From Chrysophaeum taylorii (Eukaryota > Sar > Pelagophyceae > Pelagomonadales > Pelagomonadaceae), in NCBI GenBank assembly GCA_029834535.1, contig JAQMWT010000117.1:37067-101066 (forward strand): a stretch of DNA of 64,000 nt. Reading direction: 5' to 3'. A model generated the notes under the pieces. The model was given only the letters and a program-made list of their open reading frames with translations. It made no database searches and was not told the origin of the DNA. A program made the position numbers and the translations under genes. Shown here piece after piece: positions 1-64,000 of the stretch. Numbering within the stretch: the stretch's first letter is position 1; each line of letters opens with the position of its first letter.

Positions 1-352
1 GGACCAGGTGAACTTACTGGAACCAGGTGAACTTACTGGGGTTAGAGATTGGGACTAGGTGAATTTAGTGACCAGGTGAGCTTACTGAGACCAAGTGTGA
101 ACTTACTGGGGCTTTTAGAGTAAACTCAAAGTTTAGCGGCGTGTGCGGATCAAAGCAGCTTAGATTGGCGGGGGTGAGAGCGACGAGCTCGAAGGAGAGT
201 GGGGTGAGTGGGCGCGGGTTTACGCCGAACTAAAGAGATTGGGTTTACGCCGAACTTACTGCGGTTAGAGATTTGGACTAGGTGAACTTACTGACCAGGT
301 GAACTTACTGGGGTTAGAGATTGGGACTAGGTGAACTTACTGCCTGCACTTG
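1..352 (+). mobile_element. Helitron-like short element, copy 0 (3' tail only)
   Basis: The stretch is made of degenerate tandem repeats of GGTGAACTTACTGGGACCA and GGTTAGAGATTGGGACTA. It ends at CCTGCACTTG, the same terminus as the complete copies at 10058, 25010, 34028, 53197 and 54225. Only the repeat tail lies in the window; the helicase-derived part would be to the left. The next base after the terminus is T, as in the other copies. Confidence 0.7.
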
Positions 353-546
353 TATAGAAAAATTAAGTACTCATGTTGGGTTGAAGCTTAAAGTATCTTG
401 CCGATCTTAGCATATCTTGCGTGCTTGCCCCGAAGAAATGATGGCGACGCCTCCTGGGACGAGCCGCGGCGTCTCGTGCCTAAAGAGCGCCGCGACACCG
501 AGGGACGCGCGCGGCTTGCGCGGCACCGCCCGAACGAAGCTGGGAA

Positions 547-870
547 GCAGCAGAAGCAGCAGAAGCACGGCGACCTCGACGCGGACCAAGACCGACATCG
601 CGTGGGAGCGTGCGGCAAGACTAGGAAAAGGAGCGCGACCGAGCGCGAGAGCCTCGTGCTACCGCGCGGCCGCAACACGAGGAAGAGCAACGCGACCGAC
701 CGCGAGAGGCAGCAGAAGCAGCAGAAGCACCGCGACCTCGACGCGGACCAAGACCGACATCGCGTGGGAGCGTGCGGCAAGACTAGGAAAAGGAGCGCGA
801 CCGAGCGCGAGAGCCTCGTGCTACCGCGCGGCCGCAACACGAGGAAGAGCAACGCGACCGACCGCGAGAG
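547..870. repeat. Tandem duplication, two 162-bp units
   Basis: Units at 547-708 and 709-870 are nearly identical and the period is a multiple of three, so both strands stay open across it. The plus-strand ORF 398-1063 (221 codons) has repeated Arg/Glu/Asn-rich segments of the type RESLVLPRGRNTRKSNATDRE (shortened: RESLVLPRGRN, TRKSNATDRE). The GC-rich composition can produce open frames by chance. I do not recognise a protein and do not claim one. The rest of 353-1167 holds only a repeated GACAAGCGCGGTCCC at about 1062 and 1144. Confidence 0.55.
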
Positions 871-1167
871 CGTCGTGCTACCGGGCAGCCGCAACGGTAG
901 GAAAAGGACCGCGAGCGCGCGCGACAGCGTCGTGCTACCGCGCCGTCGCAACACTATTGAAAGCTACCGCGCGGCCCCAACACTCTTGAAATGGAACTTT
1001 CCACCGTCCGTCTACTATTGTCGGAGTATGAAATGGAACGTTCCACATTCGTCTACATTGTAGGACAAGCGCGGTCCCCCACAAACCCACCCACATCCTT
1101 CATGCTCCCCACACACACCCCCCTCTTAGCAGTCGACATTTAAAGACAAGCGCGGTCCCGTAGGTAG

Positions 1168-2141
1168 CTAGCTGACATAGCGGCCAGCCGTGCGGCGCAG
1201 GAAGTGGCGGATCATTGCCAGGGACCGACGAGCACGTAATCGCTTCCAGACTCGAAATTGGCGCTGAAGAAGGGCCGCTGCGTAGTGGAGTGGCGGGCCA
1301 GGAGTCTGGCGCAAGGCCGCGACGCGGTTCTGCCGGGCTGCACGTGCTTGAGCGTGTTGAGCGCCGGTGCGTATAACGCGGGCGACATCCGGATGTGCAG
1401 CGTTTGTGCATGCGCGTGAAGGCGAGGCAGATAGCGGCGGCTGAGGGGTAGGTGACGGGCCCGAGGGTGGCGAGGAATTTGGCGCGGGTGTAGCAGACGC
1501 CGGGGAAGTACTGGTGGCAGTGGGTGCGACGGACTGTGTGGGCGTAGCAGGTGAGCGACGGGCACGGTGGTGCTGCCGAGCGCGAACAAAGCGCTGAAGA
1601 CGGATCGCGGCGGTGTGACGTGGCTGACCAGGAGCGCGGCGCAGGGCCGCAACGAGGTTCTGTCGGGCAACACGTGCCAGAGTATGCTGAGCGCGACTTC
1701 GGGCAGCACGAGCGGTGGACGGGAGAGTAGAGTGCTGAGCAGGGGTCGGAGGCAGAACCGGCTGTGGTGGCTGAGGGGGAGTTGACGAGCTCTGGGTCGT
1801 GGAGGCGGGCGGCGAGTGAGCCGGTGTGGCCGCAGCAGACGACGGAGGGCTTTCGGTAGCGAGAGCTGCCTGTGGTTGAGTCCGTGCGCGAAACTGGCGC
1901 TGGAGAAGAGTTGCGGCGTGGTGGCGAGACTGACCAGGATCTTGGCGCCGAGCTGCGACGAGATTCAGCCGGGCTGCACGCGCCTGAGCGTGTAGATGTT
2001 GGGTGCGTGCAGAGCGGGCGACCGCTGGCAAAGTGGGCTGTGTGCAGGCTCGAGCACGATCGGTAGGCAAGGCGTGGAGACGCGGTAGGGGGGCGTGCGA
2101 CGAGCCAGGAGCCTCGACAGAGGGCGAAGGCGCTGGCGTGG
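1168..2141 (-). pseudogene. ORF with three IQ-like repeats, 3' half of a gene split by Gyp-A
   Basis: The open minus-strand frame runs from the Gyp-A LTR edge to a TGA at 1168, about 324 codons. It contains three repeats of roughly 85-95 residues. Each has the pattern AQH..ARAARQNLVAALR..PG followed by AA..LQR.FRAR. The LQRQFR-type helix resembles a calmodulin-binding IQ motif, although the second basic position is irregular. Between repeats the protein is rich in Pro, Ser, Thr and Ala. The frame continues in phase with 12387-12763 when Gyp-A (2142-12386) and one copy of its GTGG target duplication are ignored. Whether this is a host gene or part of another repeat is not known. It has no start of its own and is interrupted, so I call it broken. 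Confidence 0.45.
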
Positions 2142-2499
2142 TGTGGTGGAAACTCAGCTCACCCGCCCCTCTTCGCCTAACCGTCGGTCACAACGTGACC
2201 GCTCAACTGTCCTGAACCACGGGTGGTTCCACCACACGTCCAACCAAACGCTCACACTCCGCTCACGCCATGCTGTCGAACATTCAATTGAGGGTAATTT
2301 TAAGGAAACAGCAAGAATCGATAGATTCCAATGGGAGATCCATCAAGATATGCTAGATCGGCAAGAGCAACACAGGTCCTCGGTACAGGAGTATCCTTGG
2401 AGAAGCAGGTGTGGGTGTCAAGCATGACACCGCCAAATTCAAGGTAACAGGCAGGTAACAGGCACATAAGCGGGGGGGGGAATGGTTATTACCGCCACA
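2142..2499 (-). repeat. Gyp-A 3' LTR
   Basis: 358 bp, TGTGGTGGAAAC...TTACCGCCACA on the plus strand, bounded by TG...CA and matching 12028-12386 almost base for base. A run of G (C on the coding strand) lies about 25 bp inside the outer U3 edge. A polypurine-like tract, on the minus strand AGTAGGGGGCTCC, abuts its inner edge at 2500-2512. Confidence 0.9.
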
Positions 2500-2534
2500 G
2501 GAGCCCCCTACTTAAGGTGAAGTCGTCCTCGACT

Positions 2535-5500
2535 TCAAGGGTGACGAAGGTCGCGCGCACGAATGAGACGATAAGCGCGTTCAGCGATGTCCGTAGGGAC
2601 TTTGTTGCTGTGGAGGCTGAAGTTAGTGACAAGGGTATCGATCTCTTCAGGGCGGAAATCGTTGACACAAGGCTCACAGCCATCCATGTTCGCTCGAAAA
2701 CGAGTGAAACTGCATCCGTCACGATCTTTGTATTCTGGTCTTAATCGTCGCTCCGTTAGAGGCTTGGTAGGGTCGAAAACACGGGGGTCATCGCGTGAAC
2801 CTAGATCAGTATAATAGTGTAACGCCACAGTATCATTGTCGTGATCATAGTCTTCATAGACCTCGGCAACGTAGATACGTTTCTTCCACGCATTACCTCG
2901 TGCTTTGACCCGAAAAATGACAAATTTGCCGTGCTTAAAGCGGTCGCGGTCTGAAGGCGTGTGCAGGGGGGCTGAAGAGGTGTCGATTATCGGCACTTTC
3001 AAAGGCACAATCTGCTGCACGGATACCACAACGGGTTCGGCATTGTCGTCGTGCACGTCTTTAATTTCGTAAACGACTGGAGACTTCTTCTTGGTAACAA
3101 TATATGGGCCACGCCAAATAGGCCGCAACTTGTGACGCGTCTTAGGCACAAAACGCAAGACATAATCGCCAGGAGAGAACTGGATGTCGATCTGATGGGC
3201 GTCGTAGTTGATCTTCTGAGTCTCCTGGGCCTTTTGATGTGCCCGAGCGACGAGTTGACTGTAAAATTCAAACTTGTGCTTAAAGTCCGTCAGGATCTGT
3301 TGACGCGATTGAGGCAGACCACGCTGTTCGCCCAGGATGTTGTAATCAGGCGGTAACAGGGGTTGCTTGCCGGTACGCATCATAAACGGCGAGATCTTCG
3401 TTCCGGGGATATACATCCGGTTGTACATGAAAGCCACGCACTGGACAAAAATAGACCAGTCCGTTTGGCGCTGCTCATCCATCGCGGCCCGGAGGAAGGC
3501 CTTGATGAACCGATTGACTCGCTCAGTATGATTACTCTGTGGGTGATAAGGAATGGTCGTGCGGTATCGAACGTTGAATTGACGAACGAACGTCCGGAAC
3601 AACTTGTTCGCGAACTCACTACCATTATCCGTAACTATACACCGCGGGAGACATCCCTCGAGGACAATCTTGTCAACAAATGCATTCAAGATCGCGTAGT
3701 CATGCTTGGTATTTATCAACGCCAGCTTGAGAAAATGCGACGTAGCATCGTACATCGCGAGGATATACGTGTGCAAGTCGGCTCCTCTCAGTGGTCCAAA
3801 GAGATCCATTCCTAGGACATAGCAATCACCAATGCGATTCGGTTGGCAACGGAGACCATAGCGCTTCGGCACAGTGGATCGAATTTTCTGACAGATGATG
3901 CAGGCCTTGATGAAGTCGGTGACCGACGATATGACGTTGGGCCACCAGTATCGCTCCGAAATCTGGCTCGCTGTCGAATCTCGTCCCACATGGCCTCCGA
4001 ACAGCCCTCGATGGTGCATGGTGATCACACGCTCCTGCATCGACTGTGGGACCACAATCAGACGTCGAGATTCTGACTCGTCAACCTTGTACAAGACGTT
4101 GTCTTCGATCTCGTACGGCAGAGGTGGCTTATCGCGTGTATCCTTCTGCTCCGAATCGAGGCTCTGACGGATCTGCGTGCAAGTCTTGTCTTCAATCTGT
4201 TCTTTAGCTATCTCCTCGAGAGTGATCTCATCCTCAGCTTGATCAGCAAAAGGGAGCCGTTCAACGGGGTCTACCGGTTCGGCTTCGTACGCAAATTGAG
4301 GCGGCGGCGCGCTCCGACGCGTACTAACTGCTGCTAGAGCTGCAGTATACTCCCTGTCTGCCAACAGAGACATCGTCACTGATGAGAAGGTGAAGCACGC
4401 TGTGCCCGGAACATCGGTGGGGATCTCCTGGAAGATCAGATACGCTTCATTGATCGGTTCTCCGTCTTCGTCCTGCTCGATTAACTTGTCGATTGGATTG
4501 CGCGACAGGCAATCAGGGATGCGCATGCCCGGGGAATTTCCAGGTTTGTATCCGAGCTCCCGGTCGAACGCAGCAAGCCGCATAGCCCATCGTGCTAACT
4601 GTCCAGACGTATGATTCGAATCCCGCAGAAACGTTAAGTTACGATGATCCGTCTCTAACTTTGTCTGATGACCTTCGATATAAAATCGGAAATTTTCGAG
4701 AGCAGAGAGTACTGCGAGGAGTTCCAAGCGCCGAGGATCATATTTCCTCATCGATTTGGGCACAGTTCGACTCCAGTACTCAATAACTCTCTCCTCCACC
4801 CGTTCTTTTCCATCGTCACCAACGACTGGCACTTTCTGAAACAAGTAAGCGCCTAATCCATGCGCAGATGCATCCGTCCGAATGTAGAACGGCAATGAGT
4901 AGTCCGGATGGTAAATGCCCTTAGAAGTAACAATAGCTTCGATGATGGCATCCCAGGCCTCTCGACACTCTTTCGTCCACTCGAACTTAACATCTGGCAA
5001 AGTCAACTGTCTTAACGGCTCCGCGACTCGCGCGAAATTGCACACATAACGACGACAAAAACTCCCCATCCCAAGGAAGGAGCGGACTTGCTTTTTGGGA
5101 TCAGCATCTGACAAAGTACCAGGGATTGGCATATGCCGGATGGCCTCCGTCGATCTTGGTGACGGGAGAAGTCCATTCGGGGTAGACAAATGCCCCAAGA
5201 ATTCAATGACCTCCTTCATGAAGTGGATCTTCTTAACCTTGCCGCTATACCCTTTCGACGCCAAGTGGGGAATGACTTGAACAAGGCATTGCAAATGACT
5301 CTTAGTGTCTGCATGCCCAGCCAAAATGTCGTCGATATAAGCCACTAGGTCACGGTACAACCACTTCGACAGATCGGTGTTGAGTTGCTTGCAGAACAGG
5401 CTGCCAGCAGGCTTGACTCCCAAAGGTAAACGCATATAGCTGAATGCTCCCAAAGGACTAGTGAAGGTCACTACATCCTGCGCGTCCGCTGACAATCGCA

Positions 5501-6494
5501 AATTGTGGTAACCCCATCGGATGTCCATGCTAGAACGACGGAACTTGTCGGTGAGAAACATCAACGCGTCGGTCATGCTCACGCTCGGCCAACTGTCATC
5601 CTTGAGCAATTTGTTGAGGCGCCGCAGGTCGACAGCCGCTCTGTAAGCGTTGGAAGTGCCTGGCTCAGCCCCTTTCTTAGGCAGCATCAGGATAGGAAAA
5701 CCCCAAGGAGAGTTCGCGGGACGGACAACTCCGTCTCGGCTCCATTCCTCGATTTGAAGTCTCAAGCACTCGATCTTCTCCTTTGACAACCGATACGGCG
5801 ACAACTTAATCGGGCTCGGATTGTCCTCTTTGAACCGGAGGGTGACCTCAGGCGAATCAACGGGTCTCATCACGTCATCAAAGAATGCCCACGAGTAGGA
5901 AAGCAAGTGTCGCATCATCCGTTTTTCATCCTCATTTAAAGCGGGATGGTCTGTAATGCCCAGCGCAGCCATCACCTCTTCGACCTGCGCGACGGTCGGA
6001 GGGATGACTTGCATGCTCTCTTGATCAGCTAAATGAGGAGGCACCACTGGTACAGGATAACCATGTTCGTCGTTAGGCGCGTCCGCCCACGGAACTGCGT
6101 ACGTCTTGAAATACGCTGGTCGCTCCTTCAATGTGCCTTCCTCTTCAGCGGTCGTAGAGACTTGGTTGCTCTGCATCACAGCAGTGGCGACGGTGCCCCC
6201 TGAAAAAGATTGAGCCGTCCCAGGCGATACAACCAACGGTGGTGGTGGGGTGGCGGTGGGAACAGCGGTGACGTTTGAAGTTTGGCTGGAGTAGAGGTCG
6301 TCTTGATGGATCCATGACACACATCGGGTGTCAGGGTCGAGCGTGGGAATACGCGAGTCGATAGCAAAAGATGAAAACCGTAGAAGACGGTAATCGGGAT
6401 TGGCCATCGTCGCGGTAGTGATATTACGTAGTTGACCCTGATTGCGAATCACATGATCAAATGAATTATGCACTGCGAGTGCGATGCGCATCAT
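2535..6494 (-). CDS. pol: Gyp-A Pol: RT, RNase H, integrase and C-terminal module
   Basis: 1319 codons, uninterrupted. Residues 1-65 continue the methyltransferase/linker of the preceding ORF. Reverse transcriptase covers about 230-420, with VKPAGSLF and the catalytic YIDD at 386-389. RNase H covers about 535-665, with acidic residues D541 (TDASAHG), E591, D616 and D661. Integrase has an HHCC zinc site (H828, H835, C865, C868) and a catalytic core D897, D956 (TDNGSEF), E991. A GPY/F motif (RPIWRGPYIV) is at about 1124-1133. A further conserved module of about 150 residues follows (GKFVIFRV, KRIYVAEVYE, VALHYYTDLG). The element would replicate through its RNA and integrate in the nucleus. The ORF overlaps the methyltransferase ORF by 29 nt because of a GTAC duplication. 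Confidence 0.93.
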   Translation of the reverse strand: MMRIALAVHNSFDHVIRNQGQLRNITTATMANPDYRLLRFSSFAIDSRIPTLDPDTRCVSWIHQDDLYSSQTSNVTAVPTATPPPPLVVSPGTAQSFSGGTVATAVMQSNQVSTTAEEEGTLKERPAYFKTYAVPWADAPNDEHGYPVPVVPPHLADQESMQVIPPTVAQVEEVMAALGITDHPALNEDEKRMMRHLLSYSWAFFDDVMRPVDSPEVTLRFKEDNPSPIKLSPYRLSKEKIECLRLQIEEWSRDGVVRPANSPWGFPILMLPKKGAEPGTSNAYRAAVDLRRLNKLLKDDSWPSVSMTDALMFLTDKFRRSSMDIRWGYHNLRLSADAQDVVTFTSPLGAFSYMRLPLGVKPAGSLFCKQLNTDLSKWLYRDLVAYIDDILAGHADTKSHLQCLVQVIPHLASKGYSGKVKKIHFMKEVIEFLGHLSTPNGLLPSPRSTEAIRHMPIPGTLSDADPKKQVRSFLGMGSFCRRYVCNFARVAEPLRQLTLPDVKFEWTKECREAWDAIIEAIVTSKGIYHPDYSLPFYIRTDASAHGLGAYLFQKVPVVGDDGKERVEERVIEYWSRTVPKSMRKYDPRRLELLAVLSALENFRFYIEGHQTKLETDHRNLTFLRDSNHTSGQLARWAMRLAAFDRELGYKPGNSPGMRIPDCLSRNPIDKLIEQDEDGEPINEAYLIFQEIPTDVPGTACFTFSSVTMSLLADREYTAALAAVSTRRSAPPPQFAYEAEPVDPVERLPFADQAEDEITLEEIAKEQIEDKTCTQIRQSLDSEQKDTRDKPPLPYEIEDNVLYKVDESESRRLIVVPQSMQERVITMHHRGLFGGHVGRDSTASQISERYWWPNVISSVTDFIKACIICQKIRSTVPKRYGLRCQPNRIGDCYVLGMDLFGPLRGADLHTYILAMYDATSHFLKLALINTKHDYAILNAFVDKIVLEGCLPRCIVTDNGSEFANKLFRTFVRQFNVRYRTTIPYHPQSNHTERVNRFIKAFLRAAMDEQRQTDWSIFVQCVAFMYNRMYIPGTKISPFMMRTGKQPLLPPDYNILGEQRGLPQSRQQILTDFKHKFEFYSQLVARAHQKAQETQKINYDAHQIDIQFSPGDYVLRFVPKTRHKLRPIWRGPYIVTKKKSPVVYEIKDVHDDNAEPVVVSVQQIVPLKVPIIDTSSAPLHTPSDRDRFKHGKFVIFRVKARGNAWKKRIYVAEVYEDYDHDNDTVALHYYTDLGSRDDPRVFDPTKPLTERRLRPEYKDRDGCSFTRFRANMDGCEPCVNDFRPEEIDTLVTNFSLHSNKVPTDIAERAYRLIRARDLRHP

Positions 6495-7434
6495 AGTCGC
6501 AGGAGGTACGTACCATGCTCCCCAGCATCTTCATAGCCGCTGATTGCGAAATGCTACCCCATTTCCACGTCGTGGGGACGGTCATGATCTCCTGATGCAT
6601 TTCCACGGACAGTGGTCGCACATTGGAAACGTGAGGGCCCATCTGCAACTTATTGCGCGTCACTGTGAAAGTGGGGCCGATGGCTGGTCGCGTAGATGAA
6701 AAGCTGTTCACCACAATCAGAGGGTGACCACTCGGAAAGCCTAACGCTGGCCCGAAACGGTCCTGCAAATTGGGTGGCACTCGCGTCAGTAGTGGCAATG
6801 ACAAGCGCACATTGCTGCCAAGTAGGCGCGTGCGCGAACACAGCAATTCCGGGGTGATACTGTAAAAGTCAACCACACGCGGAATGTAGAACTTGTGATG
6901 GATAAAGGGAATCACGGATGGCTCCTGCTCCAACGTCCATCGTCCAATCACGTGAGGTGCATTGCGGAAATGACGCAGAACCCACGAGGTGATGGCAGCA
7001 CCCTTGCGCGCGTCCCTGTAGTGCAGGTTCGCGGTCGAGCCATAAATACAAGGAGGACTGGCGTGGAAGTACGAATGTCTCCAATGATCCTTATGTAGGT
7101 ATGACAAGACCACATCGTACGTGCGACGATGAGATTTCCCCAGGTCATGAAGCACGTACGGGATCTTAGGAAAGTTGAGCTGGAAAACAGCTCGCGCTTG
7201 TGGACATGAGTCCAAAGCCAACACAAAGCGAAAAGAGGTTCCATAGATCTCATTGCATCGTTGGATCCCCAAACTCGATCCACCAGCGCCGGCGAAATAA
7301 ACGACGACGCTGATATAGGTGATTGGAATCCAAACCAAAGAAGCATGCCTAGCAATAAGCTCCTGAGTCGTGGCTTCTTCCTTCGACATTTTTTTTGTTC
7401 CTTCTTCTGGAGGAGGTTCAGGAGGGGGTCTCAC
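6466..7434 (-). CDS. C5 cytosine DNA methyltransferase domain of Gyp-A
   Basis: The frame is open from about 7572, but the first usable start is the GTG at 7434 or ATG at 7389, so it is probably made as part of a polyprotein. Motifs of C5 methyltransferases appear in order, numbered from 7434. Motif I, FAGAGGSSLG, 47-56 (SAM binding). Motif IV, SPPC, with catalytic Cys129. Motif VI, LEQEPS, with Glu169 (usual ENV becomes EQE). Motif VIII, SRTR, 200-203. Motif IX, VRPLSVEMHQEIMTVP, 273-288. Motif X, KMLGSMV, 303-309. Between VIII and IX is a short variable region where target recognition would lie. There is no N-terminal regulatory domain. It should transfer a methyl group from SAM to cytosine in DNA. 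Relatives inside LTR retrotransposons have been described from some algae and dinoflagellates; an element-borne enzyme could methylate the element's own copies. Confidence 0.88.
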   Translation of the reverse strand: MRPPPEPPPEEGTKKMSKEEATTQELIARHASLVWIPITYISVVVYFAGAGGSSLGIQRCNEIYGTSFRFVLALDSCPQARAVFQLNFPKIPYVLHDLGKSHRRTYDVVLSYLHKDHWRHSYFHASPPCIYGSTANLHYRDARKGAAITSWVLRHFRNAPHVIGRWTLEQEPSVIPFIHHKFYIPRVVDFYSITPELLCSRTRLLGSNVRLSLPLLTRVPPNLQDRFGPALGFPSGHPLIVVNSFSSTRPAIGPTFTVTRNKLQMGPHVSNVRPLSVEMHQEIMTVPTTWKWGSISQSAAMKMLGSMVRTSCDYDAHRTRSA

Positions 7435-7543
7435 AGCTAAGACCTCCTCCTCGACTTCCGTCTCATCTTCGTCAGCTGAAGCAGTCGCAAAACAGACTCT
7501 TGTATCCTCTTCAGCGGCTTCCAGCTGTACTTTGACGCAACCT

Positions 7544-10057
7544 TCATGAAAAGTCGCATTCTCGCGCTCCTAGTAGTAGCTGCCCATTCGTCTGCCCCAC
7601 GAAAAACATCAGCAGAGTGGAAGTTCCAGGCGTCATAGAAACGCGCAAGATAATCCATTCGCGAATAGCCGCTCCCGAACCACCTGATCCGCTAAGAGTG
7701 CGAGTAGAGGGCAGCGCCTGGCGATGAATGATCTTATTTTCACGTCTGAGCTTGTTGTAGAGCACGTGATCGATGTATGGCGAGTCAGCCACACCATCCA
7801 GCCCAGCTGCAAGGACCGAATAAGATGCACCATCCTGAGTCACAACGGCGACAGGGATATACGTCAAACATGTCAACTTCGCCCCGTCGTATGTCACTGC
7901 TTTGTTCTCGCGATGATCGGGATGACTAGCTGTATTCATCGCTGTCTGCGGGCAGAACTCATCGAAATCAGAGCTAATGCTCGGGCATGCAGCGGAGCCA
8001 GTGGCAAGATCGTCTGATGACGGCTCCACAGCGATGGCCATCAATTGGTCTCGACCAGTAAACCAGCTTGGGTCCTCGTCTATCGACATCTCCCCTCCGT
8101 CTTGACTGGAGATGATAGACGCGACTTTGCGCACCTCAGCACTCCGACTCTCTTCTGCCGTCCATGCGTCCTCGGTGATCACCAAAAAGGAGGGCGGTTC
8201 CATGGGTTCATCACAAAAGGAGTGCTCCTCTGGTGTTACATCACCACGGCTCTCATCCTCGTCGTCTCCGCTGATCACATTGCCGTCAATCAGCGCCGCA
8301 TTCTGCACCGTGCATCCATTGAATCGCCTAGGGCCGCCCTGAACTTCACCAAGCACATCGAGCCACTGGGAGGCGGCGCCGGCACTGCACTGGCTGGGGT
8401 TGGCCTGCTGCTGTGTCGACTGGGTGGCTTGGCGTAGCAACGACAGGGTGTTTAGTGCCTGCGCAACGTCCTCCGATCTCAGCGTGCGCGATGCACTCTG
8501 CTGCTGCACCACTGGTTGCTGAACCATCTGCTGCGGAGCGGCTGCGATTACCTGTTGGGGACCTGCACCTGTGCCCTGCGCAGCAGTGTAGACGACCTGT
8601 GGGGGTGGCGTAAATGGTGCTTGAACGCGCTGCGTCACGGCAGCTTGATTAGCCGTGACCGCTTGTCGACATTGGGCCTGTCCTTCTGCCGTCGGTGGGA
8701 AGCCTGCAGCCTTCAACGTTCGGGCAGCGCGAGCTTTCCGATCAGGATTTCCAGGCTTAGGACACACCCCATCATCGTGCCCGTAATAAATATGCTTCCC
8801 ACATTTCACGCACGTCATCAACGCATAGCGTAACTCAGAGTCGAGATTCTCCGGAAGCCGACCAGACGCGTCAGAGCTGGTGACATAACCTGCTAGCTGC
8901 TGCTGCTGATACCATTCCTTACGCGTACGGTGGGGCTTGTCTTTTGGGACTTTGGTCTTTTTTGGATCTTCATGCTTGTCGCTGGACGTCCCCACCTCTG
9001 GCATCGCGTCCAATTGCAAGGCAAGTTGGAACGTCTGGTCTAGCGTTTGGTCCGGGGCCGAGATCCGCGCAAGGTGAATGTCGTGTCGGAGCTTTTCAGA
9101 CGATAACCCTCGGAGAAAGTGCATCCGAAAAGCTTCGGGTTCCACCGGGTTCTTAGAAGCAGCTCGCCATAGTCCAAATTTTTGGACCCACTTGCTGACG
9201 TACTTGGAAAGCGGAAGGTTGCCTTGCGTCATCGTGTACCACTCGTACTCCAGTTGCTCTGTAGTAGCTCGAGGAGGGCAGGGCAATAGGAGTGCCTCGA
9301 TTTTGGCCAAGTACTCCTCGTCGTGCTTACGGATTTCCGCCTTCGAAACACGTCCGCGTAAATACCCTTTCCATAGTGGCTTGTGCTCGTCTTCCCACTT
9401 GTTATAAACAGTCATGGGAGCGAGTTGATATTCGCCACCGATCATGTTCATGGCGCATGAAGGACGGTCGAGCCTTAGCTCGATGATCCGCATCAGTTGG
9501 TTCCACCACGTCCGTACTTCGTCACGCGTCTTGACAATAGGGCCCTGGAGTGTCGGGAAGTTCAACCTGTGCATCCCCGTCGGACCTCTATCGATGCTGA
9601 TGGTATCATCGAACTCATCATCGTCGCCAGAAGGATCGAAGTCAGGTGCAGAGGGCCTCCGCCGTATTGGTTCGGGATGCTTTCGAGGCGGGGGGTCGTC
9701 TGCACGATTTGCCGCGGCGTCGTCCGCTAGTTCCGGTCTGGCGCGATCAACGTCAGGTGATGGTGATCGCTTGTCTCGGACTCGCATGGCCTCTTTGAGC
9801 TCACGCCGCAGCTTCTCGGCCTCGTGCCGCTGAAACTCGGCCTCTCGACGATGTTGCTCGACGAGGGTAGTATCGAGAGATGGTGGATATTCTTCTCGAG
9901 CTCGTCTCGCATCTTCGATTTCTCGTCGAAGCCGTTCATTCTCGGCTCGTTCATGCTGAGCTGTCCGACGCTGAAGCTCAGCGTCTCGGTATTGGCGTTG
10001 AGACTCTTCTCGCTCGTATTCCATCGTCCCTTCGAGATAGTGGATCTTAGAGCGATA
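7544..10057 (-). CDS. gag: Gyp-A Gag-protease, main part
   Basis: The reading frame continues to 10090, but its first 11 codons come from the inserted Helitron-like element. The N-terminal part is a charged coiled coil (repeated RRE, ERA and REIEDARRAREE blocks). Next comes a capsid-like region (TWWNQLMRIIE, YEWYTMTQGNLPLSKYV, FLRGLSSEKLR). A C2HC-like zinc knuckle follows (CVKCGKHIYYGHDDGVC), then a Gln-rich stretch and an acidic spacer. The C-terminus is retropepsin-like: IPVAVVTQDG, then LDGVADSPYI where DTGA is expected, and QLLLGARECDF resembling the usual ILG.DFL. The stop at 7544 lies in a different frame from the methyltransferase. A +1 shift around the TTTTCATGA at 7544-7552 would join them, either programmed or a one-base mutation. 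Confidence 0.85.
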   Translation of the reverse strand, partial: YRSKIHYLEGTMEYEREESQRQYRDAELQRRTAQHERAENERLRREIEDARRAREEYPPSLDTTLVEQHRREAEFQRHEAEKLRRELKEAMRVRDKRSPSPDVDRARPELADDAAANRADDPPPRKHPEPIRRRPSAPDFDPSGDDDEFDDTISIDRGPTGMHRLNFPTLQGPIVKTRDEVRTWWNQLMRIIELRLDRPSCAMNMIGGEYQLAPMTVYNKWEDEHKPLWKGYLRGRVSKAEIRKHDEEYLAKIEALLLPCPPRATTEQLEYEWYTMTQGNLPLSKYVSKWVQKFGLWRAASKNPVEPEAFRMHFLRGLSSEKLRHDIHLARISAPDQTLDQTFQLALQLDAMPEVGTSSDKHEDPKKTKVPKDKPHRTRKEWYQQQQLAGYVTSSDASGRLPENLDSELRYALMTCVKCGKHIYYGHDDGVCPKPGNPDRKARAARTLKAAGFPPTAEGQAQCRQAVTANQAAVTQRVQAPFTPPPQVVYTAAQGTGAGPQQVIAAAPQQMVQQPVVQQQSASRTLRSEDVAQALNTLSLLRQATQSTQQQANPSQCSAGAASQWLDVLGEVQGGPRRFNGCTVQNAALIDGNVISGDDEDESRGDVTPEEHSFCDEPMEPPSFLVITEDAWTAEESRSAEVRKVASIISSQDGGEMSIDEDPSWFTGRDQLMAIAVEPSSDDLATGSAACPSISSDFDEFCPQTAMNTASHPDHRENKAVTYDGAKLTCLTYIPVAVVTQDGASYSVLAAGLDGVADSPYIDHVLYNKLRRENKIIHRQALPSTRTLSGSGGSGAAIREWIILRVSMTPGTSTLLMFFVGQTNGQLLLGARECDFS

Positions 10058-11045
10058 CAAGTGCAGGCCAGTAAGTTCACCTACTCCCAATCTCTAACCC
10101 CAGTAAGTTCACCTGGTCCCAGTAAGTTCACCTAGTCCCAATCTCTAACCCCAGTAAGTTCGGCGTAAGCCCACTCGTGCTCACATCCACTCACCCCACT
10201 CTCCTTCGAGCCCGTCGCTCTCACCTCCGCCAATCTAAGCTGCTTTGATCCGTACACGCCGCTAGCCTTTGCGTTCACTCTAAAAACCCCAGTAAGTTCA
10301 CTTGGTCCCAGTAAGTTCACCTGGTCACTCAGCTCACCTAGTCCCAATCTCCAACCCCAGTAAGTACACGTGGTCCCAGTAAGTTCACCTACAGTGCGCG
10401 TGTAGACGCCGGGAGGGGGCTTATCGGTATTGCGCAGCACGTGTGGGGTAGGGTGGAGTCGTCGACCCAGATGAGTATATCCTTGGGGATGCCGATCGAC
10501 AGAGAGCCACGTAGAGCTGGACGTGGCAGAAGACGGGCTTGGGAAAGAGGACGCCGACCTCGCGGGGCGTCTGGACCTGGCTCTTGTTGATCGTTTGGCG
10601 TAGGCGGGCCTTAAGCGATACAGGTTGGAGGAGCCTCGGTGACAACGACACGATCGATCATGTATCTGGTACCGTTGCAGTGGCCGTGCGACGGGTCGAG
10701 GTTGCGAAGACATTAAGCTCGCGATCAAAGTCAGCATGCCGTTGGTTGTCAGGGAGTTGAAAACTCTACTGTAAAGAGCGAGGCGTCGTCTTCCGACCCA
10801 ACCTAGTCGGCCGAAAAGAACTCCGACGCCTCGTCTCCGGGAAAAAAAGGCCGCGTCACGCGCGCGTTGTCAGCATCGACAACATCGTTTCGACGGGGCG
10901 TGAGAATGGCGCGCTGAAAGAGCCGCCGCGGGTCGTGGAAATAGTCTGCGAGGTCGCCGTAGACGGCTTGGAGGATCACTGTCTGGCTCTCGCGCCTACC
11001 TGATCCTTACTCTCGCGCCTACCTGATCCTTACCCTAAATCGAGG

Positions 11046-11105
<60 letters not shown>

Positions 11106-11122
11106 TCTGTCGATTAGTAGTT
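10058..11122 (-). mobile_element. Helitron-like short element, copy A, inserted in Gyp-A gag
   Basis: 1065 bp. Read on the minus strand it begins AACTACTAATCGACAGATG, runs through a TGTC microsatellite and a decayed Pif1/Helitron helicase C-terminus, then the GGTGAACTTACTG tandem-repeat tail, and ends CCTGCACTTG. Helicase-type segments include RAILTPRRNDVVDADNAR, LDPSHGHCNGTRYMI-like and INKSQGQTP, spread over several frames. No target duplication is visible; the flanking gag frames rejoin to within one base. Too short and too broken to be autonomous. Confidence 0.75.
11047..11104. repeat. (CAGA)n microsatellite in Helitron-like copy A
   Basis: About 14 consecutive ACAG tetranucleotides near the 5' end of copy A. 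The other copies have shorter, interrupted TGTC/TGTT runs at the same place (25025, 34048, 53215, 54245, 61405), so the microsatellite belongs to the element and varies in length. Confidence 0.9.
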
Positions 11123-11564
11123 AAGATTCTTCAACTTTTTCGAGGAGGGTGCGCATAAGCGCGGGATCCCCCTCTATCTTTTCTTCTCCAGCAATCGCAG
11201 AGTAAGGTGGGGCCGGCGGTGCTCGAGTCACCGGCTCCCGGTTTGCAGCTGGAGTTCCTGGGTCGGACCGTAGTCGTTCCGTACGGATCGTCTCGTCTTC
11301 TCGTACGTGCACGGGCATAGGCGTTGGCTCGCCCCCGACTACCGTTGCAGGCATAGGTTCTGGGGCTGTCATGGCCCCCACCTCTTCACTTTCTGGAGTG
11401 CGCACTTCTGGCCGGACAGCCGTATCCGCCGCACTCTCCACTGGTATCTCCACTCGTTCGCCACCCGTCCCGACATCTAGCCGTCTTCGGAGGGATGACT
11501 CCATCACTGGGGTGATGACTCGCCGCAGGCGTTCCTGGGCGTCCCGAAACCACGGGGCCGTCAT
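11121..11564 (-). CDS. gag: Gyp-A Gag, N-terminal part, cut off by Helitron-like copy A
   Basis: 147 codons from ATG at 11564 (MTAPWFRDAQERLRRVITPVM) to a TAA created by the first bases of the insertion. Pro/Glu/Thr-rich with no recognisable domain. It should be the natural start of Gag, because its last codons lead to the insertion point and the downstream gag frame resumes at 10057. The insertion must prevent production of full-length Gag from this copy, although 7544-10057 remains open. Confidence 0.65.
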   Translation of the reverse strand: MTAPWFRDAQERLRRVITPVMESSLRRRLDVGTGGERVEIPVESAADTAVRPEVRTPESEEVGAMTAPEPMPATVVGGEPTPMPVHVREDETIRTERLRSDPGTPAANREPVTRAPPAPPYSAIAGEEKIEGDPALMRTLLEKVEES

Positions 11565-12027
11565 CTAATTTTGTTTTTGTCGTCAAAGCAGCAATTTGCC
11601 GGCTACTGCTTGACTGCGCGCTTGAGCCGGTTTGCTAGAGGATATGGTCGTCCTCCCCGGCCTACCTGTTCTGGGAGATGGCTGTCTCCCCCAGGCGAAC
11701 TCTTTTTTTTTTTTCGGTTGTCTTGAGGATATGGTTGTCCTCCCCGATCTGCCGTTCTGGGATCGATGGCTTACTCCCCGCTCCCCAGGCGATTGTTTTT
11801 CGAGACTCACGACAACGTCCGCTCACGTTCGTACACGCCGAACGCTTGTTCCGCTTCGCGTATCGGAGTGACACCCTCGATTCGCCGGAACCGCACCCAC
11901 AAACACGTCGGCTCTGCACTCGCTCAAAGCCTGAACACCGATTCGCCGCCGAGCGCGGGAGACTGACAGTCCGGGATTCGCGTAACAACAACCCCGGAAA
12001 CTATCAGTTCCCGTTTCTGAGACCACC
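11565..12027 (-). promoter_or_regulatory. Gyp-A 5' leader with primer-binding site
   Basis: Leader between the 5' LTR and the Gag ATG. A candidate primer-binding site starts two bases inside the LTR on the minus strand (TGGTCTCAGAAACGGGAACTG, 12005-12025), beginning with TGG as expected for pairing to a tRNA CCA end; I cannot name the tRNA. Two imperfect direct repeats, at about 11637-11698 and 11725-11795, share GAGGATATGGT and GTCCTCCCC and end CCCCAGGCGA. A homopolymer of T (A on the coding strand) lies at about 11701-11713. Confidence 0.55.
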
Positions 12028-12386
12028 TGTGGTGGAAACTCAGCTCACCCGCCCCTCTTCGCCTAACCGTCGGTCACAACGTGACCGCTCAACTGTCCTG
12101 AACCACGGGTGGTTCCACCACACGTCCAACCAAACGCTCACACTCCGCTCACGCCATGCTGTCGAACATTCAATTGAGGGTAATTTTAAGGAAACAGCAA
12201 GAATCGATAGATTCCAATGGGAGATCCATCAAGATATGCTAGATCGGCAAGAGCAACACAGGTCCTCGGTACAGGAGTATCCTTGGAGAAGCAGGTGTGG
12301 GTGTCAAGCATGACACCGCCAAATTCAAGGTAACAGGCAGGTAACAGGCACATAAGTGGGGGGGGGGGGTGGTTATTACCGCCACA
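12028..12386 (-). repeat. Gyp-A 5' LTR
   Basis: 359 bp with the same TGTGGTGG...CCGCCACA borders as 2142-2499. The only differences I see are one C/T change and the length of the G-run. As the 5' LTR of a minus-strand element it should contain the promoter; I did not find a convincing TATA box. Confidence 0.9.
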
Positions 12387-12929
12387 GTGGGTGCGGGAGA
12401 TTGCGGAGAGATGTCACGGGCAGCGGTGTGCGTGGGAACCGGTGGCGAAGGATGGTCGACCTCAAGGTCCATGTCCGTGCCGGTGGGAAGAGGGTGTGTG
12501 CCAGACGAGGGGAGGTTCTCGGCGGCAATGTGGGTGGACATGAAGGACGGTTCGAGGTCCATAGGCGCAGGCTCGAGTGGTATGGGGTCATGAACTGTGG
12601 CGGAGGACCGCTGGCGGTGTGGGGGGCGGCGACGCGATGCAGGAGAGTTTTCGGCAGAGGGACCGGGAGGGTGGGTGGCTGGCGCCGTGGTGGGTATTGG
12701 GAGGGGCGCGGTGGTATTGGCGGTCCCCGCGTTCGGTGGAGGCGCGATGTCCGTAGCAACAGATCATGGTGGCGCGCGGCGGCGGGGGCCATGGCGGCGC
12801 GGTGCCGGTGTCGCAGCGGGCGGAGGGGGATTCGCATTGGTGGGTTCCCGACGGCGAGGGGGGGAGGTAGCGGACCCTGCCTCCGATGACTCCAGGTCCA
12901 TAGCCGCAGGCCCAGGAGGGGTGGTGTTA
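12387..12929 (-). pseudogene. Pro-rich ORF, 5' half of the gene split by Gyp-A
   Basis: The minus-strand frame is open from the Gyp-B LTR to Gyp-A except for a TGA at about 12764-12766. The protein is rich in Pro, Ala, Ser and Thr and carries three spaced MDLE motifs (PAAMDLESS, PAPMDLEPS, GTDMDLEVD). It runs in phase into 2141-1168 across the Gyp-A insertion. Its upstream end is cut by the Gyp-B LTR and no start is visible. With a stop and two insertions it is a relic, or the source gene is elsewhere. No known domain was recognised in this half. Confidence 0.4.
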
Positions 12930-13252
12930 TGGTGGCACAGAAAAAACCTTCCCGACCCCCGGGTGACAAAGGGGGTGCTCACCGACTCGTCCTAGACCTC
13001 ACTGAACGAGGAAAACACGGACTCGGGGTCGGATATGCTCGCCACACACCTTGCTCACGCTCACCAAGCCTCTCAACAAGATGGAGATGTGGTATATGAT
13101 AGCAAGGAAACCACAAGAATGCAGCAAGAATGCTCCTCACAAGAGAGAGGTATGATGTCACTAAGAAGATCGGGAAAGGTGTCCCGTTGAACGGGTATCA
13201 AGCCTCGAGAGAGGGGGGGGGTAAGCCTTAGCGGTCAGGAGTTGCCGCCACA
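12930..13252 (-). repeat. Gyp-B 3' LTR
   Basis: TGGTGGCACAG...GTTGCCGCCACA on the plus strand, matching 20119-20438. A G-run lies at about 13212-13221. A polypurine-like AGGGGAGTCC (minus strand) borders its inner edge at 13253-13262, shared with Gyp-C. Confidence 0.88.
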
Positions 13253-13282
13253 GGACTCCCCTGGTGAGAACACGAGCTGCCC

Positions 13283-14626
13283 TCAGCGAGTCCGGCGAGA
13301 AGCACGTGCCTTGGCTGAATGAGCATCTCGAGGACGAATCTTCTTGTAGGCACGTTCAACGACAGGTTCAGGAACGCGTCCACGACGCAAAGTGAACTTA
13401 GGAATCAACACATCGATCTCATGCGGAGCGAAGTCGGTGACACAAGGAGTGGTACTGTTGTTGACATTGGTCTTGTTGGTGAAACTGCGATCGTCCACGC
13501 CCTTGTATTCCGGCTTAAGCTTGCGAGTAGAGAGATGTGAAGTAGGCTTGTAATAAGAAACCTTGTCATGGGGACCGAGATCAGCATAGAAATGCAGAGC
13601 GACTCGATCATTCACAAAATCATAGGGTTCATAAACTTCAGCGACATAAATCTTCTTTCGCCAATCGGACCGTTTATTATCCGGAATCCGAAAGATAACG
13701 AACTTACCATGCTTGTAATCATCCCGAAAGGTCTCCTTGGGCTGGGCACAGCTCGATCGACCACTGGAGAAACCATCACAGGGGTAATCTGACTAACATG
13801 AACACAACGGCGTTCGGGAGGAGAATCAAGAGACCCAATCCTGTAAGTGACCGGGGACAAGCGTTCCAAAATAACGAATGGACCGCGCCATTCCGGTCGA
13901 AGCTTGTTCTGAAGAAAAGGGATGTAGAGCAGAACATGTGAACCTTCTTCATACTCCACATCAACATGGTCCGCATTATAGGCGAGACGTTGTTTACGAA
14001 GAGGCTTCTCACGAGCTTCGTTCACCGTAGCGGTATTGAATTTCAACCCCTCGCGAGTCTCTGCCACAACATCGGATCGAGTTTTCGGCAGGCGGCGGAC
14101 ATCAAGATCCATGATCGTATAATCTGTTGGCAATAGAGGCTGCCTGCCGGTTGAGACGAAGCATGAAAGGTGAGATCTGAGTCCCCGGAATAAATTTACG
14201 ATCGTAACAGAAAGCAATGTACTCCGCGAATTCGGGCCATTCCGTGTTCTTGCGGTTTTGAAGGCACGCACGGAGGAAAGCCTTGATAAAGCGGTTGACC
14301 CTTTCCGCTGGATTAGCCTGAGCATGATACGGAATCGTGGTACTATACCGAACATTGAAAGGATGACAAAACTCTTCCATCGACTTGTTGACGGACTCTT
14401 TCCCATTGTCGGTACGAATCCTCTGATGTAGATAACCTTTGAGTAATACATTCGCGAAAAAAGACTCGAGGATTGACTCAGCAGTCTTTTTTTTTTGGTG
14501 TAGTACGTCAAGAATCAAGAAACGAGAAAATGGATAAAAAAAAACGATGAGATATGTCTCGGGACCAGCATTGGGCAAAGGTCCAAACAAATCCATACAA
14601 AGGACGACACAATCACCATCATACAC
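13283..14626 (-). pseudogene. pol: Gyp-B Pol: integrase core and C-terminal module, frameshifted
   Basis: Frame 14102-14626 holds the integrase core: CMDLFGPL (first Asp), RTDNGKES (second Asp) and AERVNRFIKAF (Glu). A shift near 14120 leads to frame 13612-14511 with YTIMDLDVRRLPK and the GPY/F motif RPEWRGPFV. Another shift near 13690 leads to 13283-13615 with DRVALHFYADLG and the conserved C-terminal RGRVPEPVVERAYK. Two or three shifts make it non-functional. The domain order matches Gyp-A residues 890-1319. Confidence 0.8.
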
Positions 14627-17103
14627 CGGTTGCTGAAGCAGACTGCTCTCTTTGGTTCAGGCGTACGAGCTTTCTTGCACACTATGCAACCAGCAATGTA
14701 AGCACCCACCTCATTAGACATATGAGGCCACCAAAAACGTTCAAGTATCGACTGCACTGTACTTTGACGACCCATATGACCACCATTGAGAGGTGTGTCA
14801 TGGTACAATCGGATGATGCGCGTCCGTAAAGTTCGGGGTGCGACTATCATCGGGTGCAAGTCGGGTGCGGCACGGTAGAGAACTCCTGTCACCACTTGAT
14901 AGCGATAATTGGCTCCGTACCGACGAAGAGAATGGCCCTGAGCCATGCGATAACGAATGTCCTCGCAAGTAGCATCAGTGATCTGCTCTTTGGCTATCTC
15001 TTCCAAAGTCAAATTATCCGGAATCTTGTCGATGTACTCTTGGTAATCATCGGCATCACGGAAAATACTAGGCTGGGTCTGAAGTCGTTGCTTCTGACGT
15101 TGTTTCGTAGCATGAGACGTGACCAATTGCATCGGATCATCGAGGTCTTCTTCCTCTTCCTCCACAGGCAACTCAGTCGTAACAAACGACAGAATGACAT
15201 GGCACCCAGGTAAAGGTACTCCTTCATCATCAACAGAACGAGGGAGTTCTTGGCACACTAGATACGCGTGGTTCAAGGGTTCACCAAACTCGTCCGTCTC
15301 GATGACATGATCTATAGGATTGCGAGAGAGACAGTCAGGGATGCTCATTCCCGGCGACTTCCCTGGCTTGTAACCCAATTCAGGATCAAAATTGGCGAGC
15401 CGCATCGCCCATCGAGCCAACTGCCCAGACGAGTGCTTCGCCTTTCGTAAAAACGTCAAGTTGCGATGATCTGTTTCAAGGATCGTCTTGTGACCTTCAA
15501 TATAAGAGCGGAAATGCTCAAGAGAAAGAATAACTGCCAGGAGCTCTAGCCGGCGAGGCTCATAGTTCCGCATCTCTTTCGGCACAGCTCGGCTCCAATA
15601 CTCAATTACTCGTTCCTCTCGTGTCACCTTGCCGGTTTCGTCCTTGATTTCCACGAGCTGAAAAAGATACGCACCCAGACCATCCTTGGAAGCATCCGAG
15701 CGGATCTGAAAAGGAAGATCGTAGTCAGGATGATAAACTCCACGAGAATCCACCAAAGCTTCGATGATCGTGTCCCATGCCTTTTGGCACTCAGGCGTCC
15801 ACTCAAACTTAACGCCTTCAAGACACAATCGCCTAAGCGGCTCCACAATCTTCGAATAATTCTTCACATATCGGCGGCAATAGTTGCTCATACCAATGAA
15901 AGATCGAATCTGGGTCTTCGGGGACGTATTGGGCAACGTACCGGGAATCGGCATCTGCTGCAACGCTTCTAACGTCTTGGGATTCGGCTTCAAGCCTTCC
16001 GGAGTCGAAATATGTCCCAAAACTCGATTTCATCCTTGAGGAGGTGGAACTTCGAAGTTCGTCCACTATATCCTCGCTGTGCTAAATGGCACAACACTTC
16101 AATCAAAACTTGTAAATGTCGATGGAGTTCATCCGATCCCATCATAATATCGTCGACAAACGCGACCAAGTCCTTATACATCCATGTGGACAAATCGCTA
16201 GCCATCTGCTTACGAAAGAGAGCTCCTGCTGTTTTTACTCCTAGAGGCAAGCGCATGAAACTATGGGCTCCAAGTGGACTAACCATCGTAACAGCGTCCC
16301 GAGCAGCGGCGTCCAAACGTAAGTTATGATAACCCCATCGAATATCAATGCACGTCCGCCAACGGCGCATGGCAAGAAAAGCCAAAGCATCATCTTGACG
16401 AATATTCGGCCAACTGTCATTGACCAGCTGATCATTGAGCTGACGCAAGTCAACGGCAGCACCGAAAAGCATTCGACGTCCCGGCCTCGGCTCCCTTCTT
16501 AGGCAGCATCAGTACAGGAAATCCCCACGGAGAGTTCGCCGGTCGGATGACTCCATCGCGACACCACTCAGTGATCTGCTTTCTGAGACACTCGAGCTTT
16601 GCTGGCGTCAACCTATAAGGCGTCATCTTGATCGGTCGTGGGTTTGCGTCTTTAAAGCGTAAAGAAACCGGTGGCGAGTCCACGGGTTTCATAATCGGAT
16701 CAAAGAAAGCACACGCGTATTGCACGCAATGGTTCAACATCATCTTCGGATCATCATCCAGATGCGGGTTGTCGGGAATTCCTAGATATCGAACAACCTT
16801 CTCGACTTCTTCCTTCGTCGGAATTTCGACTTTCATCGCATCATTGTCCTTGACGTGCTCGGGAGTCTGCGGTAACGGTACACCGTCCGCATCGCGCGGC
16901 GTATCCTTCCATGGCACATCGAACTTTTCTTCGTATTTGAACCTCACCTCAGGGTGGCTCTTATTGATCTTTTCACCTTTGACGCGCACATTCGGCTCGC
17001 TCCTTACTTTCGGCTCCTGTTCAGGTTCAGGATCCGGCGGAACGTCCACTTTTGATTGTCGGGGGGGGGGCAGCAGAAAAAACATAAGCCGTCCCCGGCG
17101 CAT
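14515..17103 (-). pseudogene. pol: Gyp-B Pol: RT, RNase H and integrase zinc domain, frameshifted
   Basis: Frame 16450-17103 has the linker and RT start (PYRLTPAKLECLRKQI, SPWGFPVLMLPKKG). After a shift near 16470, frame 15990-16472 has the RT core with FVDD (FVDDIMMG). After another near 16015, frame 14515-16020 has RNase H (IRSDASKDGLGAYLF, ETDHRNLTFL, IPDCLSRNP) and the integrase zinc domain (YHDTPLNGGHMGR, CIVCKK). The pieces align end to end with Gyp-A Pol 150-900. The first frame begins at a C10 tract at 17061-17070, where Gag-side and Pol frames are out of phase. Confidence 0.85.
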
Positions 17104-18856
17104 CAGCTGGAAGCGGAAGCATAGGAACTTCTAGTAATCGTCGTTTCTCGTCCATCAAATCGGACATTCCCGTCAACTTCGCCTCCATCGGCGCCGCTGT
17201 GGTCTGCTCTGCTGCGACTAAAACGGTATCGGCTAGAACATCGGCTAAAACGGCTAAAACGGTCTCGGGGGGGGGCGTAGGAAAAGAAGACGTCGTCCTC
17301 GACGTCAACTCAAAAGGTCTAACGTCATCATCGTAAACTGCCCTGCAAGACATGCACATTGACGAATGGGGGGACACTGGAACCTGCGGCATGGGTTCGT
17401 CAGTCTCCGAATCTGAGTCTTCCCAGTAGTGCGGAGAATCCCAAGTAGCATCTGACATTGCTTTCACATACGATGTCGAAGGCCACCGAACGATCCGAGC
17501 GTTTGTGGTATGTTGCTCCTGTTGCAAACGATGGCTGCTCGTCACAGCGACATCGGCAACATCATCGGAGACTCGGGCAGGGCGCGCCGTCGGGTAAAAG
17601 ACAACCCCCGACATTGGCGGCGCGTCGCATAAAGATTGGAACGCGGAAGATGCGCTCGAATGCCCCGAACTATCCTGATATCTGCCTCCGTCATACTCGT
17701 CATCATAATGTCGATGACGTCGGCGCCGGCGCGAATGGCGACTAGAGCTCCGGTGACGGCAATGGCTCGGGCTGTCTTGAGCAGTATGGGCTTTTCGATT
17801 AGGGCTCTGGCTTCGATGTCGGCGCGACGATCGTCTAGAGGGTGATCGTCCGTCTCGCTGTCGTGTAGAAAACGACGTAGTATCCTTGATGCTTCTGACC
17901 TCGCTCACCATGGTCGCCATTGTGGTTCCAAGATCGGTGAGGGCCGTTTGAATTTCATTAGAAGGCTCCGATCCGTGCGTGGCGTTCGCATTAGATGCAT
18001 CATCACGCTTTGCCCAATCGGACCGCGATATGGGCTGCTTCTTCTGCTTTCGACTGCGCTTCCACATCGCACAGTAGTAACGATCCGGATCGCGGTTGCA
18101 AACTACGCGATTTCCGTGTTCATCTTCATCATGGGTGGTCCAAAAGAACCCACAGTGCGGGCAGGTTCTCTTGCCCCACAAAAAAGGATCTCGTAAAATC
18201 AGCGGATCCGTATTCCCAGACGGTTTACCCGCATCTTGATTGGCTTGTTGATCGGAGGCCATAGCTCGAACTCCCCGCCCTCGCGGCGGTTTATTCGATT
18301 TCGGATTAGGTGGGCCTTGGTCCTTCTCCTCCTCCATCAACTTTCGTAAGTCGTTCTCGAGCCGCGTAATAAGCGCTACCATCGACTTAAAAGTCACGAA
18401 ACTATCAGGATGTCCGCTCCTCATAGTCCGCACACGGGTCCTCAACTCCGTGGACGTCAATCCACTGATAAGCTGGTCGAGGATATCGACATCATCCATC
18501 GTGCGGCTGGACACGGAACAAAACTCCAAGGCCTCAGATTGGAATCTGGTACAATACGTTTGGACGTGCCGCTCCCCAGACTTCTTCGGAACTGAAGCCT
18601 GGGTGACCTTCCGCAGCTTTTCAAGCAGCTCCTGCTGCGTGCGCGGAGGTCGGCAAGTCGATCTAAAATAATCCAAAATCTTGTCGCAATACGTCTTGTT
18701 AAGACGACGGATACGACGAACCGAGACTCCATGCTCTTCATCGTCAGTATCTAATTTCAAGTAAAACGACGGACCGTGTGGTAGCTCATCGCAGAGCTCC
18801 TCGTATTTCTGCAAGTGTTCCTCAAAAATTGGTGCAACGGTGTCCCGTAGATGCAC
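17027..18856 (-). CDS. gag: Gyp-B Gag, capsid and zinc-knuckle part
   Basis: 609 codons. The capsid-like region starts LRDTVAPIFEEHLQKY and includes VPKKSGERHVQTYCTRF and LDQLISGLTSTELRTRVR. A basic stretch follows, then a zinc-binding cluster (CPHCGFFWTTHDEDEHG with downstream Cys). After that come an Arg/Ser-rich tract of RSRRRHR type and an acidic tail (YWEDSDSETDE). The last part has fused to the Pol linker (PADAPGTAYVFSAAPPP) with no protease between them. The expected upstream residues (SVEKLRYLLP) are in phase but lack a start, so Gag is split from 18894-19736 by a one-base shift near 18890. Confidence 0.8.
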   Translation of the reverse strand: MHLRDTVAPIFEEHLQKYEELCDELPHGPSFYLKLDTDDEEHGVSVRRIRRLNKTYCDKILDYFRSTCRPPRTQQELLEKLRKVTQASVPKKSGERHVQTYCTRFQSEALEFCSVSSRTMDDVDILDQLISGLTSTELRTRVRTMRSGHPDSFVTFKSMVALITRLENDLRKLMEEEKDQGPPNPKSNKPPRGRGVRAMASDQQANQDAGKPSGNTDPLILRDPFLWGKRTCPHCGFFWTTHDEDEHGNRVVCNRDPDRYYCAMWKRSRKQKKQPISRSDWAKRDDASNANATHGSEPSNEIQTALTDLGTTMATMVSEVRSIKDTTSFSTRQRDGRSPSRRSSRRHRSQSPNRKAHTAQDSPSHCRHRSSSRHSRRRRRHRHYDDEYDGGRYQDSSGHSSASSAFQSLCDAPPMSGVVFYPTARPARVSDDVADVAVTSSHRLQQEQHTTNARIVRWPSTSYVKAMSDATWDSPHYWEDSDSETDEPMPQVPVSPHSSMCMSCRAVYDDDVRPFELTSRTTSSFPTPPPETVLAVLADVLADTVLVAAEQTTAAPMEAKLTGMSDLMDEKRRLLEVPMLPLPADAPGTAYVFSAAPPPTIKSGRSAGS

Positions 18857-18893
18857 AGGTAGTAAGTAGCGTAATTTCTCGACCGAGTAATGG

Positions 18894-19736
18894 TCATCTG
18901 CTAAAAGTATGCATCATCGCCGCCGAATCCAAATTGAATTGCCGTTGGTCTCGGCCGTCGATGACGAGTTTGAAGTTATCAGGCTTCAAACTGGAAGTGG
19001 GTCGATGGGATCGGCTCAAGTTGCCCTTTTCGAAGGCGTTGGCAACCGTCTGCGATATTCCCCGCGATAATTCCCGTAAAAGTTTCGTACTTTCATTCTC
19101 AGTGTCCGCCCTACCCTCATTCTCCGTATCGACTCGGGGCGGAGGTTCATTCCCCGTTTCAGTGTTCCTTACCGGTTCAGGCGGCCTCACGGGCGTTTCC
19201 GGTTTGGGTCGACTCACGGGTCGTTCGCGGCTACTCTCCCGACGCGTACGTTCGGCTAACAATTTATCTCGTTCACGACGAAATCGTTCAACCTCTTCAC
19301 GTAGGGTCTTCGAGGTCTCAATCTCTTGCTGTAATGCATCATTGAGCATATCAACTTCTCGTCGAGCCGCTTCCTCTTTCGCTTCAGCTCTTTCACGAGC
19401 AAAAAGCTCAGCTAATCGTTCATTTTCGCGACGTCTCCGCTCGAGGTCTTCACGAAGTCGACTTCGGGCTGCAGATCCGCGCTCAATAGTAACACGCTCG
19501 CCACGATCCGGAGTCGTTGGACTCAACGGCGAAAAAATGGCAGTATCCGGAGGCACATCAGGGGGCACGTCAGCAACGTCGACTGCCTCGGCCTCTCTTA
19601 ATTCACCTTCCTCGCGGCCTATCTCAGGGGCGGCGGGAAGAACCGGAGGAGGTTCTTCCTCACGCACGTCTGCGTTTATCTCCATACTGTATAAAATATC
19701 GATCAAGAATTTCGAAACACGTCCGGATCCGATCAC
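18894..19736 (-). CDS. gag: Gyp-B Gag, N-terminal coiled-coil part
   Basis: 280 codons. After a Pro/Glu-rich start comes a long charged coiled coil (LREDLERRRRENERLAELFA, EEVERFRRERDKLLAERTRR), then GNEPPPRVDTENE and the capsid entry FKLVIDGRDQRQFNLDSAA. The same entry motif occurs in Gyp-C at about 35130. The frame ends in TFSR-stop where the homologous protein continues in another frame into 18856, so a one-base indel near 18890 splits Gag. The likely start is the ATG at about 19685 (MEINADVREEE). Confidence 0.75.
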   Translation of the reverse strand: MIGSGRVSKFLIDILYSMEINADVREEEPPPVLPAAPEIGREEGELREAEAVDVADVPPDVPPDTAIFSPLSPTTPDRGERVTIERGSAARSRLREDLERRRRENERLAELFARERAEAKEEAARREVDMLNDALQQEIETSKTLREEVERFRRERDKLLAERTRRESSRERPVSRPKPETPVRPPEPVRNTETGNEPPPRVDTENEGRADTENESTKLLRELSRGISQTVANAFEKGNLSRSHRPTSSLKPDNFKLVIDGRDQRQFNLDSAAMMHTFSR

Positions 19737-20118
19737 TCGAAGTAATTCACGTTGATTCCAACAACGCTATCTGTCGCTGTAAAAACAGCACGCACGGAAC
19801 TCCAATCCGCTGGCAATTCAAAAATGCTCGTGGGTAGCGATCCCACTCGCTAAACAGCTTCCACCGTTCAGCTATACCAAAATCAATTCCCGGGAGAATG
19901 CGCTGCGATTTCCAACTCGCACGCGTGTTCGTCGTCACTCGGATCGTACGAACGCAAACAACGTTCGCGTATATTCTCAACGCAAACCGGTCCAATGGAA
20001 CTCCGTGTGCTTGATCAGGGCTCACGTACAAATCCGGACCACGTAATACAACACCTACGGCAGCACTCGCTCGTCGGCGACCGATGTAGTCGCACGATCT
20101 CGTGTACTCCACCACGTA
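19737..20118 (-). promoter_or_regulatory. Gyp-B 5' leader with primer-binding site
   Basis: The leader begins (minus strand) TACGTGGTGGAGTACACGAG. The TGGTGGAG core, followed by ACGAGAT, is shared with the Gyp-C leader at the same place and is the candidate primer-binding site. The next 80 bases are also conserved with Gyp-C (ATCGGTCG, GGTCCGGA). An ORF at 19747-20157 crosses from the LTR through the leader; it has no recognisable domain and I do not claim it as a protein. Confidence 0.5.
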
Positions 20119-20438
20119 TGGCGGCACAGAAAAACCTTCCCGACCCCCGGGTGACAAAGGGGGTACTCACCGACTCGTCCTAGACCTCACTGAACGAGGA
20201 AAACACGGACTCGGGGTCGGGTATGCTCGCCACACACCTTGCTCACGCTCACCAAGCCTCTCAACAAGATGGAGAGATGGTATATGATAGCAAGGAAACT
20301 ACAAGAATACAGCAAGAATGCTTCTCACAAGAGAGAGGTATGATGTCACTAAGAAGATCGGGAAAGGTGTCCCGTTGAACGGGTATCAAGCCTCGAGAGA
20401 GGGGGGGTAAGCCTTAGCGGTCAGGAGTTGCCGCCACA
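20119..20438 (-). repeat. Gyp-B 5' LTR
   Basis: 320 bp, TGGCGGCACAG...GTTGCCGCCACA. The two ends form a short inverted repeat (TGGCGGCA / TGCCGCCA). About seven substitutions plus a shorter G-run separate it from the 3' LTR. Confidence 0.88.
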
Positions 20439-22956
20439 AGCGTCGAGAACGACGTCAGTGCCCAGAATGCGAGTGTCCACGAGGCCCGAACAAGCTGGAG
20501 AGGGGTAGCCAAAGTACTGGGCACACATCTCAGCCCAGCAGCGGTTGGGGATTTGAAGGGGGGAGCTGGGCCACGAGCTGATGAACGTGGTCGAGAAGCG
20601 ATCCCAGGAGGACGCCGCTACTCGAAGTGCATCGGTGATGGGAAGGGTGGCCCCAAGGCGCTGGAGTGCAGTGGCCCGAGCTGTCTCGCGCTGGGAGGTT
20701 AGGGCACGCGCTGTTGGGGTATGAGCACGGGTGTCGAGATGGTGGGGTCGACGAGGACGCCCATGGAGACGAATTCGTGGGAGAGAGGACCGTCGACGAG
20801 ATGAACGTTGGCGGGGTCGCCGGAACCAGCGCCGCCGTGGGAAGCCAGCGTGGTACGGAGATCAGCCCGAAGTCCGTCCCACGCAGTCTCGAGTGCTCGC
20901 CCCAGGCAGCAACCGGATGCGAGGAGGTGGTGCCAACGGGGCAACTCGTTACCTGTGCGAAAAGAAGTGGCACCCAGGACCGAGGCGAGGCGGGGGAGGT
21001 AGCCAGGGACCTCGGCGGCACCCGTAGGATCGCGAAGGTCGACGAGGTGTGGGAGGGCCTGGGCCGCCGTGCCAACAAAGGCGGCGGGGCTGAGGTCGGC
21101 GCAGGAGCGAATGCCGCCACCCCCACTTCGAGCAGGAAGACGGAGGCGTTGGAGGACGATGCCGGTGGAGTCAAAAACCTGACGCGGATCTGCGCCAAGT
21201 GCTGTGGCGACGAAGCTGAGGACGGCAGCGTCGAAGCGGCGGAGCGCGCTCAAGGCATTGGTGGGGTAGCAGTGTTGCGCGATGTAGTCCATGCGCGGGG
21301 CGATGCAGTAGCGGCCCAACGAGTACACGCAGTGGAGGGAAACGTTCTGGAGCTTGGTGCGAATACGGCTCATGTAGCTCACCTGAGCGTCAACCTCGCG
21401 TTGCAAGGTAGCTTCGACATAGGCATCTCCGGCGTGGCCGGGGGAGCCGATGGGCACACCGTAGATTACGAGGCCGTCGGCGACAACGGGGATACCAGCA
21501 AGAGTACGCGTGCCGTCAGGCGCAACTTGGACGTGGTCGTGAACATCGGGGTGATCGAGAAGACCCATGCCAAGTGCCGGACAGAACGCCACGCACTTGT
21601 CGAGGCGGAGCTCCTCGCCGCTAGCTTGGATGTCGCGGGCGTACTGCAGGAGGGCGTCGACAACCTCATGAGGGGAACCAGAGATGACGCCGTCGTCCAT
21701 GCCAAATCGGGCGTAGCCGGCACATGAACGTAAACGGGTGTCAAGGGCCTGTGCGGCGTCATGCGTTGCCAGATAGTACGCCGGTGGATAGGTGGGGTCG
21801 CCTTGCTGGCCACCTTCTTGAGAGTCGAACGGGGCGCGATCGAGGCCGGTGGGGCCGTGGAGGGCCACCCAGGATGCCGGCCGTAATTGCTTGAACATAC
21901 AGTGGCCAAAGGCACGCAGCTTAGCGTTGGCGGGGTTTGCGAGTTTGTCCACGACGGTCCGGCGCTTGAGCTCGTCGAAGGCGTTGCGTTTGTCCAGCTT
22001 GATGATGACCTGGTTGGGGTACTGCTCCGCGTGGGTGCGGACGCCAAAGACGAGGCGCGAGGGGCCGCCCTTGACCCCCACGGCAACGTTGTTCGGGTAG
22101 TGCCTCGGAGATCTCGGAGTGGAGGCTTCGCACAAGGCACCGTCCAGTGGCACGGCGGCGGACGGTGCCAATGCCGATAGGTCGAACGTCAGGTGCTTGG
22201 TTAGCGTCAGCGGCGCGTCGTTGCACCAACGGAATGAGGGTTACCGTGGTGGTGATGAAGTAATACCAGCCAGGAAGAGCTCCACGAACGAACAAGGTCT
22301 CACAAGGTTGTCGATTTTGTCCATCGCCGAGCGTGCCTTGACGTTGCTCGGGAAGGGCTGGGCGAAAACGGAGAGGAGTTCATTGCGGCACTGGTCGGGG
22401 CCCACACAGCCTTCGGCCGGAGCGTGCGGTGAGTTTCACGCACGGCGACCGAGAGTGTGGCGAGCCCTTGCGGGTGGTTGGGGAAAGTGTGAAGGTCCTC
22501 CTTGCGAGCAGGATGTTTGGACACGAGTTGGCGCATGACGCCTGGGTGGCATGGGTCGGCGATGCCCAGGCTGGTGAGAATACGGCATGCCCGAGAGAGG
22601 TCGCGAGATTCCGCGAGTCGCAATGCACGAAGTGCGTCCGCGTCATCGTCGGGGGCCGCCCGTGAGCGTACATGGGAGCGCACGCGAGTCACGTCGTGGA
22701 GGTAGCCGTCAATGAGGAGGTCGTAACGCCCAGCGGCGAAGGCTGCAAAGCGGTCAGTGAGCACGTCGTGCCGACGGGCGCCGCCTCGTGGTGCTCGCCG
22801 AAGAAGTAGGCTGTGAAGGCTCATGTACCAAAGGAGGGCACGGTCGCGAGCGTCATCATCGGAAGTGGCGTCTTCAAACCACGAACACACCTCGGACATT
22901 GCGCACGCCCATGCCTCGCGGAATTGGGCGGGAATGGTGCGAATGCACGAGAGCAC
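20439..22956 (-). pseudogene. Non-LTR-type reverse transcriptase element, degraded
   Basis: Three frames line up into one ancestral protein. Frame 22300-22956 carries an N-terminal helical part with ESRDLSRACRILTSLGIADP and LVSKHP. Frame 21921-22295 carries ALPGWYYFITTTVTLIPLVQ and VRPIGIGTVRRR. Frame 20699-22171 (490 codons) carries RT motifs: IKLDKRNAFDELKRR (first Asp), GGQQGDPTYPP, FGMDDGVISG (MDD where the YADD-like motif sits), LRLDKCVAFCPALG and VIYGVPIGS. After a break at 20699 the frame goes on (SSWDRFSTTFISSWPSSPLQ, CAQYFGYPSPAC) to the Gyp-B LTR edge, where it is cut. The VRPI(A/G)xG...QQGDP family is widespread in protists and animals; I recognise the motifs but cannot give a clade. 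It is not functional. Confidence 0.7.
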
Positions 22957-23361
22957 GGCGATATAATGAGGTCTTTGATGGAGACCTCGTCGATCGCAGA
23001 GCGCAAATCGCTCAGGTCACGTGGACGGCGTGTCGGGAGGGAGGGGGCTGGCCCGGATGACGTAGGGTGGACGGGGGCGACAGACTGTGGCGCCGAATGT
23101 GACCGTAGCCCAATGGGAGAAATGCCATGAGACGCGCTCGTGGAGGCTGCAGCCGTGACAGGGTTGTTGCGGTGGCTGGTGGCAGGGGCAGGGGCGCGGC
23201 GGTTGCCGGCGGCAGCGGCGGGGGTGGAGGGGGTGCTAGTATTGGGGGTGTTGCGGGTGCCAGCGGCAGGGGTGTTGCGGTTGTCTGTTGCATTCGCAGT
23301 GCGGTTGCCAGACGCAGTGGTGCGGCGGTTGCCAGCGGGAGGGGTGGTAGGGGTGTTGCGG
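22957..23361 (-). other. Pro/Ala/Thr-rich low-complexity region upstream of the RT element
   Basis: On the minus strand this reads as Pro/Ala/Thr/Leu-rich repeats (PLPPATAAPLPL-like). It may be the N-terminal leader of the RT protein at 20439-22956 or an unrelated GC-rich repeat. No domain and no convincing start was found. Confidence 0.3.
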
Positions 23362-23415
23362 GTTCAGTGAGGTCTAGGGCGAGTCGGTGAGTACCCCCTT
23401 TGTCACCCGGGGGTC
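23362..23415 (+). repeat. Fragment of a Gyp-B-type LTR
   Basis: The 54 bases are the reverse complement of the beginning of the Gyp-B LTR (GTTCAGTGAGGTCTAGG through GTGACAAAGGG, here inverted to CCCTTTGTCACCCGGGGGTC). They represent the remains of another, oppositely oriented copy of the family. Confidence 0.75.
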
Positions 23416-23473
23416 CATAATAGCGTTTGGTTTCCTTTATACCCTTACCCTGATTTGGTTTGGTTTCCTTTAT

Positions 23474-23840
23474 ACCCTTACCCTGATCGTCGACTGCGGT
23501 TGCGATGGAGGACGGTGCCTTATGAATCCTGAGCCTTGCGAGGGCATCCGCCCTCCCGGCGTAGGTTGGCACCTATTCGCCTCCCGGGCGGGCCGGTTGG
23601 CAGCCGGAACGTTCGCAGTGGGACGGGGTATGGCCGGGGGGCAAAGACGGAAGGTTATCAACGAGTTGGTTGTCAGTCACATCGCGGTCTCCTCGTCGTA
23701 TGGCGACAAGCTTGATGGTCACTCTCCGCCGACCGACCTTTCGGCTCTCCTCGTCTACAGGCCCGTGATTCCGGACTGGCTCCTGTCGGTCCGGCCTGGC
23801 TCCCATGCTCGGGAGAAGTCTGAAGTTAGTTAGTTAGTTA
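23474..23840 (+). mobile_element. SINE-like element copy S1
   Basis: About 367 bp: head ACCCTTACCCTGATCG, a GC-rich body and a TTAG-repeat tail. GGTTTCC flanks both sides, an imperfect target duplication. Its upstream flank (TTTCCTTTATACCCTTACCCTGAT) occurs twice in tandem at 23424-23485, so the head may have been duplicated. The plus-strand ORF of the family (NPEPCEGIRPPGVGWHLF) is open here. Confidence 0.65.
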
Positions 23841-23878
23841 GGTTTCCATTCTGGAACAAACAACTGACTGGACCCCGG

Positions 23879-24214
23879 TGTAGCGTTATGAGAAATTATG
23901 CCTACCTGGCGCACCTTCGAATCTAGGCTCGCCGCTCGCGTCCGTGCCCTTGATGGAGTCATTGGACGAGGAAGGCCGTTCTCTCGCCACACAACCACAA
24001 ACAATTTCCGTGCCTGGCCCTCACAACTTGAGGACCGTCTGTTGCCTTATGATTAAGATATTATCGGAACACAGAAATCAGGGTGACACATGTCGCGGAA
24101 AAGGAAGATGATGTCATAAAGAAAACTGACATCATCATGACGGAGTAGGGTGCCCCTGATAAGGGGGGGGGCTAGAAGAGGGGTACGCCTTAGGAGGCGG
24201 TAGTTGCCGCCACA
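23879..24214 (-). repeat. Gyp-C 3' LTR
   Basis: 336 bp, TGTAGCGTTATG...GTTGCCGCCACA on the plus strand, with a G-run at about 24161-24170. The outer flank is CCCGG. The inner flank carries the polypurine-like AGGGGAGTCC (minus strand, about 24223-24232) shared with Gyp-B. Confidence 0.9.
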
Positions 24215-24239
24215 GGACGGACTCCCCTGGTAAAAATTC

Positions 24240-25009
24240 GAGCTGCCCCAGCGAGGTGCTAGCGCGAGGAGCGCGGCTTCGCCTTACGAGCATCTCGTGA
24301 ACGAATCTTCTAGTAAAAGCGGGTGATGACCGGTTCAGGAACTCGGCCACTGCGTAAAGTGAACTTGGGGATCAACACATCAATCTCGTGCGGAGCGAAA
24401 TCCGTGACACAAGGAGTTGTGTTGGAGGAAATTCTGGACGTGTCGGTGAAACTTCGACCTTCAACGTCCTCAACTCGGGCTTGAGCTTGCGGTGCGAAAG
24501 GTGAGAGGTCGGCTTGAAATAAGCGACATCATCGTTCGGACCCAAATCGGAATATAAATGTAGAGCAACACGATCATTTTGGTAATCGCAAGGCTCGTGA
24601 ACTTCGGCAACATAAATCTTCTTGCGCCAATTAGAGCGCTTCCGGTCGGGAATCCGGAAAACAACAAACTTACCGTGCTGATAATCATCACGGAAGGTTT
24701 CTTCGGGTTTGCGGATGGCTTGATCAACGATCGGAGGTACCATCACAGGCGTGATCTGACTAACATGAACACGTCGTTCTTCGGGTGGAGAGTCGAGAGA
24801 CTCAATCCTATAGGTGACCGGGAAAAGGCGTTCCTTGATAATAAACGGTCCTCGCCATTCCGGTCGAAGTTTGTTCTGAAGGAAAGGAATGTAGAGCAAA
24901 ACGTGCGATCCTGCCTTGTATTCAACAACATCGACATGATCGGCATTGTAGGCCCATCGTTGTTTCTTCAAAGTTTTATCACGAGCCTCGCGGACGATCT
25001 TCGTATCCT
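24240..25009 (-). pseudogene. pol: Gyp-C Pol C-terminus, before the Helitron-like insertion
   Basis: Frame 24372-24971 contains the GPY/F motif (RPEWRGPFI) and the conserved C-terminal module (GKFVVFRIPDRKRSNWRKKI, YVAEVHEPCDY, VALHLYSDLG). The remaining C-terminus (RSGRVPEPVI-like) continues in another frame to about 24240. It aligns well with Gyp-B 13283-13900. At 25010 the frame is broken by Helitron-like copy B and resumes at 26058. Confidence 0.8.
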
Positions 25010-26057
25010 AACTACTAATCGACAGATGTTTGTTTGTTTGTCTGTCTGTCTGTTTGTCTGTCTGTCCCTCGATTTAGGGTAAGGATCAGGTAGGCCCTGG
25101 GAGGCAGGCATTGATCCTCTAAGCCGTCCACGGCGACCTCGCAGACTATTTCCACGACCCGCGGCGGCTCTTTCAGCGCGCCATTCTCACGCCCCGTCGA
25201 AACGATGTTGTCGATGCTGACAACGCGCGCGTGACCGCGGCCTTTTTTTCCGGGAGACGAGGCGTCGGAGTTCTTTTCGGCCGACTAGGTTGGGTCGGAA
25301 GACGACCCCTCGCTCTTTACAGTCGAGTTTTCAACTCCCTGACAGCCAACGGCATGCTGACTTTGATCGCGAGCTTACAACCTCGACCCGTCGCACGGCC
25401 ACTGCAACGGTACCAGATACATGATCGATCGTGTCGTTGTCACCGAGGCTTCTCCAACCTGTATCCCTTAAGGCCCGCCTACGCCAAACGATCAACAAGA
25501 GCCAGGGCCAGACGCCCCGCGAGGTCCGCGTCCTCTTGCCCACAAGCCCGTCTTCTGTCACGTCCAGCTCTACGTGGCTCTGTGTCGATCGGCAACCCCG
25601 AGAATATGCTCTTCTGAGTCGACGACTCCACCCTACCTCACACGTGCTCCGCAATACCGATAGGCCCCCTCCCGGCGTCTACACGCGCACTGTAGGTGAA
25701 CTTACTGGGACCAGGTGAACTTACTGGGGTTGAACTTGCTGGGGTTTGAGATTGGGATAGGTGAATATAGTGACCAGGTGAACTTACTGGGACCAGGTGA
25801 ACTTACTGGGGGTTTTAGAGTAAACTCAAAGGTTAGCGGCGTGTGCGGATCAAAGCAGCCTAGATTGGCGGAGGCGACAGCGACGAGCTCGAAGGAGTGG
25901 TGTGAGCACGAGTGGGTTTACGCCGAACTTACTGGGGTTAGAGATTTGGACTAGGTGAACTTACTGACCAGGTGAACTTACTGGGACCAGGTGAACTTAC
26001 TGGGGTTGGAGATTGGGACTAGGTGAACTTACTGGCGAACTTACTAGCCTGCACTTG
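25010..26057 (+). mobile_element. Helitron-like short element, copy B
   Basis: 1048 bp from AACTACTAATCGACAG to CCTGCACTTG, in plus orientation. Contains the decayed Helitron helicase C-terminus (RAILTPRRNDVVDADNAR, then INKSQGQTP and VALCRSAT-type segments in other frames) followed by the tandem-repeat tail. Inserted in the Gyp-C integrase C-terminus without target duplication. Confidence 0.75.
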
Positions 26058-26072
26058 TAATACTTCAATCGT

Positions 26073-27030
26073 TCACGAGTTTCGGCCGGCGACTGCATCA
26101 GAGCGAGTCTTCGGCAATAATCGCGTATCAAAGTCCATAAGCGTGTAATCAGTAGGTGACATCGGCTGACGGTTCAGGCGCAGCATAAAGGGGGAAATCT
26201 GCGTGCCTGGAATAAACTTGCGGTTATAACAAAACGCAATAGAATGAGCAAAGTCGGGCCAATCCGTGATGTTCCGGCCCTGAAGGCAAGCACGGAGGAC
26301 GGCTTTGATAAATCGGTTAACACGCTCAGCCGGGTTCGACTGGGCATGATAAGGAATCGTAGTTTGGTATCGTGTATTGAAGAGATGGCAAAACTCGCGC
26401 ATCAACTTGTTCACGAACTCTTTACCGTTGTCGGTACGAATCATCTGGGGCAAGTAGCCCTTGAGGAGGATGTTAATGACAAAAGACTCAAGAACGGATT
26501 CAGCAGTCTTATTTATCGTTCAAAACATCCAAAATCAAGAAATGCGAGAACGGATCAAAAAACACTAGAAGATACGTCTCGGGACCAGCGCTGGGCAAGG
26601 GTCCAAATAAATCCATGCATAGAACAGCGCCATCACCATCGTAGACAGGCTGTTGCAAGAGTCCAGTTCGTTTCGGCTCGGGCGTACGAGCTTTCTGGCA
26701 AACTAAACATTCAGCAATGAAGACTCCAACTTCGTTCGACATGTAAGGCCACCAAATTCGTTCTTGGGTATCCTGGACGGTACTGTGACGTCCCATGTGA
26801 CTACCGTTAACCGGAGTGTCATGGTAGAGTCGAATAATGCGCTTGCGCAACGTAGCAGGTGTTATCATCGGGTGCAAATCAGCAGAAATGCGGTAATGAA
26901 TGTCTTTAACGACTTCGAATCGTTCGTTCGCTCGGGAACGTCGCGGCGTCTGACCTTGGGCCATTCGGTAGCGAATATCCTCGCAAGTAGCATCAGATTC
27001 TTGCTCACGTGCGATCTCAGCGAGCGTCAT
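26073..27030 (-). pseudogene. pol: Gyp-C Pol: integrase, frameshifted
   Basis: Frame 26509-27030 has the zinc domain (LYHDTPVNGSHMGR, CLVCQKA) and the first catalytic Asp (CMDLFGPLPSAG). After a short gap near 26510, frame 26073-26453 has the second Asp (RTDNGKEFVN) and the Glu (AERVNRFIKA), followed by YNRKFIPGTQISPFMLR. All three DDE residues are present but in two frames. Confidence 0.82.
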
Positions 27031-27060
27031 ATTATCGGGAATCTTATCGATATAATCTTT

Positions 27061-27627
27061 TTAAGCGGCTGCGTCCTTGAAGATCTGCGGCTCATCGCGC
27101 GCACGGCTCTTCCGACGTAGTCTCGTAGCGTGAGACGTAGCCAGTTTTATCGGATCCTTTTCAGGATCTTCTTCCTCGTCTTCCGGCACTTCGGTCGTAA
27201 TAAACGACATTATGAAGTGGCAGCCGGAGGCGGGAACTCCTCGGTCATCAACAGGTCGGGGAAGCTCTTGGAACACCAAATAAGCGTGGTTCAAAGGTTC
27301 TCCAAACTCATCAGTCTCGATGACGTGATCTATCGGATTGCGGGAGAGACAGTCAGGGATGCTCATTCCCGGTGACTTTCCCTGCTTGTAACCAAGTTCA
27401 GGGTCAAAATTGGCGAGGCGCATCGCCCAACGAGCAAGCTGTCCAGTCGAGTGCGTCGCCTTACGTAAAAACGTCAAATTTCGGTGATCGGTGTCCAAAA
27501 CAGTCCGGTGCCCTTCGATGTAGGCTCGAAAGTGCTCTAGAGAAAGTATAACTGCCAGCAGCTCTAGTCGACGGGGCTCGTAATTGCGCATCTCCTTCGG
27601 CACAGCTCGGCTCCAATATTCAATCAC
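27061..27627 (-). pseudogene. pol: Gyp-C Pol: RNase H
   Basis: Open segment with the RNase H core: RRLELLAVILSLEHF (Glu), DTDHRNLTFL (Asp) and IPDCLSRNP (Asp). A stop at its start and a frameshift near 27640 separate it from the RT; the first RNase H Asp lies upstream in another frame (RSDASKDGLG at about 27715). Confidence 0.82.
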
Positions 27628-27736
27628 TCGTTCTTCTCGAGTTACTCATCCGGCATCGTCCTTGACTTCGACAATCTGGAAGAGATACGCTCCAAGTCCA
27701 TCTTTGGAAGCATCGGATCGGACCTGAAAAGGCAGA

Positions 27737-28762
27737 TCATAATCGGGGTGGTAGACAGACTCCTCTGGAATCAACCAAAGCTTCAATAATCGTATCCCAA
27801 GCTTTCTGACACTCGGGCGCCCACTCGAACTTTACACCTTCGAGGCATAATCGTCTCAACGGTTCCACGATCTTCGAGTAGCCCTTCACATATCGTCGGC
27901 AGTAATTACTCATGCCGATGAAAGAGCGTATCTGGGTCTTTGGGGAAGTATTCGGCAAAGTACCTGGAATCGGCATCTTCTGCAGTGCTTCCAACGTCTT
28001 CGGATTCGGCTTCAAGCCTTCTGGGTAAGAAATGTGTCCCAGAAATTCTATATCATCCTTGAGAAGGTGGAACTTCGCGGTTCGACCGCTGTACCCTCTC
28101 TGTGCCAAATGACACATCACTTCGATCAAAACTTGCAAATGTCTATGAAGATCGTCGGATCCCATCATAATATCGTCAACAAACGCAACCAAGTCTTGAT
28201 ACATCCATTTCGAAAGGTCGCTCGCCATTTGCTTGCAGAAAAGAGCTCCGGCCGTCTTCACACCTAGAGGTAATCGCAAGAAACTATGAGCGCCAAGTGG
28301 GCTAACCATCGTGACAGCGTCTTGCGCTGCCGGATCCAGACGAAGGTTGTGGTATCCCCATCTAATATCTATGCATGTCCGCCATCGTCGCATAGCGAGA
28401 AAAGCTAAAGCATCATCTTGTCGAATGTTCGGCCAACTGTCATTGACCAATTGATCGTTGAGCTGACGTAAGTCAACTGCAGCACGGAACGCGTTTGACG
28501 TTCCAATCTCAGCTCCTTTCTTCGGAAGCATCAACACAGGCAAGCCCCAAGGTGAGTTGGCCGGACGAATGACTCCATCCCGGCACCACTCGCTGATCTG
28601 CTTGCGGAGGCAATCGAGCTTCGCAGGCGTCAATCGGTAGGGCGTCATCTTAATCGGTCGCGGATTCGCGTCTTTGAATCGTAGAGACACAGGAGGTGAG
28701 TCTACAGGTCTCATAATCGGGTCGAAAAAGGCCCAAGAATATTGCACACAGTGACGGAGCAT
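27737..28762 (-). pseudogene. pol: Gyp-C Pol: reverse transcriptase
   Basis: 341 codons with a nearly complete RT: PYRLTPAKLDCLRKQI, SPWGLPVLMLPKKG, LPLGVKTAGALFCKQM and FVDD in VAFVDDIMMGSDD, then the connection domain (RSFIGMSNYCRRYVKGYS). It is open at both ends but separated from flanking Pol segments by frameshifts near 27740 and 28800. Confidence 0.85.
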
Positions 28763-28779
28763 CAGTTTCGCCTCGTCAT

Positions 28780-29093
28780 CTAAGTGCGGATTGTCAGGAA
28801 TTCCCAGCTCCTGAATAACCTTGTCAACAGAAGTCCTTCGTAGGAACTTGAACTTTCATAGCTTCATTATCCTTGACATGCTCGGGAGTTTGCGGCAGCG
28901 GTGCACCCTCAGCATCGCACGGAGCATTTTCCTATGGCACATCGAAATTTTCTCATATTTTAGTCTCACTTCCGGGTGGCTTTTGTTGATCCTCTCGCCT
29001 TTGACACGAACACTCGGCTCGCTCTTAATCTTCGGTTCCCGATCTCGCTCAGGATCTGGCGTAACGTCCAAATTCGGTTGTCGGGGGGGGGGG
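28780..29093 (-). pseudogene. pol: Gyp-C Pol linker after the poly-C tract
   Basis: Frame 28856-29071 carries the linker conserved with Gyp-B (TPDPERDREPKIKSEP, RVKGERINKSHPEVRLKY). It begins at a C11 tract (G11 on the plus strand at 29083-29093) that puts it out of phase with the upstream methyltransferase/linker frame. A further shift near 28930 and others near 28850 precede the RT. Confidence 0.7.
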
Positions 29094-29598
29094 CAGCAGA
29101 AGAAGCATGAGACGTCCCCGGCTCATCTGTTGCAGGCGGCATCAACGGCACCTCTGGAGGTTTCCATTTAGTGCGATCTTGGAGATCACCAGTCGACACC
29201 CATCTCACGACACGTGTGCGCGTGTTTAACAGCGGAACTTGTACGTGACGCAGTTTGGTTTCATCGATTTGCAAATAATAATCAAACGGTCGGTCTGCAG
29301 GACCCAACGCGGACGGCAAGGTCTCGCCGCTCAGGTGAAAATCCTTGGTCACAGAGTTGTGCAGATCGAGAACTAATAAGGCCATCGTGTCTGGTGGCAC
29401 GACGGACGCCAAGTGTTTCAAGGAGGTCGTCCTGGAGAAGCCGGCCCAATCAAAAACAAGAGGCATCGGCAGCAACTCCGAAGTCATTTTCAGATTCAGA
29501 GATCTGTACTCGTAACGTTGCGGTCCTACACGAAGCGGGACACGCGTAACGGTATAAGCTGCGTCTGTCGCGGCTCGTGATGATCCTAAATTGTTCAT
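28966..29598 (-). pseudogene. Gyp-C methyltransferase C-terminus and linker
   Basis: The first third carries the methyltransferase motif IX/X region (YRSLNLKMTSELLPMP, FDWAGF, LKHLASVVPP), aligned with VRPLSVEMHQEIMTVP and MLGSMV of Gyp-A. It continues without interruption into the linker (MALLVLDLHNS, TRVVRWVSTGDLQ), homologous to the Gyp-A Pol N-terminus. This shows that the methyltransferase and Pol were originally one reading frame. The frame then passes the poly-C tract into a non-Pol phase. Confidence 0.75.
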
Positions 29599-29619
29599 CT
29601 GAAGTAAATGCCGTTCGTC

Positions 29620-30310
29620 TGCGTAGCCAAACGAAGCGGCGAACTCATGTTACATATTCTTGCAAGTCTTGGGAACTGCGCGCAAATGGAGTGGATGGCT
29701 GGAAACCAACAACCGCACGCGACAGCTCATCAAACTGGGCGTTGTGTCGTAAAAATTGACGACGTACATGTAAGGGTGCAAACGCGCAACGTAAGAAATG
29801 ATCGAGGCCTCCTGCTCTATCAACCACATGAAGAACCCAGCCATCTTGCATAGCTTCAGCGTCCAGTGGGTAGCGGTGACTCCCTTTCCAACATCTCTGG
29901 AAGTCAAGTTGCACAGAGCGGAGTGTACGCGGGGTGGCGACGCGATACACATTGACGACGACCATTCCGCGTAAGGTAAATAAGATTCGATCAACCGTAA
30001 GGTTGTAACATAGCGACCACAAAGCGTGTGCTGCACCACGGGAATGCCCGGAAAATTCTTGCGGTGGATCTTGCTGGCGGTGTCCGACGCATCGAGTGCT
30101 AGCAAGACTCGAAACGACGTCCCACACATTTCGTTGGCTCGTTGGAGACCTAAAGTACTGCCTCCGGCTCCACTGAACAGCATCACCACCTTGCGATAAG
30201 TGATTGGAAGCCATTGAGCCTTTTCGTATCGGCGGCGGATCTCTGCTTCGGTGATCTCGCGGCACTTCTTTTCATCTTCTTCCGACCGTCGAGCGAAATT
30301 GTCGTCTCTT
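29620..30310 (-). pseudogene. Gyp-C C5 cytosine methyltransferase, catalytic part, inactivated
   Basis: Motif I is LFSGAGGSTLGLQR (frame 29650-30189). Upstream in the same frame is REITEAEIRRRYEKAQWLP, which aligns with the Gyp-A N-terminus. The motif IV position reads ASPPRVHS, so the catalytic Cys of PPC is Arg (TGC to CGC). Motif VI is IEQEAS, as in Gyp-A (EQE), and motif VIII is SCRVRLL. The frame stops at 29650 and the C-terminus lies in another phase (28966-29598). Frameshift plus loss of the nucleophile means it cannot methylate DNA. Confidence 0.82.
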
Positions 30311-30498
30311 TTGGGTCGTTTGAGAGAGGCTTGTCCACAGCAGCGGCTGTAGCGTCCTTCTGCGCCGTGCTCAGCAACATCGGCGGGGGGGATTCGTCGC
30401 AGGGCGTCAAGTGACTAGCGACGGAAAGGTGAAAGAAAGGTTCCCCTTGTCGTATCCTTTTTCGCATTCTTTCGTAAGCTCGTTGATCGTAGAAACGT

Positions 30499-31130
30499 TC
30501 AACTCATCTTCGTACCGAAACGAACGATGTCGCCAAGTGCGAGAACCTCGCCTTGAGTGACGACCGTCGGCACTTCTTCCGTGGAAGTAACGGCCACGCG
30601 AGCAGCTGATCTGTCGTGCTCTTCGCAAGAAGAACACTTCCCTTCGACAATTCCCAACTGCTCGTTTTCAGCAAACGTAGCGACGCAAACCTGTCCTTTT
30701 TCCATAGGCTTCGACAAAATAACCGGCAAATTGCAAGTTCGACCGGGCTCGATTTGAAGCGTGCGCGCAGCATAAGTAACTACTTCCCGCGCGGCTTCTC
30801 CCGGAGCTGGGGAGAATTTGGTCGTAGAATGTCCCCGCGTCGCCAAGGCTACCGCTCGTTCCGGCGGCGGGCTGCGGAGATCTTTAATCGTGCTCAGACG
30901 AGCGTAGACTCGAGTCTTGACCAGGTCGAGACTCGGCCGAAAGGCGTCGTGCTGGTGATTGTAAATCGGCACGGTTATCGGGTCTCGATCGTAAACAGAT
31001 CGAAAGGTCACAATGGGTGCATCGACTCGTTCACCCTTGACTTTAATCTTCTTGCGCCCGTATGCGACTTGGGTTCGATAAAAAAGCAGATCCGATCGTG
31101 GGGGTAGTCCACGACGGCTCCTAAAACTCG
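30499..31130 (-). pseudogene. Gyp-C post-protease domain
   Basis: C-terminal part of ORF 30499-32040. It contains VYARLSTIKDL, then a beta-rich stretch (LQIEPGRTCNLPVIL, KGQVCVATFAENEQ, RVAVTSTEEVPTVV, GEVLALGDI). This resembles the region seen in many Gypsy polyproteins between protease and RT (a PG...V, ...G..V..N...G..L pattern). In Gyp-A the corresponding region is absent or very short; only about 110 nt separate protease and methyltransferase. The ORF is open but out of phase with both neighbours. Confidence 0.5.
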
Positions 31131-31520
31131 GATATCGCGCCCTCCCAACAGGAACAGATAATTGGTGTCGGCCACAATAGCGACAATGGGGGCAGCCATG
31201 TCGCCGGCGAGAGCGACCCGGATCGAGATCAACGATAATCGCCGTCGTATTCAACCCCGATCCGTACAGCTTGCGCTTAATCGGAAGCTCGCCTTCATCG
31301 AAAATCAACTTATCTTTGGCCAACTTTCTGACCATTTCGCGGCAAATATAAGAAACATCTGCCACTCCATCGACACCGATGGTCGTCGAGAATTTCGGTC
31401 CGTCACGATTCCTGTAGATGTGACAGGCCATAAACGTAAGAGTAACCGTATCCAAACAGCTGAGGGTAACCAAATCGTCTTCGATAGTTTTGCCATCTCG
31501 CGGCGTCAACGAAGTGTGAG
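31000..31520 (-). pseudogene. Gyp-C retropepsin-like protease
   Basis: N-terminal half in frame 30499-32040: TTIGVDGVADVSYICREMV, with DGVA where retropepsins have DTGA/DSGA, then KRKLYGSGLNTTAII. After a shift near 31230 the C-terminal half is in frame 31008-31232: VADTNYLFLLGGRDIRVLG and VVDYPHDRICFF, the usual LLG.D region. It is split by the shift. The DGVA motif matches that of Gyp-A (LDGVADS). Confidence 0.7.
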
Positions 31521-32715
31521 AACATTGGGCTCTGACTCGCTCGTCGCCGGGGTTGGGTATCGACACTGCGGCTTGAGCTCTCGTATCATCAATTGTCGGC
31601 GTCATCGACGCAGCGCTCGCGGCAGCCCCTTTATCTGGTGGCTTCCGCTCTTCCTCCATGACAATCTCGGAGGGAATTAGTGCTGGTAGGGGATCCCGGT
31701 CTTCGTTGTTCTCGGAAGCAAAAGACCTCTCCCATAACTCATTCATTTCGTCGTTCCGGAATGCATCCGTAGATTCATTCGTCATCGGTTGATCATCACC
31801 GTCATCGGCGATCGGTTCCGTGTCGGCTGCGGCTTCGATTCCGTAGCGGAACGGTCGTTCTGGTGGCTTCTTTAGCAAGAAGCTCCGAGTTCTCGTCAAC
31901 AAATCCTGCAGGTTCCACGTCGGCTCGTCTTCGTCCCAATCGAGAACGCTGCTAATCTTCTTCTTAAATCCATTTTCTTCGGTCGCGTTCGGCTCGACTC
32001 CGGCAACGCCGTCACTGCTCTCTTCTTCTGGCGGTGACAAATCCGGGCATTGTTCAATCGGAGAAGCGACCCTTTCGCCTTCGGACCGTGCACGTAGCTT
32101 CTCGTCCGACGCATTATGCGGTTTAGTATCCTTTTCTTATGGCGGCGTATCCGTGGCTCGATCCGTCGTAACCGAAACCGATTCGGGGGGGTCCGCAGGA
32201 AAAGATGGCGTCGGCCCCGACGTCAACTCTATCGTAAGATCGTCGTCTGCATCACTCGCGATGGTCATCGTCTCGTCCGTCGAATGATCATCCGCGCTCT
32301 CGCTGCAGAAACCCATGTCTGGCTCACAGCCAGTCCGGTCGCTAAAGGTCGTCTCTGGAGGGTCCAAAGATAAGCCGATAGCGTCGAGGGCTTCCTCGTC
32401 AAAAACAAACGGCGGGTCGTCCGGGGACGACTCGTCAAGCGACGTAATCGCGGACGCTGGTTCACAAGGTGTAGCTTCTTCGTCTTCCGACTCCGAATCG
32501 CCTTCCCAGTATCGTGGGGCTTCGAGTTCATCGCTCGACTCGCCGGGTTCATCGCCCGACATCTCTTCGTAAAGCCGTGCCAAAGACCGACGATTGGTCA
32601 GCACTTCGCTGGGTGGCTCGTCCGTCGGCGGGCGAGCGCGATCTTCGAATGCGGCCGCGGCAAGGGCGTCGGCTGCGTCGTCGGAGCGGGCGTCCGTGTC
32701 CGGGTACATCGTCAC
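31521..32715 (-). pseudogene. gag: Gyp-C Gag acidic tail
   Basis: Frame 32137-32715 (192 codons) and the first half of frame 30499-32040 are highly acidic and Ser-rich (YWEGDSESEDEEATP, DADDDLTIELTSG). YWE.DSE and ELTS align with the Gyp-B Gag tail. No domain is known. In both elements the segment links the zinc-knuckle region to the protease, and a shift near 32140 separates the frames. Confidence 0.6.
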
Positions 32716-32781
32716 TCCTAATGGTAGCTGTTGACCACAAGGGGTCGTAAACGCGAGCGTAATATACGAATGACCCGAGTC

Positions 32782-33321
32782 TTATCGGTAACGTCCATCA
32801 TCCGAATTGCGATCGCGAGATCTTCGTCGCCGGCGTCGGCGCGAATGTCTGCTAGGGCTCCGGCTTTCTTTCCGCCGGCGCGGACGCGAGCTGCTACGGC
32901 TCGTGTCGTGGCGTCGGGGGCTCCGGCTATCTCGACGGCCCGGTCGTGTCGAAGACGATCGGCCGTGTCCATCTTTCAAGTCCTTCACGGAACCCATGAC
33001 CGTGGTCAGCTGGGTGCCCATGTCGTTGAGTCTGCTCTGAATCTCATGAGCGGCGCTCGAACCGAGAGTGGCATTTGAACTGCCATCATCGCGCGACTGG
33101 GTATCTTTCTTCTGTCGACTCTCCCATCGTCCTCGAGAGAGAGGTTTCTTATCGTTTTCGATGTACTTGCACATCGCAACATAGTAGTCATCGGGTTCGC
33201 GGGTGCAAATGACGCGGCTCCCATGTTCATCCTTGTTGTGGGTCGAGAGGGAAAATCCACAATCCTTGCATGTGAGCTCGTACCACATTTTCGGATTCTC
33301 CTCTAAACGTAATGATTCCAA
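32782..33321 (-). pseudogene. gag: Gyp-C Gag zinc-knuckle and Arg/Ser-rich region
   Basis: 180 codons with CKDCGFSLSTHNKDEHG and a following Cys, matching CPHCGFFWTTHDEDEHG of Gyp-B. An Arg/Ser-rich tail follows (RRDSRSPRRHDTSRSSS, RRRRRRSRDRNSDD). The region should bind the element's RNA. It is isolated by frameshifts on both sides. Confidence 0.75.
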
Positions 33322-33399
33322 ATTCGTCTTCTTATCTTTCGGTCCCGAAGCAAGCGCTCAGCCTCCGCGTCCAGACGGCGGTTTTTGCGGCTTCCCGCT

Positions 33400-34027
33400 C
33401 GACGGGTTCGGCGAATTGTGGCTGTTCCGCTCCGCCAACGCGGTCGCGAAATCGTTCTCGAGCCGCGTAATCAATGACAACGTCGACGTAAACGTATTAT
33501 ACGTCGTCGGGTACCCGCTGCGCATGGTTCGCACGCGGGATTTTAATTCGCTGGACTCCAGTCAAAGTATCAAATAAGAAATGATCTCGACGTCATTGAG
33601 GTTTCGATTGGCCACAGAGCAGTAGACCATCGCCCCGCCCTGGAATTTGGTGCAATAAGTGTGCACATGGCGTTTCCCAGGTCGTTTCGGAACGGTCGCC
33701 TGGGTCGTACCCTGAAGCTCTCGTAATAATTCCTCTGTCGTCATAGGCAAAGGGCAACTCGATCGGAAGTATCTCAAAATCTTGAGGCAGTTCTCCCTGT
33801 TCAGTCATCGTAGTCGTCGTACCACTGAACCGTACTCATCATCGTCGATATCCCGACGTAAATAAAAAGACGCCGGATGGTCAAGATCCTTGCACGCGTC
33901 CATGTATTTCTTCGAGTGTTCCCGGAAAATCGGGGCAACTGTGTCGCGTAAGCTTACTGGCAGTAGGTACCGCAGCTTTTCCATGCTAAAACGGTATTCG
34001 GCTAACGAACTCATCACTGCGCCCTAT
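33400..34027 (-). pseudogene. gag: Gyp-C Gag capsid-like region, frameshifted
   Basis: Frame 33805-34017 has the capsid entry (FSMEKLRYLLPVSLRDTVAP, SFYLRRDIDDDEYG). Frame 33562-33777 has TTQATVPKRPGKRHVHTYC and VEIISYLIL. Further residues like those of Gyp-B (RVRTMRSGYP-type, ITRLENDFATAL) continue to about 33400 in a third frame. Helitron-like copy C interrupts the region at 34028. Confidence 0.75.
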
Positions 34028-35105
34028 AACTACAAATCGACAGATTTTTTGTTTGTCTGTCTGTCTGTTTGTTTGTTTGTCCCTCGATTTAGGGTAAGGA
34101 TCAGATAGGCCCGCGAGCCAGACAGTGATCCTCCAAGCCGTCTACGGCGACCTCGCAGACTGTTTCAACGACCCACGGCGGCTCTTTCAGCGCGCCATTC
34201 TCACGCCCCGTCGAAACGATGTTGTCGATGCTGACAACGCGCGCATGACCGCGGCCTTTTTTTCCCGGAGACGAGGCGTCGGAGTTCTTTTCGGCCGACT
34301 AGGTTGGGTCGGAAGACGACGCCTCGCTCTCCAGAGTCGAGTTTTGAACTCCCCGACAACCAACGGCATGCTGACTTTGATCGCGAGCTTAAATAAAGTC
34401 TTCGCAACCTCGACCCGTCGCACGACCACTGCAACGGTACCAGATACATGATCGATCGTGTCGTTGTCACCGAGGCTCCTCCAGCCTGTATCCCTTAAGG
34501 CCCGCAGACGCCAAACGATCACCAAGAGCCAGGGCCAGACGCCCCGCGAGGTCGGCGTCCTCTTGGCGAAGTCCGTCTACTGCCACGTCCAGCTCTACGT
34601 GGCTCTCTGTCGATCGGCAACCCCGAGGATATCCTCTTCTGGGTCGACGACTCCGCCCTACCCCACACGTGCTGCGCAATACCGATAAGACCCCACCCGG
34701 CGTCTACACGCGCACTATCGGTTAACTTACTGGGACCAGGTAAACTTACAGGGACCAGGTGAACTTACTGGAACCAGGTGAACTTACTGGGGTTGGAGAT
34801 TGGGACTAGGTGAACTTAGTGACCAGGTGAACTTACTGAGACCAAGTGTGAACTTACTGGGGCTTTTAGAGAAAACTCAAAGCTTAGCGGCGTGTGCGGA
34901 TCAAAGCACCTTAGATTGGCGGGGGTGAGAGCGACGAGCTCAAAGGAGAGTGGGTGTGGGTTTACGCCGAACTTACTGGGGTTAGAGATTGGGTTTACGC
35001 CGAATTTGCTGGGGTTAGAGATTGGGACCAGGTGAACTTACTGGGACCAGGTGAACTTACTGGGGTTAGAGATTGGGAGTAGGTGAACTTACTGGCCTGC
35101 ACTTG
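34028..35105 (+). mobile_element. Helitron-like short element, copy C
   Basis: 1078 bp from AACTACAAATCGACAG to CCTGCACTTG. Contains the microsatellite, the decayed helicase C-terminus (VVDADNAR, INKSQ-like shifted to ITKSQGQTP, HVQLYVALCRSAT) and a long tandem-repeat tail. It lies within the Gyp-C gag between FKLVLDGRDQDQFDLDAD and the capsid region. No clear target duplication. Confidence 0.75.
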
Positions 35106-35443
35106 TCTGCATCTAAATCGAACTGGTCCTGGTCGCGACCATCAAGAACCAATTTAAACGTTTCAGTCTTTAATCCGGAGGTTGATCGCCGATCCTTGCT
35201 GCGATCGTGTTTAGCTAGCGCGCTGGCGAACCGGTCAGTGAAGTCCATGAGGAAATCCTGGTTGTCGATCTTCCCGACGTCATGCGTCTCCTCCTTATCT
35301 TCGTCATCATCGTCATCATAGCGCGGCTTCCTAACTTTCGCGCGTGTTCGTGTAAGCGGCGGCTCTTCCTCGGGTCGGGATCCCGGGCTGCTCGCTCGCC
35401 TCGATCGACTCGGCGTACGTAAATCGTCCCTTTTTCGGGTCAA
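35106..35443 (-). pseudogene. gag: Gyp-C Gag, N-terminal part
   Basis: Basic and acidic stretch (RTPSRSRRASSPGSRPEEEP, YDDDDDEDKEETHD) followed by FTDRFASALAKHDRS and the capsid entry FKLVLDGRDQDQFDLDAD, homologous to FKLVIDGRDQRQFNLDSAA of Gyp-B. The ORF then runs into Helitron-derived codons. Confidence 0.7.
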
Positions 35444-35539
35444 TAAATATACTCGATCTTGAAGTTCCTCGGATCGAGCTTGGAGTTCTTCTGCTCAAGA
35501 GTTAGCTTTCCGCACTTGCTCTCGTAGCTCTTTTGTCTC

Positions 35540-35908
35540 CTACCGGCGTAGTCGTTCCTTTAGATGGCTTTCTTCCGCGATCTGCTGTAGAAGTCTCTCT
35601 TGCGAGCGTTCGTTTTCTCGGCGTAATGCGCGTAGATGAGCTTCGGAGAACTCGTTCATGTTCGTTGCATCTGGGGTTCGTGCACGCGTTGACGGAGCTG
35701 TCGGTTGCCCCTCCGGCGGCGCTTCCACCGGTTCACCGTCGTTGTAGTCCAGCTCTTCTTCATCGTCATCACCCTCGGTAGCGTGATCCTCATCATCGTT
35801 ATCATCATCTTCATCGTCATCATCATTGTCCCGCTCGTTCGTCCCGTCGGGACGGCTTGAAGGTTCGGGTTCTCGTATCTGCTCGTCAGCAGCATCATCT
35901 TCCTCCAT
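35540..35908 (-). pseudogene. gag: Gyp-C Gag start region, acidic
   Basis: 122 codons beginning MEEDDAADEQIREPEPSSRP. A very acidic tract of D/E/N repeats follows (microsatellite-like TCATCATC on the plus strand), then a helical end (LRALRRENERSQERLLQQIA) like the coiled coil of Gyp-A and Gyp-B Gag. A stop and shifts at 35444-35540 separate it from the next Gag segment. Confidence 0.5.
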
Positions 35909-36368
35909 ATCGGCTCCGGCTCGCTCTAGGCCAAAGTCAGAACGGGCCCAAGATGGTTGAGTCGTCGTCGTTCTCGTGTTCCTTCGACTCTGGGACTTCT
36001 ACTCGTCCACGACACGCGCAATATCGTCGCCGCGTGCGTCTTCCACCGACCGATTTATCAGTTCCGGTGGGCGGCAGATTTCGTCTCTGCCCGGCTATCA
36101 ATGCCTCCGTGAGTTGCGATCTCACTCCGCTCGCCTGCGGCAGCGGTACTCGGGTTGCGCGTCGGCTTGAACCGATCCGCGCGTCGTCACCTCCGACGAC
36201 TAGCGTATCCGGCCGGGGAACTTTCCCACGGCGATGGTCCCTCTTGAACTCTTCGTCGGCGCGCTTGATCAGGGCGCGCACGGTTTGTCCGGACCGTGTA
36301 GAGAATGCAAGATGCACTCGTCCGCTGCGACCGATATGGTCGCTCGAATCTCGTATTCCTCCACCACC
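35909..36368 (-). promoter_or_regulatory. Gyp-C 5' leader with primer-binding site
   Basis: The minus-strand leader starts GGTGGTGGAGGAATACGAG. The candidate primer-binding site is TGGTGGAG at 36359-36366, as in Gyp-B. The following bases (ATCGGTCG, CGGTCCGGA) are conserved with the Gyp-B leader. An ORF at 35937-36494 crosses it but shows no domain. Confidence 0.5.
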
Positions 36369-36704
36369 TGTAGCGTTAGGAAAAATTATGCCTACCTGGC
36401 GCACCTTCGAATCCAGGCTCGCCGCTCGCGTCCGTGCCCTTGATGGAGTCACTGGACGAGGAAGGCCGCTCTCTCGCCACACAACCACAAGCAACTTCCA
36501 TGCCTGGTCCTCACAACTTGAGGATCGACGGTTGCTTCATGATTAAGATATTATCTAATCACAGAAATCAGGGTGACACATGTCTCGGAAAAGGAGGATG
36601 ATGTCACAGAGGAAGCTGACATCATCAGAACGGAGTAGGGTGCCCTTGATAAGGGGGGGGGCTAAATGAGGGGTAAGCCTTAGGAGGCGGGAGTTGCCGC
36701 CACA
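36369..36704 (-). repeat. Gyp-C 5' LTR
   Basis: 336 bp, TGTAGCGTTAGG...GTTGCCGCCACA, same length as the 3' LTR, followed on the outside by CCCGG (target duplication). About 30-35 differences from the 3' LTR by eye. Confidence 0.9.
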
Positions 36705-37425
36705 CCCGGCGAACAGCTCCCATCGGGGAAGCAGCTCGAGGATGATCATGCAGAGCATAGACTCCATCTCGCAAAATAACAGCCCTCTTACCACCACGCC
36801 CTCCAATTTTTGGTGCATACTACCCCACTGCAGTCCTCCTGCAAAGTGCATCTACCTGCGACACACCACACCGCTATGTCCCTCCTTTCTAGTGATGTTA
36901 CGTTGCGGTCTTTTACTTGAGTCACTGACCGGCGGCCGGGAGCGCAGCGATAGCTCTGTAGCGCTCCGGATGAACTTGACGAACAAGCTCCAGCGCTCTA
37001 TTCAGGTCGCCGAACTGATCGGGGATCACCGTCGCCTCGCCAGCCGTGCTCAGGTAAAAGATCTCGTACGCGCCGAGCCTCCGGTTCTCCGTCTAGCCGC
37101 CGCGGTTGACGCGAACCTGGTTGGTCGCGATCCCCTTGCCGTCGAGCGGCCCGCATCCGTGTCCACGATGCCGGCGTGAATTCCGTGCGACGCTCTGTCC
37201 GCCGGGCCTTGTAAGGCCGGTGATGACGCGACGGCGGCCCCTTGAAGAAATCCGAGTCGTCATCATCGCCGCCATTGTACAACAGTTTGAGCAACGCTTT
37301 GCACTCCTCGAGGTGCTGGGCGTGCGTCGCCGCAGCCAAGGTCACGATGTCCATCGTGTAGCCGGAGGGGGGAATGGAGTCGGGGTCCTGTAGTTTTTCT
37401 CTCTCTCTCTCCAAAACTAAAGACC
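36705..37425 (-). pseudogene. Unrecognised broken minus-strand ORFs
   Basis: Two open stretches. Near 36705-36851 a frame (MHFAGGLQWGSMHQKLEG, MIILELLPRWELFAG) runs up to the Gyp-C insertion point and stays open for another 16 codons at 23878-23841. At about 37000-37380 a frame reads LAAATHAQHLEECKALLKLL, then GDDDDSDFFKGPPSRHH and RRTEFTPASW; after a shift a second frame reads LGAYEIFYLSTAGEA and RALELVRQVHPERYRAI. Both look like decayed coding DNA, possibly from a DNA transposon or host gene, but I cannot assign a family. Confidence 0.3.
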
Positions 37426-37548
37426 GCATGAGTGTCATGAGTGTATGAAGTGAACGTGGCATGCGACCTAGTGTCAGGACAGGCGACGTGGCGCGTGCGT
37501 GGCGCGTGCGTGGTGTGTCAGTGGCGTGTCACTGGGGCAGGCTGGTGC
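37426..37548 (-). repeat. Copia-1 3' LTR
   Basis: GCATGAGTGTCATG...GGCTGGTGC, matching 42479-42601 with a handful of differences. Contains GGCGCGTGCGT twice in tandem. Its outer flank (AAGAC) does not clearly duplicate the other side. Boundaries are good to a few bases; an inner TGAGTG...CA pair of edges (111 bp) is also possible. Confidence 0.75.
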
Positions 37549-37677
37549 CTCCCCATCCAGCGAAGCGATCAGGTGCGAAGAGGGGGCTGCAGGAGGCACG
37601 TGAAAGGAGCGAAGCGTAGCGGAAGGGCGCGAAAAAGAAAGAACAAGAGCAGAGCGAGGTAGGACCTCCCCAGGAGT

Positions 37678-38680
37678 CTAGGAGAGGTCAGGGGTGACAT
37701 GACCGGTGAGGAAGGCAGTATCGCGGTCGAAGAGGTCAGCGTCCTCGTTGGCAACGAAGACGTTGGCGTAATTGAGCTTGGTCGTTACGTACTTGTAGGC
37801 ACAGTCGTACGTATCAACTGCGCAAATGAGGGCATTGAGGGCGATACGCAGATGGCGCAAGTTAGGCGACAGAAGACGGCGACGGACGATCTTCAGTGCC
37901 TGTTGGTTATCACACCATACCGTGGTGCGAGGCGGCCGGACCCCCTCGAGGGTATGGATGAGGTGGCGACGGACAGTGTGAGACAGGGCTGAGATGGCAA
38001 TCTCAGGCGTGCTGTGGCACGTCGCAGAGACGCGCCGACTGGCCCCGGAGACGCAGGCCCCCTGGAGGAGAACGGCACCACCGAGGCGCGAGAGGGCAGA
38101 GCCGTGCGCACCGCGAGCGAGCTCACAGCCAAGACTCTCGTCCGCATAAGCAGAGACGTGGAAGGCGCCTCGGTAGGCAGCAGAAAACAGGATGCCAAGG
38201 TCCCGGTGAGCCGCGAGCCAGCGCAGGGCGCGGTCGAGGGCCCGAGCGTGGCGCTCGGGCCACACGTTTACGGCGGTGGCCAGGACGTGAACCGTGCGCG
38301 CGAAGGTGGGCAACGTCGCCCACGTGAACATGAGCAGACCAAGGGCCTCGCGTGGGTTGATGGCGAGCGCGGCACGGACGTCGCCGCTGTCGGCCGTCTT
38401 GTCGGGTACGTGGGGGTCGACGTTGAAGTCCAGGTGCATCGGTGTGGCAGGCCCGACCGTGATCGAGCCGTAGCCGAGGTGACCGAGGACCTTGTCGATG
38501 TACGGGCGCTGGTGGGCGAAGACAGAGCCATCGGCACGGTAGTCGAGGGTGATGCCGCAGATGTCGTGAGCGACGTCTTCCCACGTCATGACAAATTGGT
38601 CGTTGAGCGCAGCGCGTACTTCAGCCACGGCGTCCGGTTGGCCCGCGAGCGGAATGTTGTCGACAACGCTGATGAGTACA
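37678..38680 (-). CDS. pol: Copia-1 Pol, RT end and RNase H
   Basis: 316 codons from 38628 in the listed frame, open a little further upstream to include the RT active-site region, which reads VVDNIPLAG where YVDD is usual. Then GITLDYRADGSVFAHQRPYI (RT thumb), WATLPTFARTVHVLA, and RNase H: VSAYADESLGCE (Asp), TCHSTPEIAISAL (Glu), VWCDNQQAL (Asp). It is separated from the main Pol frame by a one-base shift near 38700. The second Asp of the RT motif is Asn, so this copy is probably inactive. Confidence 0.82.
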
Positions 38681-41207
38681 GTCGGCGGCCCAGTATCTTC
38701 ATAGCGGTAGAAGAAGCAGGGGTGGTACGGCGATTCGAAGAAGCAAGAAGGCCGAGGTACTCGACGAACGTCTCATACCACTTGCGGCCCGCATGGGGCT
38801 GGCCGTAGACAGGCTTGAGCGTGAGCCACAGCGACCGAGCCGGGTCGTATCGTTGGTCGGGAGGAAGGTCTGCCATGTAGTCGCCAATGTGGCGAGGCGG
38901 GCGCATGTAGCGGCGCTCATGAGGCAGGAGTGGGTGAGATTGGAGGTAGGCGCACCGAGCGTCCCCAGCGCAGGCGACATAGCCGTAGCGGTTGCAGACG
39001 GCCACGAAGACGAGCACGGCATTGTTGTCAGCGCATGGCGACGCGTACGAGGGTGAAACCGCAGTGACGGTACAAGGCGCATCGTCGTGGTCCTCCGGGA
39101 CGGCGAGCGCATGCGCAGTCTCGGTCCGTTTGGCTTGAGCCCCGTCGTAGCAGAAGCGAACCTTCTGCGTGCCATCGCGCTTGACGGCGAGGGTGGTAAT
39201 GCAGCCGACGACCACGGCGTCATCAGGGACGTCACGGGCGGCTACAACGCGGATGGCCTCGAATTGGAAGAAGGCGCCGTGTTCCTTGAGGACGGCCGCC
39301 GTCCAGCCAGGAGCGTCCGGGCGGCCACGGGCCTCCCGAAGGGATCGGGGGGCCGTCGGGTCGGGGGGTCTGTAGTCGAAGACGAAGGTCGAGGGCGGCG
39401 TCTCGTGCCAAAGGGCAGGGTCCTGATCGTCGTCGAACAAGCCCGGGCCCGGTAGCGGGGCGTGGTCGGGGGCGGGTGCGCCCGCCGACGTCGCGGTCGC
39501 GTACGCCTGCGCAAGCTTGCAGGCTTGGGTCAAGGTAGGGGGTGGCGGCGGTGGCGGCGCCGGGGCGCCGGCGTCTGCAAGCGGGGCTGTGGCCGCTGCA
39601 CGCAAGCTGTCGAGAGTGGTGCGGAGCAAGTCGGTCGTAACAGGCGTGCCCGGTGCGGCGAGGAAGCGGACGGTCGCGGTCGTGCGCACGAGGCGAAGGT
39701 CGTCCTGGACGCAGCCCGATCGCGGCGCTGGAACAACGTAGACGGCCCCGGGACCGGCCTCGGGCCGACATCCTAGGTATACCCCGATCAATGCGCGTTC
39801 GGTGTTCTTCGCGGCGTCGACGCGGTAGGCAACGAGCGAGCCGTAGGGCGCCAAGCCGCTAATGTCCTCGTGCTCGCCGATGTAGCCGCCGACGACGTTC
39901 ACCTGACGGACGGCGTAGAGGTAGGAATAGCCCCAGAATTTGGGATGGAGCACGATCCGGACCAATGCGTCGTTGGCGCGCGCCACGTCCAGAATCCGGA
40001 TGTGGGCGTTCAAGGCGGCGTTGACGTGGCGTTCGGGGACGACGTACTCACGGCGAGGCCGGATGCGGCGGCCGTAGAACGGAAGTGCGGGTTGTCGAGC
40101 TCGCCCCCCAAGTCCGCGCGGAGGGTAGTTGGGTGCAGCCCAGCCGCGCGCGGACGCGAGGAGCACGGGGAGCTCCCCCGCCGCGTCGCTTTTCTTGGCA
40201 ATGAGCGAGCTCGCCATGCGAGCCGGGCGCCGAAAGGCGAAGTCGAGGCCATATCGCCCCCCTCCGAGTGTCGGCGGGTTGAAGGGGCCTTGCAAGTCGA
40301 CCTCAACGACGGCCCCGTCGGGTGCCGTGGTCGCGCTCGTCGTCGTGGAATGCGTGGGCGCCTTGCGTGAGCGGCCGAGGGTGCAGCAGATGGGGTGCCG
40401 GCTTTCCCCGACAGCGGGAAGGCCGAGCCGCTTCAGGGCGGCGTCCCGGCGGTCATCGCTGGCGTGGCCGAGCATCTGATGGGCGCTGACGTCGTCGAGG
40501 CGGAGGCCCGGCATGAGGACCGGGTCGACCGGCCGTGCGCTCGGGTGCTGCAGCATTGCCGCCCCAACGGCATGGCTCGACGCCACAGCAGCCATAGCGC
40601 CGGCCAAGACCGCGGTCGCGACGAGGGAGGAGACGAAAGCCGAGCCATGGACAGCGCGCGGCGCGAGCCGGCGTCCGGCAGCGGCGGCTACGGCGGCGGC
40701 GGCGGGGGCCGCGGCGGTGACGGCCACAGTGCCGGCCGTCGCCGGTTCGGTCCCCGTGCGCCGGGTGATGAGCACGTAGTCCTTTCCTCGCTTGATGAGG
40801 GGGATGATCTTGCCGTCGCTCGTCTCGAGGCGAGGGCGCGACCCGCGGATGAAGCCCCCCCCGCTCTTGTCGAACTGGTCGACCGAGAAGAGCCGCGGGA
40901 GCGAGGGCGTAATGGCTGCAGCGATGGTGACGTCGATGTGTCCGTCCGTAGTCTGGAGCGTGACGTTCTCGATGACGTGTCCACTGACAGCGTGGTTCTG
41001 GCGTCCACCGTCGAAGAAGCCGCCCGGGAGCCAGGACAGCCACGTCTTAGTGTAGGAGACCACCGTGCTGTACTCGGGCCGCGTGTGGTTGTCGCAGGCG
41101 GAGTCGACGAGCCACTCCTCGTAGTCGTCTGGTGGCGCCGCGCGGGCACGAGCTGCCCGCGCCGTGGTGTGCACAGGAGCGGGAATGAGACAGTGCGGAG
41201 GACGCAT
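38586..41207 (-). CDS. pol: Copia-1 Pol: protease, integrase, RT
   Basis: 873 codons. Protease start is EEWLVDSACDNHT (usual DSGAS reads DSACD), followed by the Copia pre-integrase region (MLGHASDDRRDAALKRLG). Integrase: DGAVVEVDLQGPFNPP (first Asp), then KFWGYSYLYAVRQVN. RT: GWTAAVLKEHGAFFQFE, KRDGTQKVRFCYDGA, GDARCAYLQSHPLLP and LKPVYGQPHAGRKWYETFVE. The reading frame leaves RT before the active site (see 37678-38680). A poly-Pro and poly-Ala region and an Ala-rich hydrophobic stretch (SSLVATAVLAGAMAAVASSH) lie between protease and integrase. Confidence 0.85.
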   Translation of the reverse strand: MRPPHCLIPAPVHTTARAARARAAPPDDYEEWLVDSACDNHTRPEYSTVVSYTKTWLSWLPGGFFDGGRQNHAVSGHVIENVTLQTTDGHIDVTIAAAITPSLPRLFSVDQFDKSGGGFIRGSRPRLETSDGKIIPLIKRGKDYVLITRRTGTEPATAGTVAVTAAAPAAAAVAAAAGRRLAPRAVHGSAFVSSLVATAVLAGAMAAVASSHAVGAAMLQHPSARPVDPVLMPGLRLDDVSAHQMLGHASDDRRDAALKRLGLPAVGESRHPICCTLGRSRKAPTHSTTTSATTAPDGAVVEVDLQGPFNPPTLGGGRYGLDFAFRRPARMASSLIAKKSDAAGELPVLLASARGWAAPNYPPRGLGGRARQPALPFYGRRIRPRREYVVPERHVNAALNAHIRILDVARANDALVRIVLHPKFWGYSYLYAVRQVNVVGGYIGEHEDISGLAPYGSLVAYRVDAAKNTERALIGVYLGCRPEAGPGAVYVVPAPRSGCVQDDLRLVRTTATVRFLAAPGTPVTTDLLRTTLDSLRAAATAPLADAGAPAPPPPPPPTLTQACKLAQAYATATSAGAPAPDHAPLPGPGLFDDDQDPALWHETPPSTFVFDYRPPDPTAPRSLREARGRPDAPGWTAAVLKEHGAFFQFEAIRVVAARDVPDDAVVVGCITTLAVKRDGTQKVRFCYDGAQAKRTETAHALAVPEDHDDAPCTVTAVSPSYASPCADNNAVLVFVAVCNRYGYVACAGDARCAYLQSHPLLPHERRYMRPPRHIGDYMADLPPDQRYDPARSLWLTLKPVYGQPHAGRKWYETFVEYLGLLASSNRRTTPASSTAMKILGRRLYSSALSTTFRSRANRTPWLKYALRSTTNLS

Positions 41208-42433
41208 GCAAGGCCGGGGACGAGGAGGAGAGGGGACAGCGCAACACGGCCGTCGAGGCAGAGACCGAGCATAGCTCCGGCGGCCACGAAGAGCAACGTC
41301 AACGTCAGGTGAAGGGCGCCGGGAGAGAGTAAAGGTGGCTCGATGCCGCGCGCCATAACTGCGCGCGCGCCGATGGTGTAACCGGTCCGGCAGGCGTCGG
41401 TGGTGCGGCGGGCGGCCACGGCGGTCGGCGCAGGCTCAGGGGCCTGCGGGGCCGGCGGGGGCGCCTGATGGGGCGGCGCGGCCGGGCGGGCGGGTGGCAC
41501 GTCCCGGGAGCGGAAAGTCCTCAACTTGCGGAGGTCGCGGATCGAGAGGACGTCTCCGGGCTGCCAGCCGGGAGTCTTGAGCGCGCAGTTGTCGGTGGTG
41601 TGGGTGGGGAAGCGGCAGATTCCGCACGGAATACGGCTCGTGATGTCGGCAGGGCATATGCGGGCGGTGTGAAAGAGCCCGTAGCACTTGCTGCAGAACG
41701 GGACTGGGGTCCAGTCCGGACGGAAGTCGTAGTTGAGCGTGGTGCGGCCGGGCGGGGCAGCAGTTTGCGCGGCGGTCTGGCGGGCGCGTGCGCGAGAGCC
41801 GCCGCGGCTGATATCGGCGTTGCGGCAGTACGTGGCAAAGACCTTAATGAAGGTGTCGTACGAGGTGCTTGTCCGGGTGGACTCAATCGCGAGAAGACGG
41901 TGGGCCTCCGCCAGGTCACCCCCCCCTTTGGGTCCCTTGAGGCCCTCGAGGAAGTAGAGCATGCGAGCTGTGTCGGTGAATGTGTCGCCCAGTGCCTCAA
42001 GGGCCGTGATGTTACGTTCGAAGGCCGCGAGGTAAAGGTCGGGCGTGCCGAACGAGACGAAGGACAGATCGTGCAGATGCTGGCGGAGTTCGGTCTTGCT
42101 GTCGAAGGCGAAGAGCTGGCGTAGGCGGTCCAAAGCGTCGGCACCAGTCTGGCAGCGGTCGACAATGCGCTGCGCCTCCGCCGCGGTGCCGCGGCGCAGG
42201 AGGCAGAGCAGGAACAGGCCGGCTTCTGGCGTCAACGGCGGGAGCCTGATGGAGCCGGTGGCGTCAGCCAGGAACGGGGCGTAGTCCACGACGTCCTGTT
42301 CGAGGTGTCGTAGGTGCGTCGCGTCCTCCACCGCATCACCGTCGGGGTTGAAAGTGCGGAGCTGGTTGACGATGTCCGGCAGGCGCTTCCGTGCGTCCTT
42401 GAGCTCGGTGGCCGACATGACACTCGCGCGCAA
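41180..42433 (-). CDS. gag: Copia-1 Gag
   Basis: The ORF is open from 42433 to 40688, but beyond about 41180 it overlaps the Pol frame and is not the natural continuation. The N-terminal capsid-like region includes LRTFNPDGDAVEDATHLR and YLAAFERNITALEALGDTF. Two zinc knuckles follow: CSKCYGLFHTARICP and CGICRFPTHTTDNC. After a Pro-rich linker there are two hydrophobic segments (ALHLTLTLLFVAAGAMLGLC and LSPLLLVPGLACVLRTV) just before the protease. A one-base shift at about 41200 would join it to Pol. The ATG at 42418 (MSATELKDARKRLPDIV) is the better start. Confidence 0.75.
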
Positions 42434-42465
42434 GTGGTAGCGTCGTGCTAGAATACGAACAACAT

Positions 42466-42478
42466 GGGCCTCATAACC
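42466..42478 (-). promoter_or_regulatory. Copia-1 primer-binding site (half initiator tRNA-Met type)
   Basis: The plus strand reads GGGCCTCATAACC directly beside the 5' LTR. Apart from one extra T this is the anticodon arm of eukaryotic initiator tRNA-Met (GGGCCCATAACC). Copia-type elements are known to prime from an internal half of this tRNA. Copia-2 and Copia-3 carry the exact form at the same place. Confidence 0.7.
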
Positions 42479-42601
42479 GCATGAGTGTCATGTGTGTATG
42501 AAGGGAACGTGGCATGTGACCTAGTGTCAGGACAGGCGACGTGGCGCGTGCGTGGCGCGTGCGTGGTGTGTCAGTGGCGTGTCACTGGGACAGGCTGGTG
42601 C
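42479..42601 (-). repeat. Copia-1 5' LTR
   Basis: 123 bp, GCATGAGTGTCATG...GGCTGGTGC, pair of 37426-37548. Very short for an LTR. I see no convincing TATA box. Confidence 0.75.
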
Positions 42602-44038
42602 TTAGGACTTGGACTTGGTGGAGCTGAGAGTCGATTTGACCCTTTTGAACAGAACATTAAGAAACACAGATACAACAGACAGTGTGTTAGGATTATCAAT
42701 CATCGTCAGCTTCTGCTGTAAGGTGGTGAACACCAATAGCTGAATGATGTGGTGCCAAGAGAAGGGTGAGTGCAAGTAGAGCATTCAGTATGGATGGCGA
42801 CAGAGAATCTAGTTGAAAGGTGTCCAGTTGGTTTTCCAAAAAAAGTTGGACTTGGCGAACGAGGATATAAGAGTCCTCAGATTCACATGAGAGCGGACGG
42901 ATTGCTCTGAAGCATGAGAGCAACTTGTCACGTAGATGAAGGAGGTGATCGTCCGGGGAGGAGTGGTTGGCAGCATGTTTGGTCATGAGCGGTGAGTGTT
43001 AAGCGAGACAACAGCTCTGTGATCTTGTACAGTGTATAAGTAACACGTGGGTGTTGGCTGTAGGAGGGAAGAGCCGGTTCTCCAGGGGGGTGATTGAAGC
43101 AATGGCAGCCTCGGTAATATAGATTCGAAGAGTTTCCTGGAGTTGGTCGACTTGTTGGCACAAGACGTCGAAATCAGCAAGCGAAGCAGAAGACGTAGGT
43201 AACGATGGCGAAGATATCTCCAGAGTAGCGTCTAGCGTGGAGTGTGAGTAGATTAACGACGCTTCGGACAACGTTAAAAAAGGGGTGCAGGGAGTCTTAA
43301 TTAATGTTCTGCCTGAGTATAAGTGTGGCCGAACATTACATCCCGGAGTGATAGCGGTTCTGTATCATCAGAGGATGATGCGTAGTCGTCAAGATGTTGT
43401 ACACGCGATCGAGCAACAGTAGTAATCAAATGCTGAATGGATGGCTTGTATAGCCTGAGCTGTGCGACTCTGTGTTCGCACACGAGTCACAAGTAAGCTG
43501 ATCGGTGTTGTGACAATGGGGATGTGACCATTCTTCTTATGGTCGTCCGTGTTGAGGTGACTCAGCACTTCAGTGGGGAGTTCACGAGGTGTTTGTGCCT
43601 TGGAACTGTACGTGGTCGAGACTAGGAAAGTCGGTTGTCCACGATCATTGAGGCACTGCGTAAAAAAAGGAAAGCGACAAAATGAAACGTTCGCGTTTGG
43701 GGCCTCTGTAGCAACCAATAGAAGCAATAGCAGGAGCAGCTTCCCAAAGTATAGTAATGGGTAAGCGCATGGATATGAATGTGGTCAGGTATAAAAGAAG
43801 AGAGAAATGGGGTGACAGGGACACGGAAGTTCTCAAGGAGAGAGATTCCTCGCTCGTAAGCAGCATAGTTAATACTGAGGCCGTCCTGGAACTACAGCGA
43901 CTGAGGTGAGATATGCACGGTTGGTGTCGGTGCAGCCGCAGCAGCCAGTGTGGTAGCAGTAGTAGCAGTCATGGTTCGTTGCTTTTGCGACAACCTGGGG
44001 AAAGGTTCGGCCGTGGAGAGCGAGATGAAGGGTAAGGA
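42602..44038 (-). pseudogene. Unassigned region with broken minus-strand ORFs
   Basis: Open pieces on the minus strand follow one another. From about 43970: MTATTATTLAAAAAPTPTVH, then one stop, INYAAYERGISLLENFRVPV and HIHIHALTHYYT. At 43301-43727: THSAFDYYCCSI-like and DDYASSSDDTEPLSLRDVMFG. At 42990-43271: MSEASLIYSHSTLDATLEIS. At 42696-42986: DHLLHLRDKLLSCFRAIRPL and LFLENQLDTFQLDSLSPS. Together they resemble a decayed Gag-like or accessory protein lying 3' of Copia-2 RNase H, but no motif identifies it. The Copia-2 3' LTR should be in or beyond this region and was not found. Confidence 0.3.
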
Positions 44039-45100
44039 TTAACCATCTCGTTGAGCTATGGGTTGTTGTAAGCCGAGTAACGTGCGAAATCTGCTGAAGA
44101 GCGGAGCTCCAAAGGGTTTAGTACATCCATCGGCGATATTTTGGGTAACGGAAACACGATGTAGACGTATACGTTTTAACTGTACGTAGTCGCGAATACG
44201 GAACCAGCGTGTGCTGATAGCTTTGGCCTTAGTCGCACTGTCGAGATTGTTGGAAAGATGAATAGCAGAGGCAGAATCTCCCAGTATAGGACTGTTACGT
44301 ACGAACGACATGTCCGATGGGAGGGGATTGTCGTGAGCATCATAATCTAGTAGCAAGTCTTTCCCTGAAGGTTGGCGGAGATAGAAGTGAGGATTTATAA
44401 CGAATGCCATTTCCGTTAGCAATTTGCATAACCAGACCACATCATCAGCGCACATATTAAGGGCGATAAGTGCACTCTCACGCGTAGAAGTAGCTGTGAT
44501 AGGTTGCAGCTTAGACTTCCAAGTGATGAGAGAACCAAACAAAAAGATAGTGTAACCGGTTGTAGATTTGCGGTCTTGTTCATAAGAGGGTGCATTATCG
44601 GCATCGACGAACGCGACCAGTGGATCAAAATTACCTGAATTAACTTGTTCTTTAGTGTAATCCAACATGGTGGCCATGTCAGTACGATTACCGATAAGAA
44701 GTCGAAGATGGTCCATTAGAGCGGAAGAGCCAGAGTAGTACCAGAGACGAAGATTGCGATTTTCAAGGTTGCGCAAGTAGCGGGGCGTTCCTGTTAGTAC
44801 TTGAATATGTAGAAATGCTGGATTGTGCTTTCCTCGAGAGCAACGACTAAGACTTTGTGATAGATCGGGGCGACAGGCCAATTGGACAAACGCGAGCTTG
44901 CCGAGTAGAGTAGAGAAGGTGGGGAGGATGAACTTGTCCATATCAGAAGATGGCTCTCCAGTTTTATACGTGGCTGATGGTGATATCGGTGTGGAAGTGG
45001 GACGTAACTGCATTAAAATGGGGTACTCTTCGAACAATGCATCAAGTTTAGCCTGACAGTCCAGTGATATAGAGCCATCAGTTGTACGCGTTATGCGCAT
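44039..45100 (-). CDS. pol: Copia-2 Pol: RT end and RNase H
   Basis: 353 codons. Starts within the RT (LLGMRITRTTDGSISLDC, just upstream in phase), then GKLAFVQLACRPDLSQSLS. RNase H: VAFVDADNAPSYEQDRKSTT (Asp), ITATSTRESALIAL (Glu), ILGDSASAIHL (Asp), and the late THWF-like STRWFRIRDYVQ and TQNIADGCTKPFG. Ends with a normal stop, presumed the Pol C-terminus. Confidence 0.87.
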   Translation of the reverse strand: MRITRTTDGSISLDCQAKLDALFEEYPILMQLRPTSTPISPSATYKTGEPSSDMDKFILPTFSTLLGKLAFVQLACRPDLSQSLSRCSRGKHNPAFLHIQVLTGTPRYLRNLENRNLRLWYYSGSSALMDHLRLLIGNRTDMATMLDYTKEQVNSGNFDPLVAFVDADNAPSYEQDRKSTTGYTIFLFGSLITWKSKLQPITATSTRESALIALNMCADDVVWLCKLLTEMAFVINPHFYLRQPSGKDLLLDYDAHDNPLPSDMSFVRNSPILGDSASAIHLSNNLDSATKAKAISTRWFRIRDYVQLKRIRLHRVSVTQNIADGCTKPFGAPLFSRFRTLLGLQQPIAQRDG

Positions 45101-45856
45101 GCCTAGGAGAGTATGGACTTCCTCGAAGGTGTCGACTGAGTATTCCTTTTTCAGGGCTCGCTGGAACTCGCGACATAGAGTTTCCGAAGTGCAAGTAATG
45201 ACGACGTCGTCTACTGAGAGCGTGCAAATTAGAAATGTAGCGTCAGCTTGGACTTTAGCGTAAAGGCATGTGTCTGTTCGAAATCGTGTATAGCATTATG
45301 AATCAAAGAAGCCGTCTATGGTTTGATTCCAAAGGGCAGGGCTCTGACGTAATCCATAGAGAGATTTAAGTAGCGTTGGGAGACGACGGCCTTGGTATTT
45401 AGTATCTTCGGGATCGAGAAGGTAAATGCCTTGTGGCAGTTTGCCATAGACATGAGAATCAATGGGAGCTTGAACAAAAGCGTTAGGGACGTCGACATGG
45501 TAGACGGGAAGTCGCAGATGAGCTGCTAGCGCCAGAACACAACGAATGCCAGTAAGCTGTGCCATAGGGCTGAATGTGTTGAAAAAATCGATGCCCAGAG
45601 AGGCTAAGAATCCTCGTAGAACCAGGCGTGCTTTACGTTTAATGTACTACTGACCAGCAGCGTTGGTTTTTATACGTAGGACGAGGCGGGTGTCGATAGG
45701 CTTTGGGATGACCATTGGCAGCGCTAGTTTAAATCAGCCAAACTTAACAATATCAAAAATCTCCTTGGAGATGGCAGCAACATAAGCTTTGCGATTAGCG
45801 TCTGAGAGACCTTTGAGGGAGTTCAACTCATATTCGTCAATTTTGATATCTTTGGC
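45101..45856 (-). pseudogene. pol: Copia-2 Pol: reverse transcriptase core, with stops
   Basis: RT pieces in several frames: VIPKPIDTRLVLRIK and KRKARLVLRGFLASLGIDFF (fingers), YHVDVPNAFVQAPIDSHVYG (first Asp), LLKSLYGLRQSPALWNQTI, then after a shift near 45300 TLSVDDVVITCTSETLCREF, where SVDD is the active site. At least two in-frame stops (about 45650 and 45735) and one shift inactivate it. Confidence 0.8.
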
Positions 45857-47322
45857 TTAAATCTTGTATTCGTCCGAACCAACCGTGCTGGGGTCATGAG
45901 TCGTCGTCAGATGAGTGATTGCGTAAGAAGCGACATTATCGTGCAGATGAGCGTGATCGGGATCTTCGACGAGTTGAACAACTAGTAGAGGAGCATCACC
46001 AAGGTGGGCCTCAATGTAATGCGATTGCACGGTGATATAGTCTTCGATGGCGGAGAGATGAGGCTCGGAGGCACCATAAGAAGCGTCATTATGATCCAAA
46101 ATGGAGTGGGGCGTGAACAAAGCATAAACATATTGAGCGGGAGGAACTTGAAAGGCGTGAGCATGTTCAGAAATTAAATGAACGAGAGCTTGAGGGAGGT
46201 GAAAGTCTGCAAGGTTGGTGTCGTCGCAGAAGTGAACATGAGGAGCATCAGGCGATGGGTGGCTATGGCTCCTATGACACATAACTGAAGAGGACTGTGA
46301 GATCGCCTGGTGCACATGGTGATGAAGGGATTGTGTAAATTCCCCCTGCGGAGGTATAGCCGTCCAGTGGATGCCATGAGCAATATGAAGGGAGTGGAGG
46401 GTGGGGTCGCAGAAGGTTATGTACTGCTTGGAGAGGTCATACTTGAAGTCGGCAAGCGCACCACCGGCTTGTTTATAAGCGGCAACAGTAGGCGAGGCAA
46501 TACGAGTAAGAACATCCTTGAGATTGGTTTTGCGACGAGACTGAGGGTGATGAGGACCACGGGTGAGACGTAGGCCATCCTGGGAATAGAGAGACCGATA
46601 GGATGGTAAAAGTGGCGAAGTGTTGGAAGAAACGTCAGATGTAGGTGTGGTGGCGAAAGTAGCGGGTGCAGAAGCAGCTGGAGCACATGTGGGGACGGGA
46701 GCATGGAAATGAGAAAAAGAAGTCCCCCTCTCATGGTCAGTGTCGGTAGGCATAGCATTCCCCCTCTGCGCCGCATCATTGGGGGTGCTGTGAACAGAGA
46801 AGGGAATGTCGGGTGAAGGTGCGGGAGGTGGATGCTGTTCGTAATCGAGAGGAGATTTAGAAATAAGATGAGGAAAAGTCAGCTTAGAGGAAACACGGAC
46901 TTGACCATTCTCGGGATTAAGGACAACGTCGGCTAAATGATTAACATGGGGTGTTATTAAAGGGTTTATAACGTTAGCACCACATAAGTAGATGTAGGGA
47001 CGACATCCGGGTTCATATTTATGAAATTCGTTAGGTTCCAAATGCAGATAACAAACAGAACCAAAAGGTTGGAGGTAGTCCTGTTGGGGAACATTACATT
47101 GGTCTAACAAAACTTGTTGGGGGCTTAGGACTTTATTGTAAATACGTTCGAGGGAAACGTTAGGGAGGAGATTATACGATTGGATGGCATTTATAACAGC
47201 CCACGGGTAGTGTGGTGCCGGATCTGTTAGGGGGTGACCATTATGGGATACATTGAACATATGCCGGAGTCGTGTAGATGCGGCAGTGGCTATGTGACCA
47301 ACAGCGGCTTCTACTTCATGAT
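45857..47322 (-). CDS. pol: Copia-2 Pol: integrase C-terminus and linker to RT
   Basis: 467 codons from 47260, with the frame open upstream to the SINE-like copy S2. It contains NHEVEAAVGHIATAASTRL just right of the ORF start (the third catalytic residue region), then HYPWAVINAIQSYNLLPN, DYLQPFGSVCYLHLEPNE and GCRPYIYLCG, typical of the Copia integrase tail. A long Pro/His/Ser-rich linker to the RT follows (ALADFKYDLSKQYITF and others). The TAA at 45857 interrupts the transition to RT. Confidence 0.8.
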
Positions 47323-47335
47323 TAAAGACATGTAA

Positions 47336-47692
47336 CTAACTAACTAACTAACTTCAGACCTCTCCCGAGCATGGGAGCCAGGCCGGACCGACAGGAGCCA
47401 GTCCGGAATCACGGGCCTGTAGACGAGGGGCGCCGAAAGGTGGGTCGGCGGAGAGTGATCATCAAGCTTGTCGCCATGCGACGAGGAGACCGCGATGTGA
47501 CTGACAACCAACTCGTCGATAGCCTTCCGTCTGCGCCCCCCGGCCATACCCCGTCCCACTGCGAACGTTCCGGCTGCCAACCGGCCCGCCCGGGAGGCGA
47601 ATAGGTGCCAACCTACGCCGGGAGGGCGGATGCCCTCGCAAGGCTCGGGATTCATGAGGCACCGTCCTCCATCGCAACCATGCGGTCGGCGA
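47336..47692 (-). mobile_element. SINE-like element copy S2, inside Copia-2 integrase
   Basis: About 357 bp in minus orientation, with CTAA repeats (TTAG on the other strand) at its 3' end. A 13-bp target duplication, TAAAGACATGTAA, is at 47323-47335 and 47693-47705. The head is slightly shortened: the ACCCTTACCCT of other copies is missing. Ignoring the insert, the integrase reads through in phase from YLHVF to NHEVE. Confidence 0.8.
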
Positions 47693-48809
47693 TAAAGACA
47701 TGTAAGTAAGGGGGGAACGCGGACATGTTAATACCATGCTCCACACGAAAGGGGGTTGTAACATGCTGAGATAAATAGGGTTTAAAGGAATCACAATAGA
47801 CTTGTTTGAGTTGTACATGAACATAAGTAGAGCAAAAATTGCGGACAAACTCAAGGGCGTTACAAAATTCGCTGGAGTTAGCGCTACGACAAAAGCACAC
47901 TAACAGAAATTTAGAAATGAGACACTTGAAAACAATGATATGTCGAAAGGACCCCCATTCCGAGAGCACTGTCACGTAACCACCGTCACATGCCCAGGCT
48001 TCGCCAGGTTGAAAAAATTTTTCGAATGATGGTTGCTTGGTAAGGTGATGTGGATGAGGAAAGCGTTTTTCATGAATCGTACAATCCACACAGAACTTAC
48101 GGTAGGGTACGTCAGATGGGTGGTGTCCAGGACTGGCAATAACCTGAACAGCTTTTATAGCTTGAGAATCACTAGAATGGTGGATGTTGTGGAAAATGGT
48201 GGCTCGTTGTTGCGCATCTCGAAATGCAAGGGTGCCTCTGGCATAGACTTTCTTATCGAAGGGCGCATGCTTTTTATGGAGTTGTCTTGGCGTTATAAGA
48301 GGAATGTGTTTTTCTTTAGTAGGAGATGATGTATCTGCTGGGAATATATTTGTGAAGAAGGTTGGCCTATAATTTTTGGTTAGAGAAGCATGATCAGGGT
48401 CAAACGATGGTGATAGCGTTAATTTACGCAAGTCATAGACAAGCCGACACAAATGTTTATATATTATATGATATGTTCCAGCTGGAATAGCATTCGCGAT
48501 TATATCACAGCATAGGTCCGGGGACAAAGACAGAAGAAACTTGAGTTGGTACGCTGTGAAGTTATTGGCGAGTGCCAATTCGCGAGTTGGGTAGTGTCGG
48601 ATGCGACCGAGTCGTGGATCGTACACGAGCATATTAGCAAATCCACGAATGGTAGGAGTAGGAACACTATATATAATGAACTTTGGCGCCCATCTTCCTA
48701 TCGCTTGATGTAATAAAGCCCAGATATCTGCACTGGGACAGATGCATGTCACTTGAAGCAAACATTTTATCGATAAACTCGAGACGATTTTCCTGAGGGT
48801 AGAAGACAA
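47693..48809 (-). CDS. pol: Copia-2 Pol: integrase zinc domain and catalytic core
   Basis: The ORF runs 48809-47652, its last codons lying in S2. The first half belongs to the domain upstream of integrase (PAGTYHIIYKHLCRLVYDL). Zinc-binding part: HHPSDVPYRKFCVDCTIHEK. Catalytic core: GEAWACDGGYVTVLSEWG (first Asp in CDGG), QVYCDSFKPYLSQHV (second Asp), with the third residue beyond S2. HPHHLTKQPSFEKFFQPG links them. The frame is intact except for S2. Confidence 0.82.
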
Positions 48810-49819
48810 AAGAATCGTGAAATACAGGATAAGTATAGGTGACCAGTGCTTGTACTAAACGACGCGTGTCTTGATTTTCATTATGATGGTATGCTTGACA
48901 AAGCCAAAGAAAACCAGTAACAGGTTCGAGAGAAGCAGCCTTATCGATTCCGGCATCATGTGTTAGGAAGGTATAGGTTTCGCCAAAAGCATTTATATGT
49001 GCCTGGTATTTAGAAGAGGAGTTAGAAACTGTTATGTCTCCGCCTGTATGTCTTCCACCGGTGATGTAAATGATGGAGGAAGTAGAAGATTTATTTAAAA
49101 ATAACCTATGAGATGGTTGGTTAGATTCGACAGTTGTAATACGAAAGGGCACAGGTAATGTGATAGATTTAGGGAATAAGCGTCCCATAACATTATAGAG
49201 GAGCACAAAAGCTTTGAGTTCAATAGGGGATCTCATGCAAGCAAGTTGTTTTCTTGAATTAGTCAAGAATCCCAGGCGAAAGTTAGAAATGCCCTCCATT
49301 TCGTCTTGACTGGGATGTTCGACTGTTTTATTAGAGTGCAGACGAAGGAACAGCATAGTTAAGGTTTCAAGCTCAGTCACAGTTAAGCGCACGGATCCTG
49401 TACGACTGGACATGTTGTAGGTTTTAGGTGTGGACACGAATGCGTGGTCTGCAATGTCCAGAAAGGAAGTGACTCGTTTATTGGGCCATGAAAGCAGATC
49501 AAGAGGGCCGGTGTTATATTTACGTGCAACGAGGATCCATCTTTCTCTGGCTTGATAATCTCCACATGGATAGCATGGAAATCGGTCACATATGTCCACC
49601 GTATAGTGCATCGTTGAGAAGATGAGATTAGCAACTCGTATATGATCTTCGTACGATGCGGAGTGTGGTGGAGTCATTTCCATGAAGAGAACAGGCGGCT
49701 TCAAAAGCGCAAGTACACTTAGAGCACTTGGGACCAAGGAATCATCCATATCGCGCTCGAAGATGGAAATGGATCTCCCATTGATTATGTTGCGATTTGT
49801 GCATGGTGATGTCAATTCC
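48667..49819 (-). CDS. Copia-2 uncharacterised domain between protease and integrase
   Basis: The ORF runs to 49896; its first codons come from SINE-like S3, the rest are native. About 380 residues with no domain I recognise. Conserved with Copia-3: VDICDRFPCYPCGDYQARER, WILVARKYNTGPLDLLSWP, then TVTELETLTMLFLRLHSN. Near its end GFLWLCQAYHHNENQDTRRL and SSDRKMGAKVHYI. It overlaps 47693-48809 by a shift at about 48700-48800. Ordinary Copia elements have only about 150 residues between protease and integrase; here there are roughly 900. No catalytic motif is visible. Confidence 0.6.
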
Positions 49820-50193
49820 TTCACCCTTACCCTGATCGCCGACTCCGGTTGCGATGGAGGACGGTGCCTCATGAATCCTGAGCCTTGCGAGGGCATCCGC
49901 CCTCCCGGCGTAGGTTGGCACCTATTCGCCTCCCGGGCGGGCCGGTTGGCAGCCGGAACGTTCGCAGTGGGACGGGGTATGGCCGGGGGGCGAAGACGGA
50001 AGGTTATCGACGAGTTGGTTGTCAGTCACATCGCGGTCTCCTCGTCCCATGGCAACAAGCTTGATGGCCACTCTCCGCCGACCGACCTTTCGGCGCTCCT
50101 CGTCTACAGGCCCGTGATTCCGGACTGGCTCCTGTCGGTCCGGCCTGGCTCCCATGCTCGGGAGAGGTCTGAAGTTAGTTAGTTAGTTAGTTA
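49820..50193 (+). mobile_element. SINE-like element copy S3
   Basis: 374 bp in plus orientation: head TTCACCCTTACCCTGATCG, body, tail (TTAG)4. A 12-bp target duplication GATGTCAATTCC is at 49808-49819 and 50194-50205. Inserted in the Copia-2 domain upstream of integrase; the host frame is kept across it (TDIVELT to SPCTNRN). The 103-codon plus-strand ORF is open. Confidence 0.82.
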
Positions 50194-50205
50194 GATGTCA
50201 ATTCC

Positions 50206-51560
50206 ACTATGTCAGTATAATATCGTGCACGTTCAACGTCCGATGCTCGATGGAGATATGTCAAAAACTTAGGTAAGGATGGGAAAACTTCGATGGAATT
50301 ACCAACACGTCTTCGTAGCATGTGCGTGATATTGTCGTCGCTCTCAACAATAACTTTAACGTTGATGTTGATTTGCAAGTCGTTAGAAGCGCAAGCCAAG
50401 AATGCAGGAGTGGACATCCCAGAGCAAAGTAAAGTTACTGTAGGTATTCGTGGGCTAGGAGACGAAGGTACTGTGTGGAGCAAACGTGTTGTAACCTTGC
50501 GTCATACAGGAGTTGGGAAATGCGTGCGTATGTAAGGCAGCTGCGAATGCATTGACTCCAGGATGGTTTTAAGCCATGGGACGTAATTTACTCGTTCCAT
50601 GAGGGTGGAATATAGTTTTAGCATTTCGCGTTGTTCATTAAAATCACATAGTCTGAACTGTAGTGAGCGAAGTTCCATGTTGCGCGCTTTTGCTTGTTGT
50701 AGCGAGTAAATTGGTAGAGTTGGCAACAGGTTGCTGAGTCTAAACAAAGTAATCTTGACATTATCATCAATTTTACTCTGGATAGATGATTGTCCTTTAA
50801 ATTCAACTCCATAAAGGTGTATACCAAGTTTGTCTTCTCCCCATTGAGTCATACTGATGATGTGCAGATCGGGATCGTTATGGTCGTTTTGCTTGGGTAG
50901 AAAAAGCGCAACGTCTAGCTTTACATATCCCACATTTGGATGCTTTGGGAGAGCGGGAATGACGGTCCTTATAATCATAGCATGTGTGATTCTCTGCGTA
51001 TCCGTAGCAGTCTGGATAGCAGGTGATAAGGACTCGGGTAGCTTTACGATGTGGATAGGATCAGCATAACGTTTAAAGTTAATTACATGTTGAGAAGCAC
51101 ATGTGTCAGCATATCCTGGCGTAGTCATTAGCGGCAAATTGTACTCGTTGTACAGTTTAAGCATTGTTGCATAACAGGCATGTGTTGAGCTTTGACCAAA
51201 CACGTACTGTGTCATGAAACTTTGCGTTTGTTCGGAAGGCACAACGACGAGTGTAAAACCAGTATTTAATTTTGGTAGCAACACAGGGGGATCTGTACCA
51301 TCTTCATTATCTTCATTGGCTAAATTACTGGGGAGCTCAGGGTGCGAGGAAGTTTCCCGAGCTTGACGACGAACGATAGCATTCGGAACTTTAGCATTTA
51401 TGTGCTGCAATAGCGGCTGAGGGATGTTATCGATTTCATCATTTTTAATGGACAGGAAAGTGTGGAACATTTTCTCTGTATCAGCAGTCCCCCTCTGCTC
51501 CGCATCACTGGGACGCTTCAGGAGCAGATGTTTCAGTTTTATACTTTTCTTCTGAAACAA
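50206..51560 (-). CDS. Copia-2 protease region
   Basis: ORF 50502-51560 plus the short overlapping frame 50187-50483. It contains the aspartic protease motif as PGYADTCASQHVINF, where DTCAS replaces the usual DSGAS, followed by IQTATDTQRITHAMIIRTVI and NVGYVKLDVALFLPKQ. Then come SLQQAKARNMELRSLQFRLC and MERVNYVPWLKTILE, conserved in Copia-3. The second frame (MSTPAFLACASNDLQININV, KVIVESDDNITHMLRR) continues toward S3. A one-base shift near 50495 separates the two. Confidence 0.7.
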
Positions 51561-52410
51561 GAGATTCCTTATCGGCTCCTAAGAGGTTCGATATGGTATT
51601 GGACATAGTATCAACTCGAGATAAGTAGAGATGAACTTGGGTGGCTTCATCAGGATCTAAGGACTGTGTCGAAGCTTGAGAAGCGGTTGTCCAGAGGGTA
51701 CTCAATAAGCTTTTCATTTCCCCCTGTACCATTTTAGAGTCGGTGGAGGGGTTGGGATTCGCTTCCTGTAATTTACCAAACAGGTGGCGAAGACGATCAA
51801 CTTGATAAGTAGCCCGGTCCATAAGAGACATATTAGAGCGTGCATTACGGTTAGAAGAAGATGAGTAGACAGGACGATCGAAGCTGGTACCTTTGACGTT
51901 ATAATTTGAGGGTGGACGATAGTACGACGTGTCACGGGGTGAAATTGTCGATGCTTTGTCTTTTGCATTACGAAGCTTACGAGCGTTGAAGCCAGACTGT
52001 CCAGCTACAGTGGCTAACAACGAGTAAGCGTTGTTTAGAGAGTCGTGGGATTGATGAATAGTATCCATCAATAATACCTTAGGTGGCTTGGTAGCGGTAG
52101 TACCAGGGATGTAAGGGATCCAGGAAGCGGGCTTATCCAAGCGTCGGTTAGAGGAAAACTTTGTTTCATTGTATATCTTTAACAAGAATCCCAATAGTGG
52201 ACGAACGTCGTTAGGATCAACTAGCTTTAACAATTCAGGATCGTGAGTCGAGTTGTTCCCAGAGCGCGACTCGTAGAGTTTACACCATTCCAATAAAGAT
52301 TGAGAATAGCGCTCGTGATCCGAGGGATTAGCATATAGACGGTAGATCTCCTCGTGAGCTTTAAGAGTGATTATGGAGTTATTAATTAAATTGGATTGAT
52401 GCTTCATCAT
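51505..52410 (-). CDS. gag: Copia-2 Gag, C-terminal half
   Basis: 301 codons. Conserved with Copia-3 Gag: LEWCKLYESRSG (there VDWCNMYETRSS), LDKPASWIPYIPGTT and DTIHQSHDSLNNAYSLLATV, then SYYRPPSNYNVK. The rest is Ser/Asn-rich with a helical stretch (MDRATYQVDRLRHLFGKLQ). It overlaps both neighbours by short out-of-phase segments. No zinc knuckle was found, which is unusual for a Gag. Confidence 0.7.
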   Translation of the reverse strand: MMKHQSNLINNSIITLKAHEEIYRLYANPSDHERYSQSLLEWCKLYESRSGNNSTHDPELLKLVDPNDVRPLLGFLLKIYNETKFSSNRRLDKPASWIPYIPGTTATKPPKVLLMDTIHQSHDSLNNAYSLLATVAGQSGFNARKLRNAKDKASTISPRDTSYYRPPSNYNVKGTSFDRPVYSSSSNRNARSNMSLMDRATYQVDRLRHLFGKLQEANPNPSTDSKMVQGEMKSLLSTLWTTASQASTQSLDPDEATQVHLYLSRVDTMSNTISNLLGADKESLVSEEKYKTETSAPEASQ

Positions 52411-53190
52411 TATTTAGTTGCTTTGCCTGAGATTGGAAGGCAAGGAGCTGCTCGACAAATACATGGGCATACCAATTAACATTTAGAGACATTCGATTAA
52501 ACTGAGATTTAAGCTCAGTAACATCTGTACAAGACACTGTCTCATAGTAATGGTAAGCTAAAAGCATTACTGCACGTAATTTATTAGGATGTGCAGTAAT
52601 TGCATAAATCTTCTTTAGTTGAGGCCACATAGCGAGAGCGGGCTTTTCCTGTGACTCCAAATTAAAGAACGTGTACAAGAAACCAGCATAAGTTTCGCAG
52701 TGTTTGATCCAATCGGCATTAGAGAGACCTGTAAAGGATATGTTAGTTAAAGATGAATCATACACAATTGATTTAGGGAATCGGGTATCTAATAAAGTGA
52801 GGACACGTTTGACATCCTTATTTAATTCAGGACGAACAAGGTTATACGACTCTTGGTAGTAAAGTCGTTCAAGATTATTACGGGCATCAACTGTTAGTTG
52901 ATGGGAAGAGTTGACGTGCCGAGTCTTTAAATGTTCGGGCAGGGCATCTTCATTCATGCAGATGTAGTTCGTTAATTTTCTCGGATATCCGTATTGAAAA
53001 GATGGCATCTACTTCGTTATCAAGGATTTGACTGTATTCCGGAGCATTCCGGATATTGGTATTTTTGGGAGAAGTATCGTGACTGATCAGGATAGGTTAG
53101 AGGATTGATAGACAGATTCGACACATAAGAATGAAGGGCTTCTCAAGTGCGGGTTCTATGTACAGTGCGCTATTTTAAACGAGGGCTTAT
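52382..53190 (-). pseudogene. gag: Copia-2 Gag, N-terminal half, frameshifted start
   Basis: Frame 52382-53008 aligns with Copia-3 Gag (LYTFFNLESQEKPALAMWPQ versus LHTYFNLESVGKPAIAAWPA, and PNKLRAVMLLAYHYYE). The Copia-3 protein has about 110 more residues before this; in Copia-2 they continue upstream in another frame (ILDNEVDAIFSIRISE) to about 53190, so the annotated ATG at 53008 is probably not the original start. Confidence 0.7.
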
Positions 53191-53196
53191 CTTCCT

Positions 53197-54223
53197 AACT
53201 ACTAATCGACAGATGTTTGTCTGTTTGTTTGTCTGTTTGTTTGTTTGTCCCTCGATTTAGGGTAAGGATCAGGTACGCGCGAGAGTAAGGATCAGGTAGG
53301 CGCGAGAGCCAGACAGTGATCCTCCAAGCCGTCTACGGCGACCTCGCAGACTATTTCCACGACCCGCGGCGGCTCTTTCAGCGCGCCATTCTCACGCCCC
53401 GTCGAAACGATGTTGTCGATGCTGACAACGCGCGCATGACCGCGGCCTTTTTTTCCCGGAGACGAGGCGTCGGAGTTCTTTTCGGCAGACTAGGTTGGGT
53501 CGGAAGACGACGCCTCGCTCTTTACAGTCGAGTTTTCAACTCCCTGACAACCAACGGCATGCTGACTTTGATCGCGAGCTTAAAGTCTTCGCAACCTCGA
53601 CCCGTCGCACGGCCACTGCAACGGTACCAGATACATGATCGATCGCGTCGTGTCACCGAGGCTCCTCGAACCTGTATCCCTTAAGGCCCGCCTACGCCAA
53701 ACGATCAACAAGAGCCAGGGCCAGACGCCCCGCGAGGTCGGCGTCCTCTTGCCCAAGCCCGTCTTCTGCCACGTCCAGCTCTACGTGGCTCTCTGTCGAT
53801 CGGCAACCCCGAGGATATCCTCATCTGGGTCGACGACTCCACCCTACCCCACACGTGCTGCGCAATACCGATAAGCCCCCTCCCGGCGTCTACACGCGCA
53901 CTATAGGTGAGCTTACTGGGACCAGGTGAACTTACTGGGGTTTGAGATTGGGACTAGGTGAACTGAGTGACCAGGTGAAACTGGGACCAGGTGAACTTAC
54001 TGGGGTTTTCAGAGTAAAGGGTTTTTAGAGTAAACTCAAAGGTCGGCGGCGCGTGCGGATCAAAGCAGCTTAGATTGGCGGAGGCGAGAGCGACGAGCTC
54101 AAAGGAGTTGGTGTGAACTAGGTGAACTTACTGACCAGGTGAACTTATATGAAACTTACTGGGACCAGGTGAACTTACTGGGGTTAGAGATTGGGAGTAG
54201 GTGAACTTACTGGCCTGCACTTG
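53197..54223 (+). mobile_element. Helitron-like short element, copy D
   Basis: 1027 bp from AACTACTAATCGACAG to CCTGCACTTG. Microsatellite, helicase C-terminus remnants (RAILTPRRNDVVDADNARMT, INKSQGQTPREVGVLLPKP, HVQLYVALCRSATPR) and tandem-repeat tail. It sits in the Copia-2 5' leader and is followed after a single T by copy E in the same orientation. Confidence 0.78.
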
Positions 54224-54224
54224 T

Positions 54225-55242
54225 AACTACTAATCGACAGATGTTTGTCTGTTTGTTTGTCTGTCTGTCTGTCTGTTTGTCCCTCGATTTAGGGTAAGGA
54301 TCATGTAGGCGCGAGAGTAAGGATCAGGTAGGCGCGAGAGCCAGACAGTGACCCTCCAAGCCGTCTACGGCGACCTCGCAGACTATTTCCACGACCCGCG
54401 GCGGCTCTTTCAGCGCGCCATTCTCACGCCCCGTCGAAACGATGTTGTCGATGCTGACAACGCGCGCATGACCGCGGCCTTTTTTTTTCCCGGAGACGAG
54501 GCGTCGGAGTTCTTTTCGGCAGACTAGGTTGGGTCGGAAGCCGACGCCTCGCTCTTTACAGTCGAGTTTTGAACTCCCTGACAACCAACGGCATGCTGAC
54601 TTTGATCGCGAGCTTAAAGTCTTCGCAACCTCGACCCGTCGCACGGCCACTGCAACGGTACCAGATACATGATCGATCGCGTCGTTGTCACCGAGGCTCC
54701 TCCAACCTGTATCGCTTAAGGCCCGCCTACGCCAAACGATCAACAAGAGCCAGGGCCAGACGTCCCGCGAGGTCGGCGTCCTCTTGGCGAAGCCCGTCTT
54801 CTGCCACGTCCAGCTCGACGTGGCTCTCTGTCGATCGGCAACCCCGAGAATATGCTCTTCTGAGTCGACGACTCCACCCTACCCCACATGTGCTGCGCAA
54901 TGCCGATAAGCCCCCTCCCGGCGTCTACACGCGCACTATAGGTGAACTTACTGGGACCACGTGAACTTACTGGAGTTTGAGATTGGGACTAGGTGAGCTG
55001 AGTGACCAGGTGAGTGAACATACTGGGGTTTTTAGAGTAAAGGGTTTTTAGAGTAAACTCAAAGGTTGGCGGCGCGTGCGGATCAAAGCAGCTTAGATTG
55101 GCGGAGGCGAGAGCGACGAGCTCAAAGGAGTTGGTGTGAGCTAGGTGAACTTACTGACCAGATGAACTTATACGAAACTGGGACCAGGTGAACTTACTGG
55201 GGTTGGAGATTGGGACTAGGTGAACTTACTGGCCTGCACTTG
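54225..55242 (+). mobile_element. Helitron-like short element, copy E
   Basis: 1018 bp, same structure and orientation as copy D and directly behind it, so the junction reads CACTTGTAACTAC. Very similar in sequence (for example, the same GGTAAGGATCA...GCGCGAGAG doubling near the start), with a handful of differences. Confidence 0.78.
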
Positions 55243-55246
55243 TTAA

Positions 55247-55615
55247 CTTAACTAACTAACTAACTTCAGACCTCTCCCGAGCATGGGAGCCAGGCCGGAC
55301 CGACAGGAGCCAGTCCGGAATCACGGGCCTGTAGACGAGGAGCGCCGAAAGGTCGGTCGGCGGAGAGTGACCATCAAGCTTGTCGCCATGCGACGAGGAG
55401 ACCGCGATCTGACTCACAACCAACTCGTCGATAACCTTCCGTCTTCGCCCCCCGGCCATACCCCGTCCCACTGCGAACGTTCCGGCTGCCAACCGGCCCG
55501 CCCGGGAGGCGAATAGGTGCCAACCTACGCCGGGAGGGCGGATGCCCTCGCAAGGCTCAGGATTCATAAGGCACCGTCCTCCATCGCAACCGCAGTCGGC
55601 GATCAGGGTAAGGGT
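55247..55615 (-). mobile_element. SINE-like element copy S4
   Basis: About 369 bp in minus orientation: CTAA repeats at the left, GGCGATCAGGGTAAGGGT at the right end. The body is nearly identical to the other copies. No target duplication is recognisable; its left end abuts copy E (TTGTTAACTTAACTAAC), so either the left flank was lost or S4 inserted there and the flanks were rearranged. Confidence 0.75.
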
Positions 55616-55971
55616 ATATTGACAAGACCAAACAAATCAACATGCTATTTAAAACAGGGTGACTTGAGACTGGGGAATGGATTAGTTCTCGAGCAGTCAG
55701 TCTTTTGTTGGGGAATGGAAGGAAAAACCCGTACAAGTTTCCGCGGCTTGTATAGGACAAAATTTTAATTTTATTGGTTATGCGAGTGCATGTGACCAGT
55801 GACCGACCCAACTCGGTCACAAACCAAATTGACTGGTGGGCACATACCGTCACACAACAAATATGTACAGTAGACCACCGCCAAACACATTGTCGCATTG
55901 TACTCGTGATCAGGCGTAAATTGATCACTCCAGTTCGACGTACAACACAGTTGGGCTGACACACCTACGCA
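55616..55971 (-). promoter_or_regulatory. Copia-2 5' leader (distal part)
   Basis: Together with 53009-53196 this would be a leader of about 545 bp between primer-binding site and Gag, close to the 520 bp in Copia-3. No protein-coding signal; small ORFs on both strands are not convincing. Confidence 0.45.
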
Positions 55972-55986
55972 CCTGGGCCCATAACC
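55972..55986 (-). promoter_or_regulatory. Copia-2 primer-binding site
   Basis: The plus strand reads CCTGGGCCCATAACC, identical to the anticodon arm of initiator tRNA-Met; on the minus strand this is the complement, as expected for a primer-binding site. It marks the inner edge of the 5' LTR of a minus-strand element. Confidence 0.75.
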
Positions 55987-56609
55987 TATAGAGATTTGAC
56001 CCTCTCCGGGTACATGGTAGAGACTGCGTGCAGTCTTAGGCGTTACAGACCATTCCGCTTGTCACATGCTACTACACAAGGTAGGGATTTAAGCCCTAAC
56101 TCCTTAAGGACATTAGGTCCCATAGAAGCGCTTACACTGACAACAAGGAACGAAGTCTCTGTTAATTAAACAGAAAACCCCGTACCCGACGGTACGCACC
56201 TGGAGGCCTACTCCATGTTGGAAAAGAGCTTCAGGTTGGGTTCTTCATAATCTGAGATAAAAGAGAGCGGAAGGGCAAGGAAGGAAGGAGAGAGGGAAAG
56301 CCGTATTACGGAGACAAAACCCTCGTGTAGAGATAGGTGTGAGATGTTCCAGTGTCGCACACATAATAGTGTGGCTCTCTGGAGTCCGTTGAGAACGTGA
56401 TCTCTTCCCTACCCTTCTTCTTCCTTTCTACACAACCAAATAGTCCTCTGATTTGTACCTACGCTCACATGGTCTAGCGCGTCCCGAGGTATGTAGCACT
56501 ATACACTTTACCTTTCTCGTGTAGTTCTAGATGCCGCCTGTCGTGTTCTGAGGATATAGGGAACATACCTTTTCATTCCCCGAATTAAATACTTCCGGAC
56601 ATTCATGAT
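55987..56609. repeat. 5' LTR region between divergent Copia-2 and Copia-3
   Basis: About 620 bp plus 56985-57035 separate the two outward-facing primer-binding sites. It must contain the Copia-2 5' LTR at its left edge and the Copia-3 5' LTR at its right edge; the boundary between them is not visible because neither 3' LTR is available. Purine-rich stretch AGGAAGGAAGGAGAGAGGG at about 56279. No gene is seen. Confidence 0.5.
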
Positions 56610-56975
56610 ACCCTTACCCTGATCGCCGACTACGGTTTCGATGGAGGACGGTGCCTCATGAACCCTGAGCCTTGCGAGGGCATCCGCCCTCCCGGCGTAG
56701 GTTGGCACCTATTCGCCTCCCGGGCGGGCCGGTTGGCAGCCGGAACGTTCGCAGTGGGACGGGGTATGGCCGGGGGGCGAAGACGGAAGGTTATCGACGA
56801 GTTGGTTGTGAGTCAGATCGCGGTCTCCTCGTCGCATGGCGACAAGCTTGATGGTCACTCTCCGCCGACCGACCTTTCGGCGCTCCTCGTCTACGGGCCC
56901 GTGATTCCGGACTGGCTCCTGTCGGTCCGGCCTGGCTCCCATGCTCGGGAGAGGTCTGAAGTTAGTTAGTTAGTT
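56610..56975 (+). mobile_element. SINE-like element copy S5
   Basis: 366 bp: head ACCCTTACCCTGATCGCCG, tail GTTAGTTAGTTAGTT. A 9-bp target duplication ATTCATGAT is at 56601-56609 and 56976-56984. Inserted in or beside the Copia-3 5' LTR. Confidence 0.8.
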
Positions 56976-57035
56976 ATTCATGATGAGACGGGATGGTTTC
57001 CCAGGTGACTTACCACTGCTTGCTAATGCTCTGCA

Positions 57036-57050
57036 GGTTATGGGCCCAGG
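57036..57050 (+). promoter_or_regulatory. Copia-3 primer-binding site
   Basis: GGTTATGGGCCCAGG is the exact reverse complement of the initiator tRNA-Met anticodon arm and of the Copia-2 site. It follows an LTR end in CTGCA. The leader to Gag (57051-57557) shows no other feature. Confidence 0.75.
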
Positions 57051-57467
57051 CGGGTCCCTGAGAAACCATATGTTAAAACGCGCACGTAACCTATGGGTTT
57101 TGAACTGTTACCGCGCCAGTGCAGCCTCGCCACGAAAACACACTTGTGAATACAACGCCATTACCATTGGGCTGTATATAATACCTTTTTTGCACACGTG
57201 ATCGTGTTACCTTGTGTGCACCTGTTCATAGCATCGTATTGTCATGTCAATGTTGATGTGTGTGTAATTGGCTAACCTGTACTCTTGCACACATGTTATG
57301 GAATATTTTGGGTACGTCCACTCGTACATTCCATGGCAATGCACTTAACAAGCTCCTTGAGAGCACCAAAACTAACCAGCTGCCTGAGTGACTACGCTTA
57401 GCGACACTACTCTGGACTCACAGCTTGCACAGTCGTCAAATAGACATCTATCCATCGAAAACGATGA

Positions 57468-58916
57468 GTGTACATAGACACCGATAGACAGACCCCCTTA
57501 GAATGTCTAGACAATGTCAACTGCGTGACTGAACCCACAGGTTCCCCGTCAACTGCTATGGCAGAACACGCAGCACGAGCCGCGCTCAAGGCGATCACAG
57601 GTGCGGATATATGTAGTGAGTTTCTTAACGACGGAAATCGATTTCAGCTTCAGACTCGCAAGGTATCCTTGCAAATCAAACACATTAAGCAATTATTACG
57701 GTCCAGTCATGCCGATGCTTTCCTCGAGTACGACTCGTACGAAGCATATACTCGGTCATGCAAGGACTACGAGATCCTCCGGAATCCAATTCTCGATCGC
57801 GTTTTCCTGGAATGGAAGACCGATAGGGCTGCTGATCTCCGTTTAGCTGTTGATGAATTGCCCCCTGAGTATCAGGAATGGCATTTCACCAACGAAGCTT
57901 TCCCCCACCTACCTGATGCAGAAGTAGCTCAGCTAGCTACTGTCTGTTACGACTATGAAGTCAAGGCATTACGTCCTGAAATCAATGCTCGTTTCTTAGA
58001 AGAGGAACGAATCTTAAATCGCGCGCACCCGAAGGCACTAGCTTTCGACACCCGTGTTCGTGCCCCTGTTAAAATGTTTTCGTTAACTGCTGCTGACTGG
58101 CACACTTATCAGAACACGTACGCTACATTCTTGCATACTTACTTCAATCTTGAAAGTGTTGGAAAACCGGCAATTGCGGCCTGGCCCGCAATCAATGAGG
58201 TATACAACAAAAGTTATTTACCCAACAAGGCCCGAGCTATCATGCTCATCGCCTTTAGTCACTACGAGTCTGTTACGACTACTGATGTGTCCTATTTGAA
58301 ACAGCAATTTAACTCTGTTGTTTATAATCCTAACTGGTATGTCCATGTATTTATCGAAGCTGTCCTAGCATTTAGGCAAATCTCTAACCAACTTAACCAG
58401 GAAGAGACTGACCTTCAATTCGACTTTGGCACTCTTTGCAGAAAAATCTATGAAGAGATGCATCGGCATTATGCCGATAATACCAGCAACAACCGTTACG
58501 ATCGTGGTTGGGTAGATTGGTGTAATATGTACGAAACCCGATCTTCATCTCGACCTGTGCCAGAAGCTGAACGATTGTGTCACCCTACCAACCCTAGCTA
58601 CATTTTAGAATACGCATTAGACCTTTACAGTGTCGTATCAAATGGGTCGAACAAAAGACGCTTAGAACGCCCTGTTTATTGGCAACCCTATGTCGAAGGT
58701 TTATCATCTCAACCAAAGCCAAAGTTACTACTTACACATACTTTGGACTCATTAGACAAAAGTCTGACTCAAACTGCTAACACACTCGCCTTCATCACTT
58801 CGTCCCAACCTGGTGCATCTTCCACGTTTAATGCTATACGCTTGCGTAACTCTAATGATGCTCGCCAGCCTTTCTCTCGCAGCGATTTATCGTATTATCG
58901 TCCTGGTGATTCTTAC
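57468..58916 (+). CDS. gag: Copia-3 Gag
   Basis: The reading frame is open from 57468; the ATG at 57558 (MAEHAARAALKAITGADICS) is the more likely start. About 450 native residues with no zinc knuckle. Conserved with Copia-2: LHTYFNLESVGKPAIAAWPA, PNKARAIMLIAFSHYESV, NWYVHVFIEAVLAFRQISNQ, VDWCNMYETRSSSR, RPVYWQPYVEGL and TLDSLDKSLTQTANTLAFI. It ends in SDLSYYRPGDSY, where SINE-like S6 starts and supplies the last codons of the ORF; the frame resumes in phase after S6 (VTKKTAGQS). Confidence 0.75.
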
Positions 58917-59271
58917 CCTGATCGCCGACTGCGGTTGCGATGGAGGACGGTGCCTCATGAATCCTGAGCCTTGCGAGGGCATCCGCCCTCCCGGCGTAGG
59001 TTGGCACCTATTCGCCTCCCGGGCGGGCCGGTTGGCAGCCGGAACGTTCGCAGTGGGACGGGGTATGGCCGGGGGGCGAAGACGGAAGGTTATCGACGAG
59101 TTGGTTGTCAGTCACATCGCGGTCTCCTCGTCGCATGGCGACAAGCTTGATGGTCACTCTCCGCCGACCGACCTTTCGGCGCTCCTCGTCTACAGGCCCG
59201 TGATTCCGGACTGGCACCTGTCGGTCCGGCCTGGCTCCCATGCTCGGGAGAGGTCTGAAGTTAGTTAGTTA
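58917..59271 (+). mobile_element. SINE-like element copy S6, inside Copia-3 gag
   Basis: 355 bp with a 12-bp target duplication GGTGATTCTTAC at 58905-58916 and 59272-59283. The head lacks the first few bases (starts CCTGATCGCCG). The tail is TTAGTTAGTTA. The host reading frame is preserved when the insert and one duplicate are ignored. Confidence 0.83.
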
Positions 59272-59360
59272 GGTGATTCTTACGTCACCAAGAAAACTGC
59301 CGGACAGTCCGATGACCGTCCAATTTACCCCGCACTTTTGACAGGTCCTCTCGGTCTAAC

Positions 59361-60680
59361 ATGAAATTATTAGATCGAACAAACCACACCTCAAACACCC
59401 TGCGAGAACAGTGCAGCGAACTCACGAAGCATGTGACAGATAATGATACCACGACTCAGCTACAACATAATATCAACAAGTTATTTGGGACTTTATTACA
59501 ATCAACTGACATTCTGTCAACGACATCTACTGAGGACAACAGTAGTTTACTTCGTCTAAACGAACAGCCCATGTTTGCAGAAGACATCATTTATGATGTA
59601 GACGTTCATCTATCCTCGACCGAAAGGTCGTTAAACTACGTGGAGCCACAACACCATACTGTCGTTACTGCTCCCACCCCAACAACAACTCCTCCTACTA
59701 CAAACACACAGGGTAATCCTTCCAATACTGTGTCTAACCTCTTTACCGCTTCCGCCATCTCGGCTTTACCACCAGCATTATTGTCCTCGCTATCTTCACA
59801 GGTCCAATCTGCCATCACCACATCATCACAAGCCGAAACCAAAAGGGATGCCGATCATACTTCGCTATCGTCATTTGATAAAAAGCACGGCATGGCTGAT
59901 GAGGCTGACGAACCATCACCACCTGTTCAACCGATCATTATTCCAACGAATCTGTTGTTGCTGAAGAACTTCTTCACAGCCAGCCTCTCCACTACTTGCC
60001 CACATTCGGAAAACGCCTTCCTCACCAACTACATGAAGGTAAACAGTGTCCCTCCACATTGCTCTTTTCTATATTTTGACTCTTGTGCTACCATCTCATT
60101 GATGTCCACTTGCGATTTCGCAATACCCAATCATATAATTCCATTGGATTCCAAATACGCGCCGATTGTTATTCAGACGGCTACAGGACAACAACGGGCA
60201 TCACACATGATGTTAACACGTAACATCGTTATTCCCCTACCAGATCATCCACAAGTTGGCTATGTTAAGATCGACTTCGCTTTATGTCTTCAGCCAGTGC
60301 ATGACCGACATCTCGCTATCCTGAGCATGCTCGAGTGGAACCAGACAAACCTGACCACTGTGTTCAATGATCGAGCTGAGCCAAAGCTCAGCGCTGTCAC
60401 GAGCCGCATAGACAAAGATGTACGTATACCCATACACTATGTAGCAGCTAATTTACCCGCTCTCCCTTGTCTCGCTTACAACATCGCGCGCGACAGGCGG
60501 CTGGAACTTCGCTCCCTTGCATTTCCCCTCAAGCGATACCATGAAAACAGGGATCTACTGGCATACTACAACTACCTACTCCAAAGAGTTTTACCAGATC
60601 GCCCGTGGATTCGCCCTTTGGTTCTCAATCTTCGGAAACAGAACAAATTTGTTCAGCAGAACACGCAGCCATTAACCTGA
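59361..60680 (+). CDS. Copia-3 Gag end and protease
   Basis: 439 codons. The beginning (MKLLDRTNHTSNTLREQC) aligns with MDRATYQVDRLRHLF of Copia-2 and is one base out of phase with the preceding gag frame. A Thr/Pro-rich linker follows, then the protease: CSFLYFDSCATISLMS, with DSCAT where DSGAS is expected, IQTATGQQRASHMMLTRNIV and QVGYVKIDFALCLQP. The end, YNIARDRRLELRSLAFPL and VLPDRPWIRPLVLNL, is conserved in Copia-2. Confidence 0.78.
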   Translation: MKLLDRTNHTSNTLREQCSELTKHVTDNDTTTQLQHNINKLFGTLLQSTDILSTTSTEDNSSLLRLNEQPMFAEDIIYDVDVHLSSTERSLNYVEPQHHTVVTAPTPTTTPPTTNTQGNPSNTVSNLFTASAISALPPALLSSLSSQVQSAITTSSQAETKRDADHTSLSSFDKKHGMADEADEPSPPVQPIIIPTNLLLLKNFFTASLSTTCPHSENAFLTNYMKVNSVPPHCSFLYFDSCATISLMSTCDFAIPNHIIPLDSKYAPIVIQTATGQQRASHMMLTRNIVIPLPDHPQVGYVKIDFALCLQPVHDRHLAILSMLEWNQTNLTTVFNDRAEPKLSAVTSRIDKDVRIPIHYVAANLPALPCLAYNIARDRRLELRSLAFPLKRYHENRDLLAYYNYLLQRVLPDRPWIRPLVLNLRKQNKFVQQNTQPLT

Positions 60681-60811
60681 CTACTGTCACGCCCAGTGTT
60701 TCTCTCACAAGAGTCCAATCTCCGCAAACCCTCTGTCATGTTACGTTGTTCTGGTTTGTCAACTCCGGCGTTCCTGTCTCAAGCCACTAATGACTTAGGC
60801 TTAAATATCAA

Positions 60812-61451
60812 CAAGTGCAGGCCAGTAAGTTCACCTAGTCGTCGACTCAGAAGAGCATATTCTCGGGGCTGCCGATCGACAGAGAGCCACGTAGCGCTGG
60901 ACGTGACAGAAGACGGGCTTGGGCAAGAGGACGCCGACCTCGCGGGGCGTCTGGCCCTGGCTCTTGTTGATCGTTGGCGTAGGCGGGCCTTAAGGGATAC
61001 AGGTTGGAGGAGCCTCGGTGACAACGACACGATCGATCATGTATCTGGTACCGTTGCAGTGGCCGTGCGACGGGTCGAGGTTGCGAAGACCTTAAGCTCG
61101 CGATCAAAGTCAGCATGCCGTTGGTTGTCAGGGAGTTGAAAACTCTACTGTAAAGAGCGAGGCGTCGTCTTCCGACCCAGCCTAGTCAGCCGAAAAGAAC
61201 TCCGACGCCTCGTCTCCGGGAAAAAAAGGCCGCGGTCATGCGCGCGTTGTCAGCATCGACAACATCGTTTCGACGGGGCGTGAGAATGGCGCGCTGAAAG
61301 AGCCGCCGCGGGTCGTGGAAATAGTCTGCGAGGTCGCCGTAGACGGCTTGGAGGATCACTGTCTGGCTCTCGCGCCTACCTGATCCTTACCCTAAATCGA
61401 GGGACAAACAGACAGACAGACAGACAGACGAACATCTGTCGATTAGTAGTT
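60812..61451 (-). mobile_element. Helitron-like short element, copy F, internally deleted
   Basis: 640 bp, minus orientation, CAAGTGCAGG at left and GATTAGTAGTT at right. It keeps the helicase remnant and the microsatellite but only one unit of the tandem tail (AGTAAGTTCACC). Copia-3 codons read in phase across it (LNI before, VKVVVESDD after), as in Copia-2 (NINVKVIVESDD). No target duplication; A on both sides (T on the other strand). Confidence 0.78.
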
Positions 61452-63380
61452 AAGATGTAAAAGTTGTTGTTGAGTCTGATGATACGCTTGTTCGTATGTT
61501 ACGCCACCGTTTTCCTACTGTACTATTATTTGAATCTCTCCCCGCCTTTATTAACCATCTTCACCTAATCTCACCAGAGGAAAGGCGCACATTCTATTGT
61601 GATATAATTGAGATCACTCCTCCCTGCACAACAGGAATTTACTAAAACAGCAAAAGTCGGAAGACCTACACAGCCTGCTGGACGATTCTCTTTTCGACAG
61701 CATGCTGTCTGTCATCAAATTACTCCAGCCCTTGGTACTACTGGCTGAGATGACGGCTCCGCACAAATACTGTCATCCAGACCACATCACAGTGGCCAAT
61801 CTCATCCATTCTACACTCGATTACTGTGTCGATGTTGTTGACAGGTTCCCGACCTACCTCTGTGGCGACTACCAATCTAGAGAAAGGTGGATATGCATCG
61901 CACGCAGATATTCTACTGGACCAATTAAGCTATTATCGTGGCCCATCTCCACCACCACGCCCCTTCCTAGAGATCGTGGATGATCTACAAGCCTATTCCC
62001 AAGCGCCTTTGGCTACCTAACCACTATCCAAAGACTGGATCCGGGTGTTCCCCGATCCTCCATACATCTCCGTTCCTAAAACTTTTGCACCTTACTCTCG
62101 CACGTAGGTTCTGCTCAGCTTACTATTGCGGACCTTGAATCCCTCAATATGTTACTGCTTCGCCTTCACTCACAACAGGCTCACGAACAACGTACTCACT
62201 CTGTTCAACCCGAGTGTACTTATCATCAGTTGTGCTTTAAACGCTCCTCTATGGAGCCATTACCCATGCAACACAAATCCTATACACGTCAAGGTTTTTA
62301 CAATCCTCTATAACTTGTCTGCCAGCTTACACACAACTCACTCACCCACTCCGTGTCCCTATTACATAACCGTTTTTTGAAACTAACCAACCGTCACACA
62401 GGTATTACTTACAACCTCATCAACATCACACAACTCCTACTTCTTAACTGGTGGCCACCATTCGACGGCAACCTCACCATAGAAACTGCCACCACCAAAC
62501 AGCAACCCCCATCACGCCTTTGGAAGCACGTATACGTTCCTGCTTCCGACATCCCCCCGCGACCGGGACAGGTCCATGTATTTTGGAGCCGTTTATGGGT
62601 TACTTGTGGATAGTCCAAGCCCTTCCCCAAGTTGGCTCCGCTGCCGCCTATGGCACCGCCATACAAAAACTCTTGCCCAGATGCGCTCTTGTGATGCCTG
62701 GCTGCCTTACCTTCAAGGCACCGACAACTCTTTCGATTACAGGAACGACTCTCATTTTGCTCTGGAAGACCACTACTTATCTCATAGTCATATGCGGGTA
62801 TCTTCGTGGAAGTGACAGCAAACTCGGCTCTAAAATCCACATCAATGCTTGCTCCATTGCCAACCGCCGAGGGTATGCCAATATTATTTTACTCGACTCC
62901 TCGCAACGGAAATTACTCTACCCCACTCGACCGAGTTATTCGTGCTAACAACCACACCAAACAGCAGGAATCCTTCCTATTGTCTCTCTACGCCATGACC
63001 TTTTCTGTGACATGCTCAGCAATGCTCTGCCTGCCGGTACGTACGCACTCTGTACAAGCCCTTTCGCTCCTCGTTGCCGATATTAATCCCTTATGTTGGA
63101 CCCTACCTTTCAACATACTGCCGCAGTGACAAAGAAAGAATCCTATGTATCCAATTTCATGACCGTTAATCAAAGCCTCCACCACGTGCAGCACAGATAC
63201 CTTGGCCTTTAGCACAAGCTTTTATGATGTCTATTTCCAGCAACTGCTTTGACCGATGTGTTATACTATATATCTTCGTCCTACGAAGATACTCTCGCTA
63301 CTCGTGATGATGAGGATGCACCTCCAAGTGACCCTGCTGCGCACCAGGATGACGACGCACCGCCCCCCCCCTGCCTTAGA
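61452..63380 (+). pseudogene. Copia-3 uncharacterised domain between protease and integrase, decayed
   Basis: Pieces in different frames: VKVVVESDDTLVRMLRHRFP and EERRTFYCDIIEITPPC (61460-61640); MLSVIKLLQPLVLLAEMTAP, VDVVDRFPTYLCGDYQSRER and WICIARRYSTGPIKLLSWP (61702-61960); KIHINACSIANRRGYANIIL and MLSNALPAGTYAL (62830-63060); TAAVTKKESYVSNF (63120-63160). Each aligns with Copia-2 49819-48350. The segment between 62000 and 62800 is harder to follow. Many stops. Confidence 0.65.
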
Positions 63381-64000
63381 CACCGAACTCAAGTTCGATG
63401 TTCGGCGCAAACGGCATATTCCCGCTCATCCCATTCCTCGTAAGTCCCTCGCACACGGATCCACCGAATTCTCATGCCAAAGAACGTGCTGTCGCTTTCC
63501 CCGGTGCATCAGTGCCCCGACAACGTCGCTGCCAAGGCCCCAACGTACTTGCTCGCCCTGGATTCTCTGCTTCTGACATACCATATCGCGACTTATGCAC
63601 CGACTGCATCGCACACCAACAAGCGCCACCCGCACAAGCAACAAGCGAGCCCTCTGCCAACAAGCATTTCAATGGCGACCGTAACATGCAAGGCCTTCTT
63701 TGAGCAAACTCATCAAAGCCGGCGAAGTCCTGGCGTGCGACGGCGGCTTATGTGACCATCCCATCCAATGGTTGGGGGGGGAGGTAGGGGTTCCAAGGCA
63801 CACTATCCATCGTCTTTCAAGGAACTCATTTCGAAATTTCCTTCTTGGTGTCTTTACACGCACACCACGCCACGGAGGTCACTCAAGCTCTGGTTTGGTA
63901 TGACTTCTGTCGTACACAAACTCAACGTGCACACATGCGCACCTCTACTCCGATGCATTCAAGCCTTATTTTAGCCCACCTTACCATCCCCGTACAGCGT
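63381..64000 (+). pseudogene. pol: Copia-3 integrase, decayed, cut by window end
   Basis: FDVRRKRHIPAHPIPRKSLA at about 63390, zinc domain SASDIPYRDLCTDCIAHQQ at about 63560, catalytic-core start IKAGEVLACDGGLCDH (first Asp, about 63710) and, after a G9 tract (63774-63782) and a shift, YSDAFKPYFSPPYHPRTA (second Asp) at the window end. It aligns with Copia-2 48100-47700. Confidence 0.75.

Follow-up and report, generated by a model that had tools for sequence, protein, structure and literature searches.

Element-borne cytosine methyltransferases described to date

C5-cytosine methyltransferase domains carried by LINE, DIRS and Gypsy retrotransposons are already known from dinoflagellates and from Klebsormidium (PMC5890265), and the published cytosine-methyltransferase element cases found come from dinoflagellates and one charophyte. 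According to the available portions of that study, two of the DIRS-borne domains methylate CG in yeast and the LINE-borne and Klebsormidium Gypsy enzymes gave no methylation in yeast, an outcome described there as inconclusive; the same portions propose the route considered below, in which an element-borne methyltransferase acts on the cDNA of its own element (PMC5890265).

KnitGypsy-Dnmt3 from Klebsormidium nitens (de Mendoza 2018, PMC5890265) resembles the element described here, Gyp-A, in its Ty3/Gypsy domain set, in the inclusion of a C5-methyltransferase within the Pol polyprotein and, as far as the available text goes, in being under purifying selection. A figure legend in that paper gives it as Dnmt3-type with a DIRS-like repeat arrangement, whereas the enzyme of Gyp-A is very divergent, with no relatives detected, and the element itself has ordinary direct LTRs, carries the domain after a protease-like region and, unlike the Klebsormidium element, resides in what is probably a red-plastid alga. 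The Symbiodinium elements SymbioDIRS-Dnmt3 and SymbioLINE-Dnmt parallel the present genome in the available description, with hundreds of element-borne methyltransferases per genome, distributed over several element classes and under purifying selection, but they are DIRS and LINE elements of dinoflagellate hosts; the Copia elements of Symbiodinium are given in the same text as lacking the domain, whereas the Copia-1 family reported below contains PF00145 (PMC5890265).

The available text of PMC12344493, citing the 2018 paper, names 'LTR Copia and DIRS' elements as bearers of DNMT3. Taken literally, this wording is a Copia precedent, although the portions available of the cited paper have a Klebsormidium Gypsy element and not a Copia one, and the likeness of the Copia enzymes reported here to that Copia DNMT3 is one of element type. 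Fungal DNA transposons bearing TET/JBP proteins are similar to Gyp-A as transposons equipped with DNA-modification enzymes, but differ in being DNA transposons with a dioxygenase; no retrotransposon with such an enzyme was found there, according to the text available (PMC12730594). Retrotransposons bearing DAM and DCM, both types pooled, are placed in Stramenopiles and Rhodophyta, among others, in the accessible part of PMC6338049, and a case like Gyp-A could be among those intended. No such element appears in the accessible parts of PMC9998398 or PMC10538959, and the literature searches yielded no report of a single genome in which Gypsy as well as Copia lineages carry C5-methyltransferases. 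New in the present case are the host lineage, the strong divergence of the enzyme, for which no relatives were detected, and the presence of such enzymes in several element lineages of one genome.

The Gyp-A element and its methyltransferase domain

Gyp-A is located in the window, the whole 64,000-nucleotide stretch of DNA that was analysed, where it comprises the following features.

2142..12386, minus strand: Gyp-A Ty3/Gypsy element, LTR to LTR (LTR pair, termini, flanking repeat and Pol domain order)
12028..12386, minus strand: 5′ LTR (the BLAST match extends 1 base more, to 12387)
10058..11125, no strand assigned: nested insertion of 1.07 kb in the 5′ region of Gag, not present in the C225 copy
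7544..10093, minus strand: Gag and protease-like frame, 849 aa (zinc-knuckle-like CxxC-H-C and protease-like LDGVAD, both by eye only)
6466..7569, minus strand: C5-cytosine methyltransferase domain (PF00145; alignments A1 and A2; dN/dS)
2535..6530, minus strand: Pol frame with RT, RNase H and integrase (Pfam domains)
2142..2499, minus strand: 3′ LTR (the BLAST match extends 1 base more, to 2500)

The LTR pair is 98.9% identical (BLAST, 360 columns; 3 mismatches and 1 gap opening), and its TGTGG...CCACA termini, together with the 4-bp CCAC that flanks the element on both sides (minus strand), were used to set the LTR ends at 2499 and 12386. The element has an LTR pair, TG...CA ends and a short target-site duplication; GGTGGTCTCAGAAACGGG adjoins the 5′ LTR as a possible primer-binding site and AAGTAGGGGG precedes the 3′ LTR as a possible polypurine tract, both recognized by eye. 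The Pol frame matches RVT_1 (8e-13), RT_RNaseH (2e-25), H2C2 (3e-17) and rve (3e-8) in the RT-RNaseH-IN order of Ty3/Gypsy elements, and no Pfam match was obtained within the Gag and protease-like frame. The Pol domains, LTR identity, termini and flanking repeat identify Gyp-A as a Ty3/Gypsy LTR retrotransposon of rather recent insertion, and the preliminary description, made from the sequence alone, was fair in calling the copy young on account of its near-identical LTRs.

Sibling copies in C225 (L010) and C311 (L011) are 99% identical over residues 8-354, and their open frames measure 2129 and 2115 aa, respectively. The single frame of the C225 copy proceeds from Gag through protease and methyltransferase to RT and stops within the RNase H region, so that this copy is also incomplete. 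At 4 of 30 loci (L010, L011, L017 and L038) a single frame contains the protease side, the methyltransferase and the two RT motifs; among these, L038 reads SPSC where the others read SPPC. The separate Gag-protease, methyltransferase and Pol frames of the window are a non-native arrangement, the siblings having a single frame, and the window copy is therefore broken on both sides of the methyltransferase. Compared with the C225 copy it has 47 gap openings across 5.4 kb of Pol and methyltransferase, so assembly errors may contribute to the frame breaks; these may be true lesions or assembly errors, the data being in agreement with both. The earlier placement of the methyltransferase frame between protease and Pol is borne out by the two flanking frames (7544-10093 and 2535-6530), and the term 'near-intact' applies to the methyltransferase domain, unbroken to residue 354, but not to the element, given its frame breaks and 1.07-kb insertion. 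Inserts having an open frame ...RRRGVGVLFGRLGWVG... in common with this insertion (10058-11125) are found in the window at 25123-25617 and 54324-54964, and the one inside Gyp-A also contains GTAAGTTCACCT repeats and a CAGA tract.

The methyltransferase frame is 367 aa from stop to stop and is native to residue 354 (∼base 6508), after which an out-of-frame tail follows. For such a domain the preliminary description had proposed a PF00145 search, with the lack of a significant match as one outcome that would speak against it. The window frame scores 29 bits (E 9.4e-7; cut-off 22) in a single stretch, residues 92-174, corresponding to the motif I-IV part, and sibling L010 is matched in two stretches (whole E 7.6e-8, 32.6 bits), the better of which covers profile positions 257-321, at the end that holds motifs IX-X. 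FAGAGGSSLG (residues 92-101), ASPPC (with Cys174, numbered Cys129 previously), LEQE (Glu214), SRTR (245-248), RPLSVEM (318-324) and LGSMV (349-353) were all located in the order originally given. In alignment A2, whose 19 stop-free rows come from 16 Gyp-A loci (out of 30) and from 3 loci of the sister family Gyp-B, Cys174, Glu214, Arg246 and Arg248 are invariant in all 19 rows, down to 37% identity, and motifs I, IV (catalytic Cys), VI (Glu), VIII, IX and X occur in the order of C5-methyltransferases. The EQE in motif VI, previously singled out as divergent, is a family trait that includes the sister family, E214 and E216 being invariant and Q215 occurring in ≥90% of the 19 rows. In a motif scan, the SPPC and LEQE regions were recognized at 28 of 30 loci, the pattern having no match in L012 and L033, with SPPC in 27 of the 28 (L038 has SPSC) and LEQE likewise in 27 (L031 has LEHE).

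The C5-methyltransferase consensus has Gln after PPC in motif IV and ENV in motif VI. From this the Gyp-A enzyme departs in having no Gln after PPC, EQE in motif VI and GSM in motif X. Protein searches with the enzyme detected no relatives, and phmmer with the window frame on its own retrieved no methyltransferase from the PDB. The A2 profile matched two PDB sequences at E≤10, weakly (E 0.76 and 1.7) and with motif I-II aligned. An AlphaFold model of the domain was poor (pLDDT 37.8), and its best structural matches, to oxidoreductases, have a confidence too low to decide the fold. It is very improbable that the domain is another Rossmann-fold protein with a chance motif match, since the Pfam scores of the window frame and L010 exceed the cut-off, both PDB sequences matched by the A2 profile are cytosine-specific C5-methyltransferases, and the ordered motifs are kept at 37% identity. 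Pfam, the conserved motifs and selection (see below) support the original claim of a C5-methyltransferase in a Ty3/Gypsy element, and the identity of the domain within the Gypsy polyprotein is almost certain. The enzyme is, as judged from its motifs, a short and very divergent C5-methyltransferase, and in full copies it is predicted, with good confidence, to be active.

Methyltransferase-bearing families across the genome

The genome scanned amounts to 70.8 Mb in 697 contigs and contains at least 118 matches to the Gyp-A methyltransferase domain, some loci being counted twice (111 of 936 candidates scored). Identities among the matches listed are mostly 75-83%, with some at 85-99% and some at 57-74%. 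When only pairs at dS 0.2-1.5 were kept, the median dN/dS was 0.094 for the methyltransferase (range 0.06-0.13; 45 of 435 pairs, 30 Gyp-A loci), 0.076 for RT (0.05-0.64; 100 of 297 pairs, 25 loci) and 0.20 for Gag-protease (0.14-0.39; 17 of 184 pairs, 20 loci). Ratios relative to the closest copies rest on few changes, as in the window copy versus L012 (1.16 at dS 0.015). These values indicate that the methyltransferase domain is under purifying selection near the level of RT and has apparently been kept intact by evolution.

Three further regions of the window contain methyltransferase-like sequences.

29377..30306, minus strand: methyltransferase domain of the sister family Gyp-B; frame broken, Arg at the position of the catalytic Cys (SPPR)
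48591..50492, minus strand: Copia-2 methyltransferase-like domain and second domain, recognized by motifs; split by an insertion at ∼49867-50192
60723..62788, plus strand: diverged Copia-2 relative, ∼40% identical across 233 aa; frame broken, methyltransferase motifs readable

For Gyp-B the genome gave at least 149 matches, with scores obtained for 149 of 1007 candidates. The Gyp-B domain shows 37-38% identity to that of Gyp-A, retains ASPPC and LIEQE in L059-L061 and has a median dN/dS of 0.062 (range 0.04-0.44; 17 pairs, 7 loci). A derivative without protease and methyltransferase, in which Gag leads directly into Pol, occurs in the window (13283-19766, minus strand) and in C105 and C25 (L066 and L067). 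The Gag-Pol junction is identical at the three loci, and the derivative seems to be a deletion lineage that spread; a fourth locus of this group, L068 (C40), retains the methyltransferase. The absence of the domain from 3 of the 4 loci examined counts against a need for the enzyme in cis, where it is therefore dispensable, and the derivative is perhaps helped by full copies. Two Gyp-B matches, at C5:548806 and C5:524748, are situated in open frames of >3000 aa.

The preliminary description overlooked that Copia elements of this genome, among them a family represented in the window, likewise have methyltransferase motifs. A genome scan with PF00145 gave 57 matches, from which 8 loci were examined: L001 (C634) is a host DNMT2-like gene next to a light-harvesting protein, L002 (C621) is a second host-type methyltransferase gene, whose 2086-aa frame contains the motifs GTSC and LENV, and L003-L008 all belong to a single retroelement family, Copia-1. 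This family, for which 10 distinct loci were examined, may account for up to 55 of the 57 matches; it includes L041 (C120), L042 (C96), L043 (C314), L044 (C582) and L045 (C328). In L042, one 1952-aa frame contains PF00145 (1.1e-7), RVT_2 (1.6e-38) and rve (0.006, below the cut-off), and L043 contains PF00145 (5e-7) and RVT_2, so that the methyltransferase and Copia-type RT profiles occur within one open frame. The PF00145 domain is positioned between a protease-like region, recognized by eye, and integrase/RVT_2. A Copia-1 profile (A3) matched 7 PDB sequences at E≤10, all of them C5-methyltransferases, the best being M.HhaI (E 0.045), and the median dN/dS is 0.148 (range 0.09-0.61; 45 pairs, 10 loci).

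Copia-2 yielded 186 genome matches from 93 scored candidates, most loci being counted twice. Its domain carries the motifs CSGMS, TSPC, EMTPP and QARER, and the diverged relative in the window (61.4-62.8 kb) retains TPPC, EMT and SRERW. The assignment is by motif only, since PF00145 was below the cut-off on an uninterrupted relative (E 0.18, 11.7 bits) and without a match in a separate scan, and a Copia-2 profile found no methyltransferase in the PDB. The median dN/dS is 0.053 (43 pairs, 11 loci). In both Copia families the methyltransferase is followed by a second conserved domain (dN/dS 0.148 in Copia-1 and 0.086 in Copia-2), for which no Pfam match was obtained. By eye, the last third of this domain recalls 2OG-Fe(II) dioxygenases, with HxD (in Copia-1), a GG strand and a distal His. 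The Copia-type elements of the window that have methyltransferase motifs and the extra domain extend over 48591-50492 (minus strand) and 57468-62948 (plus strand). A repeated insert with the open frame ...MNPEPCEGIRPPGVGWHLFASRAG... is found in the window at 23378-23833, 49646-50182 and 58768-59268, one of its copies splitting the Copia-2 methyltransferase.

The SPPR at the catalytic site of the window Gyp-B copy and the stops present in many copies are what would be expected if the domain were a captured gene fragment hitchhiking as a dead passenger without a catalytic role. However, family medians of dN/dS between 0.05 and 0.15 in all four families, with individual pairs reaching 0.61, and the invariance of the catalytic residues among stop-free rows make this explanation scarcely credible.

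Substrate and origin of the element-borne enzymes

Ty3-type elements package their Gag-Pol products together with the RNA, and the particle is the site of reverse transcription. The methyltransferase of Gyp-A is in one frame with Gag-protease and RT, which, given this usual route, implies co-packaging with RT, and a methyltransferase inside a packaged polyprotein would be delivered to the cDNA. The polyprotein would thus enter the virus-like particle with the genomic RNA, the enzyme would be released by the protease or stay joined to RT, and new Gyp-A cDNA would be methylated no later than the integration step, the copy thus bearing its mark on entering the genome. The benefit is the least certain step; the mark may pass the cDNA off as host DNA, shield it from host attack or set the chromatin of the new copy. 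We consider it reasonably probable that Gyp-A is an autonomous-looking lineage whose polyprotein carries a competent-looking C5-methyltransferase between protease and RT that acts on its own cDNA; that cDNA is the main substrate of the enzyme is put at about an even chance. The position after a protease-like region is common to Gyp-A and Copia-1, and the domains of Gyp-B and Copia-2 are likewise placed behind such a region.

No CpG depletion was observed in Gyp-A stretches (CpG o/e 0.97-1.10), the values at two host gene loci being higher (1.26-1.46). Nor was a CpG-specific C-to-T excess found among Gyp-A copies, since CG exceeded CHH for transitions and likewise for transversions in both identity classes. 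In copies >95% identical, transitions were 2.4-2.7% (CG) versus 1.9% (CHH) and transversions 1.5-1.7% versus 0.7%; in copies 85-95% identical, the corresponding values were 7.8-8.1% versus 4.8% and 2.7-3.2% versus 2.0%. The same picture would be expected from methylation in a different sequence context or from a low rate of deamination. The lack of a CG-decay footprint in element DNA is also in keeping with a DNMT2-like enzyme that methylates RNA, either the genomic RNA of the element or the tRNA primer, and thereby aids packaging or priming, as is the similarity of the Gyp-A ASPPC to the SPPC of the host DNMT2 (L001); RNA is raised as a substrate for LINE-borne enzymes in the available text of PMC5890265. 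The remainder of the DNMT2 motif (SPPCQPHTR in L001) is absent from Gyp-A (ASPPCIYGS), however, and an RNA substrate is regarded as unlikely. Action in trans on host chromatin, for example at target sites or on competing elements, would accord with the large number of methyltransferase elements (at least 118 matches for Gyp-A, at least 149 for Gyp-B and, with 93 candidates scored, 186 for Copia-2), but an enzyme placed within the Gag-Pol frame is more readily seen as delivered together with the machinery of integration, and we doubt this reading to a similar degree.

The Gypsy and Copia methyltransferase domains have no significant profile similarity and differ in motifs IV and VI, a pattern that we read, with modest confidence, as pointing to at least two captures of a methyltransferase; a single source followed by divergence could still account for both. 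Copia-1 and Copia-2 are collinear, including the second domain, at 21-24% identity, with a profile score that is not significant (E 0.4). More tentatively, and with rather less than even confidence, a methyltransferase behind the protease may be a common design of LTR retrotransposons in this host, reached at least twice independently (in Ty3/Gypsy and Ty1/Copia), with the Copia enzymes trailed by their conserved domain; such a self-methylating mobilome would set much of the host methylation, each lineage perhaps in its own sequence context.

Cytosine methylation normally silences transposons, and elements with a methylation writer of their own reverse this usual relation. Recurrent capture, if that is what occurred, would raise the question of whether the LTR elements of this host share a need for such an enzyme, and a 71-Mb algal genome with hundreds of Gypsy and Copia matches is a system in which methylation of an element's own cDNA, and its sequence context, can be tested. 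The interest of Gyp-A is greater in the company it keeps in its genome than as a single copy.
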